A program made the position numbers and the translations under genes. From an uncultured Clostridia bacterium (GTDB lineage Bacteria; Bacillota; Clostridia; UBA1381): a stretch of 64,000 nt of DNA. The DNA lies in NCBI GenBank assembly GCA_947591315.1, contig CANQDD010000003.1, positions 1-64,000 on the forward strand, written 5' to 3'. The notes under the pieces were generated by a model. It worked only from the letters and a program-made list of their open reading frames with translations, did not search any database and was not told the origin of the DNA. Below are positions 1 to 64,000 of this stretch, one piece after another (the stretch's first letter is position 1; each line of letters begins with the position of its first letter).

Positions 1-75
1 CCTCTATAGCTCAGTTGGCAGAGCGCATGACTGTTAATCATGATGTCGCTGGTTCGAGCCCAGCTGGAGGAGCCA
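1..75 (+). tRNA. tRNA-Asn(GTT), lacks its first base
   Basis: The cloverleaf is visible: D-arm with AGCTCAGTTGG, anticodon loop CTGTTAA with GTT, T-arm GGTTCGAGCC and encoded CCA at 73-75. The acceptor stem pairs CCTCTA (1-6) with TGGAGG (65-70), and the pair to the following A requires one more 5' T that lies just outside the window, so the gene is cut by one base. GTT reads AAC/AAT (Asn). Confidence 0.96.
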
Positions 76-80
76 CGCGG

Positions 81-115
81 ACACCGCTTAAACACTATGT
101 TTGAGCGGTGTTTTT
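81..115 (+). terminator. intrinsic terminator after tRNA-Asn
   Basis: A 14-base stem (81-94 with 98-111, one G-T style mismatch) and a 3-base loop run into a T-run at 110-115. It lies 6 bases after the tRNA CCA. Confidence 0.85.
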
Positions 116-208
116 GTAGCTCTTTGTCAAATATTATCATAAGAAAAAAAGCATTTGTTTTACTGCCTCAGTAAAACAAATGCCGGTCTGTTTTATCGAA
201 ATGATTTA

Positions 209-793
209 CTATTCTTCTCCGCTATAAGTTCCGTTACACAGTTTTTTAATATTATCCGGAGACCACATTGCATTGGGTTTGAATTTGATTTCTCCATATT
301 GCAGGCTAAGAATCATTTCCGGTTCACCGACGTCTCTTTCGTATGAATTATCATATACATATAATTCATCACAAAGATCAAGCAGTCTTGGGAACAGCTT
401 CATTGCGCGATAATATCTCTCACGGATTTTTTCCGGTTTAACGCTGTGCCCGCCTTTTTTCACGCGAGCTGCAACACGTTTTACGTTTATTTCCGGATTA
501 GTTGTTAACACATATATACAAATTATCTTGTAGTTGTTTTTCTTGGCTCTCTCCATAAGCTCATAATTACGCGTAGTAGACAGCACGGATTCAAATGTGA
601 AATCCAAGCCGTTATCCACCATGTATTCGCGCGTAGCGGCTGCCAGCTGTGCAGCTTCCAAATCACTACAGACTTTTTCTTTTTTTATATCATCTGCATT
701 GATATAATATCCTATTACCGGTATCTCTGAGGTAATTGTACTCTTTCCGGAACCGTTTGGACCTGCCATAACCATAAGTTTTGAGGTTGTCAT
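209..793 (-). CDS. zeta-toxin-like P-loop kinase
   Basis: A 194-residue protein with a Walker A motif GPNGSGKST near residue 11, NADDI near residue 32 and FTFESVLST near residue 65, the layout of zeta/PezT-type kinases. Family members phosphorylate UDP-N-acetylglucosamine precursors or other small substrates; the actual substrate here is unknown. It starts 6 bases after the stop of the RelB-like gene and uses an AGAGAGGAA ribosome site inside that gene's last codons, so the two are translationally linked. It could be a non-toxic small-molecule kinase, but the antitoxin-like neighbour favours a toxin. Zeta toxins normally pair with epsilon or PezA antitoxins, so a RelB/DinJ partner is unusual. 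Confidence 0.8.
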   Translation of the reverse strand: MTTSKLMVMAGPNGSGKSTITSEIPVIGYYINADDIKKEKVCSDLEAAQLAAATREYMVDNGLDFTFESVLSTTRNYELMERAKKNNYKIICIYVLTTNPEINVKRVAARVKKGGHSVKPEKIRERYYRAMKLFPRLLDLCDELYVYDNSYERDVGEPEMILSLQYGEIKFKPNAMWSPDNIKKLCNGTYSGEE

Positions 794-799
794 CTATCA

Positions 800-1108
800 T
801 TATTCCTCTCTTGTAACGATAATTGGTTTGCCCGTATTTTGATCTAAATAGGTGAATTGATGTGATAAACCTATATTATTTGGATCGGCAATTGCATGTT
901 TTACCGACGCATCTAACATATTAACATCTATTATTGGTACTTGTTCTGTATTGTTGGTTGAAACAACACTAAATGGGAATCCGCGGTTTGCTATGAAACG
1001 TTTTAAAAATACATTGATTGCAGTGCTGATTGGTATCCCGATTTCATCAGCGATTTTTTCGGCATCTGATTTCATTTGATCGTCTACTCGTGTCGATATG
1101 GTTGCCAT
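800..1108 (-). CDS. RelB/DinJ-family antitoxin
   Basis: About 102 residues. The N-terminus (ATISTRVDDQMKSDAEKI, then IGIPISTAINVFLKRF) is the ribbon-helix-helix DNA-binding domain of RelB/DinJ antitoxins, which bind their own promoter as dimers. The C-terminal part is longer than in DinJ and would wrap the toxin. The ATG at 1106-1108 is chosen because a GGAGG lies 6 bases upstream; an upstream GTG frame would add nine residues without a clear ribosome site. It is the first gene of a two-gene operon with the zeta-like kinase. Autorepression is known for the family and inferred here. Confidence 0.85.
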   Translation of the reverse strand: MATISTRVDDQMKSDAEKIADEIGIPISTAINVFLKRFIANRGFPFSVVSTNNTEQVPIIDVNMLDASVKHAIADPNNIGLSHQFTYLDQNTGKPIIVTREE

Positions 1109-1215
1109 AATTACCTCCATTTCTATCAACTTCACCTAATTAGCCATTATACAGACACAACCTCCTTTCTTATAGCACAATGGCAGTTATATTATATGTC
1201 ATCTCTGACAATCTT

Positions 1216-1244
1216 AATATACTATAATTTTTTAATTTTGTCAA
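1216..1244 (-). promoter_or_regulatory. promoter of the toxin-antitoxin operon
   Basis: On the minus strand TTGACA (1239-1244), a 17-base spacer and TATATT (1216-1221). The leader to the antitoxin ATG is about 100 bases and contains a second AGGAGG followed by a three-codon frame, meaning unknown. Confidence 0.7.
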
Positions 1245-1333
1245 CAAAAAAATGCAAATATAATACAATTTTATATTGTTGTAATACACAATCATAATTT
1301 TGTAACACATTTGCATTTTTTGCTATCGTCCGA

Positions 1334-1362
1334 TTGACATTATATATCGTTTGTGATACAAT
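1334..1362 (+). promoter_or_regulatory. promoter of the flavoprotein gene
   Basis: TTGACA (1334-1339), 17-base spacer ending in TGA, TACAAT (1357-1362), an extended -10 form. The predicted start is about 25 bases upstream of the gene. Confidence 0.75.
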
Positions 1363-1394
1363 AAGACCAATCACGAAGAAAGGAACTGAGGGAA

Positions 1395-2549
1395 ATGAAC
1401 ATTACAAACGACATTAAATATATAGGAGTAAACGACCGCGGGGTTGACCTGTTCGAGGGGCAGTATGACGTTCCGAACGGCATGGCGTACAACTCGTACG
1501 TGATTATCGACGAGAAAATCGCGGTAATGGACAGCGTTGACAAAAATTTCGGCGACGAGTGGCTTGGCAATCTGAAGAACGCGCTCGGCGGCGCGAAGCC
1601 CGACTACCTGATCGTGCAGCACATGGAACCCGACCACAGCGCGAACATCACCGCATTCGCCGACGCGTACCCCGACGCGGTAATCGTTTCGTCGGCTAAG
1701 TCGTTCGACATGATGAAAAACTTTTTCGGCACGGATTTTGCCGACAGGAGAATGATCGTCAAGGAGGGTGACACGCTCAGTCTCGGCAAGCACAGTCTCT
1801 CATTTGTCGCCGCGCCGATGGTTCACTGGCCGGAGGTAATTTTCACATACGACAGCACCGATAAGGTACTGTTCAGCGCGGACGCGTTCGGTAAATTCGG
1901 AGCGCTCGACGCTGACGAGGAATGGGCGTGCGAGGCGAGACGGTACTATATCGGCATCGTCGGCAAGTACGGCGCGCAGGTTCAGTCCGTGCTTAAAAAG
2001 GCGGCGAACCTTGATATCGAGACTATCTGCCCGCTCCACGGCCCTGTTCTTACGGAAAATCTCGGTTATTATATTGACCTGTACAACACATGGTCGTCGT
2101 ACGGCGTTGAGAGCGAGGGCGTGAATATCGCGTACACGTCGGTGTACGGTCACACAAAGGAAGCTGTCGAAGCGCTTGCCGCGAAGCTCACCGAGAAGGG
2201 CTGCGTGAAGGTCGCGGTGAACGACCTCGCGCGCGAGGATATGGCGGAGTGCGTTGAGGACGCGTTCCGTTACGGTAAAATCGTGCTCGCGACGACGACA
2301 TATAATAATGATGTTTTCCCGTTTATGAAGGAGTTTATAAACCATCTCACCGAGCGCAATTTCCAGAATAAGACGGTGGGTATAATCGAGAACGGCTCGT
2401 GGGCGCCGACGGCGGCAAAAACGATCAAGTCGATGCTCGAGGGCTGCAAGAACCTCACCTTCACCGACACAACCGTAAGCATAAAATCGGCGTTAAACGA
2501 CACGAACATGGCGCAGATCGACGCGCTCGCAGATGAAATACTGAAGTAA
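1395..2549 (+). CDS. fprA: FprA-type flavo-diiron protein
   Basis: A 384-residue A-type flavoprotein, which in anaerobes reduces O2 to water (or NO) with electrons from rubredoxin or F420H2. The N-terminal metallo-beta-lactamase-like domain carries the diiron ligands: HMEPDH (residues 76-81), a later His in PMVHWPE, SADAFG and PLHGPVL. From about residue 246 there is a flavodoxin fold that starts with the FMN loop YTSVYGHTKEA. Length is normal for the family. The start has GAGGGAA just upstream. It is monocistronic, with its own promoter and terminator. A cytoplasmic oxygen-detoxifying role is the most likely one. Confidence 0.93.
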   Translation: MNITNDIKYIGVNDRGVDLFEGQYDVPNGMAYNSYVIIDEKIAVMDSVDKNFGDEWLGNLKNALGGAKPDYLIVQHMEPDHSANITAFADAYPDAVIVSSAKSFDMMKNFFGTDFADRRMIVKEGDTLSLGKHSLSFVAAPMVHWPEVIFTYDSTDKVLFSADAFGKFGALDADEEWACEARRYYIGIVGKYGAQVQSVLKKAANLDIETICPLHGPVLTENLGYYIDLYNTWSSYGVESEGVNIAYTSVYGHTKEAVEALAAKLTEKGCVKVAVNDLAREDMAECVEDAFRYGKIVLATTTYNNDVFPFMKEFINHLTERNFQNKTVGIIENGSWAPTAAKTIKSMLEGCKNLTFTDTTVSIKSALNDTNMAQIDALADEILK

Positions 2550-2558
2550 AACGTATTA

Positions 2559-2586
2559 AAAACGGCTTCCGAGGGGAAGCCGTTTT
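2559..2586 (+). terminator. intrinsic terminator after fprA
   Basis: Stem AACGGCTTCC (2561-2570) with GGAAGCCGTT (2575-2584) flanked by A-run and T-run; it could act in both directions. Confidence 0.85.
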
Positions 2587-2635
2587 AACCCTCTAAATTT
2601 TTTGGATTTTGCCGTATTATCACATAATCTCTCAC

Positions 2636-2664
2636 TTGACAACACGGTTAAACTGTGGTATAGT
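2636..2664 (+). promoter_or_regulatory. promoter of an antisense RNA
   Basis: TTGACA (2636-2641), 17-base spacer ending TGG, TATAGT (2659-2664). No plus-strand coding frame follows; the predicted start is about 2671 and the transcript meets a terminator at 2732-2768. Confidence 0.8.
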
Positions 2665-2670
2665 TTAGAT

Positions 2671-2768
2671 AACAAAGGAGCGGTTTTTAGCCGTTCCGCC
2701 AAGTGCGATTTGTTAGGTTATTAACCTAACTGCCGCCCTTTAGTGGAATGAGGGGCGGCTAATTTTTT
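2671..2768 (+). ncRNA. predicted type I antitoxin RNA
   Basis: A short transcript of about 95-100 bases is predicted from the promoter at 2636-2664. It contains a 7-bp hairpin (GGAGCGG with CCGTTCC), a near-perfect stem GTTAGGT/ACCTAAC at 2712-2730, and the terminator GCCGCCC/GGGCGGC (2732-2738, 2753-2759) followed by six T. Its 3' end overlaps the last codons and 3' UTR of the minus-strand peptide gene at 2759-2833, the convergent arrangement known from TxpA/RatA- and BsrE/SR5-type systems. Expression and pairing are inferred. Confidence 0.7.
2732..2768 (+). terminator. terminator of the antisense RNA
   Basis: Stem GCCGCCC (2732-2738) with GGGCGGC (2753-2759), then T-run 2763-2768. Confidence 0.8.
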
Positions 2769-2833
2769 ATGTTTCTTATAATCTCAAGAATTATAATCAA
2801 TTCGACTATCCTTATCAGAATATCCAAATCCAT
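2759..2833 (-). CDS. 24-residue hydrophobic peptide, putative type I toxin
   Basis: The frame encodes a 24-residue peptide starting MDLDILIRIVELIII and ending in RNIKN. The middle is a run of Ile/Leu/Val that could span or insert into the membrane, with a basic C-terminus, as in small holin-like type I toxins of Firmicutes. AAGGGGG lies 8 bases upstream of the ATG. A minus-strand promoter at 2954-2982 gives a leader of about 115 bases rich in inverted repeats, typical of toxin mRNAs whose ribosome site is masked. The convergent antisense RNA supports the call; toxicity is inferred. Confidence 0.65.
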   Translation of the reverse strand: MDLDILIRIVELIIILEIIRNIKN

Positions 2834-2953
2834 AAGTATAACCCCCTTATCTGTTTAGTACCGAGGTTCACCTCCCTAAATCAGTATAAGGGCGGAACAG
2901 CCGCCGCCGCTCCTATTATCAAGGTCACACGGATTTCTCCGTCACCTAAAGCT

Positions 2954-2982
2954 ATTATACCACAAAAGTATCAATATGTATA
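2954..2982 (-). promoter_or_regulatory. promoter of the small peptide mRNA
   Basis: Minus strand: TATAAT (2954-2959) preceded by TGG, an extended -10, with a weak -35 TATACA at 2977-2982. Confidence 0.6.
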
Positions 2983-3007
2983 TATAAAATTTCATCGTTT
3001 CCCGCAA

Positions 3008-3050
3008 GAAAAAAGCACTTCGGCAAGGGTGGTTTCCCAAGTCGGAGTGC
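3008..3050 (-). terminator. terminator, probably the original one of tRNA-Thr
   Basis: On the minus strand a long stem starting GCACTCCGACTTGGG and closing CCGAAGTGC is followed by T6. The only minus-strand gene body next to it is the displaced 3' fragment of tRNA-Thr at 3081-3125, so this was probably the tRNA terminator before the element inserted. Confidence 0.65.
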
Positions 3051-3080
3051 AATTTGCAGCAAGCGTTGGTGGACGCTTAA

Positions 3081-3125
3081 TGGAGCTAACGAGCGGAGTC
3101 GAACCGCCGACCTCTTCATTACCAA
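3081..3125. repeat. left attachment site, 45-bp direct repeat
   Basis: 45 bases identical to 12416-12460, corresponding to the 3' part of tRNA-Thr from the anticodon-loop side to CCA. Identity ends at 3125/12460 and at 3081/12416. The intact tRNA is at the right end, so this copy is the displaced 3' end. Confidence 0.92.
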
Positions 3126-3328
3126 AGGCTAGATATACTCTCAAAAATCCCCATTTTATGCGATTTTTGAGAGGTTTATTTGCTGATAAGAATTATGGTT
3201 TCTCAGCAAGTACGTTTCTCAGCCAGTGATATGCATGAATGATGAAAAAGTATCCAAAACCACTCATTATACCCTAATTTAAGAATATCACAGAGATGTC
3301 ATAATGTCTATGGGCAAATTTACCAATT

Positions 3329-4951
3329 TTACCCATTATCTGACGCTTCTGCTTTATGCTTACTATTCAGAGAATCGTAAAATATCCTTGCCATATCAGC
3401 AGCATTCTTATCAGTTATATGAGTATAGTATTTTTGAATGACAGAGGCATTATTGTCACCCATGAGCCGCTGAATAGAGTCTCTGGGAACACCCGACAGT
3501 ACCAAATTGGTGCAGAATGTATGTCTGAATTTGTATAAATTAAACTCCATGTCACTAAACTGCGGATATGCCTTCTTAAACCTAACTATAAACCGTCTCA
3601 TTAAACTGTTGATAGATGATTTTGACTTGAATGACCCATAGGAATCAGGGAACACAAACTGACTTTTTTTCATTTTAGAAGGGCAAGTTTTTAAGTATTT
3701 TTGCCATTCTTTAAGAGATTCTATTGCCCTATCTGTTAAAGGTATATCTCTCACGCTGTAATCGCTTTTAGTCTTACCCACACGCTCTCTGCTCTGAGGG
3801 GCAATATTTAAGTCCTCAATAGTATCAAACTCTTTCACGATTGCTTGAGAAATATGTACCGTTTTATTCGCAAAATCAACATTATCCCATCTTAAACCTC
3901 TGAGTTCCCCAGGTCTCATACCAGTTGACTCTAATACCGCAAACATGGGATATATTATAGGTAATTCGCCAAGCATATCCTCTTTATCAGAAAACCGCAA
4001 AAGTGCTGCCATCTCTTCGTCTGAAAAGATAGATAACTTTTCAGATGGTAGTTTTTTGCTTTTGGGACATTTTACAAACTTAAAAGGATTCGAGTTTATG
4101 TCACCTTTTGCCTCAGCCTCTGAAAATACCTTTTTTGCTACAAAAAACGTCTTATTAAGAGAACTCTGAGCCTGATGCTCAGTTAGCTTTCTGAGCGCAA
4201 ACATAATATCGTCATCTGTAACACTTTTTATCTTAAAATCACCAAAAGTACCCTTATTTGAACCCATTTGAACCTTTAAGAGTGGGTTGATTGAATTTCT
4301 GTACCCCTCCAAAGACCCGTCAACAGCACTACCAGTGCCCTTGTGCAGGACATAAAGAGCATACTCACTAACCGTCTTTTTTGTTCTTTTTGCCTTTATT
4401 TCAGGCAAAACCTCAATATTGTCAGTTTTTGTAATACGTGAAAAATTAAGTACTGCAACACGCGCAGCCTCTTCCTCCGTAGGACAGTTGTGAGAATAAA
4501 GGCACTTCTGTTTCCACTTCCCATCCTCATTTTTATATACCTCAAAAACCTGACCCAAAAAAGGATTAGTCTTCAAACTAGATTTTCTCGACACATGCCA
4601 TCTAATGATATGACCATTAGGCAGAACAAAACTATTATTTTTCATAGCAACCCCAGCACCCTCAGCAACGCTATTTTTAGTAGCACTATTTTTAATAACA
4701 CTATCCTTGTTATAGTTTAGCGCATTGTAAGGGTTTTGTCCGCAGGGCAAATTCACCAAATTATTCTGTTTTGAGGAATTTTTAAGTAAATCCTTTATTT
4801 CATCTAGTGACACGTAAGGCGCATTTAACATAACCTTGATTGAAACTTTGCCTGACAGATTCAGCGAATCAAGGTCTTCTTTGACCAACTCTAAGGACAG
4901 CCACATTCCCTCAGAGTTTTCTTTTAACTTTTCTTTTAAAAAATTTTTCAT
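3329..4951 (-). CDS. tyrosine-family integrase
   Basis: A 540-residue phage-type integrase: an N-terminal region of about 190 residues including an arm-type DNA-binding segment, a SAM-like core-binding domain, then the catalytic domain. Box I is visible as STGMRPGELRGL (first Arg), box II as YKFRHTFCT (second Arg) and the nucleophile Tyr in QKYYTHI. The His of the usual HxxR is Tyr here, and the His of the usual LGH is Asp (LMGDNN); both changes occur in some relatives but may weaken catalysis. It lies 200 bases inside the left attachment repeat and is the likely integration and excision enzyme of the tRNA-Thr element. The ATG has only a weak GGGA upstream. Confidence 0.9.
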   Translation of the reverse strand: MKNFLKEKLKENSEGMWLSLELVKEDLDSLNLSGKVSIKVMLNAPYVSLDEIKDLLKNSSKQNNLVNLPCGQNPYNALNYNKDSVIKNSATKNSVAEGAGVAMKNNSFVLPNGHIIRWHVSRKSSLKTNPFLGQVFEVYKNEDGKWKQKCLYSHNCPTEEEAARVAVLNFSRITKTDNIEVLPEIKAKRTKKTVSEYALYVLHKGTGSAVDGSLEGYRNSINPLLKVQMGSNKGTFGDFKIKSVTDDDIMFALRKLTEHQAQSSLNKTFFVAKKVFSEAEAKGDINSNPFKFVKCPKSKKLPSEKLSIFSDEEMAALLRFSDKEDMLGELPIIYPMFAVLESTGMRPGELRGLRWDNVDFANKTVHISQAIVKEFDTIEDLNIAPQSRERVGKTKSDYSVRDIPLTDRAIESLKEWQKYLKTCPSKMKKSQFVFPDSYGSFKSKSSINSLMRRFIVRFKKAYPQFSDMEFNLYKFRHTFCTNLVLSGVPRDSIQRLMGDNNASVIQKYYTHITDKNAADMARIFYDSLNSKHKAEASDNG

Positions 4952-5231
4952 GGTTTGTGTCCCATGAAGAAAGTTGATATGGTATTATAAATTATAGGCC
5001 AATCTACCCAAACTGTCAAATAGGCCGCAAAAACTTAACATTTAAAAATCACCAAACTTTACCCATTCTTTACTCGTTCTTTTTGTGCATATTGTCAAAA
5101 TAGGGCATACCCGTAATTTACGCCTGAATTTGGGCGCTTTGATGTAAAAATAATGTTGAAATCTGGAAAAATTGACAAAATGTAAACCATCTCTTGAGTT
5201 TTTATTGACGATTAACAAATAAGGAGTTATC
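4952..5231. other. AT-rich divergent spacer with inverted repeat
   Basis: Lies between the divergent integrase and serine recombinase genes. It has no convincing gene. A perfect 9-bp inverted repeat, TCTTGAGTT (5192-5200) and AACTCAAGA (5243-5251), flanks the leader ribosome site and could be an operator or recombinase subsite. Confidence 0.4.
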
Positions 5232-5258
5232 ATGACTCTACCAACTCAAGAAAGGTAG
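5232..5258 (+). CDS. 8-codon leader peptide before the recombinase
   Basis: ATG at 5232 follows AAGGAG with a 6-base spacer, a better ribosome site than the recombinase itself has. The frame encodes MTLPTQER and stops at 5256-5258, nine bases before the recombinase ATG at 5268. This geometry suits reinitiation or translational control. It could also be a chance frame. Confidence 0.4.
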   Translation: MTLPTQER

Positions 5259-5267
5259 TGTTTAATT

Positions 5268-5846
5268 ATGAAGATTGGGTATGTGAGAGTATCAACAGTA
5301 GAGCAGAATGAGGCGCGACAACTCGAAACAATGGATAAGTTTAATGTGGAAAAGATATTTTCTGAAAAAATTAGCGCAAAGGATGTCAACAGACCAAAAC
5401 TCGCCGAAATGATTGAGTTTGCAAGAGAGGGGGACATTATTTACATTCATGATTTTTCACGCCTTGCAAGAAGTACAAAAGACCTTTTAAATATCATTGA
5501 GACACTTAATAATAAACATGTAAATCTTGTATCTTACAAGGAAGATATAGACACACAAACCCCAACTGGACGACTACTGCTCACAGTTATCGCCGCCATT
5601 AACACCTTTGAACGCGAGAACCTTTTGGAGCGACAGCGTGAGGGCATCGAACTTGCAAAAAAGAGAGGTGTCTACAAAGGCAGGCAACCCGTAAAGATTG
5701 ATGACTTTGCTCAATACTATGCCCTTTATATGAAACGACAGCTAAACAAGACACAATTAGCGCATAAACTGAATATATCCCGCCCCACACTCAACAAACT
5801 TATCAAAAATTACGAAAATTCCTTAAACACCGCTATTACAGCATAA
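5268..5846 (+). CDS. small serine recombinase (resolvase/invertase type)
   Basis: 192 residues. The N-terminal resolvase domain starts YVRVST with catalytic Ser9 (MKIGYVRVST), followed by the conserved DRPKL-like stretch NRPKLAEMI, DFSRLARST and a long dimer helix EFERENLLERQREGI-like region. The C-terminal 40 residues form a helix-turn-helix. The size fits Tn3-resolvase and Hin/Pin invertases. It is alone, divergent from the integrase, and could resolve dimers or invert a segment; no paired inversion sites were recognised. Its own ribosome site is poor and a leader peptide precedes it. Confidence 0.9.
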   Translation: MKIGYVRVSTVEQNEARQLETMDKFNVEKIFSEKISAKDVNRPKLAEMIEFAREGDIIYIHDFSRLARSTKDLLNIIETLNNKHVNLVSYKEDIDTQTPTGRLLLTVIAAINTFERENLLERQREGIELAKKRGVYKGRQPVKIDDFAQYYALYMKRQLNKTQLAHKLNISRPTLNKLIKNYENSLNTAITA

Positions 5847-6182
5847 TCACGCATTTGTAGGATTTGTTGTTATTTCAGCACAAAATGAGATTATCTGAAA
5901 ATTTTTGCGTATTATTTGAGTTTTAATGGGTTGTTACAATAGGTTTTATGGTTTATATTTATCAAAACGTCAATAAAACGAAAATTTTATTCCCCAATAT
6001 GCAAAAAATACAGGGGTTTTAAAAAATTCATCAGTTTTCCGCAACTTATAAAAATGAGGGGCAAGGTGAACCTTGCCCCATATTATGTAAATTTTATGTG
6101 GTTTTATTTTTGAAAAACACAATAAACCTCACAACAGCGCAAAATCAAACTGATTCATATATCTGCATGAATCCTTTTGGTT
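5847..6182. other. AT-rich convergent spacer
   Basis: Lies between the 3' ends of the recombinase and the BspA-like gene. Apart from the hairpin at 6050-6079 nothing gene-like is seen. Confidence 0.5.
6050..6079 (-). terminator. intrinsic terminator of the BspA-like operon
   Basis: Perfect 10-bp stem GGGGCAAGGT (6058-6067) with ACCTTGCCCC (6070-6079); on the minus strand it is followed by TCATTTTTA. Confidence 0.65.
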
Positions 6183-8414
6183 CTATTCTATCAGTGAAAA
6201 TTCCTCTGCGTGTTCGATAATTGACTGCATAAAGTCAGACCATACAAACACCTTTGCCGTTACGCCGTTTTCCTGCTTATCCACAGAAACACTTGTGCTG
6301 CCCGTCATTTCAAGTGGTACGCGGTCAAACGCGATTAGTGTGCCGTTCGCGTCATAAACCGCTGCATAGACAAAGCAATTTTCATACGCTGTTTCTGGCG
6401 TGACAGTGAACGTATACGCGGTGTCAGTTTCTTCCTTTGTGATTTCCGCTGTTGTTACAGGCAGTGGAATAAGCACTTTACTATTATAATGGATTGTGGC
6501 ATTTCTCAATTCATCATTGGATCCTCCTATAACAATTTGTTTCCATTCAACCTCGCTGCCGCTGTAATATACATCGGTTAAGCTTCCGCAACCTTCAAAC
6601 GCCCAATCGCCAATATTTGTTACACTGTCGGGGATTGTAATGCTCGTTAAGCTTCCGCAGCCGTAAAATGCATGATTGCCGCCAATGTCTGTCACACCGT
6701 CGGAGATTGTTATATCTGTTAAAGAGTTGCACATGAAAAACGCTTGTTTGGCAATCATTCGCGTACCGCTTTTTACCTTATAAGCTCCGCTTATGTCCTT
6801 TCTGGCATCAATAAGATAATTGCCTATATATAAAACATCGTCCTTCCAGTTGGCTTCATCGCAATAATATCCTGTGTTAAAAAATGCTTCACTGCCTATA
6901 CTTGTTACACTGTCAGGGATTGTTATATCTGTTAATGATGAACAGGACTTAAACGCATAGCTTCCTATGCTCGTTACATTGTCAGGGATTGTTACTTTCG
7001 TTAAGGATGTGCAGTCCCAAAACGCGCTGTCATCTATACATGTTACATTGTCGGGAATTGTTATTTTCGTTAAGGATGTGCAGCCGTCAAACGCATGGCT
7101 ACTTATATGCGTTACACTTTGAGGGATAGAATAACTTGATTGTAGTCTATCTTTGGCGTAAGCTATAATTTCCGTCTTGTTCTTATTGAACAAAACTCCA
7201 TCTATGTCACTGTAATTCGGATTATTTTCCACTACGCTTATATTCAAATCGCCGCATGTTCTAAATGCACTCCTGTCTATGTCTGTTACGCTGTAGGGTA
7301 TTTTTATATATTTTAAGGATGAACAGTTACCAAACGCACAAGCTCCTATGCTCGTTACACTATTGGGTATTTTTATATTCATTAACGATTTACAGGAGGC
7401 AAACGCATTGGCTCCTATGCTCGTTACGCCATTGGGGATTGTCATATCTGTTAAAGATGAACAACCATAAAATGCACAATAGCCGATACTCATTAAACTG
7501 GTTGGGATTGTTATATCCGTTAAGGATTTACAGCCCCAAAATGTACTATCGTCAATACTTATTATGCCGTTGCCTATTGTAACGCTTGTTAAACCACTGC
7601 AGCCATAAAACGCAGATTCGCCAATGCTTGCTACACTGTCGGGTATATCAACGCTTGTCAAGCTACCACAGCTGTGAAACGCACGTTTACCAATGCTTAT
7701 TATGCTGTTTGGTATGGTAACACTTGTCAAATCACTGCAGCCGGAAAATGCATAATCGCCAATACTTATTACGCTGTTCGGTATGTCAATGCTTGTCAAG
7801 CAGCTACAGCCATCAAACGTATAATCGCCAATATTTATTACACCAGTAGGTATTACCAAATCCGTTATCAGCACGTCATTCACATACAGGTTGTCGGCAT
7901 AGTATAGTGGATTACACATACCACCACCGAAATCTATTTTACACCATTTTGCTATATCCGTTATATAGACATCTTGCAAATTATTGCAGTTTACAAACGC
8001 ATGTACGTCAATATTTGTTACGCTATCGGGGATGATAATGCTTGTTAAGCTACTACAGTCGCCAAACGCTGAACTCCCAATTTTCGTTATACTATTGGGT
8101 ATGGTAACACTTGTTAATGCACTGCAACCTCGAAGTGCATCTTCGCCAATGCTTGTTACGCCTTGTTCTATTACCGCTTTCGTTATGCTTGAACGGCTGT
8201 TGTACCAAGGAGCAGCAGAAGAATAAGAATAAGAGGAATAATCCTGCATATCCCCCGTGCCGCTTATAGTGAGCGTACCTTCGTCGTCAAGCGTCCATGT
8301 TACATTTGCACCGTTCGCGCCACAGCTGCCGCTTTCCGCCGCACTTGCGATAACAGGCATAAACGTGCACAGCATTGAGAATACGAGAACAATACTTGAA
8401 AATTTCTTTTTCAT
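6183..8414 (-). CDS. BspA-like leucine-rich-repeat surface protein
   Basis: 743 residues. A signal peptide with a basic start and hydrophobic core ends near ASAAES (about residue 27). A short beta domain follows, then about 20 copies of the roughly 23-residue LRR_5/BspA repeat with core IPDSVTSIGSYAF and GCSSLT. The last 100 residues form a separate beta-rich domain. No LPXTG, SLH or C-terminal membrane anchor is seen, so it is secreted or held by other contacts. Family members bind host or matrix proteins. It follows a membrane-protein gene by 34 bases in one minus-strand operon and has AAAGGAGAG before the ATG. It is likely cargo of the tRNA-Thr element. Confidence 0.9.
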   Translation of the reverse strand: MKKKFSSIVLVFSMLCTFMPVIASAAESGSCGANGANVTWTLDDEGTLTISGTGDMQDYSSYSYSSAAPWYNSRSSITKAVIEQGVTSIGEDALRGCSALTSVTIPNSITKIGSSAFGDCSSLTSIIIPDSVTNIDVHAFVNCNNLQDVYITDIAKWCKIDFGGGMCNPLYYADNLYVNDVLITDLVIPTGVINIGDYTFDGCSCLTSIDIPNSVISIGDYAFSGCSDLTSVTIPNSIISIGKRAFHSCGSLTSVDIPDSVASIGESAFYGCSGLTSVTIGNGIISIDDSTFWGCKSLTDITIPTSLMSIGYCAFYGCSSLTDMTIPNGVTSIGANAFASCKSLMNIKIPNSVTSIGACAFGNCSSLKYIKIPYSVTDIDRSAFRTCGDLNISVVENNPNYSDIDGVLFNKNKTEIIAYAKDRLQSSYSIPQSVTHISSHAFDGCTSLTKITIPDNVTCIDDSAFWDCTSLTKVTIPDNVTSIGSYAFKSCSSLTDITIPDSVTSIGSEAFFNTGYYCDEANWKDDVLYIGNYLIDARKDISGAYKVKSGTRMIAKQAFFMCNSLTDITISDGVTDIGGNHAFYGCGSLTSITIPDSVTNIGDWAFEGCGSLTDVYYSGSEVEWKQIVIGGSNDELRNATIHYNSKVLIPLPVTTAEITKEETDTAYTFTVTPETAYENCFVYAAVYDANGTLIAFDRVPLEMTGSTSVSVDKQENGVTAKVFVWSDFMQSIIEHAEEFSLIE

Positions 8415-8448
8415 TTGGTTTTACTCTCCTTTTATTTTGTTAATTTTA

Positions 8449-9039
8449 TTATGGAATATATCTTTGTGTTAATGGATAATATATTTTCCCACAATCATTG
8501 ACTTTATCAAATTCGCAATCCCAACAATTTCCATCAATGTCTTCACATAGTATCTGTATGTATTTTGGATAACCGTCGTCTTCCAAAATACCATCATCGC
8601 TGATATTAACATCTGCTTTTTTATTCGAGGTTTGACCATATGTCACATTAAGTTCCTCTTTCAATTCCGCACTTATATATTCATCATATAAATACATATG
8701 ACAGAGGGGCTTGTCCGACATTTTATTTATTTTGATGTTAAATAAACCATCTTTTTTATCCACTTTCAAAGAAAGTTTAGGAGCTAAGTCTTTTTGTTTT
8801 TCAATTCTTTCCTTTCTTCTTTCCTGCGTATATATACCAAAAGAAGTAAACACTCCCAAAGCAGTACCATAGAATTTTAATACATCTACAGAAGGTATAC
8901 AAATTAAATTCCTTAATGCTGGAACTGCAAAAATAAGACCAACAACAAATGGGATTAGCAAAATAAGCGATAACAATACTATAAATAAGTGTTTTCCAAT
9001 AAAATTTTTTATTTTTGACCTAGTTCTCCTATTCTTCAT
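8449..9039 (-). CDS. membrane protein of unknown function
   Basis: 196 residues. A basic N-terminus is followed by a strong hydrophobic helix (about 18-42) and a second weaker one (about 52-70), then a charged stretch ERRKERIEKQ and a C-terminal domain that is probably beta-rich with CEDIDGNCWDCEF. No family was recognised. It is the first gene of the operon with the BspA-like protein and lies 60 bases downstream of the terminator of the folded RNA at 9099-9255. A GGACAAGGTG ribosome site precedes the ATG. A role with the surface protein is only suggested by position. Confidence 0.7.
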   Translation of the reverse strand: MKNRRTRSKIKNFIGKHLFIVLLSLILLIPFVVGLIFAVPALRNLICIPSVDVLKFYGTALGVFTSFGIYTQERRKERIEKQKDLAPKLSLKVDKKDGLFNIKINKMSDKPLCHMYLYDEYISAELKEELNVTYGQTSNKKADVNISDDGILEDDGYPKYIQILCEDIDGNCWDCEFDKVNDCGKIYYPLTQRYIP

Positions 9040-9098
9040 AATAACACCTTGTCCTTTCCACCAAAGTTTACACGTAATACTGCATAAATATATTCTAC

Positions 9099-9255
9099 AA
9101 AAAAGTGCGCCGCCTAAATCTTCAGCGGCGCACCCAAAAACGCCACCTTGATTAAATGCTGCGACACACTTTCATACAATTACTTGTTCAGGTATGAAAA
9201 ACCAAAGCGTGCGCTTTCAGCGAAGCGCAAGCCTGAACAAGTATAGTATGTCGCA
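9099..9255 (-). ncRNA. folded RNA element copy 1, ends in terminator
   Basis: Predicted to start at about 9255 from the promoter at 9262-9290. From its 5' end it can form a closing stem TGCGACA/TGTCGCA (9249-9255 with 9160-9166), a 12-bp inner stem TACTTGTTCAGG-type (9181-9192 with 9232-9243), and a hairpin GCGCTT/AAGCGC (9211-9228). A linker AAGGTGGCGTTTTTGG leads to the terminator stem 9105-9133 with six T. Bases 9134-9265 are identical to 11228-11359. The first gene of the BspA operon starts 60 bases after the terminator without a clear promoter between, so it may be an attenuator leader; a free small RNA is the alternative. It matches no RNA family I know. Confidence 0.6.
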
Positions 9256-9261
9256 AGTATA

Positions 9262-9290
9262 ATTGTATCATACTTAACGAAGGTTGTAAA
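9262..9290 (-). promoter_or_regulatory. promoter of the folded RNA copy 1
   Basis: Minus strand: TTTACA (9285-9290), 17-base spacer ending TGA, TACAAT (9262-9267). The start would coincide with the first base of the closing stem. Confidence 0.7.
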
Positions 9291-9340
9291 TATTTTTGTA
9301 GGAAATTTATTAAAATGCCACCATTCCAGCAAATTCCACA

Positions 9341-9389
9341 TACAGATAAAATTCTGTAGAAGGTAAAATAATACGGAATTTTATCTGTA
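9341..9389. repeat. 14-bp inverted repeat
   Basis: Perfect arms at 9341-9354 and 9376-9389 (TACAGATAAAATTC and its complement) with a 21-base spacer. It lies between the terminator of the 9463-10392 gene and the RNA promoter. Purpose unknown. Confidence 0.5.
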
Positions 9390-9396
9390 ACAAGTT

Positions 9397-9432
9397 AAAA
9401 GTACGGGTATGTTAGAATCTAAACATACCCGT
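9397..9432 (-). terminator. possible terminator of the 9463-10392 gene
   Basis: 11-bp perfect stem ACGGGTATGTT (9403-9413) with AACATACCCGT (9422-9432); on the minus strand only four T follow. Confidence 0.55.
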
Positions 9433-9462
9433 ATTATGTAAAAAAACTTGACTTTTGACATG

Positions 9463-10392
9463 TTAAAATATGGAATCTACTGTGAGCGTAACGAATTTTT
9501 TGAACTCTACGAACTCAGGCAACTCATCAAACAAATAATCCATTTCCCCTTCATTGGCAGAAAAATGTTGCATCCATTCATTAAATTTGTCAGAATCAGC
9601 TGTAATATCAATCAAAAACCGCCCGTCATCAATTTGCACTTTATTGCTGTGACCAAAATAAAGCTCGAATATAGCGTATTTTATAGCATACTCTAAATCT
9701 GGTGCATATACAACCTCTGTAAAAGTCTTTTTCTCACTGAAACCGTCTGCAAGGTTTTGGTAGTCAAATAATGTGAATGTATAATAATTTGGAATGACAA
9801 CCATTCCGCTATTTTCAATCAAACTGCGACAAATCTCTTGGTTGCTCGCGCCCTTAAAAATTTCGTGTTTAATTTCTAATCCCTCACATAAGTCAAAAGG
9901 CACATCAGAGCCTTTTAATTCCCTGTGCGGCTCAAAAAGATTTTCACAAGCATAGCGATAAACATCAATCATATAATCTATTCTCTCAAAGGCGTCATTT
10001 TTGGGATTATATATAAAAAGATATGGCATAATAGGCTCGCTGCACGCCGGATATGCGCACTCCAAAGCAATCTTGATTGCCGCCGATGCACCTGAGACCG
10101 TTTCATAGAAATCAACTTTGGTTATACGAAATTCGCGCTTTGCATTTTTTGAAAGAATGGGGGATTCTGCATAACTGCCCAAAACTACCATAAACGCACC
10201 GCATACAATCTTATCAGATTCAACAGTTTTTAGTATGTTTCCAGTCCGATTGGTTATATATGGAGGCATTATTTTGGGGTTGTTTACTTTGTTTTTTACA
10301 ACCCACTCCAACCTGTCCGCTAAACTCGAACCACTTAAAACGCTCACATTTTCTAAAATACTATTCACCGAAGTTAAAACTTTTGAAAACAT
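9463..10392 (-). CDS. conserved-looking protein of unknown function
   Basis: 309 residues from the ATG at 10390-10392, chosen because AAAGGGGG lies just upstream. No signal peptide or membrane helix is seen. There are soluble alternating hydrophobic stretches such as FMVVLGSYAE, a Cys/Pro segment ALECAYPACSEPIMPYLF, and an acidic C-terminus ending FKKFVTLTVDSIF. No family or catalytic motif was recognised. It sits in the tRNA-Thr element downstream of a decayed HNH-like frame, with no partner gene. Confidence 0.6.
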   Translation of the reverse strand: MFSKVLTSVNSILENVSVLSGSSLADRLEWVVKNKVNNPKIMPPYITNRTGNILKTVESDKIVCGAFMVVLGSYAESPILSKNAKREFRITKVDFYETVSGASAAIKIALECAYPACSEPIMPYLFIYNPKNDAFERIDYMIDVYRYACENLFEPHRELKGSDVPFDLCEGLEIKHEIFKGASNQEICRSLIENSGMVVIPNYYTFTLFDYQNLADGFSEKKTFTEVVYAPDLEYAIKYAIFELYFGHSNKVQIDDGRFLIDITADSDKFNEWMQHFSANEGEMDYLFDELPEFVEFKKFVTLTVDSIF

Positions 10393-10410
10393 TTTATTTC
10401 CCCCTTTCAA

Positions 10411-10662
10411 TTAAGGCGAATTGCGCCTAAAATCCAACTCTTCCTGACGAGCACGCGCACGAGGCACGCGCACAAGCCATAAGTCAGAAAAGTCATAGCA
10501 ATAAGGCGCTTTGCCTCTTTCTTTATCATAGTTAGCTTTTCGTGTCAGAATCTGTAAATTGTCAATTTTGTTATCGTAATGCACACCATTCCAATGGTCG
10601 ATTGTCAAAATTGAGTTGCCCTCCATTAAAGTGTACTTCACACACTCTAACCCGTATACCAT
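10411..10662 (-). pseudogene. HNH endonuclease fragment
   Basis: An 83-codon frame whose middle, TIDHWNGVHYDNKIDNLQIL, is the HNH_3-type core (DH-NG-DN-NL). It lacks the N-terminal half and the rest is low-complexity basic. Its start overlaps the previous frame by 16 bases. A decayed homing-type or phage HNH gene is the best reading. Confidence 0.5.
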
Positions 10663-10925
10663 AAGTGCTTTAGCTCAACAATCTTGCGCTTCATTGGTTC
10701 CTGTTTTGCTGAATAAAAGAATACCTCGTCACTACCATGAAACTTTAACTGATAAAGTTCTGCAAAGACTTCTGGCAACTCTTGATTATTGAAGTCATTA
10801 TATTTACCCAATATGGCAACAGTAGAATCCTCATTTTCTAACCAAATCTTCACTTCATCAGCATCAAGGAATAGGCGCAAATCCTTTATACCCTCATAAT
10901 AATCTTGATAGGACTCCTTACGCCA
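10647..10925 (-). pseudogene. fragment of an unknown gene
   Basis: A frame open through SYQDYYEGIKDLRLFLDADE continues to KHLWYTG and a stop at 10647. It has no proper start: the sequence switches from the SLH frame into this one around 10905-10930. It may have belonged with the HNH fragment that follows. Confidence 0.4.
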
Positions 10926-11161
10926 AACTCTACCGCAAGCAGTATATCTTGATAGTAGCTGTCGTCCTCAGAAATATCACTGAAATAGTTGTCAGGCATA
11001 TTGTCATCGCTCTCCACCGTCATTGAGAACGCTTCAACAAGCCGAGAAATCCACTCGCTTCGAGTAACTGTACCCGCCGCGAACGCCGTACTGCTGAATG
11101 TTGGCAGTATTGCCGTAACCATACATACTGACAATAGTACGCTGAGTAGCCTTTTTTTCAT
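10886..11161 (-). pseudogene. truncated SLH-domain surface protein
   Basis: The N-terminus is a signal peptide (MKKRLLSVLLSVCM to AFAAG), then part of an SLH domain: TRSEWISRLVEAF and YFSDISEDDSYYQDILLAVEFGV. The frame is lost right after EFGV, where the SLH consensus would continue, and ends at 10886. A GGAGG ribosome site 8 bases upstream and the folded RNA copy 2 only 29 bases upstream are intact. This looks like the 5' end of a full-length SLH protein joined to unrelated sequence by deletion. Confidence 0.65.
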
Positions 11162-11189
11162 GATTTTAACCTCCGTATGTGATTTTAAT

Positions 11190-11349
11190 AAAAAAGTGCG
11201 CCGTGCATAAATCTACAGCGGCGCACTCCAAAAACGCCACCTTGATTAAATGCTGCGACACACTTTCATACAATTACTTGTTCAGGTATGAAAAACCAAA
11301 GCGTGCGCTTTCAGCGAAGCGCAAGCCTGAACAAGTATAGTATGTCGCA
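11190..11349 (-). ncRNA. folded RNA element copy 2, ends in terminator
   Basis: Bases 11228-11359 are identical to 9134-9265, so all stems of copy 1 recur, including TGCGACA/TGTCGCA with its outer arm at 11343-11349. The terminator differs in sequence but keeps its fold: GTGCGCCG (11196-11203) with CGGCGCAC (11219-11226), then six T. Only 29 bases separate it from the ATG of the SLH fragment at 11161, so no promoter fits between and that gene must be read through the terminator. This favours a cis-acting leader. The promoter hexamers seen for copy 1 are not conserved here. Confidence 0.6.
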
Positions 11350-11360
11350 AGTATAATTGC

Positions 11361-11570
11361 ACTATTTAACACAGAATCCACCCACTTTTCCACATTCCTT
11401 TTATGCTTTGAAATACCCACTACTCGTAGTATTTGCCTCAAATTACGCTGCATTACCCACACATCCTTTCTTCTTCTATATTAACGCAAGAATGATTGGG
11501 TGCCAAGGCCTTTTTGTTAAAAGGGAATGTTACAAAATCTTTACGCTCTATAATTCTCTAAATCTTCTAT
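11361..11570. other. spacer with no supported gene
   Basis: A minus-strand frame starting MWVMQRNLRQILRVV runs to 11274 into RNA copy 2, but it has no ribosome site and half of it is the RNA element. It may be a remnant of a gene tail. Confidence 0.3.
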
Positions 11571-11708
11571 TTACACTGTTCCTTCTTCATAACAAGAGAG
11601 TATATTTCTTACTGCGGTTGATGTTCTTTGTTTCTTTGCCAACGTCCTGGAAAAGTCAATGTTACTTGATGTATTTTTCTGATTTAGAGAATTTTGAAAG
11701 TCCCTCAT
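11571..11708 (-). CDS. 45-residue hypothetical protein
   Basis: Frame starting MRDFQNSLNQKNTSSNIDFS and ending LSCYEEGTV. GAGGT lies 6 bases upstream of the ATG (11706-11708). It is soluble and polar, no family recognised. It is read in the same direction as the 89-residue gene upstream. Confidence 0.4.
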   Translation of the reverse strand: MRDFQNSLNQKNTSSNIDFSRTLAKKQRTSTAVRNILSCYEEGTV

Positions 11709-11865
11709 ATTAATACCTCACAACTGTAGTAATTTATGTCCACTCACGAAAATTTATCTTCAAAAGTTCTCCTCCACTGTAGTGAATTATTGAAATGGCG
11801 GGGCAAAAAATTTTTAGAAGTGAGCAGTATGATTTAGTACAGCCGTTCTATATTGAGCAGACCTT

Positions 11866-12135
11866 TTATATTTTAGTATCAATAAGACTGCTCCAAACAG
11901 CACATAAGGCATTGTATGTCTGGCAGAAGGTAAAATTTTCCTGTATTTCTGAAATCCTAACGAACGCATTAAAAACTACGTCCCGCACTTCATTATACGC
12001 CTTTTTCTTTATCTTGCCATCCTCTGCCAGCTTTTTTAATTCTACCTCTGTTTCTTCTAGCAACTCTTGATAAACCCCCAATGCCGCAATATCTGTCGCC
12101 GTAGCCATAGAGTGGCATAGATTTCTTATATCCAT
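11866..12135 (-). CDS. 89-residue hypothetical protein
   Basis: A soluble helical protein (MDIRNLCHSMATATDIAA, then a charged heptad-like stretch ELLEETEVELKKLAEDGK). GTGAGG lies 8 bases before the ATG. A promoter with an extended -10 at 12290-12298 and two perfect palindromes lie upstream, so it is probably the first gene of a regulated minus-strand transcript at the right end of the element. Function unknown. Confidence 0.55.
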   Translation of the reverse strand: MDIRNLCHSMATATDIAALGVYQELLEETEVELKKLAEDGKIKKKAYNEVRDVVFNAFVRISEIQENFTFCQTYNALCAVWSSLIDTKI

Positions 12136-12187
12136 TATTAACCCTCACTTTCTTTTTAATATCTTCTTAATATATATTACCGCACAC

Positions 12188-12203
12188 GTTGACTATAGTC
12201 AAC
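12188..12203. promoter_or_regulatory. 16-bp perfect palindrome, possible operator
   Basis: GTTGACTATAGTCAAC reads the same on both strands. It lies in the leader of the 89-residue gene; dyads of this form bind dimeric repressors. Confidence 0.5.
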
Positions 12204-12259
12204 TATTGTTCGTGATGCACAAAAAGAAGGGGTTATTTTTGATAGGTTGAGAGTTTGTC

Positions 12260-12283
12260 CTTTTGTTGAAATTTCAACAAAAG
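12260..12283. promoter_or_regulatory. 24-bp perfect palindrome, possible operator
   Basis: A perfect dyad centred on GAAATTTC with arms of CTTTTGTT. It starts 6 bases downstream of the minus-strand -10 box at 12290-12295, where a bound protein would block initiation. Confidence 0.55.
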
Positions 12284-12289
12284 CACGAA

Positions 12290-12298
12290 ATTATACCA
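12290..12298 (-). promoter_or_regulatory. extended -10 promoter
   Basis: Minus strand TGGTATAAT; no clear -35 box is present, so activity may rely on the extended -10 or an activator. Confidence 0.5.
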
Positions 12299-12331
12299 TA
12301 AATAAAACAAACTTTTTCCAATCTGAGAAGG

Positions 12332-12360
12332 GCGCTGATGCAAAAAGTTTGCATCAGTGC
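12332..12360. repeat. 13-bp hairpin near the right attachment site
   Basis: GCGCTGATGCAAA (12332-12344) with TTTGCATCAGTGC (12348-12360), one G-T pair. It may be part of the integrase-bound region or a terminator; no strong T-run. Confidence 0.4.
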
Positions 12361-12375
12361 TGAATAAGGACAAAA

Positions 12376-12413
12376 AAGAAAAGTCGCATAAACGTAGTGT
12401 TTATGCGACTTTT
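12376..12413 (-). terminator. element-borne terminator for tRNA-Thr
   Basis: Stem GTCGCATAAAC (12383-12393) with GTTTATGCGAC, followed on the minus strand by CTTTTCTTTTTTG. It lies just inside the element, right after the tRNA 3' end. Confidence 0.8.
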
Positions 12414-12415
12414 TG

Positions 12416-12460
12416 TGGAGCTAACGAGCGGAGTCGAACCGCCGACCTCTTCATTACCAA
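12416..12460. repeat. right attachment site, 45-bp direct repeat
   Basis: Identical to 3081-3125; it forms the 3' part of the intact tRNA-Thr gene. Confidence 0.92.
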
Positions 12461-12491
12461 TGAAGTGCTCTGCCTACTGAGCTACGTCAGC
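12416..12491 (-). tRNA. tRNA-Thr(GGT)
   Basis: Minus strand starts GCTGACGTAGCTCAGT, has the anticodon loop TTGGTAA with GGT, T-arm GGTTCGACTCC and ends CGTTAGCTCCA. The acceptor arms GCTGACG and CGTTAGC pair over 7 bp. Its 3' end is supplied by the inserted element. Confidence 0.96.
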
Positions 12492-12584
12492 GTCTTAAAT
12501 TTTGACTATGATAGTATACTACATCGGTCTTTATTTGTCAAGACCAAAAATCAAGTATTTATGCTGAATTTTATAAGAAAACTC

Positions 12585-12613
12585 TTGACAAAGCTGTATT
12601 TTTACTATATAAT
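12585..12613 (+). promoter_or_regulatory. str-operon promoter
   Basis: Consensus TTGACA (12585-12590), 17-base spacer, TATAAT (12608-12613). It serves the L7Ae-like gene, rpsL and rpsG and probably fusA. Confidence 0.85.
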
Positions 12614-12687
12614 CTGATAGACTGACGATTTATGCGGTAAAATACGTCGGACAAGGATTTTTTTGATATACGGAGTGTGAAAAAACA

Positions 12688-12930
12688 ATGATTTCCGAAG
12701 TCGAAAAGTCAAGACTTCATACGGGTTTTAAGCAGGCTGTAAGAGCTTTGAGCGATAAAAACGCCGAAAAATTGATTATCGCCGAGGACTGTGAGGACAG
12801 AATAAAGGACGAACTGTCATCGCTTGCGCAAAACGGCGGCGCTTCCGTTACATACGTTCCCACGATGAAGGAGCTGGGCGCTATGTGCGGTATAGAGGTC
12901 GGCGCAAGCTGCGCGGTAGTCCTCAAATAA
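12688..12930 (+). CDS. L7Ae-family ribosomal-type protein (YbxF-like)
   Basis: 80 residues. The fold is that of small bacterial L7Ae-like proteins which bind kink-turn RNA: GFKQAVRALSDKNAEKLIIAE, then YVPTMKELGAMCGIEVGASC. In Firmicutes this gene (ybxF/rplGB) commonly stands just before rpsL, as here. It is cytoplasmic, 69 bases before rpsL, and probably shares its transcript. Confidence 0.88.
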   Translation: MISEVEKSRLHTGFKQAVRALSDKNAEKLIIAEDCEDRIKDELSSLAQNGGASVTYVPTMKELGAMCGIEVGASCAVVLK

Positions 12931-12999
12931 ATTCGTTTATTCCGCGTCACACGCGAAATAATATATACAAATTATAAAAGAAAGGAAGTGTAACACGAT

Positions 13000-13419
<420 letters not shown>

Positions 13420-13500
13420 TTTATAAGTAAGTAAATTATTTCAGACAAGTGCATATCGGGTTATATTTTAGACATATATTCGGATAGCGCTTGACGTGAT

Positions 13501-13522
13501 TTATCGGCAATGCTGCCGATAA
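13501..13522. promoter_or_regulatory. hairpin in the rpsL-rpsG spacer
   Basis: Perfect 9-bp stem TTATCGGCA/TGCCGATAA with loop ATGC and no T-run. A second, imperfect stem (about 13565-13629) precedes rpsG. In E. coli S7 binds this spacer to repress translation; the same role here is inferred. Confidence 0.45.
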
Positions 13523-13652
13523 TCAAGAGTACCTATGATACTCACGGAAAAAATTTTTTCTTAATGCTGAGCCGAGGATTAAAGACGGGCATAGCAAGTA
13601 TTGTGCTTGGATTTAACCGCAGGATCAGCAAAATGTGAAGGAGGGAAGCAAA

Positions 13653-14123
13653 GTGCCAAGAAAAGGTTTTATAGCAAAAAGAGAAGTTTTGCCCGATCCT
13701 ATTTACAAGGACGTTGTCGTAACGAAGCTGATAAACAACATCATGCTCGACGGTAAAAAGGGCGTGGCTCAGAAGATTGTATACGACGCTTTTGAGATAG
13801 TACACGACAAGACGGGCAAGGACGCACTGGACGCGTTCAAGGAAGCGATGGATAACATCATGCCGGTTCTCGAGGTTAAGGCGAGACGTGTCGGCGGCGC
13901 TACCTATCAGGTTCCTATGGAGGTTCGTCCCGAAAGACGTCAGACTCTCGGACTTCGCTGGCTTACGCTTTATTCGAGAAGCAGAAGCGAAAAGACAATG
14001 AAGGAAAGACTTGCCAACGAAATTATGGACGCCATTAACGGTACCGGCGGCGCTGTTAAGAAGCGCGAGGATACGCACAAGATGGCGGAAGCCAATAAGG
14101 CGTTCGCTCATTACAGATGGTAG
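13653..14123 (+). CDS. rpsG: 30S ribosomal protein S7
   Basis: 156 residues, normal length. The start is GTG at 13653, followed by [15 protein letters not shown], with GGAGG 9 bases upstream; an upstream in-frame ATG would add six residues and lose the ribosome site. RNA-binding motif [14 protein letters not shown] is intact, and the C-terminus ends FAHYRW. S7 nucleates the 30S head and is the usual feedback repressor of this operon. Confidence 0.97.
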
Positions 14124-14126
14124 TTC

Positions 14127-14230
14127 TTGCGTTGGATTTTCAGCGTCTAAGCACCACGGGCTGCCGCTTGAAGTACCAACGTACGTCGGCGCGGCATCCG
14201 AGGCACTTATCCGCTAAAACTACAACGCAA
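14127..14230 (+). promoter_or_regulatory. 104-base imperfect hairpin between rpsG and fusA
   Basis: Closing arms TTGCGTTG (14127-14134) and CAACGCAA (14223-14230). Inside, AGCGTCTAAGCACC...GCTGCCGC near 14152 and the complement of AGCGGATAAGTGCC...ATGCCGC form a long imperfect stem. No T-run follows, so it is not a simple terminator. It could set processing or S7 feedback between rpsG and fusA. Confidence 0.5.
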
Positions 14231-14305
14231 TAACAGAATTATCTGATTATTGTAGAGAAATCATTTCAAAATTTATACAGAAAGGAAAGGAGGACAATCC
14301 TTATT

Positions 14306-16420
14306 ATGGGTAGACAATATTCGCTTGCAAACACAAGAAATATCGGTATCATGGCACACATTGACGCCGGTAAGACTACCACAACAGAGAGAATTTTGTA
14401 TTACACGGGTATTAACCACAAGATAGGCGAAACCCATGACGGCGCCGCGACGATGGACTGGATGGCGCAGGAGCAGGAGCGCGGTATCACAATAACTTCC
14501 GCGGCTACGACATGCTTCTGGGCGCCGAAGGAAGGACCGTACGCGGGCGTAAAGAACAGAATAAATATTATAGATACCCCGGGACACGTTGACTTTACGG
14601 TTGAGGTTCAGAGATCTTTAAGAGTTCTCGACGGCTCCGTAACGGTTATGTGCGCTAAGGGCGGCGTTGAGCCACAGTCTGAAACAGTTTGGAGACAGGC
14701 TGACGACTACAGCGTACCGCGTATGATTTTCGTAAACAAGATGGACATTATGGGCGCTGACTTCTATAATGTTGTTGACATGGTTCACGAAAGACTTAAC
14801 GCGAACGGCGTTCCCATTCAGCTTCCGATAGGTGCGGAGGATACTTTCACGGGTATCATCGACCTTATGAACATGGACGCCGAGATATATGATCCGAGCG
14901 ATCCGACAGGTTCAAAGTACGAAAAGACGGACATTCCCGCCGATATGCTCGAAAAGGCGGAGGAGTACCGTCAGCAGATGGTTGAAGCTATATGCGAGAC
15001 GGACGAGGATCTTCTCGAAAAGTTCCTCTCGGACGAGGAAATTTCCGTAAACGAGCTTAAGAAGGCTTTGAGAAAGGCTACAATCAACAATGAGATCGTT
15101 CCGATGCTTTGCGGAACGGCTTACAGAAACAAGGGTGTTCAGATGCTTCTGGACGCAATCATAGAGTACATGCCCTCACCGATAGACATTCCGCCTATCA
15201 AGGGCGTAAACCCCGACACGGACGAGGAGGACGAAAGACCTTCGTCAGACGACGCTCCGTTCGCGGCTCTCGCATTCAAGATTGCGACAGACCCGTTTGT
15301 AGGTAAGATATGCTTCTTCAGAGTTTACTCCGGTACGCTCGAAAAGGGTTCTTACGTACTGAACTCCGTAAAGGACAAGAAGGAAAGAATGGGCAGAATA
15401 CTGCAGATGCACGCGAACCACAGAGAGGACCTCGACATCGTTTATTCCGGCGATATAGCTGCGGCTGTCGGACTTCAGAACACGACGACGGGCGAAACGC
15501 TCTGCGACGAAAAGCACCCGATTATCCTCGAGTCCATGAACTTCCCGGATCCGGTTATCCGTGTCGCGATAGAGCCTAAGACAAAGGCAGGTCAGGAAAA
15601 GATGAGCCTCGCTCTCGCGAAGCTTGCCGAGGAGGACCCGACATTCAAGACCTATACAGATGAGGAAACGGGACAGACGATTATCGCCGGCATGGGCGAG
15701 CTTCACCTTGAAATCATCGTTGACAGACTTCTGCGCGAGTTTAAGGTTGAAGCGAACGTCGGCGAGCCCCAGGTATCGTACAGAGAGGCTATCAGAAAAG
15801 AAGTCAACATCGAGCATAAATATGCCCGTCAGTCGGGCGGTAAGGGTCAGTACGGACACGTACTCCTTAAGCTCGAACCGCTGGAGGAAGGCGGCGGCTA
15901 CGAATTCGTTAACGCGATCGTCGGCGGCGCTATTCCGAAGGAATATATACCGGCTGTTGACGCGGGTATCCAGGGCGCTATGCAGTCCGGCGTACTCGCG
16001 GGCTACAACGTTGTTGACGTAAAGGCTACGCTTTACGACGGTTCTTACCACGAGGTCGACTCATCGGAAATGGCGTTCAAGATCGCCGCTTCGATGGCGT
16101 TCAAGGAAGGTATGAAGAAGGCTGATCCTGTGATCAAGGAGCCTATCATGCTCGTAAATGTAATCGTTCCCGACGACTACCTCGGCTTCGTAATCGGCGA
16201 CCTTTCGTCGAGAAGAGGCATGGTTAAGCAGCAGGAATCACGTTCGGGCGGCGTTACGCAGGTAACGGCTGACGTGCCGCTGGCTGAAATGTTCGGCTAC
16301 GCGACGGTGCTCCGTTCCGGTACGCAGGGACGCGGTCAGTACACCATGGAACCCTCGCATTACAGCGAAGTTCCGAGAAATATCCAGGAAAAGATTATGA
16401 ACGACCGGGCTAAGAACTAA
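14306..16420 (+). CDS. fusA: elongation factor G
   Basis: 704 residues, normal length. The GTPase motifs are AHIDAGKTT (G1), the switch I stretch [15 protein letters not shown] (G3) and NKMD (G4). Domains II-V follow, including the domain IV stretch with GKGQYGHV. It catalyses translocation with GTP hydrolysis in the cytoplasm. GGAGGACAATCC precedes the ATG. Its codon use matches the neighbouring ribosomal genes. Confidence 0.98.
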
Positions 16421-16447
16421 ATATTATCAAATATTTAAAAAAATAGC

Positions 16448-16476
16448 TTGATTTTTCAGGAAAAAAATTGTACAAT
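16448..16476 (+). promoter_or_regulatory. tuf promoter
   Basis: TTGATT (16448-16453), 17-base spacer, TACAAT (16471-16476); gives tuf its own start in addition to readthrough from fusA. Confidence 0.65.
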
Positions 16477-16521
16477 GATATTACTATTGTAATAGATTAA
16501 TTTAAAGGAGGAAATTTTACA

Positions 16522-17724
16522 ATGGCAAAGGCTAAATACGATAACACAAAACCGCACGTAAACATTGGTACCATCGGTCACGTTGACCACGGTAAGACAA
16601 CTCTTACGGCGGCTATCACAAAGGTACTCGCGTTAAAGGGTCAGGCGCAGTACGAAGCATACGACATGATCGATAAGGCTCCTGAAGAGAGAGAAAGAGG
16701 TATCACGATTTCAACGGCTCACGTTGAGTATGAGACAGACAACCGTCACTATGCTCACGTTGACTGCCCGGGACACGCTGACTACGTAAAGAACATGATC
16801 ACCGGTGCTGCTCAGATGGACGGCGCTATCCTCGTTGTATCGGCTGCTGACGGTCCGATGCCCCAGACGAGAGAGCATATCCTTCTTTCGAGACAGGTTG
16901 GCGTTCCTTATATCGTAGTATTCCTTAACAAGAGCGACCAGGTAGACGATCCCGAGCTTCTCGAGCTCGTTGAAATGGAAGTAAGAGAGCTTCTTAACGA
17001 GTATGAGTTCCCCGGCGACGACACACCGATCATCACAGGTACGGCTCTCGGCGTACTCGAGTCATCTTCGACAGACCCGAACGCTCCGGAGTACAAGTGC
17101 ATCATCGACCTTATGGACGCTGTTGACAGCTACATTCCGACACCGGAAAGAGCTTCTGATCTTCCGTTCCTTATGCCTATCGAGGACATCTTCTCAATCT
17201 CCGGCCGTGGTACGGTTGCTACCGGTAGAGTTGAGAGAGGTCAGATCAAGGTTAACGAGGAAGTTGAAATCATCGGTCTTACCGAGGAGAGACGTAAGGT
17301 TGTTGTAACAGGTCTCGAAATGTTCAGAAAGAGCCTTGACGTTGCTGAAGCAGGCTTCAACGTAGGCGCGCTTCTCCGCGGCGTTGCGAGAGACGAGATC
17401 GAAAGAGGTCAGGTTCTTGCGAAGCCCGGCACGGTAAACCCGCACACAAAGTTCAGCGCTGAGGTTTACGTACTGACAAAGGAAGAAGGCGGCCGTCACA
17501 CACCGTTCTTCAACAACTACAGACCGCAGTTCTATTTCAGAACAACAGACGTTACCGGCGTTATCACGCTTCCCGAGGGTACAGAGATGTGCATGCCCGG
17601 CGATAACGTAAAGATGAAGGTTGAGCTTATCACACCGATCGCTATCGAAAAGGGTCTCCGTTTCGCTATCCGTGAAGGCGGCAGAACGGTTGGTTCGGGC
17701 GTTGTTTCCGAAATCGAAGGCTAA
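16522..17724 (+). CDS. tuf: elongation factor Tu
   Basis: 400 residues. GHVDHGKTT (G1), [14 protein letters not shown] (switch I), DCPGHADY (G3) and NKSDQVDD (G4) are intact, followed by the two beta-barrel domains. AAAGGAGG lies 10 bases upstream. It delivers aminoacyl-tRNA to the ribosome. Codons are strongly biased as expected for a very abundant protein. Confidence 0.98.
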
Positions 17725-17737
17725 TTTGATTTGATTG

Positions 17738-17767
17738 AAAAAGAGAAGGCATCGCCTTCTCTTTTTT
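17738..17767 (+). terminator. tuf terminator
   Basis: AGAGAAGGC and GCCTTCTCT arms around ATC, with an A-run before and T6 after. Confidence 0.9.
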
Positions 17768-17780
17768 GTGTGTATGTAAG

Positions 17781-17916
17781 CCTCCCTTGTTAAAGGGAGG
17801 GGGACCGCCGAAGGCGGTGGAGGGATTCATTATAAAACAGAATCCCCCAGTCAGCTTTGCCAACTATTGCTTGCGCAATAGTAAGCGCTGACAGCCCCCT
17901 TTGACAAGGGGGCTTT
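17781..17916. repeat. palindromic intergenic repeat copy A
   Basis: Starts CCTCCCTTGTTAAAGGGAGG, then ACCGCCGAAGGCGGT and GAGGGATTC, a middle with GCAATAGT palindromes, and ends CCCCCTTTGACAAGGGGG. Related units recur at 23990-24036 and 62724-62835 in other combinations. It is a mosaic of short dyads, like REP/MITE-type intergenic repeats. Confidence 0.75.
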
Positions 17917-17948
17917 TCCGCACGCCGTTCATATATTCTGCTGTAAAT

Positions 17949-18332
17949 TTATCTGATATTCAATTCCTTAATCAGTGCGTTTTGCAGTACGTTTGAAAAA
18001 TTTATGCCCGAAAGTTCCGCCTGTGTGTTAAGCCAGCTCGGAATTGAAAGCGTTTTTTTAACAGCTCTGCTGTCGGTCTGCCGTCTGTATTCTATGGTGT
18101 CAACGTCGATATAACTCACAAATCCGCCGTCAGCCTTGACATTCATTGAAACGGGCGGTATTTCTTCCTTTCTGTCCTCCGCCTCGCAAAGCCACATCGC
18201 CATAGCGTCACGCGCCATTTCAATAGCCTCGCTCAAGCTGTCCCCGAACGTGTGACAGCCCTTAAGGTCGGGTATTGACACAAGATACTGTCCGTTTTCT
18301 TCCGTAAATATTGCGGGGTATACATATTTCAT
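17949..18332 (-). CDS. HicB-like antitoxin without HicA
   Basis: 127 residues from the ATG at 18330-18332, with AAGGAG 8 bases upstream. The N-terminus (MKYVYPAIFTEENGQYLVSIPDLKGC, then GDSLSEAIEMARDAM) is the partly degraded RNase H fold of HicB. The C-terminal 45 residues (LSIPSWLNTQAELSGINFSNVL) are a ribbon-helix-helix DNA-binding segment. HicA normally lies directly upstream, but none is present on either side, so this is an orphan. A consensus promoter with a palindrome in its spacer suggests autoregulation. Confidence 0.85.
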   Translation of the reverse strand: MKYVYPAIFTEENGQYLVSIPDLKGCHTFGDSLSEAIEMARDAMAMWLCEAEDRKEEIPPVSMNVKADGGFVSYIDVDTIEYRRQTDSRAVKKTLSIPSWLNTQAELSGINFSNVLQNALIKELNIR

Positions 18333-18368
18333 AATAATCACTCCTTGTTCCCTCACCGCCTTTAATAT

Positions 18369-18397
18369 ATTATACCACGTAATATTACGTATGTCAA
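18369..18397 (-). promoter_or_regulatory. hicB promoter with built-in operator
   Basis: Minus strand TTGACA (18392-18397), 17-base spacer, TATAAT (18369-18374). The spacer holds the perfect palindrome ACGTAATATTACGT (18377-18390), a natural site for an RHH dimer. Confidence 0.8.
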
Positions 18398-18414
18398 TGG
18401 CGGGTTTGTGTATT

Positions 18415-18630
18415 TGTCGGGCGAACACGGTTCGCCCCTACGATATCGCGGGACGTCGAGGCGCCGTCCCCTACGGAAGGCTCCCCTTGAGGGGAGCTGT
18501 CGCCGTAGGCGACTGAGAGGTGGTTTCTTGAAATATGTATTGCCACCTCTCCGTCATCGCTTCGCGATGCCACCTCTCCTCAAGGAGAGGCTCACGATAT
18601 TTGCCGCTTGCCGTAGCAAAGGAGAGGCAT
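18415..18630. repeat. palindromic intergenic repeat copy B
   Basis: Consists of GGGCGAACACGGTTCGCCC, GGGACGTCGAGGCGCCGTCCC, CTCCCCTTGAGGGGAG, GTCGCCGTAGGCGAC and a CACCTCTCC...GGAGAGG unit with ATCGCTTCGCGAT. The same units occur in 24012-24200 in another order and orientation. Confidence 0.75.
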
Positions 18631-18678
18631 ACGAGAAACGCCACAAAAACCCACACAAAAATTCCCGCAAAAAAAATA

Positions 18679-18707
18679 TGGACAAAATGTGCGGCAAATG
18701 ATATACT
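18679..18707 (+). promoter_or_regulatory. promoter of the HIRAN-like gene
   Basis: TGGACA (18679-18684), 17-base spacer ending TGA, TATACT (18702-18707). Transcription from about 18714 excludes the upstream in-frame ATG at 18689 as start. Confidence 0.65.
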
Positions 18708-18736
18708 ATACATATATGTGTTTTGGGGGCGATAAG

Positions 18737-19093
18737 GTGGAGGAAATGTACGTGACCGTCACGGGTTACGCGAATTACTACGGCAAAAAGCCGTTTTCCA
18801 TAGGCAACGTACTGATATGCGAAAAAGATCCGTCGAACAAATTCGATTCCGAGGCGATCACGGTGCGGCTGCCGATTATCGGCACTGTCGGCTTTGTCGC
18901 GAACAGCACCCACAACACCGCCGGAGGCACGATGAGCGCGGGACGCATTTACGACAAGGTTGGCGACAAATTTTACATAAGAGTTCTTTTCACGACGCAG
19001 AGCAAGATAATATGCAGGGTCGAAAAGGGCGAGGACGAGGTTTTTGAAAAGGAAATACACGCGCAGATGACCGCCGGCGGCGACTGGGCGTAA
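18737..19093 (+). CDS. HIRAN-domain-like protein
   Basis: About 118 residues. The pattern SIGNVLICEKDPSNKFDSEAI followed by VRLPIIGTVGFVANS resembles HIRAN domains, which bind DNA ends or damaged DNA and also occur alone in Firmicutes. The start is uncertain: GTG at 18737 has GGGGGCG at a good distance, while ATG at 18746 has GGAGG only 2 bases away. The following gene starts 28 bases later and is probably co-transcribed. Confidence 0.7.
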   Translation: MEEMYVTVTGYANYYGKKPFSIGNVLICEKDPSNKFDSEAITVRLPIIGTVGFVANSTHNTAGGTMSAGRIYDKVGDKFYIRVLFTTQSKIICRVEKGEDEVFEKEIHAQMTAGGDWA

Positions 19094-19120
19094 TTTTTGT
19101 GTGTACGGGAGGTAGAGCCG

Positions 19121-20317
19121 TTGAGCAAGGAACAACGCGCCGACAAAAAGGCGAAAAAAAACATATTCAAAACGGCAGCCGCCTGCATAAAGCGTAACCG
19201 CGCAAATGCCGCGGCAATCGCTCTCGTCGCGGTAACGGCGGGCATAATCATCGTGCCGCCGCTCATAAACTGCGCCGTAAACAACGGCGAAATGAACTGC
19301 CGCACACATATATACGAAATAAAAATCGCGCTCGCGGACGCGCTCAGGAACGAGGCGGCGACGGGCGGCGACTATCTTCAAAGAACGATTGAGGAGGGCG
19401 GCGGCGAGCTGTCGGAGCTGCTTAACGGCATGACGCCCGACAGCGACAAGTTTGACGCGTCGGACTACTACTTTATCCGCAGCGGCGACAAGCTGGAGAT
19501 ACGCTGCGAAAAGCACAGGCAGATAACGGGCATCGAGCTTATCCTGTCCTCTATCCCCAACCTTAAAACCGACTTCGCCGAGCCTGACACTTACGGCAAA
19601 ATCGCGCTGCTCACGGTAAAGGGACCGAACAAATACAGAGTCGGCGACGTTCTGGACGCGTCCGACAGAACGAAAACGGTTTTTGAGGGCGACGAGATCA
19701 ACAGCCTTATAAACAACCTCACCGTCACCGCGCACTGCGTCGGCGGCGGAGAGAAGAAGCTCGGACGCGGCGACTACACCGTCACGTGCGAAACGCTCGA
19801 CATGAACAAAGCGGGCAAATACGTGCTGACCGTGCGGGCAAAGTCAAAATCCCTGTGGAACAGCGCCGCCTACTCACAGTTCGCGCTCGAGGTGCTCGGC
19901 GAAAACGACGCGCCGCCGCTGATAGTCGAGGAGCGGGGCGAAGGCAAATACGAGCTTGCGGCATGGGACTGGAAGGATTTTGTGGCGGAGGCGGAGGAAA
20001 GCGGCAGCAGTGAAACCTTCGGCGCGTCGATCGTGCGTGCCGACGGAAAATATTACTATTACCCCGACGGCTTCACCATAGACACGCAGAAGCCCAACAC
20101 AGACATGTTCACGTACGCGCTCGACACCGACAACAAGAGCAAAACCGCGTACAGCATAGAATTTGACACAAGCTCGATAATCGAGGACGAGGACGACACT
20201 CCGCACAACGGAAGCGTGCGCGTAAGCAGCGATAAAATATATGTATGGCAGGAAAAACCGTCGAAGGAGCTTTCCGCGGGCTGGATAAGAGTTTATTGCG
20301 ACGTGATGAAATATTAA
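19121..20317 (+). CDS. membrane-anchored Ig-like protein of unknown function
   Basis: 398 residues from TTG at 19121 (GGGAGG 8 bases upstream). A basic cytoplasmic tail of about 27 residues precedes one helix (AAAIALVAVTAGIIIVPPLI), so most of the protein is outside. A segment GKIALLTVKGPNKYRVGDVLDAS through GDYTVTCETLDMNKAGKYVLTV has the layout of a bacterial Ig-like domain. No enzyme motif is seen. It may be an envelope protein linked to the S-layer gene downstream, but that is only positional. Confidence 0.75.
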   Translation: MSKEQRADKKAKKNIFKTAAACIKRNRANAAAIALVAVTAGIIIVPPLINCAVNNGEMNCRTHIYEIKIALADALRNEAATGGDYLQRTIEEGGGELSELLNGMTPDSDKFDASDYYFIRSGDKLEIRCEKHRQITGIELILSSIPNLKTDFAEPDTYGKIALLTVKGPNKYRVGDVLDASDRTKTVFEGDEINSLINNLTVTAHCVGGGEKKLGRGDYTVTCETLDMNKAGKYVLTVRAKSKSLWNSAAYSQFALEVLGENDAPPLIVEERGEGKYELAAWDWKDFVAEAEESGSSETFGASIVRADGKYYYYPDGFTIDTQKPNTDMFTYALDTDNKSKTAYSIEFDTSSIIEDEDDTPHNGSVRVSSDKIYVWQEKPSKELSAGWIRVYCDVMKY

Positions 20318-20327
20318 ACATACCCGA

Positions 20328-20356
20328 AAAACGCCGAAAAGCTTCGGCGTTTTTTC
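20328..20356 (+). terminator. intrinsic terminator
   Basis: ACGCCGAA (20331-20338) with TTCGGCGT (20343-20350), then T-run. Confidence 0.9.
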
Positions 20357-20562
20357 ATATTAAAGAAAATAACGCGGCTCAAAAGCGAAAAAATTTCAAA
20401 AAAAACGGAACAATTTCAAATTGCGCGTCGTCTAATAAAATGTAAAACGTAACAGCTAAAAGTCGGCAATGGAAAAATTAACCAAAAATTAAGCTTAAAT
20501 TTCATGTAAATTGACAATTTACATAAAATTTAAAATACGACTTTTCTGGCAAAAAAAAGTTG

Positions 20563-20591
20563 TTGACATAGCGGTTATGAAATAGTACAAT
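20563..20591 (+). promoter_or_regulatory. S-layer gene promoter P1
   Basis: TTGACA (20563-20568), 17-base spacer, TACAAT (20586-20591). It gives a leader of about 255 bases that contains GC-rich dyads around 20655-20685. Confidence 0.7.
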
Positions 20592-20729
20592 ATTCAGTGG
20601 CAGTTTTCGATAATTGGGTAGAAGCATTGATTGAAAATTGTTACAGCAATATTCGCTGCGGATTCGCGAAGCAGGTAATTTCGCGGATTTGTAACAGATT
20701 TACAGTTTTTTTACAACTGTGAAATAGCA

Positions 20730-20759
20730 TTGACGAAAATGCGCGAAGCGTGTTATAAT
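20730..20759 (+). promoter_or_regulatory. S-layer gene promoter P2
   Basis: TTGACG (20730-20735), 18-base spacer, TATAAT (20754-20759), leader of about 88 bases. The leader can pair TTTGTCCGCC near 20773 with GGCGAGCGGGCAAA near 20793. Confidence 0.7.
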
Positions 20760-20853
20760 CAATGCGTAACCATGTTTGTCCGCCCATGAAGGGCGAGCGG
20801 GCAAATGAGAAAAACGGTCCCTTCAGGAAAAATAAAAGGGAGGATTTGAGAGT

Positions 20854-23800
20854 ATGAATAAGAATCTCAAAAAGGTAATTTCAGCAGTAGCTGCTCTTGC
20901 TATGTCCGCATCGACCTTTACGGCTCTTGCTGCGACTTTCCCCGACGTGCCTGAGGATGCGTCTTACGCACAGGCTGTTCAGGAGCTTAGCGCACTTGAC
21001 GTTATAAGCGGTTACGATGACGGCACATTCAAGCCGGACGAGCTTGTTACAAGAGCACAGATCACAAAGATGATCGTTGACGCGCTGGGTGAAAGAGAGC
21101 TTGCGGAGGCTTCAAAGGCTAACTCGCAGTTCGCTGATGTAAACAGCGCAGGTGAAAACGGTCACTGGGCAAAGGGCTACATCAATCAGGGTGTTACCGA
21201 TAAGTTCATAGCTGGTTATGACAGCACGACATTCGGTCCCGATGATAACGTTACATACGTTCAGGCTCAGAAGATGCTCATTTCCGCTATAGGTTATGAG
21301 ACATACGCTCAGGAATCAGGCGGCTGGCCCAACGGCTATAAGGTATGGGCTGCATCGCAGGGTATCACAAACGGTATCTCGGGTATCGCTGATGATACAC
21401 AGCTTACAAGAGCGCAGGTTGCTCAGCTCGTTGACAACGCTATGGGCGCTCCGACATGTACTGTAACATGGGAGAGCACAATCCTCGGCAACACACCGAA
21501 GCTCACAGTTAACGACGGTCAAGGCAAGGATTACAAGACGCTCTTCACAATGAAGCACGACGCATACAAGGTATACGGCCGTGTAACAGAGACAAACAGA
21601 ACAAACAGCAGCATCCCTGTTGACAAGGTTAACTTCAGAGTTGAGAAGGCTGACAACTTTAATGATCAGTGGATCGGCTCGGCAAGAAACGCTGACGAGA
21701 CAGACATAACGGAAGAGATGTACTTCGGCGATACAAACGCTGTAGACACGCTTCTTACATATTCGGAAGCTCTTATCCAGATGGATGACGACGACGAGTA
21801 TCACATCATTTCAATCGCACCGGCGGCTGCTTCAAAGTCGATAACACTCGCGGCTGAGGACTTCGACAGCGACAAGACTGCAAGCGAGAACAGCGGTAGC
21901 GACATCACAAAGCTGTACTTCTTCCCCGCAGGCTCGAACAGAAACTCGACAAAGTATACTATTGCCGATGATGTTCAGATTTATCTGAACGGTGTTCAGA
22001 GCGACTATGATATGGACGATCTTGTTGACTTCATCGAAAAGAATGAGACGGCTGCAGTAACTCTTGAGAAGCAGACAAATCAGGGTTCGACAAGCACAAC
22101 AACAGACTATAACCTTATCCGTGTAACATCTTATGACACGGCGGTTGTTAAGTCGGTATCTGCGAGAAACGACCAGGTAACGGTTAACTTTGAGGATCAG
22201 TCGTTCACGAAGTCAAGAATAATATTCTATCTTGACGACGAGGATAAGTCATATAGCATTACGTATGACGGCGAGGAGATCGATCCCGCAGACCTCCAGG
22301 AGAACGATGTTCTTTCAATCGCTTGGGATAACAACGATGGCGGTAAGGGCGATCCTTCGGATTCAAGCTTCATTGATGTAATCGTATCGAGAGACGTTGT
22401 ATCTGACGCAAGATGCTCAAGCATTAACGAGAGCGACAAAGAATACAGCTTCGGCAGCGATGTTTACAAGTTATCAAACGTACGCAAGGTAAGTCTTGAA
22501 ATGTCGTCTACATACGTACTTTACCTCGACCACTTCGGCAGAATTGCCAAGGCTGACGAGGACAGCGTATCGAAGAAGTTAGGTATTCTTAAGAACGTAT
22601 ACAAGAAGGCAGGCGGAGACTACTACGCTCAGATCATCACCAAGGAAGGTACAGAGGAAGAATATAAGATAGACAATGATACAACTACTATAAAGCAGTA
22701 TCAGGCTATTCTTAAGGCTTATGATTCTTCTCTTGACGAGGCAAAATATGATGATACCGTAGCGGGCAAGTCAAAGTTAGAGTGCTATCCGCAGCAGGTT
22801 GTTGAGTACAGCGTAAGCTCGTCTTCAAATAAGCTTACAATTAAGAGCACAAAGAAAGATGCAAGCGGCAAAGACATTCCCGCGGCACTGTCATACACAG
22901 GTACACCCGATTCAACTTACAGAGCTTCGAGCGAGAAGATCGGTACGGTTAAGCTTTCGGACGCTTCTGTAATCATGGACATCTCCGAAGTAAATACTAA
23001 GGATAATTACACTCTCGTTTCTCCGGACACTCTTTCGGACGGTACAGAGTACACGGCATACGGCTATGACGAGACCAAGTCGGGTTCGACATACCACAGA
23101 TTTGTTCTTATCACAAACGGTACAACTTCATACAACTATGATACACAGATCGCTGTTATCAAGAAGGTAAATGAAGTATCCGATGATGATTCGACAAAGA
23201 CAGGTTATGACCTCGTTGTAAACGGTGAAGATGCTTCCTATGTAGTTGACGAGGATCTTACCAATGCTGATGGCTTCGCAGCCGGTGACGTAATCCTCTT
23301 CACAACGAATGCGGCAGGCTATATCAACAAGGTTCAGCCCGTATTCACTGAGAATAACAGACTCGGTAAGTATAAGTATGATGACTTCAAAGCTGCGCTT
23401 CTTAAGAAAGATGCATCGCTTATCGCTAAAAATCCGAAGGATTCCACGAAGGATAGCTGGAAGGGATTCTTCAACGGTAAGGATTCAGACGATGTAGACA
23501 TCATTTGGGGTGTTGTTGCAGGCTCAAAGGGTAACAATGTAGTCATTGGCCAGCCGGCACAAATCCCTGTTGATATAACGGACAGCGAGGGCACAGATCA
23601 TAGCAAAAATACTCGTTGGGGTATCGACCTTGACGAGCCTGACGATGAGTTCAACTACGCTAACGCTATAATCTACACCTACAACTTCGGCGCAAGCACA
23701 TCGAGAGGCAACTCAAGAGTATCTCTTGACGACGGCTTCATCGAGACAATGTCGAACTCGGCTGTAGAGCATGACGATACAGACGGTCATACATGGATGG

Positions 23801-23898
23801 ATCTTGAGGACGAGCAGGTTACTGACGACATCGTATTCGCAGTAGCGAGAATCGACGGCAGTGACGTTCTTGAACTCTACCTCATCTACAATGATTGA
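20854..23898 (+). CDS. S-layer protein with three SLH domains
   Basis: 1014 residues. The signal peptide is MNKNLKKVISAVAALAMSAS to LAA. SLH1 is at about 29-75 (FPDVPEDASYAQAVQEL, GYDDGTFKPDELVTRAQ), SLH2 at about 91-150, and SLH3 at about 155-198 ending LTRAQVAQLVDNAM. The rest is a Thr/Ser/Asp-rich beta-type ectodomain with no recognised enzyme motif. SLH domains bind pyruvylated secondary cell-wall polymer. Two promoters, a long leader, a strong ribosome site (GGGAGG) and biased codons point to a highly expressed S-layer or cell-envelope protein. Confidence 0.92.
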   Translation: MNKNLKKVISAVAALAMSASTFTALAATFPDVPEDASYAQAVQELSALDVISGYDDGTFKPDELVTRAQITKMIVDALGERELAEASKANSQFADVNSAGENGHWAKGYINQGVTDKFIAGYDSTTFGPDDNVTYVQAQKMLISAIGYETYAQESGGWPNGYKVWAASQGITNGISGIADDTQLTRAQVAQLVDNAMGAPTCTVTWESTILGNTPKLTVNDGQGKDYKTLFTMKHDAYKVYGRVTETNRTNSSIPVDKVNFRVEKADNFNDQWIGSARNADETDITEEMYFGDTNAVDTLLTYSEALIQMDDDDEYHIISIAPAAASKSITLAAEDFDSDKTASENSGSDITKLYFFPAGSNRNSTKYTIADDVQIYLNGVQSDYDMDDLVDFIEKNETAAVTLEKQTNQGSTSTTTDYNLIRVTSYDTAVVKSVSARNDQVTVNFEDQSFTKSRIIFYLDDEDKSYSITYDGEEIDPADLQENDVLSIAWDNNDGGKGDPSDSSFIDVIVSRDVVSDARCSSINESDKEYSFGSDVYKLSNVRKVSLEMSSTYVLYLDHFGRIAKADEDSVSKKLGILKNVYKKAGGDYYAQIITKEGTEEEYKIDNDTTTIKQYQAILKAYDSSLDEAKYDDTVAGKSKLECYPQQVVEYSVSSSSNKLTIKSTKKDASGKDIPAALSYTGTPDSTYRASSEKIGTVKLSDASVIMDISEVNTKDNYTLVSPDTLSDGTEYTAYGYDETKSGSTYHRFVLITNGTTSYNYDTQIAVIKKVNEVSDDDSTKTGYDLVVNGEDASYVVDEDLTNADGFAAGDVILFTTNAAGYINKVQPVFTENNRLGKYKYDDFKAALLKKDASLIAKNPKDSTKDSWKGFFNGKDSDDVDIIWGVVAGSKGNNVVIGQPAQIPVDITDSEGTDHSKNTRWGIDLDEPDDEFNYANAIIYTYNFGASTSRGNSRVSLDDGFIETMSNSAVEHDDTDGHTWMDLEDEQVTDDIVFAVARIDGSDVLELYLIYND

Positions 23899-23940
23899 TT
23901 TTGAACCTCACGGTTTGATGTAATCATTTGAAATGAAATT

Positions 23941-23971
23941 AAAGAACCGACCTTCGGGTCGGTTCTTTTTT
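23941..23971 (+). terminator. S-layer gene terminator
   Basis: AAAGAACCGACC with GGTCGGTTCTTT around a TTCG tetraloop, then T-run. Confidence 0.93.
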
Positions 23972-23981
23972 GCGTAGGGGA

Positions 23982-24390
23982 ATGTTAACCTCCCTTTGAC
24001 AAGGGAGGCAAACGTAGGGGCGAACCGTGTTCGCCCGTACGAAAACGGGACGTCGGGGCGCCGTCCCCTATGGCGTGCGTGAGCCTCTCCTTGAGGAGAG
24101 GTGGCATCGCGAAGCGATGACGGAGAGGTGGCAATGAAAAATTATAAAACCACCTCTCAGTCGCCTACGGCGACAGCTCCCCTCAAGGGGAGCCTCACGT
24201 AGGGGCGACCCTTTGCTACGGCGTTTGTTGCTTCGCAACACGCCTACAACACGCTATGCGTGTTGTTCACTCGAGGGGAAGCTGTCACACGAAGTGTGAC
24301 TGATGAGGTTCAGACGCTTTAGCGTCGTAGGTATGTGTCACCTCATCCGACGCCTACGGCGCCACCTTCCCCTCAAGGGGAAGGCTTCTG
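23982..24390. repeat. palindromic intergenic repeat array copy C
   Basis: A 400-base gene-free stretch built almost wholly from dyads: CCTCCCTTTGACAAGGGAGG, GGGCGAACCGTGTTCGCCC, GGGACGTCGGGGCGCCGTCCC, CCTCTCCTTGAGGAGAGG, ATCGCGAAGCGAT, GTCGCCTACGGCGAC, CTCCCCTCAAGGGGAG, ACACGCTATGCGTGT, GTCACACGAAGTGTGAC and CTTCCCCTCAAGGGGAAG. Several units also occur in copies A, B and D. It looks like nested insertions of small non-coding repeats. Confidence 0.75.
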
Positions 24391-24414
24391 TCACAACGAA
24401 ATTTCAAAAATGTA

Positions 24415-24443
24415 TTGCAATATTCCTTTATCCATGCTATACT
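24415..24443 (+). promoter_or_regulatory. potABCD promoter
   Basis: TTGCAA (24415-24420), 17-base spacer, TATACT (24438-24443); leader of about 90 bases. Confidence 0.65.
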
Positions 24444-24472
24444 TCTCTTAACAGGCAAGCGAAAATACTGAA

Positions 24473-24520
24473 TATGCTCCGCAAAATTCGGTCGGGCAGG
24501 ATTGCCGGCGAAGGAGCATA
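24473..24520 (+). promoter_or_regulatory. stem-loop in the potABCD leader
   Basis: Arms TATGCTCC (24473-24480) and GGAGCATA (24513-24520) enclose a 32-base loop that holds GGCA/TGCC. The ribosome site of potA follows at about 24528. It may tune expression; no known riboswitch was recognised. Confidence 0.4.
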
Positions 24521-24539
24521 GACCTTTGGAGGTAGAAAG

Positions 24540-25583
24540 TTGAGCAAAAATATTATCAGTCTTGAAAATATTGCCGTGTCGTTTGACGGTGAGAAGGTTT
24601 TAAGCGACATCAGCCTTGACATAAAGGACAAGGAGTTTGTAACGTTCCTCGGTCCGTCGGGCTGCGGCAAAACGACGACGCTCCGCGTGATAGGCGGTTT
24701 TCTCACGCCCGACAGCGGCGTCGTGAAATTTGACGGAAAGGATATAACGACCCTTCCGCCGCACAAACGTAATGTCAATACGGTGTTTCAGCGTTACGCG
24801 CTTTTCCCGCATCTGAACGTGTATGAAAATATAGCGTTCGGATTAAAGGTGAAAAAGGTGCCGGATAACAAAATCCGCAGCCGCGTGCGTGAAATGCTTG
24901 AGCTTGTGAATTTGCAGGGCTTTGAAAAGCGTTCCGTAGACCGTTTATCGGGCGGTCAGCAGCAGCGTGTCGCCATTGCTCGCGCGCTTATAAATGAGCC
25001 GAAGGTGCTTTTGCTCGACGAGCCTTTGGGCGCGCTCGATTTGAAGCTGCGCAAGGAAATGCAGATAGAGCTTAAGCGTATGCAGCAGCGTCTTGAGATT
25101 ACGTTTATTTATGTGACGCATGACCAGGAGGAGGCGCTTACAATGAGCGATACCGTTGTCGTTATGAAGGACGGCAATATATTGCAGGTAGGCTCTCCCG
25201 TTGATATATACAACGAACCGAAAAACGCGTTTGTCGCCGATTTTATAGGCGAGAGCAATATTCTGAACGGACGTATGGTGAAGGATCTGCTCGTCGAGAT
25301 AAGCGGCGTTTGTTTTGAGTGCGTTGACACGGGCTTCGGCGAAAATACGCCGGTCGACGTTGTTATACGTCCCGAGGATATAAAGCTCGTCGAGCCGGAC
25401 GATGCGCATATTACGGGTGTGGTGAAGTCAGTTACATTTAAGGGCGTGCATTATGAGATGCAGATCGAGTCGTACGACCATACGTGGCTTGTCCACTCCA
25501 CAAAGGCTGCCGAACCGGACAGCACCGTCGGTTTGACGTTCGATCCTTACGATATACATATTATGAACAAGATGGAGGGCTGA
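24540..25583 (+). CDS. potA: spermidine/putrescine ABC transporter ATPase
   Basis: 347 residues, starting at TTG 24540 with GGAGG 7 bases upstream. Walker A is GPSGCGKTT, the signature [16 protein letters not shown], Walker [13 protein letters not shown], and the H-loop YVTHDQEEA. The C-terminal part is a TOBE-type domain ([15 protein letters not shown]). It drives import of polyamines through PotBC. First gene of potA-potB-potC-potD-coaX. Confidence 0.93.
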
Positions 25584-25585
25584 CT

Positions 25586-26392
25586 ATGAAAAAGGTACTT
25601 GCAGCTCCTTATCTTGTGTGGATGGTGGTATTTATATTGGTGCCGCTTATCATGGTGGCGTACTTCGCCGTCACGACCGCGGACGGTGCGTTTACATTCG
25701 ACAATCTTGCGGCTGTTTCGCAGTATGCGAATATCTTTATCCGCTCGATTTGGCTTGCGGCGATCTCGACCGTTATATGTCTTGTTATCGCGTACCCGCT
25801 CGTGGTTATCCTCGCGCGCATAAACGTCAGCTATCAGAGTACGGTGCTGATGATTGTGATGCTGCCGATGTGGATGAATTTTCTTTTGAGAACGTACGCG
25901 TGGATGACGCTGCTCGGCAATAACGGTCTTATAAATATGTTTTTGGGACTGTTCGGTCTCGGTCCGTTCAGGCTGCTGAACACGCAGGGCGCGGTCGTGC
26001 TCGGTATGGTGTATAACTATCTGCCGTTTATGATACTGCCGCTTTACAATGTTATCGTGAAGATCGATAAAAGCGTTATTGACGCGGCGCATGATTTGGG
26101 ATGCAGCAATTTCCAGACGTTCGTCAAGGTGTTGCTCCCGCTAAGTATACCGGGCGTTATGTCGGGTATTACGATGGTGTTCGTGCCGGCGATAAGTACG
26201 TTTATAATTTCGCGTATGCTCGGCGGCGGCTCCAATCTGCTTATCGGCGACCTTATCGAAATGCAGTTTCTCGGCAATTCCTATAACCCCAACCTCGGCG
26301 CGGCAATTTCGCTTGTGCTGATGGTGATTATTCTGTTCATTATGGTCATTCTGAATCAGTTTGACGATGATGAGGACAGAGTTCTTATGTAG
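25586..26392 (+). CDS. potB: polyamine ABC transporter permease PotB
   Basis: 268 residues from ATG 25586, two bases after the potA stop, with GGAGGG upstream. Six hydrophobic helices are visible, starting APYLVWMVVFILVPLIMVAYF. The EAA loop that contacts PotA is DAAHDLGCSNFQTFVKVLLPLSIPG-like near residue 170. Confidence 0.92.
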   Translation: MKKVLAAPYLVWMVVFILVPLIMVAYFAVTTADGAFTFDNLAAVSQYANIFIRSIWLAAISTVICLVIAYPLVVILARINVSYQSTVLMIVMLPMWMNFLLRTYAWMTLLGNNGLINMFLGLFGLGPFRLLNTQGAVVLGMVYNYLPFMILPLYNVIVKIDKSVIDAAHDLGCSNFQTFVKVLLPLSIPGVMSGITMVFVPAISTFIISRMLGGGSNLLIGDLIEMQFLGNSYNPNLGAAISLVLMVIILFIMVILNQFDDDEDRVLM

Positions 26393-26403
26393 GAGGTGCG
26401 GTG

Positions 26404-27201
26404 ATGAAAAAGAATTTGTCAAAATTGTACCTCGCGCTTGTGATGCTGTTTCTGTACGCGCCGATTTTCGTGCTTATCGTGTTTTCGTTCAACACGACAA
26501 AGAGCCGTTCGGTGCTGAGCGGCTTCACGTTTGACTGGTATATTAAGCTGTTCCATAACGAGCTTATATTAAGCTCGCTGTGGAATACGATAATCGTCGC
26601 AGTTATCGCGTCGATCGGCGCGACAATACTCGGCGCGGTCGCGGCTGTGGGTATAAACGGTATGAAACGGCTGCCCAAGACAATAGTTATGCAGGGTACG
26701 AATATCCCGATCATGAACCCCGAAATTGTGACGGGTGTGTCGCTGATGCTGCTGTTCGTGTTCTTTATGGTGCGTATGAACCTCGAAATGGGTTTTGTGA
26801 CGCTTATTATAGCGCATATCACGTTTGATGTGCCGTACGTGATACTGAACGTCATGCCGCGTTTTAGGCAGATGGATCCGAATTTGTACGAGGCTGCGCA
26901 GGATCTGGGCTGTAACGGTGCGTCGGCGTTCTTTAAGGTCGTGCTGCCGGAGATTATGCCCGGTATTATATCGGGATTTTTGATGTCGTTCACGTTCTCG
27001 CTCGACGATTTTGTTGTCAGCTACTTCACGAGCGGTACGACGCAGACGCTCCCGATAACGATTTACTCCATGACGCGCCGAAAGGTAAGCCCCGAAATCA
27101 ACGCGCTTTCGACTATTATTTTCCTTGTCGTGGTGGCGGTGCTTGTAATCAATAACGTAATCGAGCGCCGCAATTTGAGGAAGCGGGGTGTTATAAAGTG
27201 A
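26404..27201 (+). CDS. potC: polyamine ABC transporter permease PotC
   Basis: 265 residues from ATG 26404; a GTG three bases upstream is possible. Six helices and the EAA loop EAAQDLGCNGASAFFKVVLPE are visible. It starts 11 bases after potB and its stop overlaps the potD GTG by 4 bases. Confidence 0.92.
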   Translation: MKKNLSKLYLALVMLFLYAPIFVLIVFSFNTTKSRSVLSGFTFDWYIKLFHNELILSSLWNTIIVAVIASIGATILGAVAAVGINGMKRLPKTIVMQGTNIPIMNPEIVTGVSLMLLFVFFMVRMNLEMGFVTLIIAHITFDVPYVILNVMPRFRQMDPNLYEAAQDLGCNGASAFFKVVLPEIMPGIISGFLMSFTFSLDDFVVSYFTSGTTQTLPITIYSMTRRKVSPEINALSTIIFLVVVAVLVINNVIERRNLRKRGVIK

Positions 27202-28457
27202 AGAGGCTTTTAACGCTTATTGCCGCGCTTGCCGTTTTCTTTACGTGCGCTTGCTCGCATATAGAGGATGAAACGGATGAAGCCGCGGAGAATGAGGAGG
27301 TCGTTTTTGAAAAGGACGAGGAATATTATTCCGCTCTTAAGGACGATAATGTGACGATAAACGTCTACAACTGGGGCGAGTACATTCCCGACGGCAGCGA
27401 CGGTGAAACAATCAACCTCAATGCCGAGTTTACGGAGCTTACGGGCATAAAGGTAAATTACACCACCTACGCGACGAACGAAGAACTGTACGCCAAGCTG
27501 AAAAGCGGCGGCGCGTCGTACGATATAATAATACCGTCCGACTACATGATTTCGCGCATGATCAAGGAGGATATGCTCGAGCCGCTCGATATGGACAATA
27601 TCCCGAATTTTAAGAATATAATGGATAAATTCACCGATCCCGAATACGATCCCGGCTCTGTTTACTCCGTGCCGTACACGTGGGGAACGGTCGGTATACT
27701 GTACGACAACACGGCATTTACCGAGGAGGAAGCGGAAAATATCGGCTGGGAAACGCTGTGGGACGAACGGTACGCGGGTAATATACTGATGTTCGACAAT
27801 CCGCGCGACGCGTTCGCGATTGCGGAGGAAATGCTCGGTTATGACCTTAACACCGAGGACAGTGAAAAGCTGCACGACGCGGCGGAGCTTTTGACGGAGC
27901 AGAAAAAGCTTGTGCAGGCGTATGTCATGGACGAGATTTTTGATAAGATGGGCGCGGGTGAGGCGCTTTTGGCTCCGTATTACGCCGGTGACGCGGTGAC
28001 GCTGATGGATGAGTACGACCACCTTAGCTTTGTTATACCCGAAAGCGGCACGAATTTGTTTGTGGACGCGGTGTGCATACCAAAGGGCAGCGTGAACAAG
28101 CGCGCGGCGGAGATGTATATAAATTTCCTGTGCGAGGCTGATATTGCGTACGCCGTGGCGGATTATATCGGTTATTCCTCGCCGAACGCGGCTGCGTTCG
28201 AGCTTTTGGACGACGAGGTTAAGGAGGATGGTATATCGTACCCGGACGATGAGTTTCTGGAAAACCACACGACCACGTTCCGCAACCTGTCCGACGAAGC
28301 CAACCTCGAAATGCAAACGCTTTGGACGGAAATGAAATCGTCCGAGGAGGAAACGCCGAACAGACTTATCGTGCCGGTATTCATGGCGCTGTGTGTTATA
28401 GCCTCGATTGTGATTTTGATAAGGCGGCATGTAAAAAAGAAGAAGGAGATTTTTTAA
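27198..28457 (+). CDS. potD: polyamine-binding protein PotD with C-terminal membrane helix
   Basis: 419 residues, GTG start overlapping potC. The N-terminus has a signal peptide with Cys near residues 17 and 19, a weak lipobox. The periplasmic-binding-protein fold starts TINVYNWGEYIPDGS and has the polyamine-site features YDIIIPSDYMISRM and SVPYTWGTVGILYD. Unlike typical PotD, the last 30 residues form a membrane helix (LIVPVFMALCVIASIVILI) followed by a basic tail, so it may be anchored at both ends. The stop overlaps the coaX ATG by one base. Confidence 0.92.
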   Translation: MKRLLTLIAALAVFFTCACSHIEDETDEAAENEEVVFEKDEEYYSALKDDNVTINVYNWGEYIPDGSDGETINLNAEFTELTGIKVNYTTYATNEELYAKLKSGGASYDIIIPSDYMISRMIKEDMLEPLDMDNIPNFKNIMDKFTDPEYDPGSVYSVPYTWGTVGILYDNTAFTEEEAENIGWETLWDERYAGNILMFDNPRDAFAIAEEMLGYDLNTEDSEKLHDAAELLTEQKKLVQAYVMDEIFDKMGAGEALLAPYYAGDAVTLMDEYDHLSFVIPESGTNLFVDAVCIPKGSVNKRAAEMYINFLCEADIAYAVADYIGYSSPNAAAFELLDDEVKEDGISYPDDEFLENHTTTFRNLSDEANLEMQTLWTEMKSSEEETPNRLIVPVFMALCVIASIVILIRRHVKKKKEIF

Positions 28458-29218
28458 TGATACTTGCAATAGACGTTGGAAATACAAATATTGTCGCGGG
28501 CTGCTGCGACGGCGACAGAATACTGCTCATGGAGCGATTCAACACCGACCATGACGCGACCTCGCTCGAATATGCCATATATATAAAAGCGGTGCTTGAG
28601 CTTTCAGATATTAAAAAGGAGAGCATTACCGGCGCTGTTATCTCGTCCGTCGTGCCGTCCGTGACCGATACGATCAAGGCGGCGGTAAAGAAGCTGACGG
28701 GCATTGACGCGCTTGTTGTCGGACCGGGAATAAAGACGGGACTTTCGATAAAGACCGACAACCCCGCACAGCTTGGCAGCGACCTTGTCGTCGGCGCTGT
28801 TGCGGGAATTGCAAAGTACGGCGCGCCGCTTGTGATATTCGACCTCGGCACGGCGACGACCGTTTCTGTGATTAACGGCAGGAAGGAATATCTGGGCGGT
28901 ATGATTATGCCGGGCGTAATGATTTCGCTTAACGCCATGGTAAGCGGGGCGGCACAGCTTCCGAAAATCAGCCTCGATCCGCCGAAAAAGCTTATCGGCA
29001 CAAACACGGTCGACTGTATGCAGAGCGGTATACTCTACGGTACGGCTGCGAGTATGGACGGTGTTATCGACCGTATACGCGATGAAATGGGCGATATGAC
29101 CGTTGTCGCGACAGGCGGTCTTGCCGGCAGGATAGTGCCGCTGTGCCGGAACAAAATCATACTTGACGACGAGCTGCTCATAAAGGGACTTATACTGCTT
29201 TATGAAAGGAATATGTAA
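28457..29218 (+). CDS. coaX: type III pantothenate kinase
   Basis: 253 residues from ATG 28457, overlapping the potD stop. Phosphate-1 motif AIDVGNTNI at the N-terminus, pantothenate-site stretch GSDLVVGAVAGIAKYG, IFDLGTATTVSV and the later GGLAGRI are all present. First step of CoA synthesis, cytoplasmic, needs a monovalent cation. It is transcribed with the pot genes, with no known functional link. Confidence 0.93.
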   Translation: MILAIDVGNTNIVAGCCDGDRILLMERFNTDHDATSLEYAIYIKAVLELSDIKKESITGAVISSVVPSVTDTIKAAVKKLTGIDALVVGPGIKTGLSIKTDNPAQLGSDLVVGAVAGIAKYGAPLVIFDLGTATTVSVINGRKEYLGGMIMPGVMISLNAMVSGAAQLPKISLDPPKKLIGTNTVDCMQSGILYGTAASMDGVIDRIRDEMGDMTVVATGGLAGRIVPLCRNKIILDDELLIKGLILLYERNM

Positions 29219-29250
29219 ATAAAAAAGATAGGCTTTGCCTATCTTTTTTC
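29219..29250. terminator. bidirectional terminator
   Basis: AAAAAAGATAGGC with GCCTATCTTTTTT around TTT; it serves coaX (+) and the AbrB gene (-). Confidence 0.9.
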
Positions 29251-29262
29251 TGTAATATACAG

Positions 29263-29514
29263 TTATTCGTTAATATATCCTACGATTGCTTTCGCGCAGC
29301 TCGGGCAGATGTTTTTGCCGCTGAACTGGAATACTTCTTTCGCGTCGCCGCAGAATATGCAGGCCGGCTCGTATTTGCGGAGTATAATGCTGTTTTCATC
29401 GGTATATATCTCCACCGCGTCGCGAATCTCGATTCCAAACTTCCGCCTAAGCTCTACGGGCAGCACGATCCTTCCCAGCTCGTCTACTTTTCGCACAATT
29501 CCTACCGATTTCAT
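29263..29514 (-). CDS. AbrB/SpoVT-type regulator with zinc ribbon
   Basis: 83 residues from ATG 29512-29514 (GGGAGG 7 bases upstream). The N-terminal swapped-hairpin DNA-binding domain is GIVRKVDELGRIVLPVELRR. The C-terminus has two Cys pairs, CIFCGD and CPSCAK, likely to bind zinc. Such proteins are common transition-state type regulators in Clostridia. It is monocistronic with a consensus promoter. Confidence 0.9.
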   Translation of the reverse strand: MKSVGIVRKVDELGRIVLPVELRRKFGIEIRDAVEIYTDENSIILRKYEPACIFCGDAKEVFQFSGKNICPSCAKAIVGYINE

Positions 29515-29541
29515 GACACTACCTCCCAACGCGGTATTGAC

Positions 29542-29570
29542 ATTATACCACCAAAAATGGAATTTGTCAA
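29542..29570 (-). promoter_or_regulatory. consensus promoter of the AbrB-type gene
   Basis: Minus strand TTGACA (29565-29570), 17-base spacer ending TGG, TATAAT (29542-29547). Confidence 0.85.
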
Positions 29571-29613
29571 CAAAAAAGGAAAAAAAAGTAAATTTTGGGG
29601 TTCGTGTCGAAAT

Positions 29614-30579
29614 TTATAACGCGAGCCAATATGTGACCGCTTTCGGGCTGACGTAACGCGCGAACATCTTCTGCGCCGTCGCGAGCGCGTCGAGCATAGA
29701 CACTGTTTTTTTCGGATCGTATGCGGCGCATATACGGCGCAGCGCGTCGCGTTTGTCGACGTTTATAATACCGCTTGCCGCGTCCGTCTGCAAAAGCAGC
29801 ACGTCGCGCAGAAACGACATCCAGAAGCCTAAAATACGCGCGAAGTCGTCCTTGTTTTCCTCGACATAGCTTTGCAGCTCAAAAATATCGTCGCCGCGCC
29901 GCGTAAGCAGCATGGGGAGGCGGTCGAGCGCGCTTTTACGGAGCGTTTCAAAGCTCTCGTCCGAAATAATATCGTCGGCTCTTTTCGGTATTCCGGCGCA
30001 GTATTTGGCGAGAAAGTCAAGCCTGTCGCTTTCCTGCGGGTACTTTTCGCTGATGTATTTCCGCACCTCGTTTTCGCTTACGGCGGGAAAATGCACGATA
30101 ACGCAGCGCGAACGTATTGTTTCGAGCAGCAAATCGGCGTTTTCGGTCACGATTATAAACGCGGCGTACTCCGGCGGCTCCTCGAGCGTTTTCAGAAATG
30201 CGTTCTGCGCTTCCTCCGTAATAATCGACGCGTCGGTGAAAACGTACACCTTCCGCCTTGCCGCGAACGGTTTGGTACTCACGTCGGCTTCGAGCGCGCG
30301 CATATTTTTTGCGCCGATAGTTTTTCGGTCGCGGTCGGGCTTCGAGAAAATTATATCGGGGTTTGTGTCCGCCTTAGCCTCAACGCACGACGGACACGAG
30401 CCGCATGGCGCTATTTCGGCATTAACGCACGTCAGCGCCGCGGCGAACAGACGCGCCGCGTTTTCCACGTTAAGTCCACTGTCGCCCTCGAAAATGTACG
30501 CGTGAGCGTTCACGCCGCCGCGGACGGCATTTATAAGACCGTTCATTAAATCCTCATGAAAAATATCGTATCCGTACAT
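29614..30579 (-). CDS. holB: DNA polymerase III delta' subunit
   Basis: 321 residues. The AAA+ clamp-loader fold is visible with a zinc module (CGSCPSC near residue 58), KTLEEPPEY and the SRC motif in ETIRSRCVIVHFP. The P-loop is degenerate (EGDSGLNVEN), as usual for the non-hydrolysing delta' subunit. It starts 3 bases after tatD ends, so the two form one minus-strand transcript. Confidence 0.88.
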   Translation of the reverse strand: MYGYDIFHEDLMNGLINAVRGGVNAHAYIFEGDSGLNVENAARLFAAALTCVNAEIAPCGSCPSCVEAKADTNPDIIFSKPDRDRKTIGAKNMRALEADVSTKPFAARRKVYVFTDASIITEEAQNAFLKTLEEPPEYAAFIIVTENADLLLETIRSRCVIVHFPAVSENEVRKYISEKYPQESDRLDFLAKYCAGIPKRADDIISDESFETLRKSALDRLPMLLTRRGDDIFELQSYVEENKDDFARILGFWMSFLRDVLLLQTDAASGIINVDKRDALRRICAAYDPKKTVSMLDALATAQKMFARYVSPKAVTYWLAL

Positions 30580-30582
30580 ATC

Positions 30583-31350
30583 CTACTCCATCTTAAAACA
30601 GCGTTTCGCGTTTTCATATGTTATATTTTCTATTTCCTCCACGCTCATACCGCGTATTTCCGCGAGCTTTTCAGCTACGTAATGAATATAGAGCGACGAG
30701 TTGCGCCTGCCCCTGTGCGGTACGGGCGTGAGGTACGGGCTGTCGGTTTCTATGACTATCCTGTCGAGCGGCACATACCTTGCGACCTCGACCGGTCGCA
30801 CCGAGTTTTTGAACGTCAGCGTGCCGCCGAACGCGATGTACATGCCCCAATCGAGTATTTCCCTCGCCATTTCGACGCTTCCGGCGTAGCAGTGGAACAC
30901 GCCGCCCGTTTCGCTGACATTGCAATCGCGCAGAATATCCATACAGTCCTTGTGCGCGTCGCGGTCGTGGATAATGACGGGCATGCTGAGTTCTTTTGCA
31001 AGCTCGACCTGACGCGCGAACCATTTTTTCTGAACGTCGCGCGGCGAAAAATCGTAGTAGTAGTCGAGACCGATTTCGCCTATCGCCTTGACCTTCGGAT
31101 TTTTCGAGTACTCTTTAAGCGTTGTTATATCTTCCTCGGTCATGTTTTCGACCTCGTGCGGGTGTACTCCGACCGACGCGTACACGAACGGGTACTTTTC
31201 GCATATGTCGAAAATCAGCGGCACCTCGTCAAGAGATGAGCACGAGTTCATTATAAGTCCGACGTTGTTTTCGGGCATTGACGCGAGAAGCGCGTCGCGG
31301 TCATCGTCAAATTTTTCGTCATTGTAGTGCGCGTGTGAATCAAACAGCAT
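30583..31350 (-). CDS. tatD: TatD-family metal-dependent deoxyribonuclease
   Basis: 255 residues. Metal ligands of the TIM-barrel hydrolase family are present: FDSHAHYND at the start, GEIGLDYYYD, VIIHDRDAH, GVFHCYAG and ETDSPYL. Likely a 3'-5' exonuclease of the cytoplasm. Its start lies within the last 11 bases of the upstream VOC gene; holB follows. Confidence 0.92.
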   Translation of the reverse strand: MLFDSHAHYNDEKFDDDRDALLASMPENNVGLIMNSCSSLDEVPLIFDICEKYPFVYASVGVHPHEVENMTEEDITTLKEYSKNPKVKAIGEIGLDYYYDFSPRDVQKKWFARQVELAKELSMPVIIHDRDAHKDCMDILRDCNVSETGGVFHCYAGSVEMAREILDWGMYIAFGGTLTFKNSVRPVEVARYVPLDRIVIETDSPYLTPVPHRGRRNSSLYIHYVAEKLAEIRGMSVEEIENITYENAKRCFKME

Positions 31351-31828
31351 GATTATCTCCTTTTTTGCTTTCTCCCAGACATTTTTTTACAAAATCGACG
31401 TTCAGCTTCATGCGCTTTGCAATCTGCTCCGCGTTCATGCCCTTGTCCGCGAACCGGCGCATCACCGTTTCAATCGCCTCTCCGACCTCGATTATATGAT
31501 GGTCGGGGTCGTAGAAGCGCACAATTCTCTGTCCCCATCCGCGCATGACGGGCTTGTGTACGTATTTTATGCCGAACGTGTCAAGCCGCAGTATTATATC
31601 GTCGAAATTTTCCGTTTCAAAATACATTTCGCTCGCGCGGTTGTCGAACATAACGTACTTGCTTTGTATACTGTCTATCCACGAGTCCATTTTCTGCAAT
31701 ACGATGCAGCCGTTAAACGTAACGGTCGGCTCGTGGTCGGTCGTTATCGTAAGACCGAGAATGTCGCGGTAGAATTTGCGGCTTTTGCCGAGGTCGGTCA
31801 CCGCGATAAGCGTTCCCATAAATTTCAT
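31340..31828 (-). CDS. VOC-superfamily protein with C-terminal helical extension
   Basis: 162 residues from ATG 31826-31828. The VOC/glyoxalase fold is visible in LIAVTDLGKSRKFYRDILGL and QRIVRFYDPDHHIIEVGE, with a His and Glu that could bind metal. After residue 115 a helical tail includes AEQIAKRMKLNVDFVKK, an HTH-like stretch. The start overlaps the PNPOx-like gene by 4 bases. Substrate unknown. Confidence 0.85.
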   Translation of the reverse strand: MKFMGTLIAVTDLGKSRKFYRDILGLTITTDHEPTVTFNGCIVLQKMDSWIDSIQSKYVMFDNRASEMYFETENFDDIILRLDTFGIKYVHKPVMRGWGQRIVRFYDPDHHIIEVGEAIETVMRRFADKGMNAEQIAKRMKLNVDFVKKCLGESKKGDNHAV

Positions 31829-32301
31829 GATTCGTTCACCAGCTTGCCTGTTATATGTTCTATTTTGAGCTCCAGACACTGCACACGCGCGGAGTTTTTC
31901 CTAATTTCGTTTTCTATGTACTCCTCGTCGTCGGTGAATTTGTGACCGAGGCGGCGGCAAATGTCTATTGCGCGGTCGGTGTCGGTGACGAGCTTTATTC
32001 TGCCGAATATTATGACGCTTTTTATGTTGAGCGCCCACTCGCCATCGTTTCTGTATCCCTCGTCGTACACGCAGAACGACGCCTTGTCCGAGCGGCGTAC
32101 CGCGTCGATTTTGTGTCCCTCTGCGGCGCTGTGGAAGCCGAGCGTGTTTGTGATTTCGTCGTATATGAAATCGATCGGCACAGCGTAGGGGTAGCCGTTG
32201 TCGCCCGCAAGCGCGAGCACACCCCTCGGCTGCGACCGCAGTATCTCCTTGCATTCCTCATCGGTAAGCTGCTGCTTGAACCGTCTCATTTTCCGAAACA
32301 T
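31825..32301 (-). CDS. pyridoxamine-phosphate-oxidase-fold flavoprotein (NimA-like)
   Basis: 158 residues. FMN-binding split-barrel features: ILRSQPRGVLALAGDNGYPYAVPIDFIYD, then FHSAAEGHKIDAVRRSDKASFCV and FGRIKLV. Relatives include NimA/NimB-type nitroimidazole-resistance proteins, though substrate cannot be told. AAAGGAGAG precedes the ATG. First gene of PNPOx-VOC-tatD-holB. Confidence 0.85.
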   Translation of the reverse strand: MFRKMRRFKQQLTDEECKEILRSQPRGVLALAGDNGYPYAVPIDFIYDEITNTLGFHSAAEGHKIDAVRRSDKASFCVYDEGYRNDGEWALNIKSVIIFGRIKLVTDTDRAIDICRRLGHKFTDDEEYIENEIRKNSARVQCLELKIEHITGKLVNES

Positions 32302-32587
32302 TTAATTCTCTCCTTTGTGTATTATTGCGTGTCATCAATATCACAGTTTCAACATGGCTCGATTGCTTCATCTTGATGTCGAGTGTGTAGCCAAATTCGC
32401 GTTCGTTCGCGGGAATTTATCAAAGCGTGTTTTCCCCTTAAAACACACCGATTTTTACCCTTGTACGTTCTCGGAAACAGGTCAAAGACCTTGCTCCTAC
32501 CTATAATATGCAAATCCACAGATTTGCCGACCGCTTCAAGACTTCGCTCTGAGGAAATAAGTCTGAAATCCCATCGCATCAACTCAC
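32302..32587. other. island-core junction spacer
   Basis: 286 bases between the PNPOx-like gene and the end of the defence operon. No gene, terminator or attachment repeat was recognised; it should contain the left edge of the variable region. Confidence 0.4.
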
Positions 32588-32800
32588 TCAGGCTTTATTT
32601 CCTCCACCACCATGCTTTCCCTTGGTAACAATAAATAGCGCGATACTGCCAACCGTGCCCACTGCACCTAATACGCCATTTCTAATATTTGCATTCCTTT
32701 CGCGTCTGCAATTATCACATAACTTGTGCTTATTCGTGCTTACAAGTTCGCATCCGCACTTCTTGCAGTAACGAATTTCTGGGTCTTTATTATTGCTCAT
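32588..32800 (-). CDS. small zinc-ribbon membrane protein
   Basis: 70 residues from ATG 32798-32800 (GGAGGTG 8 bases upstream). A zinc ribbon YCKKCG-18-LCDNC is followed by a Gly/Val-rich hydrophobic helix (GVLGAVGTVGSIALFIV) and a basic Gly-rich tail. It overlaps the end of the larger zinc-ribbon gene by 11 bases and is last in the operon. It may anchor a partner at the membrane; function unknown. Confidence 0.7.
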   Translation of the reverse strand: MSNNKDPEIRYCKKCGCELVSTNKHKLCDNCRRERNANIRNGVLGAVGTVGSIALFIVTKGKHGGGGNKA

Positions 32801-33923
32801 CAGAATCACCTCCGGTATGTTCTGTTTCTGCGGTCAACAGATTATGTACTGAATACTCAATTTGTGCCTTCGGATCAAAGGCTGTAATCCTCGCTGCAAT
32901 ATCGGTAAACTGATCAACTACTTCGATCCGCTTCTGAGAAGAATTCTCATTGAGCAACAATAATGTGTCTCGCTCATTAAGTTTATTTTCCACTATGAAG
33001 GATTTGAACTCCTCTAAGCATTCCTTGCACGGTTCATATTCTCCCAACATAGCGTATCCTTCACACTCGGTCTGCACAGAGTTGGTAATGTAAACAAGTG
33101 CCTGAAATGCGTCAATTGCCTTCCTGCTGACGTCTTTTTCTCCTTTGAAATCAAGCATCATTTGAAAATCAGACTTCTGGGAATGTTCGGTGATATGATA
33201 CATATTCTGAGAAAAGTTCCGCATCAATACTCGCTTTGCATCTGTCGCACTATGTATAACATCCAGCATAGCCGATTCTCTCAGCTTTGCATCCTGAATC
33301 AGCCTTGCCTGCATTAATTTATCCCTTGCTCCTTCTGCCATAGCAAGACGATCATTCTGCAGCTCTACGTGGATTTCTCTTATTGCATCACCGACATATT
33401 CTATTTCATCAAGAATCTGAGCCATTACCGCGTGCGTCGATAAGTTGTTTAAGGACTGTGTGAGATTAGGTGTCAAAGCCATGTCCTCAAGTCTCACCTG
33501 TTTAACAAATCCATCTGCGTAACGAATCGTTGGTAGTATTTCTCCCTGCTTATCAATGGTGAATCGATAGATTCCCTTATCTATTAGATCCTTCACATAG
33601 GAATCCATCTTAGCAACCATGATGTGATCCTTGCCTGCCATAGCTCCTATCACTTCTGCTATTGCAGGGAGCTTTACCTTGATATTTTCCCACTTACCAA
33701 AATACTGAATAAGACTCCTATTATCTTCATATGAGATAATGCTTAGCTCTCCGCGATTCGGCTGCCACTCTTCAATATCATATTCGAAGATCGGAACCAT
33801 CTCGTATTTGTCCTGCTCACTGATTGGCCTCTTTGGATCGGCACTTTGAAATCCACAATGCGGGCACTTCGTAGCTTTATCCGATATTTTTGTCCCGCAT
33901 TCCGGGCATAGTATTCTACTCAT
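32790..33923 (-). CDS. zinc-ribbon coiled-coil protein of unknown function
   Basis: 377 residues. The N-terminus is a zinc ribbon (LCPECGTKISDKATKCPHCG). A central, mainly helical part with ELQNDRLAMAEGARDKLMQAR and a further Cys pair CKECLEE near residue 315 follow. No enzyme motif is recognised. It starts 102 bases after the AIPR gene, across a long hairpin, and overlaps the small zinc-ribbon gene. It is the only gene of the island with no known defence relative. Confidence 0.7.
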   Translation of the reverse strand: MSRILCPECGTKISDKATKCPHCGFQSADPKRPISEQDKYEMVPIFEYDIEEWQPNRGELSIISYEDNRSLIQYFGKWENIKVKLPAIAEVIGAMAGKDHIMVAKMDSYVKDLIDKGIYRFTIDKQGEILPTIRYADGFVKQVRLEDMALTPNLTQSLNNLSTHAVMAQILDEIEYVGDAIREIHVELQNDRLAMAEGARDKLMQARLIQDAKLRESAMLDVIHSATDAKRVLMRNFSQNMYHITEHSQKSDFQMMLDFKGEKDVSRKAIDAFQALVYITNSVQTECEGYAMLGEYEPCKECLEEFKSFIVENKLNERDTLLLLNENSSQKRIEVVDQFTDIAARITAFDPKAQIEYSVHNLLTAETEHTGGDSDEQ

Positions 33924-33965
33924 TTATTCACGACCTTTCCTTTTTATTTGATGTTTCATAAGAGG

Positions 33966-34011
33966 CCTTGTAATTTTTGCGAATTAATCTTACTCGAAAA
34001 ATTTTGCAAGG
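33966..34011 (-). promoter_or_regulatory. long imperfect hairpin between AIPR and zinc-ribbon genes
   Basis: CCTTGTAATTTTTGCGA (from 33966) pairs imperfectly with TCGAAAAATTTTGCAAGG (to 34011). No T-run follows on the minus strand, so it may be a processing or weak pause site that lowers distal gene expression. Confidence 0.4.
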
Positions 34012-34025
34012 AAACCCTAATAGGT

Positions 34026-35774
34026 TTAGTCTGCACTCCAGCGGGATTCAAAATCATCATTTGACATTTTGAGACCCGTATTCAACTTGTCGAGTATATC
34101 CTTCCCACCGGGTGTCATTCTCACGGTCATCAGGTACTGCTTTACGGCAGTGCGGATATCACGCAAGGAGGCTTTTGCCTTAGTCCAGTTTGGAGGGCTA
34201 AACACCTTGTTGTTCTGACTTGCATCATCAAGTGCAATTTCAAAACCCATATTCAAACACTGACCGGCGAGTTCAATAACCGTATCAAGAAGGTCGTTGT
34301 CCTTGAGCTTTTGCATTGCAACTGCCGGATTCGGAACAAGATCCTGCATCTTATTGATTTCGCAGAATAGAACAGAAACAGCGAAAAGATGGTGATACGG
34401 AGCGTAAGCCTTAAGGGCTATCAAGACCTCGTTCAGTCCAAGCGGATTATCATTACCCCAGTTCTTATAAACCTCCTTGTAGAGATCAGAAAGCGCCTGA
34501 ACCTTTTCTGGACTATACTCTCTATGGAACAGCTGCTCGAAATACTTGTCGAATATTCTGCTCTCACTGTAGGAGATGGTAGGCCTCTGAGAGTGCCACG
34601 CAATCAGCTGTTTGCCGAGTGATGTCAGATCCACAATATGTGCTGTGTTGTATTTAACCGGATCAGCATTCTCTCCGCGTTTTGTAATGAAGTATCCGTC
34701 AGTAAAATGCTGTTCGTATGCCTTCTTCATCGCCAGAACATATTTGTCATTGCTCCTCAAATCACGAGCTTTTACAGCACTCTGGGAGTTAGTGCATGTG
34801 CTGATTTCATCTGCACGCTCTGCATTACTAATCTCATAAAAGCGGAACATTATATAAGCATCGCTGACATTGCGGACGGATTCACTGCAATTAAAGATCG
34901 TACTCAGGGATTGGCAGCCATTAACCACGTTCAATTCCTTTACGCTCATGGTTCCATTGACAATTTTGATAGACGAGCAAATTGCCGTTATTCCATTGTG
35001 AAGGAAAAAGAACTCCTCCGGATTATTTCGTAGTGTACGAGCGATTCCCTTATTAACCTTATTCCCGGTACCAAGAGACTGGCGTACATTTTTCCAGAAA
35101 AGTGTCCCGTCCTTGATGCCGGGAATCTTTATACACTCTTTCAGCGGAATAGCTGCGATAACAGCTCTTGTCGCGCCAATCTGCATCTCCATATATTTCC
35201 CTTGTTCAATTGAAAATTCATAATTGATATAGGGACGATTTCGATTCAATGCCTCGTCATATCTAGCCTGAAGAGTTTCATTGTCAACAAGCACAAGATT
35301 CGCGCTCAGAGTTTCGCTCTCCGCAAGTTCAGCCTGAAAAGCAGCCAGATCAGACTTAGCAGAATCTGTCAAACCGGATGTGGTAATCAGTTCAAAACAA
35401 ACCTCATAGTCGTCCTCTAAGGCTGTAGCAATCTCACTGATTTTTGCCTGCAGCTTTTCATTGGCCGCCTCCTGCAACTTTGCAAGATTCTTAATTTGAA
35501 TCCACGACGATGTTACCTCACGAAGAGGTTCTGCATCCACAGTGTCGCCTTTGTAAAACTTTCCCTGAATAATGTATATTGTCGAAGACTGATCATCGAT
35601 ATAAACCGCATCAATCTGCTTGTCTCCGGCTCCATCGGTAATGCAGGCTTTAGCCTCAAAGGTATCAAGGTTATGGATATTACGAAGGTACCAAGCAACA
35701 AACCGCTGCCCATCGTTGGGATAGTTCTTCACATAATATTCTTGTGCTATGTCATTCTTTATTTTCTCGTACAT
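34026..35774 (-). CDS. AIPR-family protein (abortive infection/phage resistance)
   Basis: 582 residues. The N-terminal 200 residues contain GAGDKQIDAVYIDD followed by IYIIQGKFYKGD, a D...QxK pattern of restriction-endonuclease-like folds. The central region carries the AIPR hallmark FFFLHNGITAICSSI, then LNVVNGCQSLSTIF. AIPR proteins accompany many defence loci, often next to restriction systems. The gene follows the Mrr-like gene by 34 bases in the same direction. Confidence 0.88.
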   Translation of the reverse strand: MYEKIKNDIAQEYYVKNYPNDGQRFVAWYLRNIHNLDTFEAKACITDGAGDKQIDAVYIDDQSSTIYIIQGKFYKGDTVDAEPLREVTSSWIQIKNLAKLQEAANEKLQAKISEIATALEDDYEVCFELITTSGLTDSAKSDLAAFQAELAESETLSANLVLVDNETLQARYDEALNRNRPYINYEFSIEQGKYMEMQIGATRAVIAAIPLKECIKIPGIKDGTLFWKNVRQSLGTGNKVNKGIARTLRNNPEEFFFLHNGITAICSSIKIVNGTMSVKELNVVNGCQSLSTIFNCSESVRNVSDAYIMFRFYEISNAERADEISTCTNSQSAVKARDLRSNDKYVLAMKKAYEQHFTDGYFITKRGENADPVKYNTAHIVDLTSLGKQLIAWHSQRPTISYSESRIFDKYFEQLFHREYSPEKVQALSDLYKEVYKNWGNDNPLGLNEVLIALKAYAPYHHLFAVSVLFCEINKMQDLVPNPAVAMQKLKDNDLLDTVIELAGQCLNMGFEIALDDASQNNKVFSPPNWTKAKASLRDIRTAVKQYLMTVRMTPGGKDILDKLNTGLKMSNDDFESRWSAD

Positions 35775-35808
35775 AATATTCCTCCGATTTATTGTCTATG
35801 TGAGAACA

Positions 35809-36726
35809 TCACTCATCCTGATATTCAGCCAAAGCATCCGTATCAATTGCCTTAATTTCAAACGTTTTCCGTGTTGACACACAGAAGTTATACTCAATCA
35901 TCAGATTAGCAAGTCTCTCACCATCAATCAAAATAATGTGATGAGTATTTGCGTAATCCTTAGCCTTCTGTGAAAACTTAGCTGTCGTAACGAAAAGTCC
36001 ATCGCCGTGCTTCCCGGCAATCGCACCTACAAAGCTCTGAATGTCCGGCTGGCCAACAACTCTATCTGGTGCCCATTCCTTAGCCTGCATATAAATCAAA
36101 GAGAATCCGAGCTTATCCTCCATGATGACTCCATCAATTCCATCATCACCGGAAGCGACTGTTGCATGACTTCCGTAAGCCACAGTTCCATAACCCATCT
36201 TTGAAAGAAGATCAACAACGAGCTTTTCAAAGGTGTATGGCGAGATTTTCAGAACCTCACTCAACAAATCAGATGCAAGGCTTGCATTGATCTGCTTATA
36301 TGCGTCTTCAAGTTGGTCATCGGGTGTAAGATTCGTCGGCTTTGAAATCGTAGACACCGTATCATCTCCATTTACAGGATCAGAGGCGGATGCAAAATCT
36401 ACAAACGAAGGAAACTGTTCCAGATATTTGGAGTCTATTTTCTCTGGATTTTCTGCAACTACTTTCTTTCCAGCTTCCGTAATGACAATAGTGGCGCGGG
36501 CAGGACTATCAAGTAGTCCAGCTTTTTTCAGATAAGTCTTCGCCCATCCGACCCTGTTTTTAAACACGGTTTGCCTACCGCTCGGAAGCATTTCTGCGAG
36601 GTCTTCTGCTGATAAATTTAGCTGTTGAGCTAACACGGCAGTAACGTCCTTAATTTTATAGACCTCACCGTCTTTTACTGCTACCAGTAAAGGCTTCATT
36701 AATTCATCGTATTTTGGCACTGCCAT
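35809..36726 (-). CDS. Mrr-like restriction endonuclease
   Basis: 305 residues from ATG 36724-36726 (GGAGGAGG upstream). N-terminal winged-helix part (YKIKDVTAVLAQQLNLSAEDLAEML...FKNRVGWAKTYLKKAGLL), then the catalytic domain: SPYTFEKLVVDLLSKMGYG, GDDGIDGVI and YMQAKEW (D...QxK). Mrr enzymes cut modified DNA in E. coli. In a cell with an active type I methylase its targeting would have to avoid self DNA; specificity is unknown. It starts 20 bases after the peptidase gene. Confidence 0.9.
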   Translation of the reverse strand: MAVPKYDELMKPLLVAVKDGEVYKIKDVTAVLAQQLNLSAEDLAEMLPSGRQTVFKNRVGWAKTYLKKAGLLDSPARATIVITEAGKKVVAENPEKIDSKYLEQFPSFVDFASASDPVNGDDTVSTISKPTNLTPDDQLEDAYKQINASLASDLLSEVLKISPYTFEKLVVDLLSKMGYGTVAYGSHATVASGDDGIDGVIMEDKLGFSLIYMQAKEWAPDRVVGQPDIQSFVGAIAGKHGDGLFVTTAKFSQKAKDYANTHHIILIDGERLANLMIEYNFCVSTRKTFEIKAIDTDALAEYQDE

Positions 36727-36746
36727 GGTTAGTCCTCCTCCTTGAC

Positions 36747-39302
36747 TCACTGAAGATCGGGATCGCTCCCCAGAGGAGGAATTCCGTTTTCTTTGAGCAT
36801 TTCATTTATTTCATAAATCGAATTCTCAGCACAGGCTCCTAATACGCATTGATAAACGTATCCCTCGCCCTTCATTGAATTTAATTTAAAGTCTGTTTTA
36901 CCGAGAAACATCTCAGCCTCTGGCAAAGGCAGCTTCAGACCTACGCATAAGGCAAGAACTGTCTGAACTGAAGTCGGGTACTCTTCATCGTTTCTCAAAC
37001 GCTGAATGGTTTTTTCTCCCACAAGAGAGCGGTCAGCCAGCTGCTTATTTGAGAGCTTCCTTTCCTTCTGCAGCGCTACCAGCGTCTCAGCAAAGGAACC
37101 GGGATATCTACGCATGGCCTCTGACCGGCGCTTTGCGTTCTTGATTTGCTCAAGAAGTGTCTTGTTGTGCGCATTAAGTTCAAAGGAATATTCAACCTGA
37201 TTTTCAACCGGTGCGGCATTCCGCATAAACTGCGTGTAATACCTTGCCCCTTGATATTTCGATTGATAGCTATACCCCTTCGAGAAGACGACGCAGCACT
37301 CATCCATGTGCGAGAGAGCATATTCTGACAGCGTAGCATTCCCAGACTGATCTCTCGCTATGTATTTCTTGTTATTGAGAACGAGATGACGATCTGCAAA
37401 AATAAACTGTCCGCTGTCAATCAGCTTCTTAAACTCACGATCAAAGCAGTACGCCTTAAACAAATCGGCATAGGGAATAGTGAACGTCTGATTCTTATCC
37501 AAGGCACCTGCTTCAAATGAATATCCGCGAACATACTGACCATCCACAAATGGATATGCGCCCTCGGCTTTGGAATATCCCAGATCCATCAGGCGAACCT
37601 TGGCGGCCTGTCTCGACACATCGAACAGTTCCGCAAGTTCATCAATGACATTCTCGTAGGCTGCAATGCTCGCATCATCAGCCCCGCCATAAACTGCAAG
37701 GAGCTGATCTGCCTTCAAGCGTATCGGTTTCGCAGGCATCAAGATTCTCGGAGCGACGCCATTGGCTTGCCACTCCATCCAGTCTACAGCCTTCCATTTA
37801 TCTGAATCCATGGAATTAGCGGCTATTTGACATTGAATTGCTTTTCCCAGATTATCATCGGCACCTATCATTTTCATCAGCACGTGGTATGGCTGATGAC
37901 GATGCCAATGAAAACACTCATGTGCCAGTGTAGTGCGCTTTGTTCCTACAGATCTCTCATAGGAAACACGCGGATCAAAATATACAGTTCCTCGTTTGGC
38001 ATTGCGAATTGTAATCTTCCGGTGCTTATCGAGAACATTCCCGTTATCAAATATGATAGTTCCAAAGTAAGTAAGATCATCTGACAAAGGGATATCTTCG
38101 ATAACCTGTAGTTTCATATCGCTGGCTATTGTCTCGATTGGAACCCTCATAGGTTTTTCCAACGCTTCAGGACAATACCTTGTTAGAAACTTCTCCGCCT
38201 CGTCTTCAAACTGTTCGCGGGAAATAATAGGTACAAGCTCTCCGGACAGACGGTCATTATCAGATTCCTCTTGCGGCTCACAATTATCAACAGACATGAT
38301 TCGGAACCCACTCATATCGATGCCAAGAGTAACCTGACAATGAATCTTCAGCCAGCGCTCATTAAAATATCCCTTGCGAGATGCGGACGGCATCTCGACA
38401 TCGCATGATGCAATTACATCGAAAGCAATCACACCATCCTCAAGCTGCTCAATATGGATAACATTCTCGATTTCCATATCAATGACCGACAGTCTTTTCG
38501 CGTCACCAGAATGCTCCTCTTGAATATAAGCTATGGCTGCATCCCGGATGTCATCATAACGGGATTGGTCGATCAGTTTCTGCAGTGGGCTTTCATCCTG
38601 CGCCTCATAGTAGTCCAGTCTGCTGTCGTTGAGTTCTTTACGAACCTCCCGCCAGTTTGGCATATACCTGTCCATGTGCGCGATGAATGTGGCGTCATGT
38701 TTTCTTGTAAGCAAATGCGTCAGTTCATGCAAAATAATATAGTCGAGGCAAGCATATGGCTTCTGAGCGAGCTGCAGATTAAACCATAGTTTCTTTTTAT
38801 CCGTGCTGCAGGCACCCCATTTTGTGACCATATATTTTGTTTGCCAAGAATCGCATTTAAGGCCTGTCTGTGCTTCCCACTTGGGCAGGCGCTTTTCTAT
38901 TTCTTCTTTCAGAATCTTTCGATATTCCTCTTTGACATAGGCATCCCGCTGCTTTACCGTGCTTTTGGCACTCATGGAAAGGACAATATTCTGGTTCTGA
39001 ATCTCGAAGCTGTTCTTCTGATTGTCCGGCTTAAAGACAAGGAAGTACTGCTTTCCCCAGATATACATCGTCTCACCGGAAACATACTGCCGCTTCGATG
39101 CCCTTGGCTGTTCCTGAAACTGCGCAATAGCCCTCTTGATAAAGCCCAGCTGAGTTCTGGCATAAGCCTCTATAGCTTTATCGTCCACGGATAAAGGCGC
39201 AGAAATTACCACATGTCCATCCGGCGGCTTCACCTGAAGGTGCATATTCTTTATATTCTTTTTTTGCACATCAATCGGAATCCCGGAAATGACAATGCGC
39301 AT
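36747..39302 (-). CDS. YgjP-type peptidase + ImmA/IrrE peptidase + XRE-like HTH fusion
   Basis: 851 residues with three recognisable parts. (1) Residues about 1-230: YgjP/DUF45 zinc metallopeptidase with VTKWGACS and HELTH (192-196) plus a downstream His in RKHDATF. (2) About 385-600: ImmA/IrrE-like domain with a second zinc motif HECFH (461-465) and DELAELFDVSRQAAKVRLMDLGY, the usual helical tail of that family. (3) About 735-815: an XRE-like helix-turn-helix (LVALQKERKLSNKQLADRSL, EEYPTSVQTVLALCVGL). YgjP peptidases often sit beside hsdR, and ImmA-type peptidases cleave repressors; joining both in one protein is unusual. The ATG overlaps the hsdR stop by one base. Confidence 0.88.
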   Translation of the reverse strand: MRIVISGIPIDVQKKNIKNMHLQVKPPDGHVVISAPLSVDDKAIEAYARTQLGFIKRAIAQFQEQPRASKRQYVSGETMYIWGKQYFLVFKPDNQKNSFEIQNQNIVLSMSAKSTVKQRDAYVKEEYRKILKEEIEKRLPKWEAQTGLKCDSWQTKYMVTKWGACSTDKKKLWFNLQLAQKPYACLDYIILHELTHLLTRKHDATFIAHMDRYMPNWREVRKELNDSRLDYYEAQDESPLQKLIDQSRYDDIRDAAIAYIQEEHSGDAKRLSVIDMEIENVIHIEQLEDGVIAFDVIASCDVEMPSASRKGYFNERWLKIHCQVTLGIDMSGFRIMSVDNCEPQEESDNDRLSGELVPIISREQFEDEAEKFLTRYCPEALEKPMRVPIETIASDMKLQVIEDIPLSDDLTYFGTIIFDNGNVLDKHRKITIRNAKRGTVYFDPRVSYERSVGTKRTTLAHECFHWHRHQPYHVLMKMIGADDNLGKAIQCQIAANSMDSDKWKAVDWMEWQANGVAPRILMPAKPIRLKADQLLAVYGGADDASIAAYENVIDELAELFDVSRQAAKVRLMDLGYSKAEGAYPFVDGQYVRGYSFEAGALDKNQTFTIPYADLFKAYCFDREFKKLIDSGQFIFADRHLVLNNKKYIARDQSGNATLSEYALSHMDECCVVFSKGYSYQSKYQGARYYTQFMRNAAPVENQVEYSFELNAHNKTLLEQIKNAKRRSEAMRRYPGSFAETLVALQKERKLSNKQLADRSLVGEKTIQRLRNDEEYPTSVQTVLALCVGLKLPLPEAEMFLGKTDFKLNSMKGEGYVYQCVLGACAENSIYEINEMLKENGIPPLGSDPDLQ

Positions 39303-42300
39303 TAATACTCCTCCTGCTTCTCAATGATCTTATAGATGCGTTCCACCTCGGAGTCATCACCCAGAATCTCAAAGAGAGCCTTTTTTATTCTTCTGACAAC
39401 CACCTGATTATCCCTGAAACCAGACAGTGCCTGCTTTTTCACGGCCTTGTGAATGCGAAGAGCAAGTTTCTCGTCCTCGCCGGTGTTGTCATAAATGGCC
39501 ATGAGCGCTTTGCTCTTACGGATGCTTTCCGGATATTTATCGTTATCCTCCGGGCAATCAACATCCTTAGCCAGCTTTATATATTTCTCAAGCATCTCAG
39601 CGTAGTCAAGAACTCCCTGCTTACGCTCTTCGATGAGCTTATCAAGGATTTCTGACATCTTTGCGTAATAGCGTGGATTGACGGTAACCTTTTCGATAAC
39701 CTTCTTACGGATGTTATTCTCGATGGCCTCTGCTGCACCTTCCTTGTGGCCGCTATCACCTTCACCGGTAAGCGTTTCACCCTGTTTTGCTACGAAATCC
39801 AATAGGGTAAGATCATCAAAATCGCCAATCTTCTCAGCATCCGCTGCCGTGATATAGTTATCGATCATCTTTCTCATATCAGGCTCATAGGCCTTCAAAT
39901 CGAGGAAATCACCACTGGCCGTACCGATGGTTTTCTTCAACTCAATGTAGAAAGTGACCTTCTTGTCATATTCATTCAGTTTGCCAGATGAGATATCATC
40001 AACCAGATATGGCTTTGCTTCCGCGAAAGCTCTGACAAGACTGCTCACCAGACGATAGAGTTTTTCTCTCAGGCGTGCATAAATCTCGTCGCTCTCCTCC
40101 GACTGACCGGAAACACCACAGAAATAATGGATGTACTGGATCTCCCCACGAGGTTCCTCGACGCCTTCGCAGAGCTCTTCGACGGCATCATACACTTCCT
40201 CAAAATAGGATACCGTAGCATCATGGCGATCCTTAACAAGTCCTTTTACATCCTCCGGATCATATCCTTCAAAAGCGCCGGAAGTATAATCTTTCATTGC
40301 AGTCTGGAGCTGTCCAAACAGCTGCTTGTAATCCACGATATAGCCGAAGTCCTTACTATCATCATCGAGACGGTTGACGCGACAAATCGCCTGAAACAGG
40401 CCATGATCCTGCATCCTCTTGTCGATGTAAAGGTAGGTACAAGGAGGCGCATCAAATCCGGTGAGCAGCTTGTCCACGACAATAAGGAGCTTCATATTTG
40501 CAGGCTCCTCTACAAACTTCCGCTTTGCTTCTTTTTCAAATTCCTCCACCTTGGCCTGAACCGAGCCTGTATTCGGAAGGTCAGAAGGATCAAGCCCCAG
40601 CATCTTCAAATACGTCTCGTATTTGAGGAAGGTTTCAGTATCATCCTCATCGCTGACGGTATCAGTGCGCAGTTCGCCCTTGTTCGGTGTATAGGAAGAT
40701 ATGATGGCGCACTTTTTAAAGCCCATCTGTTGGAAGATTTCGTAATACTTACAAGCCGTAGGAATACCATCAGCTACAAGAATCGCATTACCGTTTCCAT
40801 CCATCAGACGCGGCTTCATATTAAAGTCCTGAATGATGTCCCACGCCACCTTTTCAAGACGAGAGCGGGAGCTATATACCTTCTGCATCGTGCCCCACTT
40901 CTCTTTGAGCTTTGCCTTAGCGCGAGAAGAGAGGCCTCTGGTCTTTACATCAAACCACTGGTCAACTCGATCCTGTGACGACAAATCTTGTGGAACATCA
41001 CGGTATTCATATCGCAAATCCAGCACGACGCCATCAGCAACGCCTTCGTTATATTTGTAAGCATGGATGTATGTACCGAAAACTTCAATACTAATTTTTT
41101 TATCCTTTTTCAGCAACGGAGTACCCGTAAAGCCAATAAATACAGCATTCGGCATGATAGTCTTCATCGCCGTATGGAGCTTACCGGACTGCGTTCTGTG
41201 GCATTCGTCAACAAATACTACAAGATTTCCCTTTGCCTTGAAATCGGTAGGGAGGGAGGCTTTCAGCTCTTCAATATACTTATCGTAGTCATTTTCTGTC
41301 GCTTCTCCGCCACGACGGCCAAACTTATGCACGAGGGAGCAGATCAGCGAATCATCATATACATTCAAACGATTCAGCAAATCCTTACCGCTCTTGGTAC
41401 GAGCGATATTCTCATCCACGCCAGTGAATGTTTTTTCTATTTGCTCATCAAGCTCATCTCGGTCTGTTACGATAAGGACACGAGCATTAAGCTCCGCCCA
41501 ATGTGTCAGAATCCACTTTGCAAGCCATACCATTGTCAGCGTTTTGCCGGAACCCTGCGTATGCCAAAGAATACCGCCCATCGGTTTATCCGGATCTCTG
41601 TTCGGATTGTGAAGCTCCGTCCTCAGATTATTAAGCCTCTGCTGAGTGCGCTTGATGCCAAAATACTGATTGTAGCGGCACACCTTTTTGATGCCTTTAT
41701 CAAAAACAACGAAATTCATGATAAGGTCGATAAAACGTTCCTTATCGAACATGGCATATATCTGCTTCAGGAGTTTATTCTCGATGCCTTCGCAGGTTTC
41801 ACTGATACGAATATCTACGGGATCACGCTCCTCCTCATGTTCTTTGAAGCCGTCATCCTTCCACTCCATATAGAACTTTTCTCCAGTCAGAAGCGTGCCG
41901 TAGCGCAGGCCTTCTGATTCGTTTCCCGCCATGCAAAATTGCATCGTGGAAAAGAAGCCCTGTATGAATGAATTTTTTTGATTCGTCAGATTCTGGCGGA
42001 TACCCTCAGAGACTGAGATGCTACTTCGCTTCAACTCAATAACAGCAACAGCAATACCGTTCAGATAAACAACAAGATCCGGTCTCTTCTCGGACTGTTC
42101 AACGACCGTCACTTCCTCGGCGATAGCAAAGTCATTGTTCAACGGATTCTCTTCATCAATAAGCTGAACAGTCACCGGAGGCTTTTCAGGACTTTCGCTA
42201 ACCGGAATACCGTACTTTAAGCGAGAGTATACGGTTTTATTTGCGTCATATAACCCGCGTGAAAGATTTCCCGCTTCCTGTTGAAGCTGCATAACAGCAG

Positions 42301-42481
42301 CATCAATCAGTTTGTCTGCATAGCCCTTCAGTCGAAGATACTGGCGCAGACGATCTTCCTTGATGTTCTTATTCTGATAATCCGACAGGTTACCGATATA
42401 CTGATAGCCCAAGATCTCAGGATCTTTAAAGAAGCGGATCACTCTTTCCTGTGTTTTGATTTCGGCATCTCCAATACTCAT
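39302..42481 (-). CDS. hsdR: type I restriction enzyme R subunit
   Basis: 1059 residues, normal length. N-terminal nuclease: RPDLVVYLNG and AVAVIELKRSS (D...ExK). SF2 translocase: Walker A HTQGSGKTLT near residue 310, Walker B VFVDECHRTQ, and FIGFTGTPL. Late motifs LIVVDKLLTGFDAP and ICRVNRLDDD are present. C-terminal helical part binds HsdM/S. Starts 15 bases after hsdS. It translocates and cuts unmethylated DNA after HsdS recognition. Confidence 0.95.
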   Translation of the reverse strand: MSIGDAEIKTQERVIRFFKDPEILGYQYIGNLSDYQNKNIKEDRLRQYLRLKGYADKLIDAAVMQLQQEAGNLSRGLYDANKTVYSRLKYGIPVSESPEKPPVTVQLIDEENPLNNDFAIAEEVTVVEQSEKRPDLVVYLNGIAVAVIELKRSSISVSEGIRQNLTNQKNSFIQGFFSTMQFCMAGNESEGLRYGTLLTGEKFYMEWKDDGFKEHEEERDPVDIRISETCEGIENKLLKQIYAMFDKERFIDLIMNFVVFDKGIKKVCRYNQYFGIKRTQQRLNNLRTELHNPNRDPDKPMGGILWHTQGSGKTLTMVWLAKWILTHWAELNARVLIVTDRDELDEQIEKTFTGVDENIARTKSGKDLLNRLNVYDDSLICSLVHKFGRRGGEATENDYDKYIEELKASLPTDFKAKGNLVVFVDECHRTQSGKLHTAMKTIMPNAVFIGFTGTPLLKKDKKISIEVFGTYIHAYKYNEGVADGVVLDLRYEYRDVPQDLSSQDRVDQWFDVKTRGLSSRAKAKLKEKWGTMQKVYSSRSRLEKVAWDIIQDFNMKPRLMDGNGNAILVADGIPTACKYYEIFQQMGFKKCAIISSYTPNKGELRTDTVSDEDDTETFLKYETYLKMLGLDPSDLPNTGSVQAKVEEFEKEAKRKFVEEPANMKLLIVVDKLLTGFDAPPCTYLYIDKRMQDHGLFQAICRVNRLDDDSKDFGYIVDYKQLFGQLQTAMKDYTSGAFEGYDPEDVKGLVKDRHDATVSYFEEVYDAVEELCEGVEEPRGEIQYIHYFCGVSGQSEESDEIYARLREKLYRLVSSLVRAFAEAKPYLVDDISSGKLNEYDKKVTFYIELKKTIGTASGDFLDLKAYEPDMRKMIDNYITAADAEKIGDFDDLTLLDFVAKQGETLTGEGDSGHKEGAAEAIENNIRKKVIEKVTVNPRYYAKMSEILDKLIEERKQGVLDYAEMLEKYIKLAKDVDCPEDNDKYPESIRKSKALMAIYDNTGEDEKLALRIHKAVKKQALSGFRDNQVVVRRIKKALFEILGDDSEVERIYKIIEKQEEY

Positions 42482-42496
42482 CCGACAGGCACCTCC

Positions 42497-43756
42497 TTAT
42501 ATCAATCTGACCTTGCCGGTCAGCAATTCTTCCATCATACCTTGTTTCATAGCTTTATATTTCAAGCATTTCTTTTCTAAGGATAGTATGTCGCCTTCCA
42601 TATCTGCCAATGTTTGAGCTATTTCAACCTGATCCTCATACGGAGGCAGCTCGATTTCTGTTTGGCTAAAATAATCCTTGGAAAGGTTAAATCTCGTAGC
42701 TCCTTGAGCCAATACCCGCATAATTTTTCTTCCTTCTTGACTGTTAAAATAGTAAGAGAAAAACAACGCATGTACTTTCTTCGTTTTTAATCGAAAACCG
42801 AAGCAGAAGCTGTTTAGATAAGTATTTCTTATAGAGTCCATCAATACGGCGCACATTCCAACTTCTTCCGGCGTTTCTGACGAGGTATTAAAAAACAAAT
42901 CACCCTTTAACACCTCATTCTGATACTCATCCTCATTTACTTGCACAGATTCAAGTTTCGATATATCTATGACCGTATTGTCTAAGACGTTGAGAAATGT
43001 AATATATCTTGCATTCCCTTTGCCGAAATCATCTTTCGACTTTCTAGTTAGTCCACTATAGAAGTCTCCTATATCCCCAATCACATATTTCTCCCATAAG
43101 GAATCTGATATGCGTATTTTTTCAGAGAGCAAACTTTGCATTGCCCCAGTAAAAATGTTCCGTTTTTTCTTTATGAGTTTTTCAAGGTCATAAATGAGTG
43201 CCTCGATATCACTTATTGCTTCGACAATAAACTTCTGTTCTTCGATGGACGGTCTTGGAATACGGATTTCCAGCAAACGCTCCTTCGATATGTTTTTCAT
43301 ACTGTTACTTGTACCTGTAGCAACAGCATGTATAGCATTTTTATACCTATACTGATTCAATAAGTAATTTAGCCAGCGAAAGTCATACTTCTCCGGCTTG
43401 CTATTTACCACTTGCCATAACCTGTCTGGCAAAAAATAACCCTTGGCGTCTTCAGCTACATACCCGCACGCACCTACTAATTGTGGAGTGTTCATCCTGC
43501 TTATGATGATGCTTCCTCTTTTTACCGGACATTTAAGACGCGCATACTCCTTTTTGACTACAGGCTTAGCCTCATCTATGTTGATAAGACCATCAAAAAT
43601 TGCAGATGTCTTCAAAACAAAGAAATCCGCATTTTGCCTTTCATCTGAATTTACACTTACTCCAGCTTCAAGGTTTTGAAAAGCGTCTGATAGTGAGGTC
43701 ACATCCCATTCCTCTGGAATAGATCCTATTTCTGTTCCTTTATATTTGCTTACCAT
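42497..43756 (-). CDS. hsdS: type I restriction enzyme S subunit
   Basis: 419 residues with two target-recognition domains (about 1-170 and 210-380), each followed by a conserved helix: LPRPSIEEQKFIVEAISDIEAL-like and LPPYEDQVEIAQTLADMEGDILSLEKK. TRD1 starts IGSIPEEWDVTSLSDAF. Sets the DNA sequence recognised by the complex. It overlaps hsdM by 7 bases. No inverted second hsdS or recombinase lies next to it, so no phase variation is apparent. Confidence 0.93.
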   Translation of the reverse strand: MVSKYKGTEIGSIPEEWDVTSLSDAFQNLEAGVSVNSDERQNADFFVLKTSAIFDGLINIDEAKPVVKKEYARLKCPVKRGSIIISRMNTPQLVGACGYVAEDAKGYFLPDRLWQVVNSKPEKYDFRWLNYLLNQYRYKNAIHAVATGTSNSMKNISKERLLEIRIPRPSIEEQKFIVEAISDIEALIYDLEKLIKKKRNIFTGAMQSLLSEKIRISDSLWEKYVIGDIGDFYSGLTRKSKDDFGKGNARYITFLNVLDNTVIDISKLESVQVNEDEYQNEVLKGDLFFNTSSETPEEVGMCAVLMDSIRNTYLNSFCFGFRLKTKKVHALFFSYYFNSQEGRKIMRVLAQGATRFNLSKDYFSQTEIELPPYEDQVEIAQTLADMEGDILSLEKKCLKYKAMKQGMMEELLTGKVRLI

Positions 43757-46416
43757 TTAAATCCCATCCTTTCCAGATGAGACTTCACCTTGGCCTCATA
43801 CTCAGTTGTATCTTTATTAAGTTCCGGAAGCGTATTTTCATAACGCTCAGCAAGCTCGATAATCCTATTTGTCAAGCGATGGGATATCGCCGCGTATAGA
43901 TCAGCTATGCCTGAGAAGATGCTGTCAAACCACTTCTTGTTCACCAGCAGATCCAGAATCTCTTCATCTGTCAGGCTGTCATACCTTGCCCTGCACTTCT
44001 CATCAAGCGCCTTGTTCAGATCCTTTACAACCTTGTTATAGTCGGACACTTTGCCACAAAGATCTAAAGCCTGTCTGAGTTGATTTACATCATCCTGCAA
44101 GCTTTCCGGCACGCTCTCTACTGTACGAATAATAAATAGGCGCAGCATGATAGAAGATTTTGTAACAGTTCCTTTTTCTGTTACAGCGCTTTCGCAAAGC
44201 GGGTGTCCCACCAGATATGCCTTAAGACGCTTTTTCTGCATAGGAAGTTGATCCATCAGGAGCTCCAGCTCTATGGTTTCCTCCGTCTCTACATGCTGAG
44301 TGAGTTCCTCAATCTTGGCTTCTAAGTCCTTAGCCTTGACTTTTCCGTTCTCAGCCACATCGGCAAGAGCAGATTCCTCATCGGCGCTCTCAATCAGATC
44401 AGAAAGCTGGGATTCCGTTTCTGCGACAACGTTCTCGGCTTCCTCTATGGCATTCTTCTCCTCGCGGAAGAAGGCATCTATCACGATGGCCTTTGGAATC
44501 AATCTTCCTTCCCAGCCAGCGATCTTCATTTCACCCTTGTTTTTACCCTGTGTGATTTCTTCTTCAATGTTGTCGGTCGCTCTAGCATTGGCGTAACCAT
44601 CCGGTTCACTTATGATAAGCGACACGTCATCGTTCATGACCTCATTCCAATAAGCCAGCAGCACTTGATACACGTCGTATTTATCAATCAGCGTCAGGTG
44701 TTCAAATTCAGCAAGGATATCCTCCGCAAGGCTAACGATTAACTCTCTCGCGGATACATCTTCATCAAGGGAAGATAAAGTGGGATATTCCTTGGCCTTC
44801 CATGCTGCAAAAGCCTCATCGAGTTTCTCACCGTATTCTGAGAACTCGGCGTTTTTATATATCGTCTGACGGATATTTTCATGCTCCACATTCAAGCTGT
44901 AATACTTTTCGCTAATCGCCGTCAGCAACTCAGCCTTCAGCGAAGGGAACACATCCCAATACTTAGACAAACTGTCAATATCAAACGCCGGAATACCGCC
45001 ATGAATATGCGCATAGATATCCTGAATATCCTCCGGATCTGTGGAGTCAATATAGCGAGTGATGTTCAGGTTATACCTGTTTTTCTTTTCAATTTCGTCG
45101 TTTGGTACGAAACGTGCAAACTTTGGATCTGTAGTTATCTGCTCATTAAATGTCGTAATGATTCTATAGATATCACGTTCACGCAAACGATTCTTGTTAC
45201 CGTCCTTAACGTACCCACGGCTGGCATCAATCATAAAGATGCCCTGTCGGTTTGCAGCGCCTTCTTTATCAATCACGAGTACGCAGGCGGCTATGCCGGT
45301 GCCGTAAAACAAATTTGCCGGAAGGCTGATAATGCCCTTGATCCAGTGCTTCTTTATAATTGCTTCTCTAATAGTCGCTTCGGCATTTCCACGGAACAGA
45401 ACGCCATGAGGGAGAATAACCGCAGCCTTGCCATTTGACTTCAATGCTTTAAGGATATGCATGAGCCAAGCATAGTCGCCGTTCTTTTCCGGTGGCGTGT
45501 CCCCATAGCCCTCGAAGCGACCATATTCTTTACCGGCAATACCATCGCGCCAATTCTTCATAGAGAAGGGCGGATTTGCCACTATGTAATCGAAACGTTC
45601 AAGTATGGAGGATTTATCAAGATACTGCGGATTTGAGAATGTGTTACCGCTCTTGATGGTAATCTCGGCCTTACGATGCAGGACGGCATTCATCTTCGCC
45701 AGACCAGCTGTCGTGCTTTCCTTTTCTTGACCATATCCCATGATCGGGATAGGAGCTGCATCAATGGCTCGAATTAATAGGCTGCCACTTCCACATGCCG
45801 GATCGCATACCGTGGCGCTGGTGTCCGTGCAACGGCTGATTCCCACTACATTGGCGAGGATTCTGGAAACCTCTGCAGGTGTATAGAATTGTCCCTTGCT
45901 CTTTCCACTTTCTGTAGCGAATTTGCGCATCAAATATTCGTAGGCGTCTCCGATGATGTCATCACCTTCAGCCTTATTCCGGGAGAAGTCGAGTTCCGGG
46001 CGCTGGAAGATGGATATGAGATCGGTCAATTTATCAACCATTTCCTTACCGCTCCCCAGCTTCTTCTCATCATTAAAATGAGCAATATCAATAACACCCT
46101 TCAGGTCAGTATTCTCGTCAGCAAGGCGTGCTATGATTTTATCCATACCTTCGCCGATGTTTTTCTTTCCCTTCAGAGCAATAAAGTCATCAAAGGAGCA
46201 GCCCGTCCGTTTCTCCGGATCGGGATCTTTATCATGTGCCTTATCAAAGACCTTAATGTCTTCATAGGCTCCTTTATTCTTAAATTTATCGGTGACATAC
46301 TTCATGAACAAAAGTGTCAGGATATAGTCCTTATACTCTGAAGAATCCATGCCTCCGCGAAGTTTGTCACAGCTCGCCCACAGCGATGCATATAATTGCG
46401 TTTTCTTGACAGCCAT
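43750..46416 (-). CDS. hsdM: type I restriction enzyme M subunit, long form
   Basis: 888 residues against the usual 480-550. The N-terminal helical domain (LWASCDKLRGGMDSSEYKDYIL) and adenine methylase core are intact: SAM motif VCDPACGSGSLLIRA and catalytic NPPF in YIVANPPFSMKNW. Beyond about residue 520 there is an extension of about 350 residues rich in acidic coiled-coil (ENVVAETESQLSDLIESADE, then EAKIEELTQHVETEE). Long HsdM forms exist in Firmicutes. Overlaps hsdS; preceded by a small HTH gene. Confidence 0.94.
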   Translation of the reverse strand: MAVKKTQLYASLWASCDKLRGGMDSSEYKDYILTLLFMKYVTDKFKNKGAYEDIKVFDKAHDKDPDPEKRTGCSFDDFIALKGKKNIGEGMDKIIARLADENTDLKGVIDIAHFNDEKKLGSGKEMVDKLTDLISIFQRPELDFSRNKAEGDDIIGDAYEYLMRKFATESGKSKGQFYTPAEVSRILANVVGISRCTDTSATVCDPACGSGSLLIRAIDAAPIPIMGYGQEKESTTAGLAKMNAVLHRKAEITIKSGNTFSNPQYLDKSSILERFDYIVANPPFSMKNWRDGIAGKEYGRFEGYGDTPPEKNGDYAWLMHILKALKSNGKAAVILPHGVLFRGNAEATIREAIIKKHWIKGIISLPANLFYGTGIAACVLVIDKEGAANRQGIFMIDASRGYVKDGNKNRLRERDIYRIITTFNEQITTDPKFARFVPNDEIEKKNRYNLNITRYIDSTDPEDIQDIYAHIHGGIPAFDIDSLSKYWDVFPSLKAELLTAISEKYYSLNVEHENIRQTIYKNAEFSEYGEKLDEAFAAWKAKEYPTLSSLDEDVSARELIVSLAEDILAEFEHLTLIDKYDVYQVLLAYWNEVMNDDVSLIISEPDGYANARATDNIEEEITQGKNKGEMKIAGWEGRLIPKAIVIDAFFREEKNAIEEAENVVAETESQLSDLIESADEESALADVAENGKVKAKDLEAKIEELTQHVETEETIELELLMDQLPMQKKRLKAYLVGHPLCESAVTEKGTVTKSSIMLRLFIIRTVESVPESLQDDVNQLRQALDLCGKVSDYNKVVKDLNKALDEKCRARYDSLTDEEILDLLVNKKWFDSIFSGIADLYAAISHRLTNRIIELAERYENTLPELNKDTTEYEAKVKSHLERMGFKW

Positions 46417-46464
46417 CTTTGTCTGCTCCTTGTCTAATGATTTTCTTCGATTTTCCCCTCTGAA

Positions 46465-46659
46465 TCAGTCAGCGCTTTTACCGTTCTTAACCCATTCATC
46501 GAGTTCGGAAATTTTAAACTTCCACTGTTTTCCGATTTTTTGAGCAGGCAAACCTTCTTTACCATTTCTGATCCAGCTGCGAAGAGTAACTGTTTTGATT
46601 CCTAAATATTCCGCAGCTTCATCTATGCTTATCCATTTGTCATTCATGATTTCTTCCAT
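46465..46659 (-). CDS. small MerR/excisionase-type HTH protein
   Basis: 64 residues. WISIDEAAEYLGIKTVTLRSWIRNG is a winged helix-turn-helix of the excisionase/BldC type. GAGGTGAG lies 6 bases before the ATG. It is the first gene of the hsd operon, 48 bases before hsdM, and reads from the promoter at 46704-46732. A role as regulator of the operon is likely by position; an excisionase role for the island is the alternative. Confidence 0.85.
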   Translation of the reverse strand: MEEIMNDKWISIDEAAEYLGIKTVTLRSWIRNGKEGLPAQKIGKQWKFKISELDEWVKNGKSAD

Positions 46660-46703
46660 GCTCTCACCTCGTGATTTGAATCTGAATACAGCTCAATTAT
46701 TTT

Positions 46704-46732
46704 AGTATACACCATAAATGTGATTTTTTCAA
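46704..46732 (-). promoter_or_regulatory. promoter of the defence operon
   Basis: Minus strand TTGAAA (46727-46732), 17-base spacer, TATACT (46704-46709). No other comparable promoter was seen inside the operon. Confidence 0.7.
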
Positions 46733-46789
46733 TAGTTTTCTGTTATTTGTTGATATTATTTTTTATTTGTGCGTTCTCAAGATTCCCTG

Positions 46790-46818
46790 CCGGACACAAC
46801 AATGTCCGGTCTTTTTTT
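46790..46818 (+). terminator. orphan plus-strand terminator
   Basis: CCGGACA (46790-46796) with TGTCCGG (46803-46809), then T7. No complete plus-strand gene precedes it, so it marks the end of a lost gene or the edge of the prophage remnant. Confidence 0.8.
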
Positions 46819-47026
46819 GCCCATTTTTCAATATAAAGCTCATCTTGGCCTTCTTGTTTCTGCCTATCAGCACTGCAAAAACGGACATGCCTGTGTCTGA
46901 GGTTCCGATCCCTAAAAATGGCATACTTGCTTTAGCACGTGGGAGCCATCTGCGCAGGGTGTTTCCGGTTCCACGTGACTACCGATGACAATCAAATACT
47001 GTACCGATCACCGGAAGTGAGGTGCA

Positions 47027-47103
47027 GCCGAAATGGAGTAATCCTTCGGTATGCCCTCACACCTGTGGTCTGGTTTTGCATGTCTGGAGCTCTCCATTTC
47101 GGC
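47027..47103 (+). promoter_or_regulatory. 12-bp stem in the leader of the sigma-like gene
   Basis: GCCGAAATGGAG (47027-47038) pairs perfectly with CTCCATTTCGGC (47092-47103). Directly after, AAAGCC and GGCTTT can close a small hairpin whose loop holds the GAAGGAG ribosome site. Both folds may control translation of the gene at 47128. Confidence 0.45.
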
Positions 47104-47127
47104 AAAAGCCGAAGGAGGGCTTTCATT

Positions 47128-47640
47128 ATGCAAAACAATGACAATCAGAAGACCTATTTTATCTACGTTCGAAGCACCAGCGAAAAGGTGCCGGTCACTA
47201 AGGAACAACACGACTCCTTCTATAAGGAAGCCGACCGTATTCGTCACAAGGAACAGGATCACGGCAGGTGCATGTGTCCTTACCGCTTCATCTGGAAATG
47301 TGACGGCGACTGCATCGGCTGCGAATACCATGCAGCAGGTGACATTACTTCTCTGGATCAGCCTCTCCCTGATGGCAACGGCACCCTCGGTGACTATATT
47401 CCCGACCGCAGCAAGCCGATGGAGGAAGTCGTCGCCGACCGCATGCTGCTGGAGCAGCTCTTTGCCAGACTGCGCGAGCTCGACCCAGAGGCTGATACCA
47501 TCATTCAGCTTTGGAAGGATCACCCGGAGGGCATCTCCGACCGTGCTATTGCAAGAGAACTCGGTCGCCCGCAGAAGACCTTCGCGGATCAGATGAAGAA
47601 GTATCGCACCGACCTGCGCAGGATTACCGGCGATAAGTAA
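47128..47640 (+). CDS. sigma-70 region 4-like regulator
   Basis: 170 residues from ATG 47128. N-terminal part with a Cys cluster (GRCMCPYRFIWKCDGDCIGC) and a C-terminal region-4-like helix-turn-helix: VVADRMLLEQLFARLRELDPEA, then GISDRAIARELGRPQKTFADQMKKYR. Proteins of this type occur at the left end of prophages and conjugative elements in Lachnospiraceae-like bacteria. Likely an early regulator of the element. Confidence 0.75.
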   Translation: MQNNDNQKTYFIYVRSTSEKVPVTKEQHDSFYKEADRIRHKEQDHGRCMCPYRFIWKCDGDCIGCEYHAAGDITSLDQPLPDGNGTLGDYIPDRSKPMEEVVADRMLLEQLFARLRELDPEADTIIQLWKDHPEGISDRAIARELGRPQKTFADQMKKYRTDLRRITGDK

Positions 47641-47796
47641 TACCAAGACCACGAACCACACCCTTTCCGGCCACTGTCCCACTTTCGGATGGCGGTCGGA
47701 AATTTTTATAAAATCCTCCGCTCAAATCGGCAGTTCATCTCCAGTGGAAGGTGAAGGCAAGAGAACACAGCCTTCAGAAAGCGAGGTGAACAACAG

Positions 47797-48003
47797 ATGA
47801 TTCGCAGTTACGCAGACACCGGCGGCAACGTGAACGAGTAGATCAAGCTCCTGCATTCCATCAGTCACGTATCCGCCAGACTGACAAGGAACCTCTCACT
47901 CCTTGCCGCAAGCCAATCCGAGGAAGGAGGAAAAGAAAATGTCAAAGATGGCAGAAATGGCACAGACCATCGAAGAGCTCCGCACCGCTGCTGCTTCTAT
48001 TAA
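47797..48003 (+). pseudogene. small phage gene interrupted by TAG
   Basis: ATG 47797 with GAGGTG upstream encodes MIRSYADTGGNVNE and then TAG at 47839. The same frame continues IKLLHSISHVSARLTRNLS to a TAA at 48001. The two halves read as one protein broken by a single-base nonsense change. The 3' half overlaps the next gene in another frame. Confidence 0.6.
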
Positions 48004-48268
48004 TGCCGCAGCCGACTGGCTCTACCAGCAGTTTTCCGGTGATGACAACAAAGCGCAGGTCACGGAGACTCCCACCAAGAAGGAAACGAAGCCTGAACTC
48101 AAGCTGGAGGACGTAAGAGCCGTCCTTGCTGAGAAGTCCCGCGCCGGTCATACCGCAGAAGTACGCTCCCTGCTCCAGAAGTACGGTGCTGCAAAGCTCT
48201 CGGAGATCGATCCGGCAAACTACGAAGCCCTGATGAAGGACGCGGAGGTGATCGGCAATGGCAGCTAA
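47939..48268 (+). CDS. phage protein of unknown function
   Basis: 109 residues from ATG 47939 (GGAGG 9 bases upstream). Helical N-terminus (MSKMAEMAQTIEELRTAAASI), Lys/Glu linker, and a C-terminal small domain (LEDVRAVLAEKSRAGHTAEVRSLLQKYGA). It overlaps the DUF2800 gene by 11 bases, as its relatives do in other prophages of this type. Could be a recombination accessory protein; not proven. Confidence 0.75.
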   Translation: MSKMAEMAQTIEELRTAAASINAAADWLYQQFSGDDNKAQVTETPTKKETKPELKLEDVRAVLAEKSRAGHTAEVRSLLQKYGAAKLSEIDPANYEALMKDAEVIGNGS

Positions 48269-49397
48269 AACACATGCAATCCTGTCCGCATCCAGCTCCG
48301 ACAGGTGGCTGCACTGCCCGCCGTCGGCGAGGCTCTGCGAAACCTATGAGGACAAAGGATCAGACTACGCTGCAGAAGGCACCGATGCACATGCGCTTGG
48401 CGAGTACAAACTCAAGACCGCACTCGGTATGCCTGCCGACGATCCGACCGACAGCCTCAAGCGGTATTCCGAGGAAATGGAGGACTGCACCAGTGGCTAT
48501 GCCGAATACGTGCTGGAGCAGGTCGAAGCCACCAAGGAAACCTGTGCTGACCCGGTAGTCCTTATCGAGCAGCGTGTGGACTTCTCCCGCTGGGTAGAAC
48601 AGGGCTTCGGAACCGCCGACTGCATCATCATTGCAGACGGTACACTCCGGGTGATCGACTACAAGCACGGCTTAGGCGTCTTAGTCTCCGCAGAGGAGAA
48701 TCCGCAGATGCAGTGTTATGCCCTCGGCGCTTTGGAGCTTTTCGATGACATTTACGACATCGATCAGGTTTCCATGACCATTTACCAACCGAGACGCCAG
48801 AACGTCAGCACCTACAAAATCAGCAAGGACGACCTGTATCGCAGGGCGGATGAAGTCTTAAAGCCTACCGCAGATCTGGCTTTTGCCGGTGACGGGAACT
48901 TCCTGTGCGGTGAATGGTGCGGCTTCTGCAAGGCTAAGAACGAGTGCCGCGCCAGAGCCGAGGCAAATCTGAAGCTCGCGCAGCATGATTTCAAGCTCCC
49001 ACCACTGCTTACGGATACCGAGATCGAGGTCATTCTCAGCAAGGTAGATGAACTGGTTAGCTGGGCTTCCGATATTAAGGAATACGCTCTGCAGCAGGCT
49101 CTCTCCGGTAAGGAATGGACAGGTTTCAAGATCGTCGAAGGACGCAGCAACCGCAGATACAGCAATGAGGCCGCCGTCATTGACGCGGTCGAGAAAGCAG
49201 GCTTTGACCCGTATGAGAAAAAGCTGCTCGGCATCACCGCAATGCAGAAGCTCCTCGGCAAATCCCGCTTTGATGAACTCCTGACGGCTTACATCGAAAA
49301 GCCGCAGGGCAAACCCACACTTGTGCCAGATAGCGACAAGCGCCCGGCCATGAATACAGCAAAAAATGATTTTATGGAGGAAAACGACAATGAGTAA
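48258..49397 (+). CDS. DUF2800 protein (PD-(D/E)XK-type nuclease)
   Basis: 379 residues. Starts with the hallmark HAILSASSSDRWLHCPPSARL; a nuclease-type core follows with GTADCIIIADGTLRVIDYKHG (D...DxK) and a C-terminal Cys set CGEWCGFCKAKNEC that may hold an Fe-S cluster, as in Cas4/RecB-like nucleases. It stands next to the DUF2815 ssDNA-binding protein, a pairing typical of phage recombination modules. Confidence 0.88.
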   Translation: MAAKTHAILSASSSDRWLHCPPSARLCETYEDKGSDYAAEGTDAHALGEYKLKTALGMPADDPTDSLKRYSEEMEDCTSGYAEYVLEQVEATKETCADPVVLIEQRVDFSRWVEQGFGTADCIIIADGTLRVIDYKHGLGVLVSAEENPQMQCYALGALELFDDIYDIDQVSMTIYQPRRQNVSTYKISKDDLYRRADEVLKPTADLAFAGDGNFLCGEWCGFCKAKNECRARAEANLKLAQHDFKLPPLLTDTEIEVILSKVDELVSWASDIKEYALQQALSGKEWTGFKIVEGRSNRRYSNEAAVIDAVEKAGFDPYEKKLLGITAMQKLLGKSRFDELLTAYIEKPQGKPTLVPDSDKRPAMNTAKNDFMEENDNE

Positions 49398-49962
49398 AAA
49401 TGTAAAAATCAGCAATCCCATGAAGGTTATCACCGGTGTTGACACTCGCTGGAGCTATGCGAACGTCTGGGAGCCAAAGTCTATCAACGGCGGCACTCCC
49501 AAATACAGCGTGAGCCTCATCATTCCAAAGTCCGACACCAAGACCATCGCCAAGATTCAGGCTGCTATCGAGGCTGCCTACAAGGAGGGCGAGGCCAAGC
49601 TCAAGGGCAACGGCAAGTCCGTTCCGGCGCTCTCTGTTTTGAAGACACCTCTGTGCGATGGCGATGCAGAACGTCCGGACGACGAGGCCTACAAGAATGC
49701 TTACTTCGTCAACGCCAATGCAACCTCTGCACCCGGCATTGTGGACGCAGACCTGAATCCGATTCTCACCCGCTCTGAAGTGTACAGCGGCGTGTACGGC
49801 AGAGCCAGCATTACGTTTTATGCTTTCAACTCTTCCGGCAATAAGGGAATCGCCTGCAGGCTCAACAACCTGCAGAAGATCCGCGACGGTGAGCCTCTCG
49901 GCGGCAAGGCAAGCGCTGAGTCTGACTTTGCTACTGACGACGATGAAGATTTTCTCAACTAA
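49390..49962 (+). CDS. DUF2815 ssDNA-binding-type protein
   Basis: 190 residues from ATG 49390, overlapping the DUF2800 stop by 8 bases. Contains GVDTRWSYANVWEPKSINGG and ITFYAFNSSGNKGIACRLNNLQ, with an acidic tail (ATDDDEDFLN) as in single-strand binding proteins. Probably acts in phage replication or recombination. Confidence 0.87.
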   Translation: MSKNVKISNPMKVITGVDTRWSYANVWEPKSINGGTPKYSVSLIIPKSDTKTIAKIQAAIEAAYKEGEAKLKGNGKSVPALSVLKTPLCDGDAERPDDEAYKNAYFVNANATSAPGIVDADLNPILTRSEVYSGVYGRASITFYAFNSSGNKGIACRLNNLQKIRDGEPLGGKASAESDFATDDDEDFLN

Positions 49963-49980
49963 GGAAAGGAGCGCAAAACT

Positions 49981-50172
49981 ATGGAAAGCACAGTTATGAT
50001 TTCATCCCTTCTCTGCAACATCCTGATCGGATGCTTCTGCATCGTAGTGCTGTCTTGGGCAGTGGTCGCCATCCAGACGGTGATCAACGACTTCAAGCGT
50101 GAGAAACGTGAGGAGAAAAAGACCGCGCAGGACGACGAATACCATATCAAGCGTATGGAATCCCTGAAATAA
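49981..50172 (+). CDS. small membrane protein of the prophage
   Basis: 63 residues. One helix (MISSLLCNILIGCFCIVVLSW) and a charged tail REKREEKKTAQDDE. GGAAAGGAG lies 9 bases upstream and the gene starts 18 bases after DUF2815. Function unknown. Confidence 0.65.
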   Translation: MESTVMISSLLCNILIGCFCIVVLSWAVVAIQTVINDFKREKREEKKTAQDDEYHIKRMESLK

Positions 50173-50236
50173 TCCAGTACCGGCAGGCGGCTTAGGAGTG
50201 ATCTTAAGCCGCTTGTTTGAATTGAGGTGAAAATCT

Positions 50237-50566
50237 ATGCAAACACTCAGTATTGATATCGAAACCTACAGCGACGTGAACCTATCCAAGTGCGGCGTAT
50301 ATAAATATGCCGAGTCACCGGATTTTGAGATACTACTGTTCGGCTACAGCGCCGACGGCTCCGAGGTGACGGTCATCGACCTTGCGCAGGGAGAACGTCT
50401 GCCGCAGGAAATTATAGATGCCCTTACCGATGATACTGTCATCAAATGGGCTTTCAACGCAAATTTTGAACGGGTGTGCTTATCCCGATATCTCCGTGAT
50501 CTTGGAGTAAGCCTTGATCACCCGGCAGTAAAGGAGCGCAGCTCTGGCAGGATAATCTGGATCTAA
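50237..50566 (+). pseudogene. phage family A DNA polymerase, N-terminal fragment
   Basis: The first about 100 residues match phage polymerases with an exonuclease domain: TLSIDIETYSDVNLSKCGVY (DxE metal motif) and KWAFNANFERVCL. The frame breaks at about 50540 where the sequence continues in another frame with a primase gene. The remaining exonuclease, palm and fingers domains are missing, so it cannot polymerise. Confidence 0.85.
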
Positions 50567-50604
50567 TTTTTCAGAAGGATCAGCAGCTTATCGACTATGT
50601 ACAG

Positions 50605-51453
50605 ATGATCTGCGGCCTTGCTGCTATCGGGAAAGTTTTTGTGGAGGCGCTCATCATCGCATACGGCGACGGACGCAACGGCAAATCCACCTTCTGGAAT
50701 GCCATCTCCCGCGTGCTGGGACTCTACAGCGGAAATATATCCGCAGATACCCTGACCGTCGGCTGCCGCAGGAACATCAAGCCGGAAATGGCTGAGGTCA
50801 AAGGCAAACGCCTGCTGATTGCTGCGGAAATGCAGGAAGGCGCAAGGCTCAACGACTCCACCGTCAAGCAGCTCTGCTCTACGGATGATGTATTTGCGGA
50901 GAAAAAGTATAAAGACCCGTTTTCCTTCAAGCCCTGCCACACGCTGGTGCTGTATACGAACCACCTGCCTCGCGTCTCCGCCTCCGATGACGGTATCTGG
51001 CGCAGGCTTATCGTGATTCCGTTCAATGCCAAGATCGAAGGCAAGGCCGACATCAAAAATTACGGTGAGTACCTATATGAAAATGCCGGTGAAAGCATAC
51101 TGGCATGGATCATCGAAGGAGCTAAAAAGGTCATCGCGCTGGACTACCAGATTCCGGTACCAGACTGCGTGACAAAGGCCATCGATGAATATCGCAGCCA
51201 GAACGACTGGTTCGGACATTTTCTGGACGAGAAGTGCGATGTGGATGAGTCCTTTAAGGAAAGCTCCTCGGCGCTCTATCAGGCATACCGCAACTACTCT
51301 CTGGACAGCAATGAGTATGTGCGCAGCACGGCAGATTTTTACTTTGCGCTGGAGAAAGCCGGATTCGAACGGCTGACACTGAATCGGAAGCGCTATTTCA
51401 AGGGCTTAAAGATTCATGAGGACAGCGGCGCAGAGGAAGATTTTCTGCAGTAA
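50605..51453 (+). pseudogene. phage primase/helicase, C-terminal fragment
   Basis: 282 residues of a P4/D5-type SF3 helicase: Walker A YGDGRNGKSTF, Walker B-like RLLIAAEMQEG, LVLYTNHLPR and a C-terminal winged helix. The open frame extends back to about 50541 (LWQDNLDLIFQKDQQL), with the N-terminal primase part deleted and replaced by polymerase sequence. The helicase core seems complete and might still be made from the internal ATG. Confidence 0.8.
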
Positions 51454-51466
51454 TCCGGGCTTATGA

Positions 51467-51557
51467 CAAGGTGTATCAAGGTCTTATATAAAAACTCTCT
51501 TAGGCCTAAAAAAATAGCTCTAAGAAAAAGTTTGGTAAATACCATTGATACACCTTG
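51467..51557. repeat. 13-bp inverted repeat with 65-base spacer
   Basis: CAAGGTGTATCAA (51467-51479) and TTGATACACCTTG (51545-51557). It lies between the helicase fragment and the VRR-NUC gene and may be an operator or a replication-related site. Confidence 0.4.
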
Positions 51558-51594
51558 CACATCCCCTGAAATTAACGCCTGACGGAGGTTTGCA

Positions 51595-51876
51595 ATGATA
51601 GAAAAACAGATAGAAAACAAGTTAACTATGGCGGTGAAAAAGAACGGCGGCATTGCACTTAAGCTGGTGTGTCCCTCTTTCGCAGGAATGCCCGACCGCC
51701 TGATCTTACTCCCTGACGGCCATATCGGTTTCGCGGAGCTGAAGGCACCCGGCAAAAAGCCACGCCCTCTCCAGCTCTCGCGCCACAGGCTGCTGCGGGA
51801 GCTTGGCTACCGAGTATATGTCATTGACGATCCGGAGCAGATTGGAGGGATGATCGATGAACTTCAATCCACATGA
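51595..51876 (+). CDS. VRR-NUC domain nuclease
   Basis: 93 residues. The fold of stand-alone phage VRR-NUC proteins is visible: ENKLTMAVKKNGGIALKL, GMPDRLILLPDGHIGFAELKAPGK (PD...ExK) and QLSRHRLLRELGY. A structure-specific nuclease. Overlaps the SNF2-type helicase by 20 bases; the two occur together in many prophages. Confidence 0.9.
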   Translation: MIEKQIENKLTMAVKKNGGIALKLVCPSFAGMPDRLILLPDGHIGFAELKAPGKKPRPLQLSRHRLLRELGYRVYVIDDPEQIGGMIDELQST

Positions 51877-53209
51877 TTATCAGGACTATGCCATCCGCTA
51901 TATTGAAAAGCACCCTGTGGTCGCAGTCCTTTTAGATATGGGACTTGGCAAGACGATCATCAGTCTGACGGCAGTATATGACCTGTTGTTTGACAGCTTC
52001 GAAGTGCATCGCGTTTTAGTGGTAGCTCCCTTAAGAGTCGCCCGCGATACGTGGCCAGCGGAAATCCAGAAATGGGAGCACCTAATAGGTCTTACCTATG
52101 CGGTCGCAGTCGGGACACCGAAGGAGCGAAAAGCCGCCCTCATGCAGCAAGCGGATATCACGATCATCAACCGTGAGAACCTTCAGTGGCTCATTGACGA
52201 GTCCGGCTTTCCCTTTGACTTCGATATGGTGATTATCGACGAGCTGTCATCCTTCAAAAATCATAAATCCAAGCGCTTCAAGTCTCTGATGAAGGTTAGA
52301 CCGAAGCTCCATCGCATTATCGGGCTCACAGGCACTCCTTCCTCCAACGGTCTCATGGATCTGTGGGCAGAGTTTAAAGTGCTGGATATGGGCGAGCGCC
52401 TCGGACGCTTTATCACGCAGTACCGGACAAATTACTTCATGCCGGACAAGAGAAATGGCGAGATCATCTACTCCTATAAGCCGCTGCCCTATGCGGAGGA
52501 TGCCATCTATCGGAGGATCTCGGATATCACGATTTCCATGAAATCTACCGACCATCTGAAGATGCCGGAGCTGGTTTCAACGGAATACGAAGTGCAGCTT
52601 TCCGACACTGAGCGCAGCCGTTATGAAGATTTGAAACAGGAGCTCATATTGCAGCTCCCTGATGGTGAAGTGACTGCTGCCAATGCTGCATCGCTTACAG
52701 GCAAGCTCTCACAGCTCGCAAATGGTGCCATATATGCCGATACCGGTGAGGTCATCGAGTTTCACGATAGAAAGCTGGACGCTTTGGAGGATATTATCGA
52801 GGCCGCCAACGAAAAACCGCTTCTTGTGGCCTACTGGTTCCGGCACGATCTCTCCCGCATCAAGAACCGCTTCAATGTCCGGGAGATCAAGACCAGCCGC
52901 GATATTGCTGACTGGAATGCGGGAAAGATTCCTGTAGCAGTCATCCATCCTGCCTCTGCCGGTCACGGTTTGAACCTTCAGGCCGGAGGCTCCACCCTTG
53001 TGTGGTTCGGTCTCACATGGTCTCTGGAATTATATCAGCAGACAAACGCCCGTCTCTGGCGGCAAGGTCAAGAATCCGGCACTGTGGTGATTCAGCACAT
53101 CATTACCAAGGGCACTATCGACGAAAGGATCGTAAAGGCGCTATCCAAGAAAGAAATGACGCAGACCGCACTGATTGACGCGGTCAAGGCTGACCTTGAG
53201 GTGGTGTGA
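51857..53209 (+). CDS. SNF2-type DEAD/DEAH helicase
   Basis: 450 residues. DMGLGKTIISL (motif I), VVAPLRVARDTWP, VIIDELSSFKN (motif II, DELS), GLTGTPSSNGLMDLW, then HPASAGHGLNLQAGGSTLVW and QTNARLWRQGQ (motifs V-VI). Phage replication or recombination translocase. Stop overlaps the next ATG (ATGA). Confidence 0.9.
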   Translation: MNFNPHDYQDYAIRYIEKHPVVAVLLDMGLGKTIISLTAVYDLLFDSFEVHRVLVVAPLRVARDTWPAEIQKWEHLIGLTYAVAVGTPKERKAALMQQADITIINRENLQWLIDESGFPFDFDMVIIDELSSFKNHKSKRFKSLMKVRPKLHRIIGLTGTPSSNGLMDLWAEFKVLDMGERLGRFITQYRTNYFMPDKRNGEIIYSYKPLPYAEDAIYRRISDITISMKSTDHLKMPELVSTEYEVQLSDTERSRYEDLKQELILQLPDGEVTAANAASLTGKLSQLANGAIYADTGEVIEFHDRKLDALEDIIEAANEKPLLVAYWFRHDLSRIKNRFNVREIKTSRDIADWNAGKIPVAVIHPASAGHGLNLQAGGSTLVWFGLTWSLELYQQTNARLWRQGQESGTVVIQHIITKGTIDERIVKALSKKEMTQTALIDAVKADLEVV

Positions 53210-53433
53210 TGACCGATCCTTATGAAAATCTCGCCAATGCCATCGTGCTGCAGGCAGTGAAGGATTACCGGGACGCCCTGAAGCGACTGAAAAAGAAGCC
53301 CGGTAATCAAGCCGCCATGTCGGGTGCAATGGAGTGTGAACGCTTCTTCCGCTCCGGCTGGTACAAAGCACTGACGAGTGTGGATGGCGAGTATCTCATA
53401 CAAAAACTACGAGAGGAGGCGAAGTCCTTATGA
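53206..53433 (+). CDS. 75-residue phage protein
   Basis: Small helical protein (MTDPYENLANAIVLQAVKDY, then CERFFRSGWYKALTSVDGEYL). Overlaps both neighbours by 4 bases. Commonly found between the helicase and the DUF1492 gene; function unknown. Confidence 0.75.
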   Translation: MMTDPYENLANAIVLQAVKDYRDALKRLKKKPGNQAAMSGAMECERFFRSGWYKALTSVDGEYLIQKLREEAKSL

Positions 53434-53858
53434 CAGTAAAAGAATATCTCCATCAGGCCTACCGCCTTGATCAGAGAATCAAGTCCGACACGATGGAAGC
53501 GCAAAACCTGCGTGAGATGGCAGGCAGCGTGTCGGCTATCCAATATGATAAAGACCGCGTGCAGACTTCCCGAAATACGGAAGCACCCTTTGTCCGGACG
53601 CTTGAGAAGCTGTGGACACTGGAAAAGAAAATCGCCGGTGAGCTGGAAATGCTATTAGACCTTAAGAAACAAATACGGGAGGTCATTGAGGCAGTTCCTG
53701 ATACCGACGAGCGGATGGTACTCAAGTACCGCTACATCCATAACTATACATGGGAGCAGATCGAGATGGAGCTCTGTGCAGATGCCCGCACCATTCGTCG
53801 CTGGCACGGCAAGGCACTCCTTCATGTAACACTTCCGGATGATCCGATTATCATTTGA
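53430..53858 (+). CDS. DUF1492 late-gene regulator (sigma-like)
   Basis: 142 residues. N-terminal coiled coil and a C-terminal sigma region 4-like domain: DERMVLKYRYIHNYTWEQIEMELCADARTIRRWHGKALLH. Proteins of this family sit just before the packaging genes and are thought to activate late transcription. The late genes it would activate are missing here. Confidence 0.85.
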   Translation: MTVKEYLHQAYRLDQRIKSDTMEAQNLREMAGSVSAIQYDKDRVQTSRNTEAPFVRTLEKLWTLEKKIAGELEMLLDLKKQIREVIEAVPDTDERMVLKYRYIHNYTWEQIEMELCADARTIRRWHGKALLHVTLPDDPIII

Positions 53859-53963
53859 AATGCGCCCGAAATGTCCTGCTTTGTCCTAAGATGTCCACCC
53901 TCACTTTATGATAGTATATAATCAGCGAAAAGAATAAAGAAACAGCTGCACGCGCAGCACACG

Positions 53964-53995
53964 AGCCTTGCGGGAACACCCTGCAGGGCTTTCTT
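53964..53995 (+). terminator. hairpin or weak terminator before HNH
   Basis: AGCCTTGCGGG (from 53964) with CCCTGCAGGGCT and TTCTTT after; imperfect stem. Confidence 0.45.
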
Positions 53996-54020
53996 TATGC
54001 CCTGAAAGGAGGCACGGCTT

Positions 54021-54368
54021 ATGCCAAGAAAACCACAACGACCGTGCCGCTATCCCGGCTGCCCACACCTAACGGACAGTGTTTATTGTGATGAGCACGC
54101 CAAGGTCATGGAACAGCACTACGAGAAGTTCCAGCGCGGCTACTCTCCCGGCAAGCGCTACGGCAGAGCATGGAAACGAATCCGTGACCGCTACGTTCAC
54201 AAGCATCCACTTTGTGAGCAGTGCTTAAAGGAAGGACGCTACGTCGCGGTCGAGGAAGTCCACCATATCGTGCCGCTTGCTGAGGGAGGATCGAATGACG
54301 AGTCCAACCTTATGAGTCTTTGTCGTTCGTGTCACGAGAAGATTCACCGCGAGCGCGGCAACCGGTAG
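54021..54368 (+). CDS. phage HNH endonuclease
   Basis: 115 residues. Zinc Cys pairs CRYPGC and HPLCEQC, and the HNH core VEEVHHIVPLAEGGSNDESNLM with SLCRSCHEKIH. In cos-type phages this nuclease works with terminase. GAAAGGAGG lies 9 bases before the ATG. It stands right before the terminase small subunit, as usual. Confidence 0.92.
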   Translation: MPRKPQRPCRYPGCPHLTDSVYCDEHAKVMEQHYEKFQRGYSPGKRYGRAWKRIRDRYVHKHPLCEQCLKEGRYVAVEEVHHIVPLAEGGSNDESNLMSLCRSCHEKIHRERGNR

Positions 54369-54484
54369 GGCGGTCAAAATCTCTACGACCCTTTTCCCCG
54401 GAAAACGGCGCGGGGTCTTTTACGCAAAAATTGCAATTCAAACAGGGTATTAAACCCTGCACCACAGAAATGGAAGTGATCGAC

Positions 54485-54716
54485 ATGGCGAAAGACGGAA
54501 CCTATCGTGGCGGGCGGCGTGTCAAAGCTGGCTCCAAGCCGGACGCTCTCGCCGACAAAATAATGAAAGGCGCACCTGCAAAGCGCATGGAGCTGCCAGA
54601 CTTCACCGAAGACATGACCGACTTCGATGTTGACGACATCGGTGACGGCGTAGAGCTGGAATGCATGGATATGCCAAGTCCGGACGATTACCTCTCTTCT
54701 CTGCAGAAGGACGGCA
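54485..54716 (+). pseudogene. terminase small subunit, truncated
   Basis: About 77 residues of a P27-type small terminase: MAKDGTYRGGRRVKAGSKPD, KRMELPDFTEDM and MPSPDDYLSSLQKDGKG. The rest of the family (DNA-binding and large-subunit interaction part) is cut off and the sequence runs in a different frame into a serine recombinase. The deletion must have removed the packaging and structural genes in one step or in several. Confidence 0.8.
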
Positions 54717-55685
54717 AAGGAAATCTTCGCAGCGCTGCTCTCCGGCAAAGGTACCCATGCCATCGCAGACGACCTGAACCGGCGCGGCATTCCAACCAAG
54801 CGAAACGGACGCTGGACGGCCACAACCATTCGCGGGATGCTCTCCAATGAGAAGTACGTCGGCGACTGCCTTTTCCAGAAAACGTACTCGGATTCTCGCT
54901 TTGTCCGACACAACAATCACGGCGAGCAGACACAGTACATGGTCAAGGATCATCATGAGGCAATCATCAGCCGTGAGGACTTTGAAGCCGCTCATGTTTT
55001 TATTCACCAGCGGGCAACGGAAAAAGGTGTCGTCAAAGGGAGCGACAAATACCAGAATCGCTACACCTTCTCAGGAAAGATCATCTGCGGCGAGTGCGGC
55101 GATACCTTTAAGCGGCGGATACACAGCTGCACCGGATACAAATACACCGCATGGTGCTGCAGTACCCACATCAAGGATAAGGATAAATGCCACATGCTTT
55201 TTGTAAAAGACGATGATTTGAAGCATGCTTTCATCACCATGATGAACAAGCTGGTCTACGCGCACAGGATCATCTTGAAGCCATATGTGGACGCATTGAA
55301 AAACACATCGTCTGATGACTCGCTTCGGCGCATTCAGAAAATACAGACCTTATTGGCGCAGAACACAGAAAAGCGTGAGACACTGACAAAACTCATGACA
55401 CAGGGCATCATCGACCCGATCCTTTTCAACAAAGAAACGAACGAGCTTCTTTCTCAGGCTGACAGTTTCCGAGATGAGATCAACGCCTTAAAAAACGCTG
55501 TTTCCGGAGATGTAACAAAAGTCACCGCAGCCACAGCGCTTCTGCACTTTACAGAAAAAGGTGGAATACTTCAGGAATTCGATGATGACCTGTTTAAAGA
55601 ATATGTAAACCGCATCATTGTGCGCTCCAGAAATGAAGTGCGCTTTGAACTGAAATGCGGTCTTACGCTTCGGGAAAGGATGTGA
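54717..55685 (+). pseudogene. large serine recombinase, C-terminal part
   Basis: Open from about 54717: KEIFAALLSGKGTHAIADDL and GRWTATTIRGMLSNEKYVGD (recombinase domain), zinc ribbon CGECGDTFKRR with CCSTHIKDKDKCH, and a coiled coil before RIIVRSRNEVRF. The N-terminal resolvase domain with the catalytic Ser is missing, lost in the deletion joint with the terminase gene. An internal ATG at 54837 could give a DNA-binding fragment. Confidence 0.82.
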
Positions 55686-55689
55686 AGAC

Positions 55690-56106
55690 ATGGGACATAC
55701 ACCCTACGGCTACAGCATTGAAAACGGCTGCGCCACGATTAAAGAGGATGAAGCCAATAAAATACGAAAGCTCTATGAGAATTACATCTCCGGGATGGCT
55801 CTGGCCAAGGCTGCTGCCGCTGCTGGCATTGAAACCTACCACGGCACGGCAAAGCGTCTGATGGAAAACAGGCACTACCTCGGAGACGATTTTTACCCGG
55901 CCATCATCGATCAGGAAACCTACGATAAAGCTGCCGCCATCCGTCTTGAACGCGTCGGGAAACTTGGCAGGCTGAACAGGAAAAAGAACGTGGAGCCTGC
56001 GGCTTCTCCTACCGGCTTTCGCATGGCAGCGGCAGAGCAACATTATGAAGATCCGAGGCTGCAGGCAGAATACCTCTACAGCCTCATTGAAAGCGAGGTA
56101 AACTAA
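55690..56106 (+). CDS. recombinase-domain accessory protein
   Basis: 138 residues starting [20 protein letters not shown]. It has only the recombinase DNA-binding domain ([40 protein letters not shown]) and no catalytic domain or zinc ribbon. Short genes like this occur between two full recombinases in related elements, so it is probably complete. It stops at the ATG of the next recombinase (1-base overlap). Confidence 0.8.
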
Positions 56107-57423
56107 TGGGAAATGTTATGGTGATTCCGGCCAGACGGCAGGTAGGAAATACAGTAAAACAATCAGCGCAGAAAAAACTCCGTGTTGCAGCCTACTGCCG
56201 CGTCAGCACGGATTCCGAGGAACAGGAAACAAGCTACGAGGCTCAAGTCACGCACTACACCGAGTATATTCAAAAGAATCCGGAATGGGAGCTGGCGGGC
56301 ATATTTGCAGACGACGGTATTTCCGGCACAAACACAAAAAAGCGTGACGAATTCAACCGAATGATCGACGAGTGCATGGTCGGTAACATCGACATGGTCA
56401 TCACCAAGTCCATCAGCCGATTTGCTCGAAACACTCTCGACTGCCTCCAATACATCCGACAGCTGAAAGACAAGAACATACCTGTTTATTTTGAGAAGGA
56501 AGCCATCAACACGCTGGACGCTAAGGGCGAGGTGCTAATCACGATCATGGCGAGCCTTGCCCAGCAGGAAAGCCAGTCAATGAGCCAGAACATCAAACTG
56601 GGACTCCAGTACCGCTACCAGCAAGGTAAGGTGCAGGTCAATCACAATCGTTTCCTCGGATACACCAAGGATGACAACGGGCACCGTTCCTCAATACTAC
56701 GTCGAGGGCGACCACGAGGCGATCATTCCGAAAGATCTCTTCATGCAGGTGCAGGCGGAGCTTGTCCGTCGCCGGGTAGTCCACGTCAGCCCGACAGGCA
56801 AGAAACGCAGCTTCTCCTGCAATCACTGTTTTGCGCAGATGGTGTTCTGCGGGGGCTGTGGCGAGCTTTACCGGCGCGTCCACTGGAACAACCACGGCTG
56901 CAAGTCCATCGTCTGGCGCTGCATCAGTCGCTTGGAGCCCACCTCCGCTGGAAAGAACTGTACCAACCGGACGGTAAACGAGCTCCTGCTGCAGGAGGTC
57001 ACGGTCAAGGCCTTCCATCAGATTCTTACCGAGCGGGACTTTTTCCTTAAAACCTTACAGCAGAACATCGCCAAGGCCGTGGTCATCGCTGACACCCTCT
57101 CGCCGGACGGCATTCAGGCAAGGCTTGAGGAACTGCAAAAAGAGCTCATCAAGAAGGCAAATAACAAACAGGACTATGACGCCATTGCCGATGAGATTTT
57201 CCGGCTCCGCGACCAGAAGGAAAAGTCCGAGGTCGACAGCCATCACCGGGAAGAGACCATGAACCGGATCAAGGAGCTGCAGGACTTCATCGCCCAGCAG
57301 AAAACCGACATCACGGAATTCGATGAGGCTCTGGTCAAAAAGCTCATCGAGAGCATCACAGTCTATGCCGACCACTTCACCGTGGAATTCAAGTCCAGTC
57401 TCACCATCGACATCAAAGCATAA
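56106..57423 (+). pseudogene. large serine recombinase with internal deletion and frameshift
   Basis: The catalytic domain is intact: [21 protein letters not shown] (catalytic Ser), [26 protein letters not shown]. After [10 protein letters not shown] (about 56685) the frame shifts by one and continues [20 protein letters not shown], zinc ribbon [10 protein letters not shown], and the coiled coil to the stop at 57423. About 70-80 residues of the recombinase domain are missing at the joint. Unless expression is rescued, the element has no working full-length recombinase. Confidence 0.85.
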
Positions 57424-57427
57424 AAAG

Positions 57428-57475
57428 AGCAAGTCACCCTGATGGTTACTGACCATATAGGTGGCTTGCTTTCTT
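57428..57475 (+). terminator. terminator at the end of the prophage remnant
   Basis: AGCAAGTCACC (57428-57438) with GGTGGCTTGCT (57460-57470), inner ATGGT/ACCAT stem, followed by TTCTTA. It may also serve the convergent SIR2-like gene. Confidence 0.65.
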
Positions 57476-57497
57476 ATAATTCTATTTTTTAATACTC

Positions 57498-58550
57498 TCA
57501 ATGATAAGGGTTTGATAAAGGCTTTCGCATTCCTACATTTCGATTTTCTTCATCGATCAGAAAGCCTACTATATTATCAATGTCAGAAAAATCCATACCT
57601 TTTTTAAAGCCTTTATTCCCATCAAGCCAAATACAATTCATCAATCTGTCAAATGTGGCTTCGCAACTTCTTCTTGGGCATCTGGCTAATGTAGTATTGA
57701 AGAAGTCTGTATGATACGAATAATGGTGTGTATGAATAAACTGGTTCCAAGATTCAATTACCACTTCTTCATCTCTAATATCTATTAATTCAATTTCCTC
57801 TAATTTTCTTTCATCTACTGACCCCCATGCTTGCTTAAGCATTGCTACCGCCTCAGCATCACTTGTAGGAGCACTATATCCAAAGATTGTTACCATATAT
57901 GCATTTTTCAATGCATTTTTTAATTGTTTCCATGACTTTGAAATTGCTATATCGGATGCATAGTCTTTATTTTTTATTGGGAAAAGTAAACTTGTTGGTT
58001 TTAATGTCTGACCGCATCTGCACGTCATTCCTACATTGCCCATGATATTATCTTTTGAACAATAGCCAACCGCGACATTACCATGCAAAAATGCAACCTG
58101 TGGTATGTTTTTCGTATATTTTTGTACTCTTCCTATCACCTGAACTAAAAAAGGATCCCAATTAAAGGTAGCAATTAAATCTTTGGATGTAAGACTCAAT
58201 ACCAAAAAATCATAAATCGTCGCTTTATCTGGTAATTCAAATCCATTCATATATTCACGAATAGCCACCTCTAATTCATTTTTTACCTCTTTACAAACAG
58301 GTTCCACTTTTCCTCTCTCATCAAGCTCCATGTAAATATCTTCAAGATTATTCGATTCTGTAATGAGTTCGACTTTTGAAAGAATATTCCCCAAGCCCAA
58401 TTTTTCGATGAACCCAGACATAGCAGAAATCTTTCTACCATATTTATCGCCGTCAGGGATTGCGGCACAGCTTGCGCCTGCACCTAAAATAACTACATGT
58501 GGTCGATTTTTCATGTAATACTCATATTCTTCAAATGTTATATCTGACAT
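57498..58550 (-). CDS. SIR2-like NAD-binding protein, possible defence effector
   Basis: 350 residues. VVILGAGASCAAIPDGD (GAGAS at residues 23-27) is the NAD-binding start of SIR2-like domains. TFNWD (about 128-132) takes the place of the usual TxNYD, and FLHGN (154-158) carries the likely catalytic His. A CRCG at about 177 and an earlier Cys may bind zinc. Such proteins degrade NAD in several phage-defence systems; a partner gene is not visible. AAGGAG precedes the ATG by 4 bases. It is convergent to the prophage remnant at the edge of the variable region. Confidence 0.75.
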   Translation of the reverse strand: MSDITFEEYEYYMKNRPHVVILGAGASCAAIPDGDKYGRKISAMSGFIEKLGLGNILSKVELITESNNLEDIYMELDERGKVEPVCKEVKNELEVAIREYMNGFELPDKATIYDFLVLSLTSKDLIATFNWDPFLVQVIGRVQKYTKNIPQVAFLHGNVAVGYCSKDNIMGNVGMTCRCGQTLKPTSLLFPIKNKDYASDIAISKSWKQLKNALKNAYMVTIFGYSAPTSDAEAVAMLKQAWGSVDERKLEEIELIDIRDEEVVIESWNQFIHTHHYSYHTDFFNTTLARCPRRSCEATFDRLMNCIWLDGNKGFKKGMDFSDIDNIVGFLIDEENRNVGMRKPLSNPYH

Positions 58551-58593
58551 ACTACTCCTTCTTTATCTGCTTAATAAAATCAATTAGCTTCGA

Positions 58594-58678
58594 CATCTAT
58601 CTCGGACACACAACACCCCTGACATCTAACTCACTAACTCCACTTATTTACATCTATCTCGGCAACTCCACTCCCACA
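58594..58678. repeat. three degenerate 28-29-bp tandem repeats
   Basis: CATCTATCTCGG at 58594, CATCTAACTCAC at 58623 and CATCTATCTCGG at 58651; the second and third also share AACTCCACT. They lie 45-130 bases upstream of the SIR2-like start. There are no unique spacers, so this is not a CRISPR array. A 14-codon frame (MSKLIDFIKQIKKE) between them and the gene overlaps the gene's ribosome site. Confidence 0.5.
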
Positions 58679-58788
58679 CTTTTTCTCTGAGCCGCCGTGG
58701 ATAAGTTACCGCAGAGCGATTACCTCTTCAATCTGTCGAGAACTGTTGGAACCCGAAAAGTGCCTTATTTCAATGGCTTTTGCGCCTC

Positions 58789-60045
58789 TTATGTGTCTTT
58801 CCTTGACATCAATACTACCGTCTCCACATGTTCCGTATGGGGGAACAAATCAACGGCGGAGGCGCGGGAGATGGTGTAGCCGTTAGCGGCGAGGAAGCGC
58901 GCGTCGCGGGCGAGTGTGGACGGGTTGCACGACACGTACACCACGCGTTCCGGCCTCGCCTTAACTATCGCGCCGAGCGTTTTTTCGTCGCTGCCCCTGC
59001 GCGGCGGATCGAGTATTACAACGTCGGGCTTTACGCCGTCGCGTATCAGCGCGGGAACGATTTTCTCCGCGCCGCCCGCGTAAAAATCCGCGTTCGCGAT
59101 GTCATTAAGCCGCGCGTTTTCTTTCGCGTCCTCCACGGCTTTTTCGACTATCTCCACGCCTATTGCGCGTTTCGCCGTTTTCGCGGCGCACAGCGTTATT
59201 GAGCCTATGCCGCAGTAAATATCGAGCACCGTCTGCGTCTTGTCCGCGGCGGCGTACTCCAAAGCCTTCGCGTACAGCTTTTCCGTCTGCGGTGGGTTTA
59301 CCTGAAAAAAGCTTTCGGGCGATATTTTGAATTTAATACCGCAGAGCGTTTCTGCAACCGTGTCTGAGCCGTACACCTTTTCACCGTTCAGGAATATTCC
59401 CGACACGCTCTTACACGCGGCGGCAAGCGATTTTACAAGCTCCGCCGCGTCCACGCTGTCAGCAGTTACCGACACGGCGATCTCACCTGTTGAGAACGAT
59501 TTTCGCGTGAACACTGTTTTCGCGCCGCACCGCGCGGCTGCTTTTGTAATCGCCGCGTTTTCCGCAGCGCCAAGCGCACAGTCGCTGACGGGCGTGACGA
59601 TGTCGCTGCCGCGCGAATAAAATCCCATACCGTTTTTGCCGGCGTGGAACACCGTTTTATTTCTGTACCGCGACGGGTTTTCCGCGCCGATAATTTCCTC
59701 AAGCTCGAAATCCTTAAAGCCGCCTATGCGGCGCATCGCGTTTTCAACGATTTCCTTTTTAATGTTCAGCTGTTTTTCGTATTTTATGTGCCGCAGCGCG
59801 CAGCCGCCGCACAGCCTGTAGTGCGGACAATCGGGCACGGCGCGGTCGGGTGAGGGCGACAGTATTTCAGTGACTTTGCCCTCCGCGTACCTGTTTTTTA
59901 CGCGCGTTATCCTGATTTTAACCTCGTCATTCGGCGCGGTAAACGGCACGAAAACCGCCATGCCGTCCACTCTCGCGACGCCGTTTCCGTCGGACGACAC
60001 CGACAGTATTTTCACGTCGTATTCATCATTTATGCTGACTGCCAC
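58789..60045 (-). CDS. rlmD: 23S rRNA (uracil-C5)-methyltransferase RlmD/TrmA family
   Basis: 418 residues, GTG start at 60045. N-terminal TRAM domain (VKILSVSSDGNGVARVDGMAVFVP), [4Fe-4S] Cys motif CPHYRLCGGC, SAM motif VLDIYCGIGSITL, DPPRRG and the nucleophile Cys in VYVSCNPSTLARD. It methylates uracil in rRNA (or tRNA). The start overlaps the end of the cyclo-ligase gene by 20 bases. First core gene after the variable region on this side. Confidence 0.9.
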   Translation of the reverse strand: MAVSINDEYDVKILSVSSDGNGVARVDGMAVFVPFTAPNDEVKIRITRVKNRYAEGKVTEILSPSPDRAVPDCPHYRLCGGCALRHIKYEKQLNIKKEIVENAMRRIGGFKDFELEEIIGAENPSRYRNKTVFHAGKNGMGFYSRGSDIVTPVSDCALGAAENAAITKAAARCGAKTVFTRKSFSTGEIAVSVTADSVDAAELVKSLAAACKSVSGIFLNGEKVYGSDTVAETLCGIKFKISPESFFQVNPPQTEKLYAKALEYAAADKTQTVLDIYCGIGSITLCAAKTAKRAIGVEIVEKAVEDAKENARLNDIANADFYAGGAEKIVPALIRDGVKPDVVILDPPRRGSDEKTLGAIVKARPERVVYVSCNPSTLARDARFLAANGYTISRASAVDLFPHTEHVETVVLMSRKDT

Positions 60046-60601
60046 TCTGTATCACCAAAACCCTTTTTTCGGTCACTATAATATCCATCGGCGCGTCGTG
60101 CGGCTCCGTCGGGATTTCATCGAGAAGCTGAAAATCGTAGCACAGCGCGATCCGAAGCGCGTCCGTTTTTTCAAAAAGTCTGTCGTAGTAACCCTTGCCG
60201 AAGCCCATTCTGCCGCCGCGCTTGTCAAACGCAAGTCCGGGCGTTATGATAACGTCCATGTCGTTTTCGTCCGCGCGTTTTATAACGGTCGGCTCGTAAA
60301 TTCCGTACGCGCCGCGCGCAAGCTCCGACGCATTGTCGATGTACGACAGCGACAGCGTTACGTTTTTCTCGTCGGTGACGGGTACGGCAACGCGCTTGCC
60401 CGATGCAAGAAGCGCGCCGATTATGCCGCGCGTGTCCGGCTCTTTGAACGCGGAAATGTACATGCATACCGTCCGCGCGTCCTTTACCGCTGATATATTC
60501 AAAAGCGACTGCGCTATAGCCGCGCTTTTTTCCGTTACCTCATCAGCCGACAAATTGCGGCGCGTTTCGCGCATTTTCGCGCGCAGCTCGTCCTTAATCA
60601 A
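60026..60601 (-). CDS. 5-formyltetrahydrofolate cyclo-ligase
   Basis: 191 residues, TTG start at 60601 overlapping the upstream stop (TTGA). Motifs of the family: MRETRRNLS, YGIYEPT, and the ATP-binding loop PGLAFDKRGGRMGFGKGYYDR. It converts 5-formyl-THF to 5,10-methenyl-THF with ATP. Middle gene of a three-gene minus-strand operon. Confidence 0.92.
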   Translation of the reverse strand: MIKDELRAKMRETRRNLSADEVTEKSAAIAQSLLNISAVKDARTVCMYISAFKEPDTRGIIGALLASGKRVAVPVTDEKNVTLSLSYIDNASELARGAYGIYEPTVIKRADENDMDVIITPGLAFDKRGGRMGFGKGYYDRLFEKTDALRIALCYDFQLLDEIPTEPHDAPMDIIVTEKRVLVIQSGSQHK

Positions 60602-61131
60602 TACTGCATTGTCTCCTTTATCTTGTCGGCTGTCGCCTTGGCTTTAAGCACCGACAGCATCAAGAAGCCGAAGTCGCCTGCCGCGCCTGCGCCCTTGCCG
60701 GTGATGAATTTACCGTCGATAACGGCTTTGTCGGGAACGACGTCCGCGCCGTAGAGATACTTTTCGTAACCGGGGAAGCACGTCGCCTTTTTACCCTCCA
60801 GCAGCATTTTTTTGCCGAGAATTGACGGCGCGGCGCATATCGCCGACACGTAAATGTTGTTCGCTACGGCGTAGCTTATGAGCGCGTGCACGGCGTTCGA
60901 CGCGTCGAGCTTTTCGTGACCGGCTCCGCCCGGCAGCATAAGAAGCTCCATATCGTCGCAGTCAACCTCTCCGATTTCAATATCAGCCGTAACGGGTATG
61001 CCGTGCGCGCCCGTAACCATTTTGCCGGTCACGCCCACGGTTTTAACCTCCGCGCCGCCGCGTCTTAAAATATCTATAGGCTCAATCGCCTCGACTTCCT
61101 CGAAGCCGTCCGCCAAAAGAACGTATACCAT
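60598..61131 (-). CDS. DJ-1/PfpI family protein
   Basis: 177 residues. DGFEEVEAIEPIDILRRGG at the start, PGGAGH, and the nucleophile-elbow Cys in VSAICAAPS are those of DJ-1/ThiJ proteins (deglycase or redox-stress proteins; the substrate is disputed). GGAGGTAA precedes the ATG. Confidence 0.9.
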   Translation of the reverse strand: MVYVLLADGFEEVEAIEPIDILRRGGAEVKTVGVTGKMVTGAHGIPVTADIEIGEVDCDDMELLMLPGGAGHEKLDASNAVHALISYAVANNIYVSAICAAPSILGKKMLLEGKKATCFPGYEKYLYGADVVPDKAVIDGKFITGKGAGAAGDFGFLMLSVLKAKATADKIKETMQY

Positions 61132-61207
61132 AAAAATTACCTCCGTTGTGTTTTTTTCTATTTTACCACAAAAAAAAATAATTCACAATATATTCACACA
61201 ATTTTAA

Positions 61208-61235
61208 TTGCACCGTTATCTTTTTATGGTACAAT
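61208..61235 (+). promoter_or_regulatory. gltA promoter
   Basis: TTGCAC (61208-61213), 16-base spacer, TACAAT (61230-61235) preceded by TGG. Confidence 0.65.
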
Positions 61236-61289
61236 AGATATAATTACTCGAAAAATAAATTCTGACGGGTTCGGAACGGAGGAAAGAAG

Positions 61290-62660
61290 ATGAATAAGAA
61301 GATAGTGCCCGTGGAGGTCACTCCGGAAATGCTGCATATGCTCGACATATGCAAAAAGAACAAAAGAATAGATCCCGCGCTGTATGAGAAGTACGACGTT
61401 AAGCGCGGTTTAAGAGATATAAACGGTAAGGGTGTTTTGGCGGGACTTACCGAAATAAGCGAGATACACGCATACGACGTTCTGCCCGACGGCACGAACG
61501 CGCCGTGCGACGGTAAGCTGTATTACCACGGCTACGACGTAGAGGAGCTTTTGAAGGGTTTTATAGACGATGACCGTTACGGCTACGAGGAGGTCGTGTA
61601 CCTGCTCATGTTCGGCGAGCTGCCGAATAAGGCGCAGCTTAAGGTTTTCAATACGACACTCGCGAAGCTGCGCACAATCCCGCCGTCGTTCGTGCGCGAC
61701 ATCATCATGCAGGCGCCGAGCCGCGACATGATGAACGCGCTGTCAAGGAGCGTTCTGACGCTGTACGCGTACGACGACAGAGCCGACGACATTTCACTGC
61801 CGAACGTTTTGAGACAGTGTCTGCAGCTTATCGCGCAGTTCCCGATGCTCGCGGTGTACGGCTATCAGGCGTTCAAGTATTATCACGCGAACGACAGCTT
61901 TATCGTACACGCGCCGCGTGAGGACTTGTCGGCGGCGGAAAACATACTGCATATGCTGAGAAGCGACAGCAAATACACGCCGCTTGAAGCGAAAATTCTC
62001 GATTTGTCGCTCATTCTCCACGCGGAACACGGCGGCGGCAACAATTCAACGTTCACAACGCATGTCGTCACCTCATCGGGAACGGATACATATTCGGCAG
62101 TTGCGGCATCGCTCGGCGCGCTCAAGGGTCCCAAGCACGGCGGCGCGAATATAAAGGTAACGCAGATGTTCGAGAACATGAAAAGCGTTATCAAAAACTG
62201 GCATGACGATAAGGAAATAGAGCAGTATCTGTCGGATATTCTGAATAAGAAGGCGTTCGACCGCAGCGGACTTATATACGGTATGGGACACGCTGTTTAC
62301 TCGCTGTCCGACCCGCGCGCGAACGCGTTTAAGGTGTTTGTGGAGCGTCTGTCGAAGGAAAAGGGCAGGGAGGAGGAGTTTGACCTTTACTCGCGCGTGG
62401 AAAGGCTCGCGCCGCAGGTCATTGCGTCGGAGAGGAAGATTTACAAGGGCGTAAGCGCGAATGTTGACTTTTATTCGGGATTTGTGTACAGTATGCTCGG
62501 TATACCGATGGAGCTGTATACGCCGATGTTCGCGATAGCGCGTATCGCCGGCTGGAGCGCGCATAGGATAGAGGAGCTTGTGAACCCCGGTAAAATTATC
62601 CGTCCCGCGTATAAGGCTGTGGCGGAGCATAAGGAATATAAACCGATCGGGGAGAGATAG
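61290..62660 (+). CDS. gltA: citrate synthase
   Basis: 456 residues, GGAGGAAAG just upstream of the ATG. The small N-terminal extension is typical of clostridial forms. Active-site regions: LSLILHAEHGGGNNSTFTTH (His), GLIYGMGHAVYS (His) and SANVDFYSGFVYSMLGIP (Asp). Condenses oxaloacetate with acetyl-CoA, probably for glutamate synthesis. Monocistronic. Confidence 0.95.
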   Translation: MNKKIVPVEVTPEMLHMLDICKKNKRIDPALYEKYDVKRGLRDINGKGVLAGLTEISEIHAYDVLPDGTNAPCDGKLYYHGYDVEELLKGFIDDDRYGYEEVVYLLMFGELPNKAQLKVFNTTLAKLRTIPPSFVRDIIMQAPSRDMMNALSRSVLTLYAYDDRADDISLPNVLRQCLQLIAQFPMLAVYGYQAFKYYHANDSFIVHAPREDLSAAENILHMLRSDSKYTPLEAKILDLSLILHAEHGGGNNSTFTTHVVTSSGTDTYSAVAASLGALKGPKHGGANIKVTQMFENMKSVIKNWHDDKEIEQYLSDILNKKAFDRSGLIYGMGHAVYSLSDPRANAFKVFVERLSKEKGREEEFDLYSRVERLAPQVIASERKIYKGVSANVDFYSGFVYSMLGIPMELYTPMFAIARIAGWSAHRIEELVNPGKIIRPAYKAVAEHKEYKPIGER

Positions 62661-62668
62661 GAGATAAG

Positions 62669-62695
62669 AAAAACGGCTCTTATGAGCCGTTTTTT
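62669..62695 (+). terminator. gltA terminator
   Basis: AAAACGGCTC with GAGCCGTTTTTT around TTAT. Confidence 0.92.
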
Positions 62696-62723
62696 GTGGT
62701 AAATTATGATTTGGCGCAGTGAG

Positions 62724-62866
62724 GCCCCCTTGTCAAAGGGGGCTGTCGGCGGAGCCGACTGGGGGATTCCTTTTCAATTTTCACAATGAATCCCTCCACC
62801 GCCTTCGGCGGTCCCCCTCCCTTTGACAAGGGAGGCTAACGGGCGAACACGGTTCGCCCCTACGCC
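62724..62866. repeat. palindromic intergenic repeat copy D
   Basis: GCCCCCTTGTCAAAGGGGGC, GTCGGCGGAGCCGAC, GAATCCCTCC, ACCGCCTTCGGCGGT, CCTCCCTTTGACAAGGGAGG and GGGCGAACACGGTTCGCCC. It is largely copy A in inverted orientation with a copy B unit joined on. Confidence 0.75.
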
Positions 62867-62896
62867 CACACCGCCGATACGCACATAAATCACAAT

Positions 62897-63919
62897 TTAC
62901 TCCACCAAATACACATCTCGATACACCGTGCCGAGGCGCATCACCGTTTCGTGATCCTCGACGGCGATGTCTATATGGTTCGTGCCGATACCGCCGCCGG
63001 TATCCTCGGCGCGGCGCAGACCGTAGCCTTCTATATACACCCATGACAGCGGCGCTATAACATTGGGGTTAACGCCTATGGTGCGTCCGGGTGTTATCTC
63101 GCCCGCCCACGCTGTGCCGCTGCCCCAGCTTCCGTTGCAGATTTCGCAGGGGCAGTAATGCGTTATACGAAAATTTCCGAGATATGTTCCCGTATTCTCA
63201 TACGCGTACGCCAGTCCGTCGCCGCCGTTCATCAATTCCCGGTAATTATAGCTTGTGTACTCGCGTAAATTTTCTTCGGTGGGAGCAAACTCGCCCTCGC
63301 CGTTATTCGGTATAACTCTCAGATTATTCGGCACCGTTACCGTTTCCGGAACGGATACGTACGCGCACATCTCGTCCTGGTTCCAGCCTACGGTAAGACC
63401 GAATATTTCCATAGAATCCCTTAGCGGCAGCATAAGCGTGCCGTCGTCTATAAGTATTGTTTTGGATACCATTTCATATTCGCAGCCGACGGCTATATAA
63501 TCGCCCTCGCTGTCACGGAAGTTGTAGCGTATTACAGCCGTGGAAGAGTCAAGCTTGATCGCCGCCGTAATATCCACCGGCACAAGTCCGGGAGTGGGCG
63601 GATCTACCATCGAGATTGCTTTTGCGGCGTACCGCTCTATCGGCTTTTCGGAGTACAGTCCTATTTTAAGGAGCAGTATCGCCGTCTGCGTGGGCTGATC
63701 CCACACGACCTCCATACCCGCCGCTTCAGCCATTGCCCTTGCCGGAACGAGCGTGCGGCTGTCAAGCTGCACCGGTTTAATGTCTCCGAACTGCACGTAC
63801 CGTGAATCGTCCGCGGTGATGCCGTCCATTCTTACCGAAATGTCGTAATCCGCATAGACAGCGGCGGCTGTCATAATAAGGATAAGCGCAGTGCATACCG
63901 CCGTTATTATCTTTTTCAT
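62897..63919 (-). CDS. secreted 3D-domain protein with copper-amine-oxidase-type N domain
   Basis: 340 residues. Signal peptide MKKIITAVCTALILIMTAAA to YADY. Residues about 28-200 hold the Cu_amine_oxidN1-like repeats (LDSRTLVPARAMAEAAGMEVVW, LMLPLRDSMEIFGLTVGW), common in clostridial envelope proteins. The C-terminus is a 3D domain as in Rpf/YabE-like and MltA-type enzymes: ITHYCPCEICNG, IGVNPNVIAPLSWVYIEGYG, AEDTGGGIGTNHIDI with the conserved Asp residues. Probably a wall-active lytic transglycosylase or related enzyme. Confidence 0.9.
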   Translation of the reverse strand: MKKIITAVCTALILIMTAAAVYADYDISVRMDGITADDSRYVQFGDIKPVQLDSRTLVPARAMAEAAGMEVVWDQPTQTAILLLKIGLYSEKPIERYAAKAISMVDPPTPGLVPVDITAAIKLDSSTAVIRYNFRDSEGDYIAVGCEYEMVSKTILIDDGTLMLPLRDSMEIFGLTVGWNQDEMCAYVSVPETVTVPNNLRVIPNNGEGEFAPTEENLREYTSYNYRELMNGGDGLAYAYENTGTYLGNFRITHYCPCEICNGSWGSGTAWAGEITPGRTIGVNPNVIAPLSWVYIEGYGLRRAEDTGGGIGTNHIDIAVEDHETVMRLGTVYRDVYLVE

Positions 63920-63969
63920 CGGATATTCGTCCTTTCTCTTTTGTATAACCGTTTTCCTCCATATCAGTA

Positions 63970-63998
63970 ATTATAATTGTTAAACGTAACGATGTCCG
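63970..63998 (-). promoter_or_regulatory. promoter of the 3D-domain gene
   Basis: Minus strand CGGACA (63993-63998), 17-base spacer, TATAAT (63970-63975). Confidence 0.6.
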
Positions 63999-64000
63999 TA

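Follow-up and report, generated by a model that had tools for sequence, protein, structure and literature searches.

Comparison of related loci indicates that a type I restriction operon of an uncultured Clostridia bacterium splits into a conserved core, HTH-hsdM-hsdS-hsdR-PEP, in which PEP is an 851-residue fused peptidase, and a swapped cassette that extends from PEP to one end of a mobile element. The operon is found in a 64,000-nucleotide stretch of DNA (contig CANQDD010000003.1, positions 1 to 64,000), which we refer to as the window. Our preferred reading, to which we give a little less than an even chance, is a mobile modular operon that combines a type I front line, an exchangeable modification-dependent nuclease and a single-chain CapP-CapH-like controller. 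The double metallopeptidase and HTH of PEP, the probable status of the operon as cargo of an element at rumA, and the position of the last four genes in an exchangeable slot all go beyond the first-pass annotation of this DNA.

The ORF listing gives nine genes, all on the minus strand, in the order HTH-hsdM-hsdS-hsdR-PEP-Mrr-AIPR-ZR377-ZR73. Together with the Pfam matches, it bears out the nine-gene run, with its coordinates and families, that had first been annotated.

46465..46659, minus strand: 64-aa excisionase/MerR-type HTH protein, operon gene 1 (Pfam HTH_17, E = 2.3e-15)
43750..46416, minus strand: hsdM, 888 aa (Pfam N6_Mtase and HsdM_N; PADLOC MTase_I)
42497..43756, minus strand: hsdS, specificity subunit, 419 aa (Pfam Methylase_S)
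39302..42481, minus strand: hsdR, 1059 aa (Pfam SWI2_SNF2, T1R_D3-like and HSDR_N)
36747..39302, minus strand: PEP, fused peptidase, 851 aa (Pfam YgjP, Peptidase_M78 and sub-threshold HTH_3; PADLOC; fold search)
35809..36750, minus strand: Mrr-type type IV restriction enzyme, slot gene 1 (Pfam Mrr_N and Mrr_cat; PADLOC mREase_IV, 271 bits)
34026..35774, minus strand: AIPR/AbiU-type protein with an N-terminal Mrr_cat-like stretch (Pfam AIPR; PADLOC)
32790..33923, minus strand: ZR377, zinc ribbon at the N terminus, then long helices (Pfam)
32588..32809, minus strand: ZR73, small protein with four cysteines and a hydrophobic segment (alignment)
46704..46732, minus strand: shared promoter, TTGAAA-17-TATACT (10 of 12 consensus positions; arrangement recurs in relatives)
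46741..46757, minus strand: 17-bp conserved box AATATCAACAAATAACA, candidate operator, directly 5′ of the −35 hexamer (recurrence)

The spacings reported earlier (overlaps of 1–11 bases, gaps of 15–102) agree with this listing if ZR73 starts at the inner ATG at 32800. The type I genes pass their equivalog cut-offs (TIGR00497, 254.7 against 242.75; TIGR00348, 507.7 against 284.55) and, with hsdM, hsdS and hsdR all carrying the expected domains, the type I restriction-modification (R-M) gene set is complete. Mrr_N and Mrr_cat likewise score above their Pfam cut-offs (110.6 and 104 bits). For Mrr, the ATG at 36726 is a more likely start than the GTG overlapping the PEP stop codon, because a strong AGGAGGAGG ribosome site precedes that ATG, just 3′ of the PEP stop.

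The single promoter that had been proposed at 46704–46732 was recovered and its arrangement recurs in relatives, whereas the promoter scan as such remained at chance level (35 sites versus 27.6 ± 4.8 in shuffles). Box AATATCAACAAATAACA occurs once in the window; of 20 aligned relatives, 19 have it with no more than 2 mismatches and L018 has it with 4. The same proportion, 19 of 20, carries a TTG 8–9 bases past the box (exception, L008) and TATA[ACT]T 30–32 bases past it (exception, L016, at 37 bases). The gene for the 64-aa HTH protein comes first in relatives whose contig extends there, L110 excepted. This protein is more likely than PEP to be the one that would recognize the box, since the box is retained (2 mismatches) in L028, in which the peptidase is YgjP-only and lacks an HTH. 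A hairpin, GCCGGACACAACAATGTCCGGT, followed by a T run lies at window positions 46789–46810, between the core operon and a divergent module, and a similar palindrome, CCGGACA...TGTCCGG, is found upstream of many relatives.

PEP comprises a YgjP peptidase (residues 20–226), a possible NTF2-like stretch (about 242–345), a CapP/PprI-fold peptidase (about 351–608) and an XRE-type HTH. Fold search and alignment together place the M78 (CapP/PprI) fold with its HExxH motif in the protein, and both HExxH motifs are invariant in all 16 full-length rows of the alignment. HTH_3 scores 19.9 bits, under the Pfam cut-off of 23, and the fold match spans residues 734–804, where the C terminus resembles the HTHs of CapH, DdrO and C proteins. 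Matches to this stretch dominate the best 50 rows of the fold search, in which no YgjP structure appears, and this is no argument against the YgjP domain. A PDB sequence search returned no matches for PEP, AIPR or Mrr. The earlier idea that the peptidase is a candidate regulator gains support from this layout, as its CapP/PprI-like middle and CapH/DdrO/C-protein-like C terminus correspond to parts of DNA-damage-triggered derepression switches.

The fusion is rare. Full-length PEP was found in at least 2 of 391 genomes of the class and in at least 1 of 388 genomes of a phylum draw, namely the window's own; these counts are lower bounds, because the searches scored part of the candidates per genome. 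No further fused PEP emerged from a viral scan with the PEP alignment. At L204, YgjP and M78-HTH are encoded by two overlapping genes behind hsdR.

Scanning genome contigs with PEP gave 79 loci among the matches listed, and another viral scan gave 79 more among the matches listed. From both we drew 21 loci with an intact PEP, the window included, and 17 of these (among the matches listed) hold the full HTH-M-S-R-PEP core; in L005, L006 and L014 the contig truncates the core, and L110 matches without the HTH and the start of hsdM. HsdS, with best-segment identities of 21–97% among relatives, varies independently of what follows PEP: L021 has a 95% identical HsdS yet carries GmrSD, and L003 has a 30% identical HsdS yet carries the window's cassette. 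No near DNA matches of the operon were found in phages and plasmids. An eroded locus, L209 (10319–11465), retains the HsdM start and the PEP C terminus in the form of short ORFs that overlap; next come a gene of 294 aa and a GmrSD-like one of 979 aa (GmrSD by eye). Some YgjP-only relatives have extra genes between hsdS and hsdR (L205, 14517–15965; L206, 14315–16123; L207, 5668–6453; L208, 14303–15088), and this interval, which is the DarTG2 position in an enteropathogenic E. coli (EPEC) island, is possibly a second slot.

Behind PEP, a type IV enzyme is slot gene 1 in 17 of the 21 intact-PEP loci (window included; among the matches listed), the scored gene being the first of at least 90 aa and the call relying on local profiles derived from slot genes. 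The occupant is Mrr in the window, L002, L003, L006 and L008, Mrr_cat in L005, L016 and L018, GmrSD in L004, L010, L012, L014, L015, L019 and L110, and McrBC in L111 and L112. Pfam on slot genes identifies GmrSD in L004, L008 (second gene), L010, L014 and L015, Mrr_cat in L016 and L018, and McrB/McrC in L111 and L112. By contrast, type IV genes are absent from all 15 control loci, in which the peptidase is YgjP-only, HTH-less or split, counting genes listed within 9 kb (Fisher's test, 17/21 versus 0/15, 7e-7, with loci treated as independent despite their kinship). An additional control locus, L242, likewise lacks one (0/1).

Before this count we dropped L007 and L025, whose contigs end within 0.4 kb, and L020 and L021, whose PEP is broken; of the latter two, L021 carries GmrSD and L020 a McrB relic. 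Later control rows were dropped because 0.7 kb was left (L244) or because YgjP did not adjoin hsdR (L241 and L243). At most nine genes of at least 90 aa were considered per locus among genes listed. The control rows are partly non-independent (L207 and L208 are alike), four of them have just 1.8–2.8 kb downstream (L207, L024, L037 and L211), and in L037 PEP residues 1–189 alone match, in a 478-aa ORF. Pfam covered the first genes of L023, L028, L037, L207, L212 and L215. The link between fused PEP and type IV enzymes may partly reflect shared ancestry, because the loci are related, the controls are related only more distantly, and slot genes themselves supplied the profiles.

Near-identical cores make the exchange visible. 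Loci whose HsdR and PEP are 94–98% identical to those of the window hold GmrSD (L004 and L019) or McrBC (L111) instead, which does not support the fixed set of eight to nine genes that had been envisaged. In L004 and L019, DNA homology to the window breaks off 11 bases after the PEP stop; it is found again at window positions 32331–32585 in L004, L008, L019 and L110. A decayed GmrSD start (38 aa, 47%, E = 4e-5, internal stop) precedes McrBC in L111 (12576–12689), and a 115-aa McrB piece (85%) lies right behind the broken PEP of L020 (7790–8200), followed by the element-end tail; these relics imply that type IV genes replaced or lost one another in place. Downstream of the slot GmrSD, L010 has two GTPase genes matching PADLOC LeoBC and LeoA (14446–18262), and L004 has a SUKH immunity-like gene and a Tox-GHH nuclease-like gene (13719–15087).

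The far border of the cassette coincides with the end of a mobile element, the parts of which in the window are as follows.

32331..32585, minus strand: conserved element end, 3′ border of the slot; the rumA 3′ end is duplicated here (att, about 32335–32365) (DNA homology)
46939..57050, plus strand: divergent module with genes for DUF2800, an Enc34-type ssDNA-binding protein, DUF5906, a SNF2 helicase and a serine recombinase (annotation)
58789..60045, minus strand: rumA-type uracil-5 methyltransferase gene, the 3′ end of which is the other element border (Pfam tRNA_U5-meth_tr/TRAM)

Most likely, the operon is carried as cargo by a ~26-kb element at rumA (about 32.3–58.8 kb), with the slot beside one att end, a reading that draws on the duplicated rumA tail, the shared locus ends and the point at which homology starts. 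The RumA C terminus, HVETVVLMSR, recurs at the left end as HVETVILMTR. The ends of L003, L004, L006, L008, L019, L110 and L200 carry the rumA tail before the sequences part, five of the seven with TTGATGTCA, and the same-genus genomes G342, G048 and G195 match the right side of the window from 58802–58816 on only. An empty rumA site could not be shown among six genomes examined; the left flank was matched in two (the genome of the window itself, and another by a single piece of 200 bp at 69%) and the right flank in all six, outside the window's genome almost only by rumA itself. We rejected the 250-bp 3′ border as an RNA, as it has no Rfam match, a folding z of −0.95 and one match in the genome; the only Rfam match in window positions 30500–48000 is a chance-level snoRNA, outside the border. 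The border is instead best described, from its sequence, as the element end with the rumA tail.

This setting lends itself to an alternative that we take seriously while inclining against it, namely that the region from the last core gene to att is an ordinary cargo bay in which the rumA element collects any defence genes, the type IV link being a by-product and PEP exerting no control. In seven loci (window, L003, L004, L006, L008, L019 and L110), the cassette indeed runs up to the end of the element, and cassettes also hold genes other than type IV ones, including LeoA/LeoBC relatives, SUKH and Tox-GHH, Macro domain, AIPR and HNH genes. Phages and satellites are described as carrying defence hotspots at set positions (PMC9122126), and rumA is reported as a target of streptococcal serine-integrase ICEs (PMC4701971). 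Against indiscriminate collection stands the predominance of type IV enzymes directly behind fused PEP; a quick tree built from the 21 peptidases requires 12 or more changes of slot label but 3 changes in the presence of type IV. The loci without an HTH-bearing fusion also speak against it, including L215, which lies beside rumA-like and element genes (by eye, ORF starts) and still lacks a type IV gene.

In the modular operon that we favour, HsdMSR would act as the front line, methylating the cell's own DNA and cutting unmodified incoming DNA, and the type IV nuclease in the slot, here Mrr, would handle phages whose modified DNA escapes HsdR. The XRE HTH of PEP would hold operon expression down until ssDNA from infection or restriction activates the CapP/PprI-like peptidase; activated PEP would then cut itself or a partner, and expression of the operon, type IV nuclease included, would rise. 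Such control could limit the risk of Mrr attacking host DNA that HsdM has methylated. We infer the DNA target, the cleavage, the ssDNA trigger and the layering against phage, with repression and its ssDNA-stimulated relief modelled on CapP/CapH and PprI/DdrO. The multi-layer defence array proposed in the first-pass annotation is supported, and its notion of a second layer agrees with the siting of PEP, which separates the type I genes from another nuclease.

A more specific version, in which PEP is a one-chain, ssDNA-triggered, self-cleaving repressor that couples type I to whichever type IV nuclease follows and turns the operon up by destroying its own DNA-binding end, seems to us unlikely. 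Several observations weigh against our preferred reading as well: four intact-PEP loci (L009, L011, L013 and L017) have no type IV gene, the operon contains a second HTH gene, and the box persists in L028 where the PEP HTH is missing. PEP also sits mid-operon, whereas CapK+CapS adjoins the promoter of its operon.

The HTH of PEP may regulate the element rather than the operon, because M78-HTH proteins without YgjP are common beside replication modules of prophage-like elements. Such proteins, of about 630 aa, occur in phage records H32–H50 and in L030, L033 and L036, where they stand alone beside DUF2800-like/SSB/PolA-like modules (by eye). Sixty phage records match PEP, 38 of them from Streptococcus, and 19 of the 20 phage matches listed cover the M78-HTH part only; in the window, moreover, the core promoter and the DUF2800 module point away from each other. 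In its full form, this explanation would have the M78-HTH part control element excision or replication in an ImmA/ImmR-like manner, with its place in an R-M operon incidental. We consider that improbable, given that the M78-HTH part is fused to YgjP, which directly follows hsdR in relatives, and that the fusion travels with hsdMSR.

When neighbourhoods with and without hsdMSR were compared, as the first-pass annotation had suggested, Mrr, AIPR and the zinc-ribbon genes proved exchangeable, and AIPR and the zinc-ribbon genes were also found away from the core. Swaps in near-identical cores and these occurrences elsewhere thus indicate that PEP belongs to the core, that Mrr is just one among several type IV enzymes occupying the slot, and that AIPR, ZR377 and ZR73 are an additional, independently mobile module. 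All three lie behind a DNA-methylase and helicase pair (Pfam) in L189, without a type I core, and AIPR lies behind such a pair in L239 (by eye). G076 carries the window's slot, its contig beginning at hsdR, plus a second AIPR copy elsewhere, beside rumA and behind genes of 709 and 958 aa that are a DNA-methylase and helicase of the L189 type (by eye). At 1e-50, AIPR was found in 2 of 391 class genomes, at three places. ZR377 has strong matches (E below 1e-150) in 5 of 391 class genomes and matches at 1e-5 in 10 of 391, three of them to the zinc ribbon alone; none was found in plasmids. Three of the five strong loci lack the core in the stretch fetched: L200, where ZR377 is beside a Schlafen/AlbA gene and a rumA-like gene (rumA-like by eye), L201, where ZR377 and ZR73 precede an hsdR from another subfamily, and L202, where they follow an AlwI-type gene. 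A distant ZR377 and ZR73 pair follows GmrSD in L203. ZR73 adjoins ZR377 in six aligned loci, with C15, C18, C31 and C34 invariant in all six, and the predicted structure of ZR377 is of low confidence (pLDDT 53.5). The pair appears as a two-gene unit near AlwI-type, type I, GmrSD and other genes (L201, L202, L203, L226, L227 and window positions 32588–33923). Pairing of AIPR with R-M systems, type III included, is described as long known (PMC3506569).

Joint action of Hsd, PEP, Mrr, AIPR and the zinc-ribbon pair as a single composite system is therefore highly improbable, and we rejected a fixed composite: the single strand, the short spacings, the one visible promoter and the order kept in full in L003 and from hsdR on in L006 favour it, but slot content is swapped, the cores of L004, L019 and L111 lack AIPR and zinc ribbons, and AIPR and/or ZR377/ZR73 occur without the core in L189, L200–L203, L226, L227 and L239.

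Type I and type IV systems are opposite filters, directed at unmodified and modified DNA, respectively, and can conflict, since methylation of the host's DNA is itself a possible target of a type IV enzyme. Repeated replacement of type IV enzymes behind one peptidase-repressor fusion provides a natural swap set for questions of compatibility and switching. The locus also ties the CapH/CapP idea to ordinary restriction operons, and the att-proximal slot of the rumA element represents one route by which defence layers are assembled.

The E. coli-type immigration control region has the order mcrBC-hsdSMR-mrr. EcoKI and Mrr are described as parts of the E. coli region, and in the Listeria counterpart type I is reported only together with type IV (PMC10059834). 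As described there, both regions resemble the window in placing type I R-M beside type IV (Mrr, McrB type). The window differs in that all genes form a single co-oriented operon, with the gene for a double peptidase fused to an HTH between type I and type IV, and its relatives differ in having a single exchange slot at a mobile-element end, which GmrSD also occupies.

The EPEC RRDM island has the reported order RptR-hsdM-hsdS-DarTG2-hsdR-M48 peptidase (PMC12255303). The window shares the order regulator-hsdM-hsdS-hsdR-M48/YgjP peptidase and, like the island, has extra defence genes built into the operon; in the island as published, these sit between hsdS and hsdR, and we found no description of the peptidase as fused to a second peptidase and an HTH. 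We rejected RRDM membership, as hsdS and hsdR are adjacent here (15-bp gap) with no DarTG2 between them; the RptR palindrome TAGCTA is absent from the promoter region, its sole window copy being at 37267. Membership in MADS (MAD1, 52.9 of 80 bits; MAD2, 47 of 720; MAD5, 28 of 400) and in MZA (MzaE, 50.6 of 1050 bits) was rejected on equivalog scores. Like the P2/P4 anti-phage hotspots, as these are described (PMC9122126), the locus gathers defence genes with a high turnover at a single site within a mobile element; unlike them, its slot follows a conserved type I operon and gene 1 is mostly type IV.

In CapH+CapP, repressor cleavage is reported to be stimulated by ssDNA (PMC13373217), and PprI-DdrO is described as a comparable switch (PMC10904395). 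PEP shares with both a CapP/PprI-fold peptidase with HExxH and an XRE-type HTH. Unlike these two-protein systems, it is a single 851-aa chain with YgjP in front and sits mid-operon. As in kinase-STAS controller systems, the controller is sandwiched between front-line R-M and a second system, with a peptidase-HTH fusion here and type IV downstream rather than CBASS, Bub or DUF4747. In the literature searched, in which coverage of subscription papers and preprints was thin, we found no description of a YgjP-CapP-CapH-like fusion or of a type IV slot behind one, which is weak evidence of absence. The CapP/CapH study raises the possibility that regulators of this kind coordinate R-M with systems that act later (PMC13373217), and the window has, by analogy, a controller-like gene in just that place, between R-M and a later system. 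Type I with type IV, regulator-hsdMSR-M48 and CapH/CapP are each already in print; for the architecture that joins these parts we found no such description.
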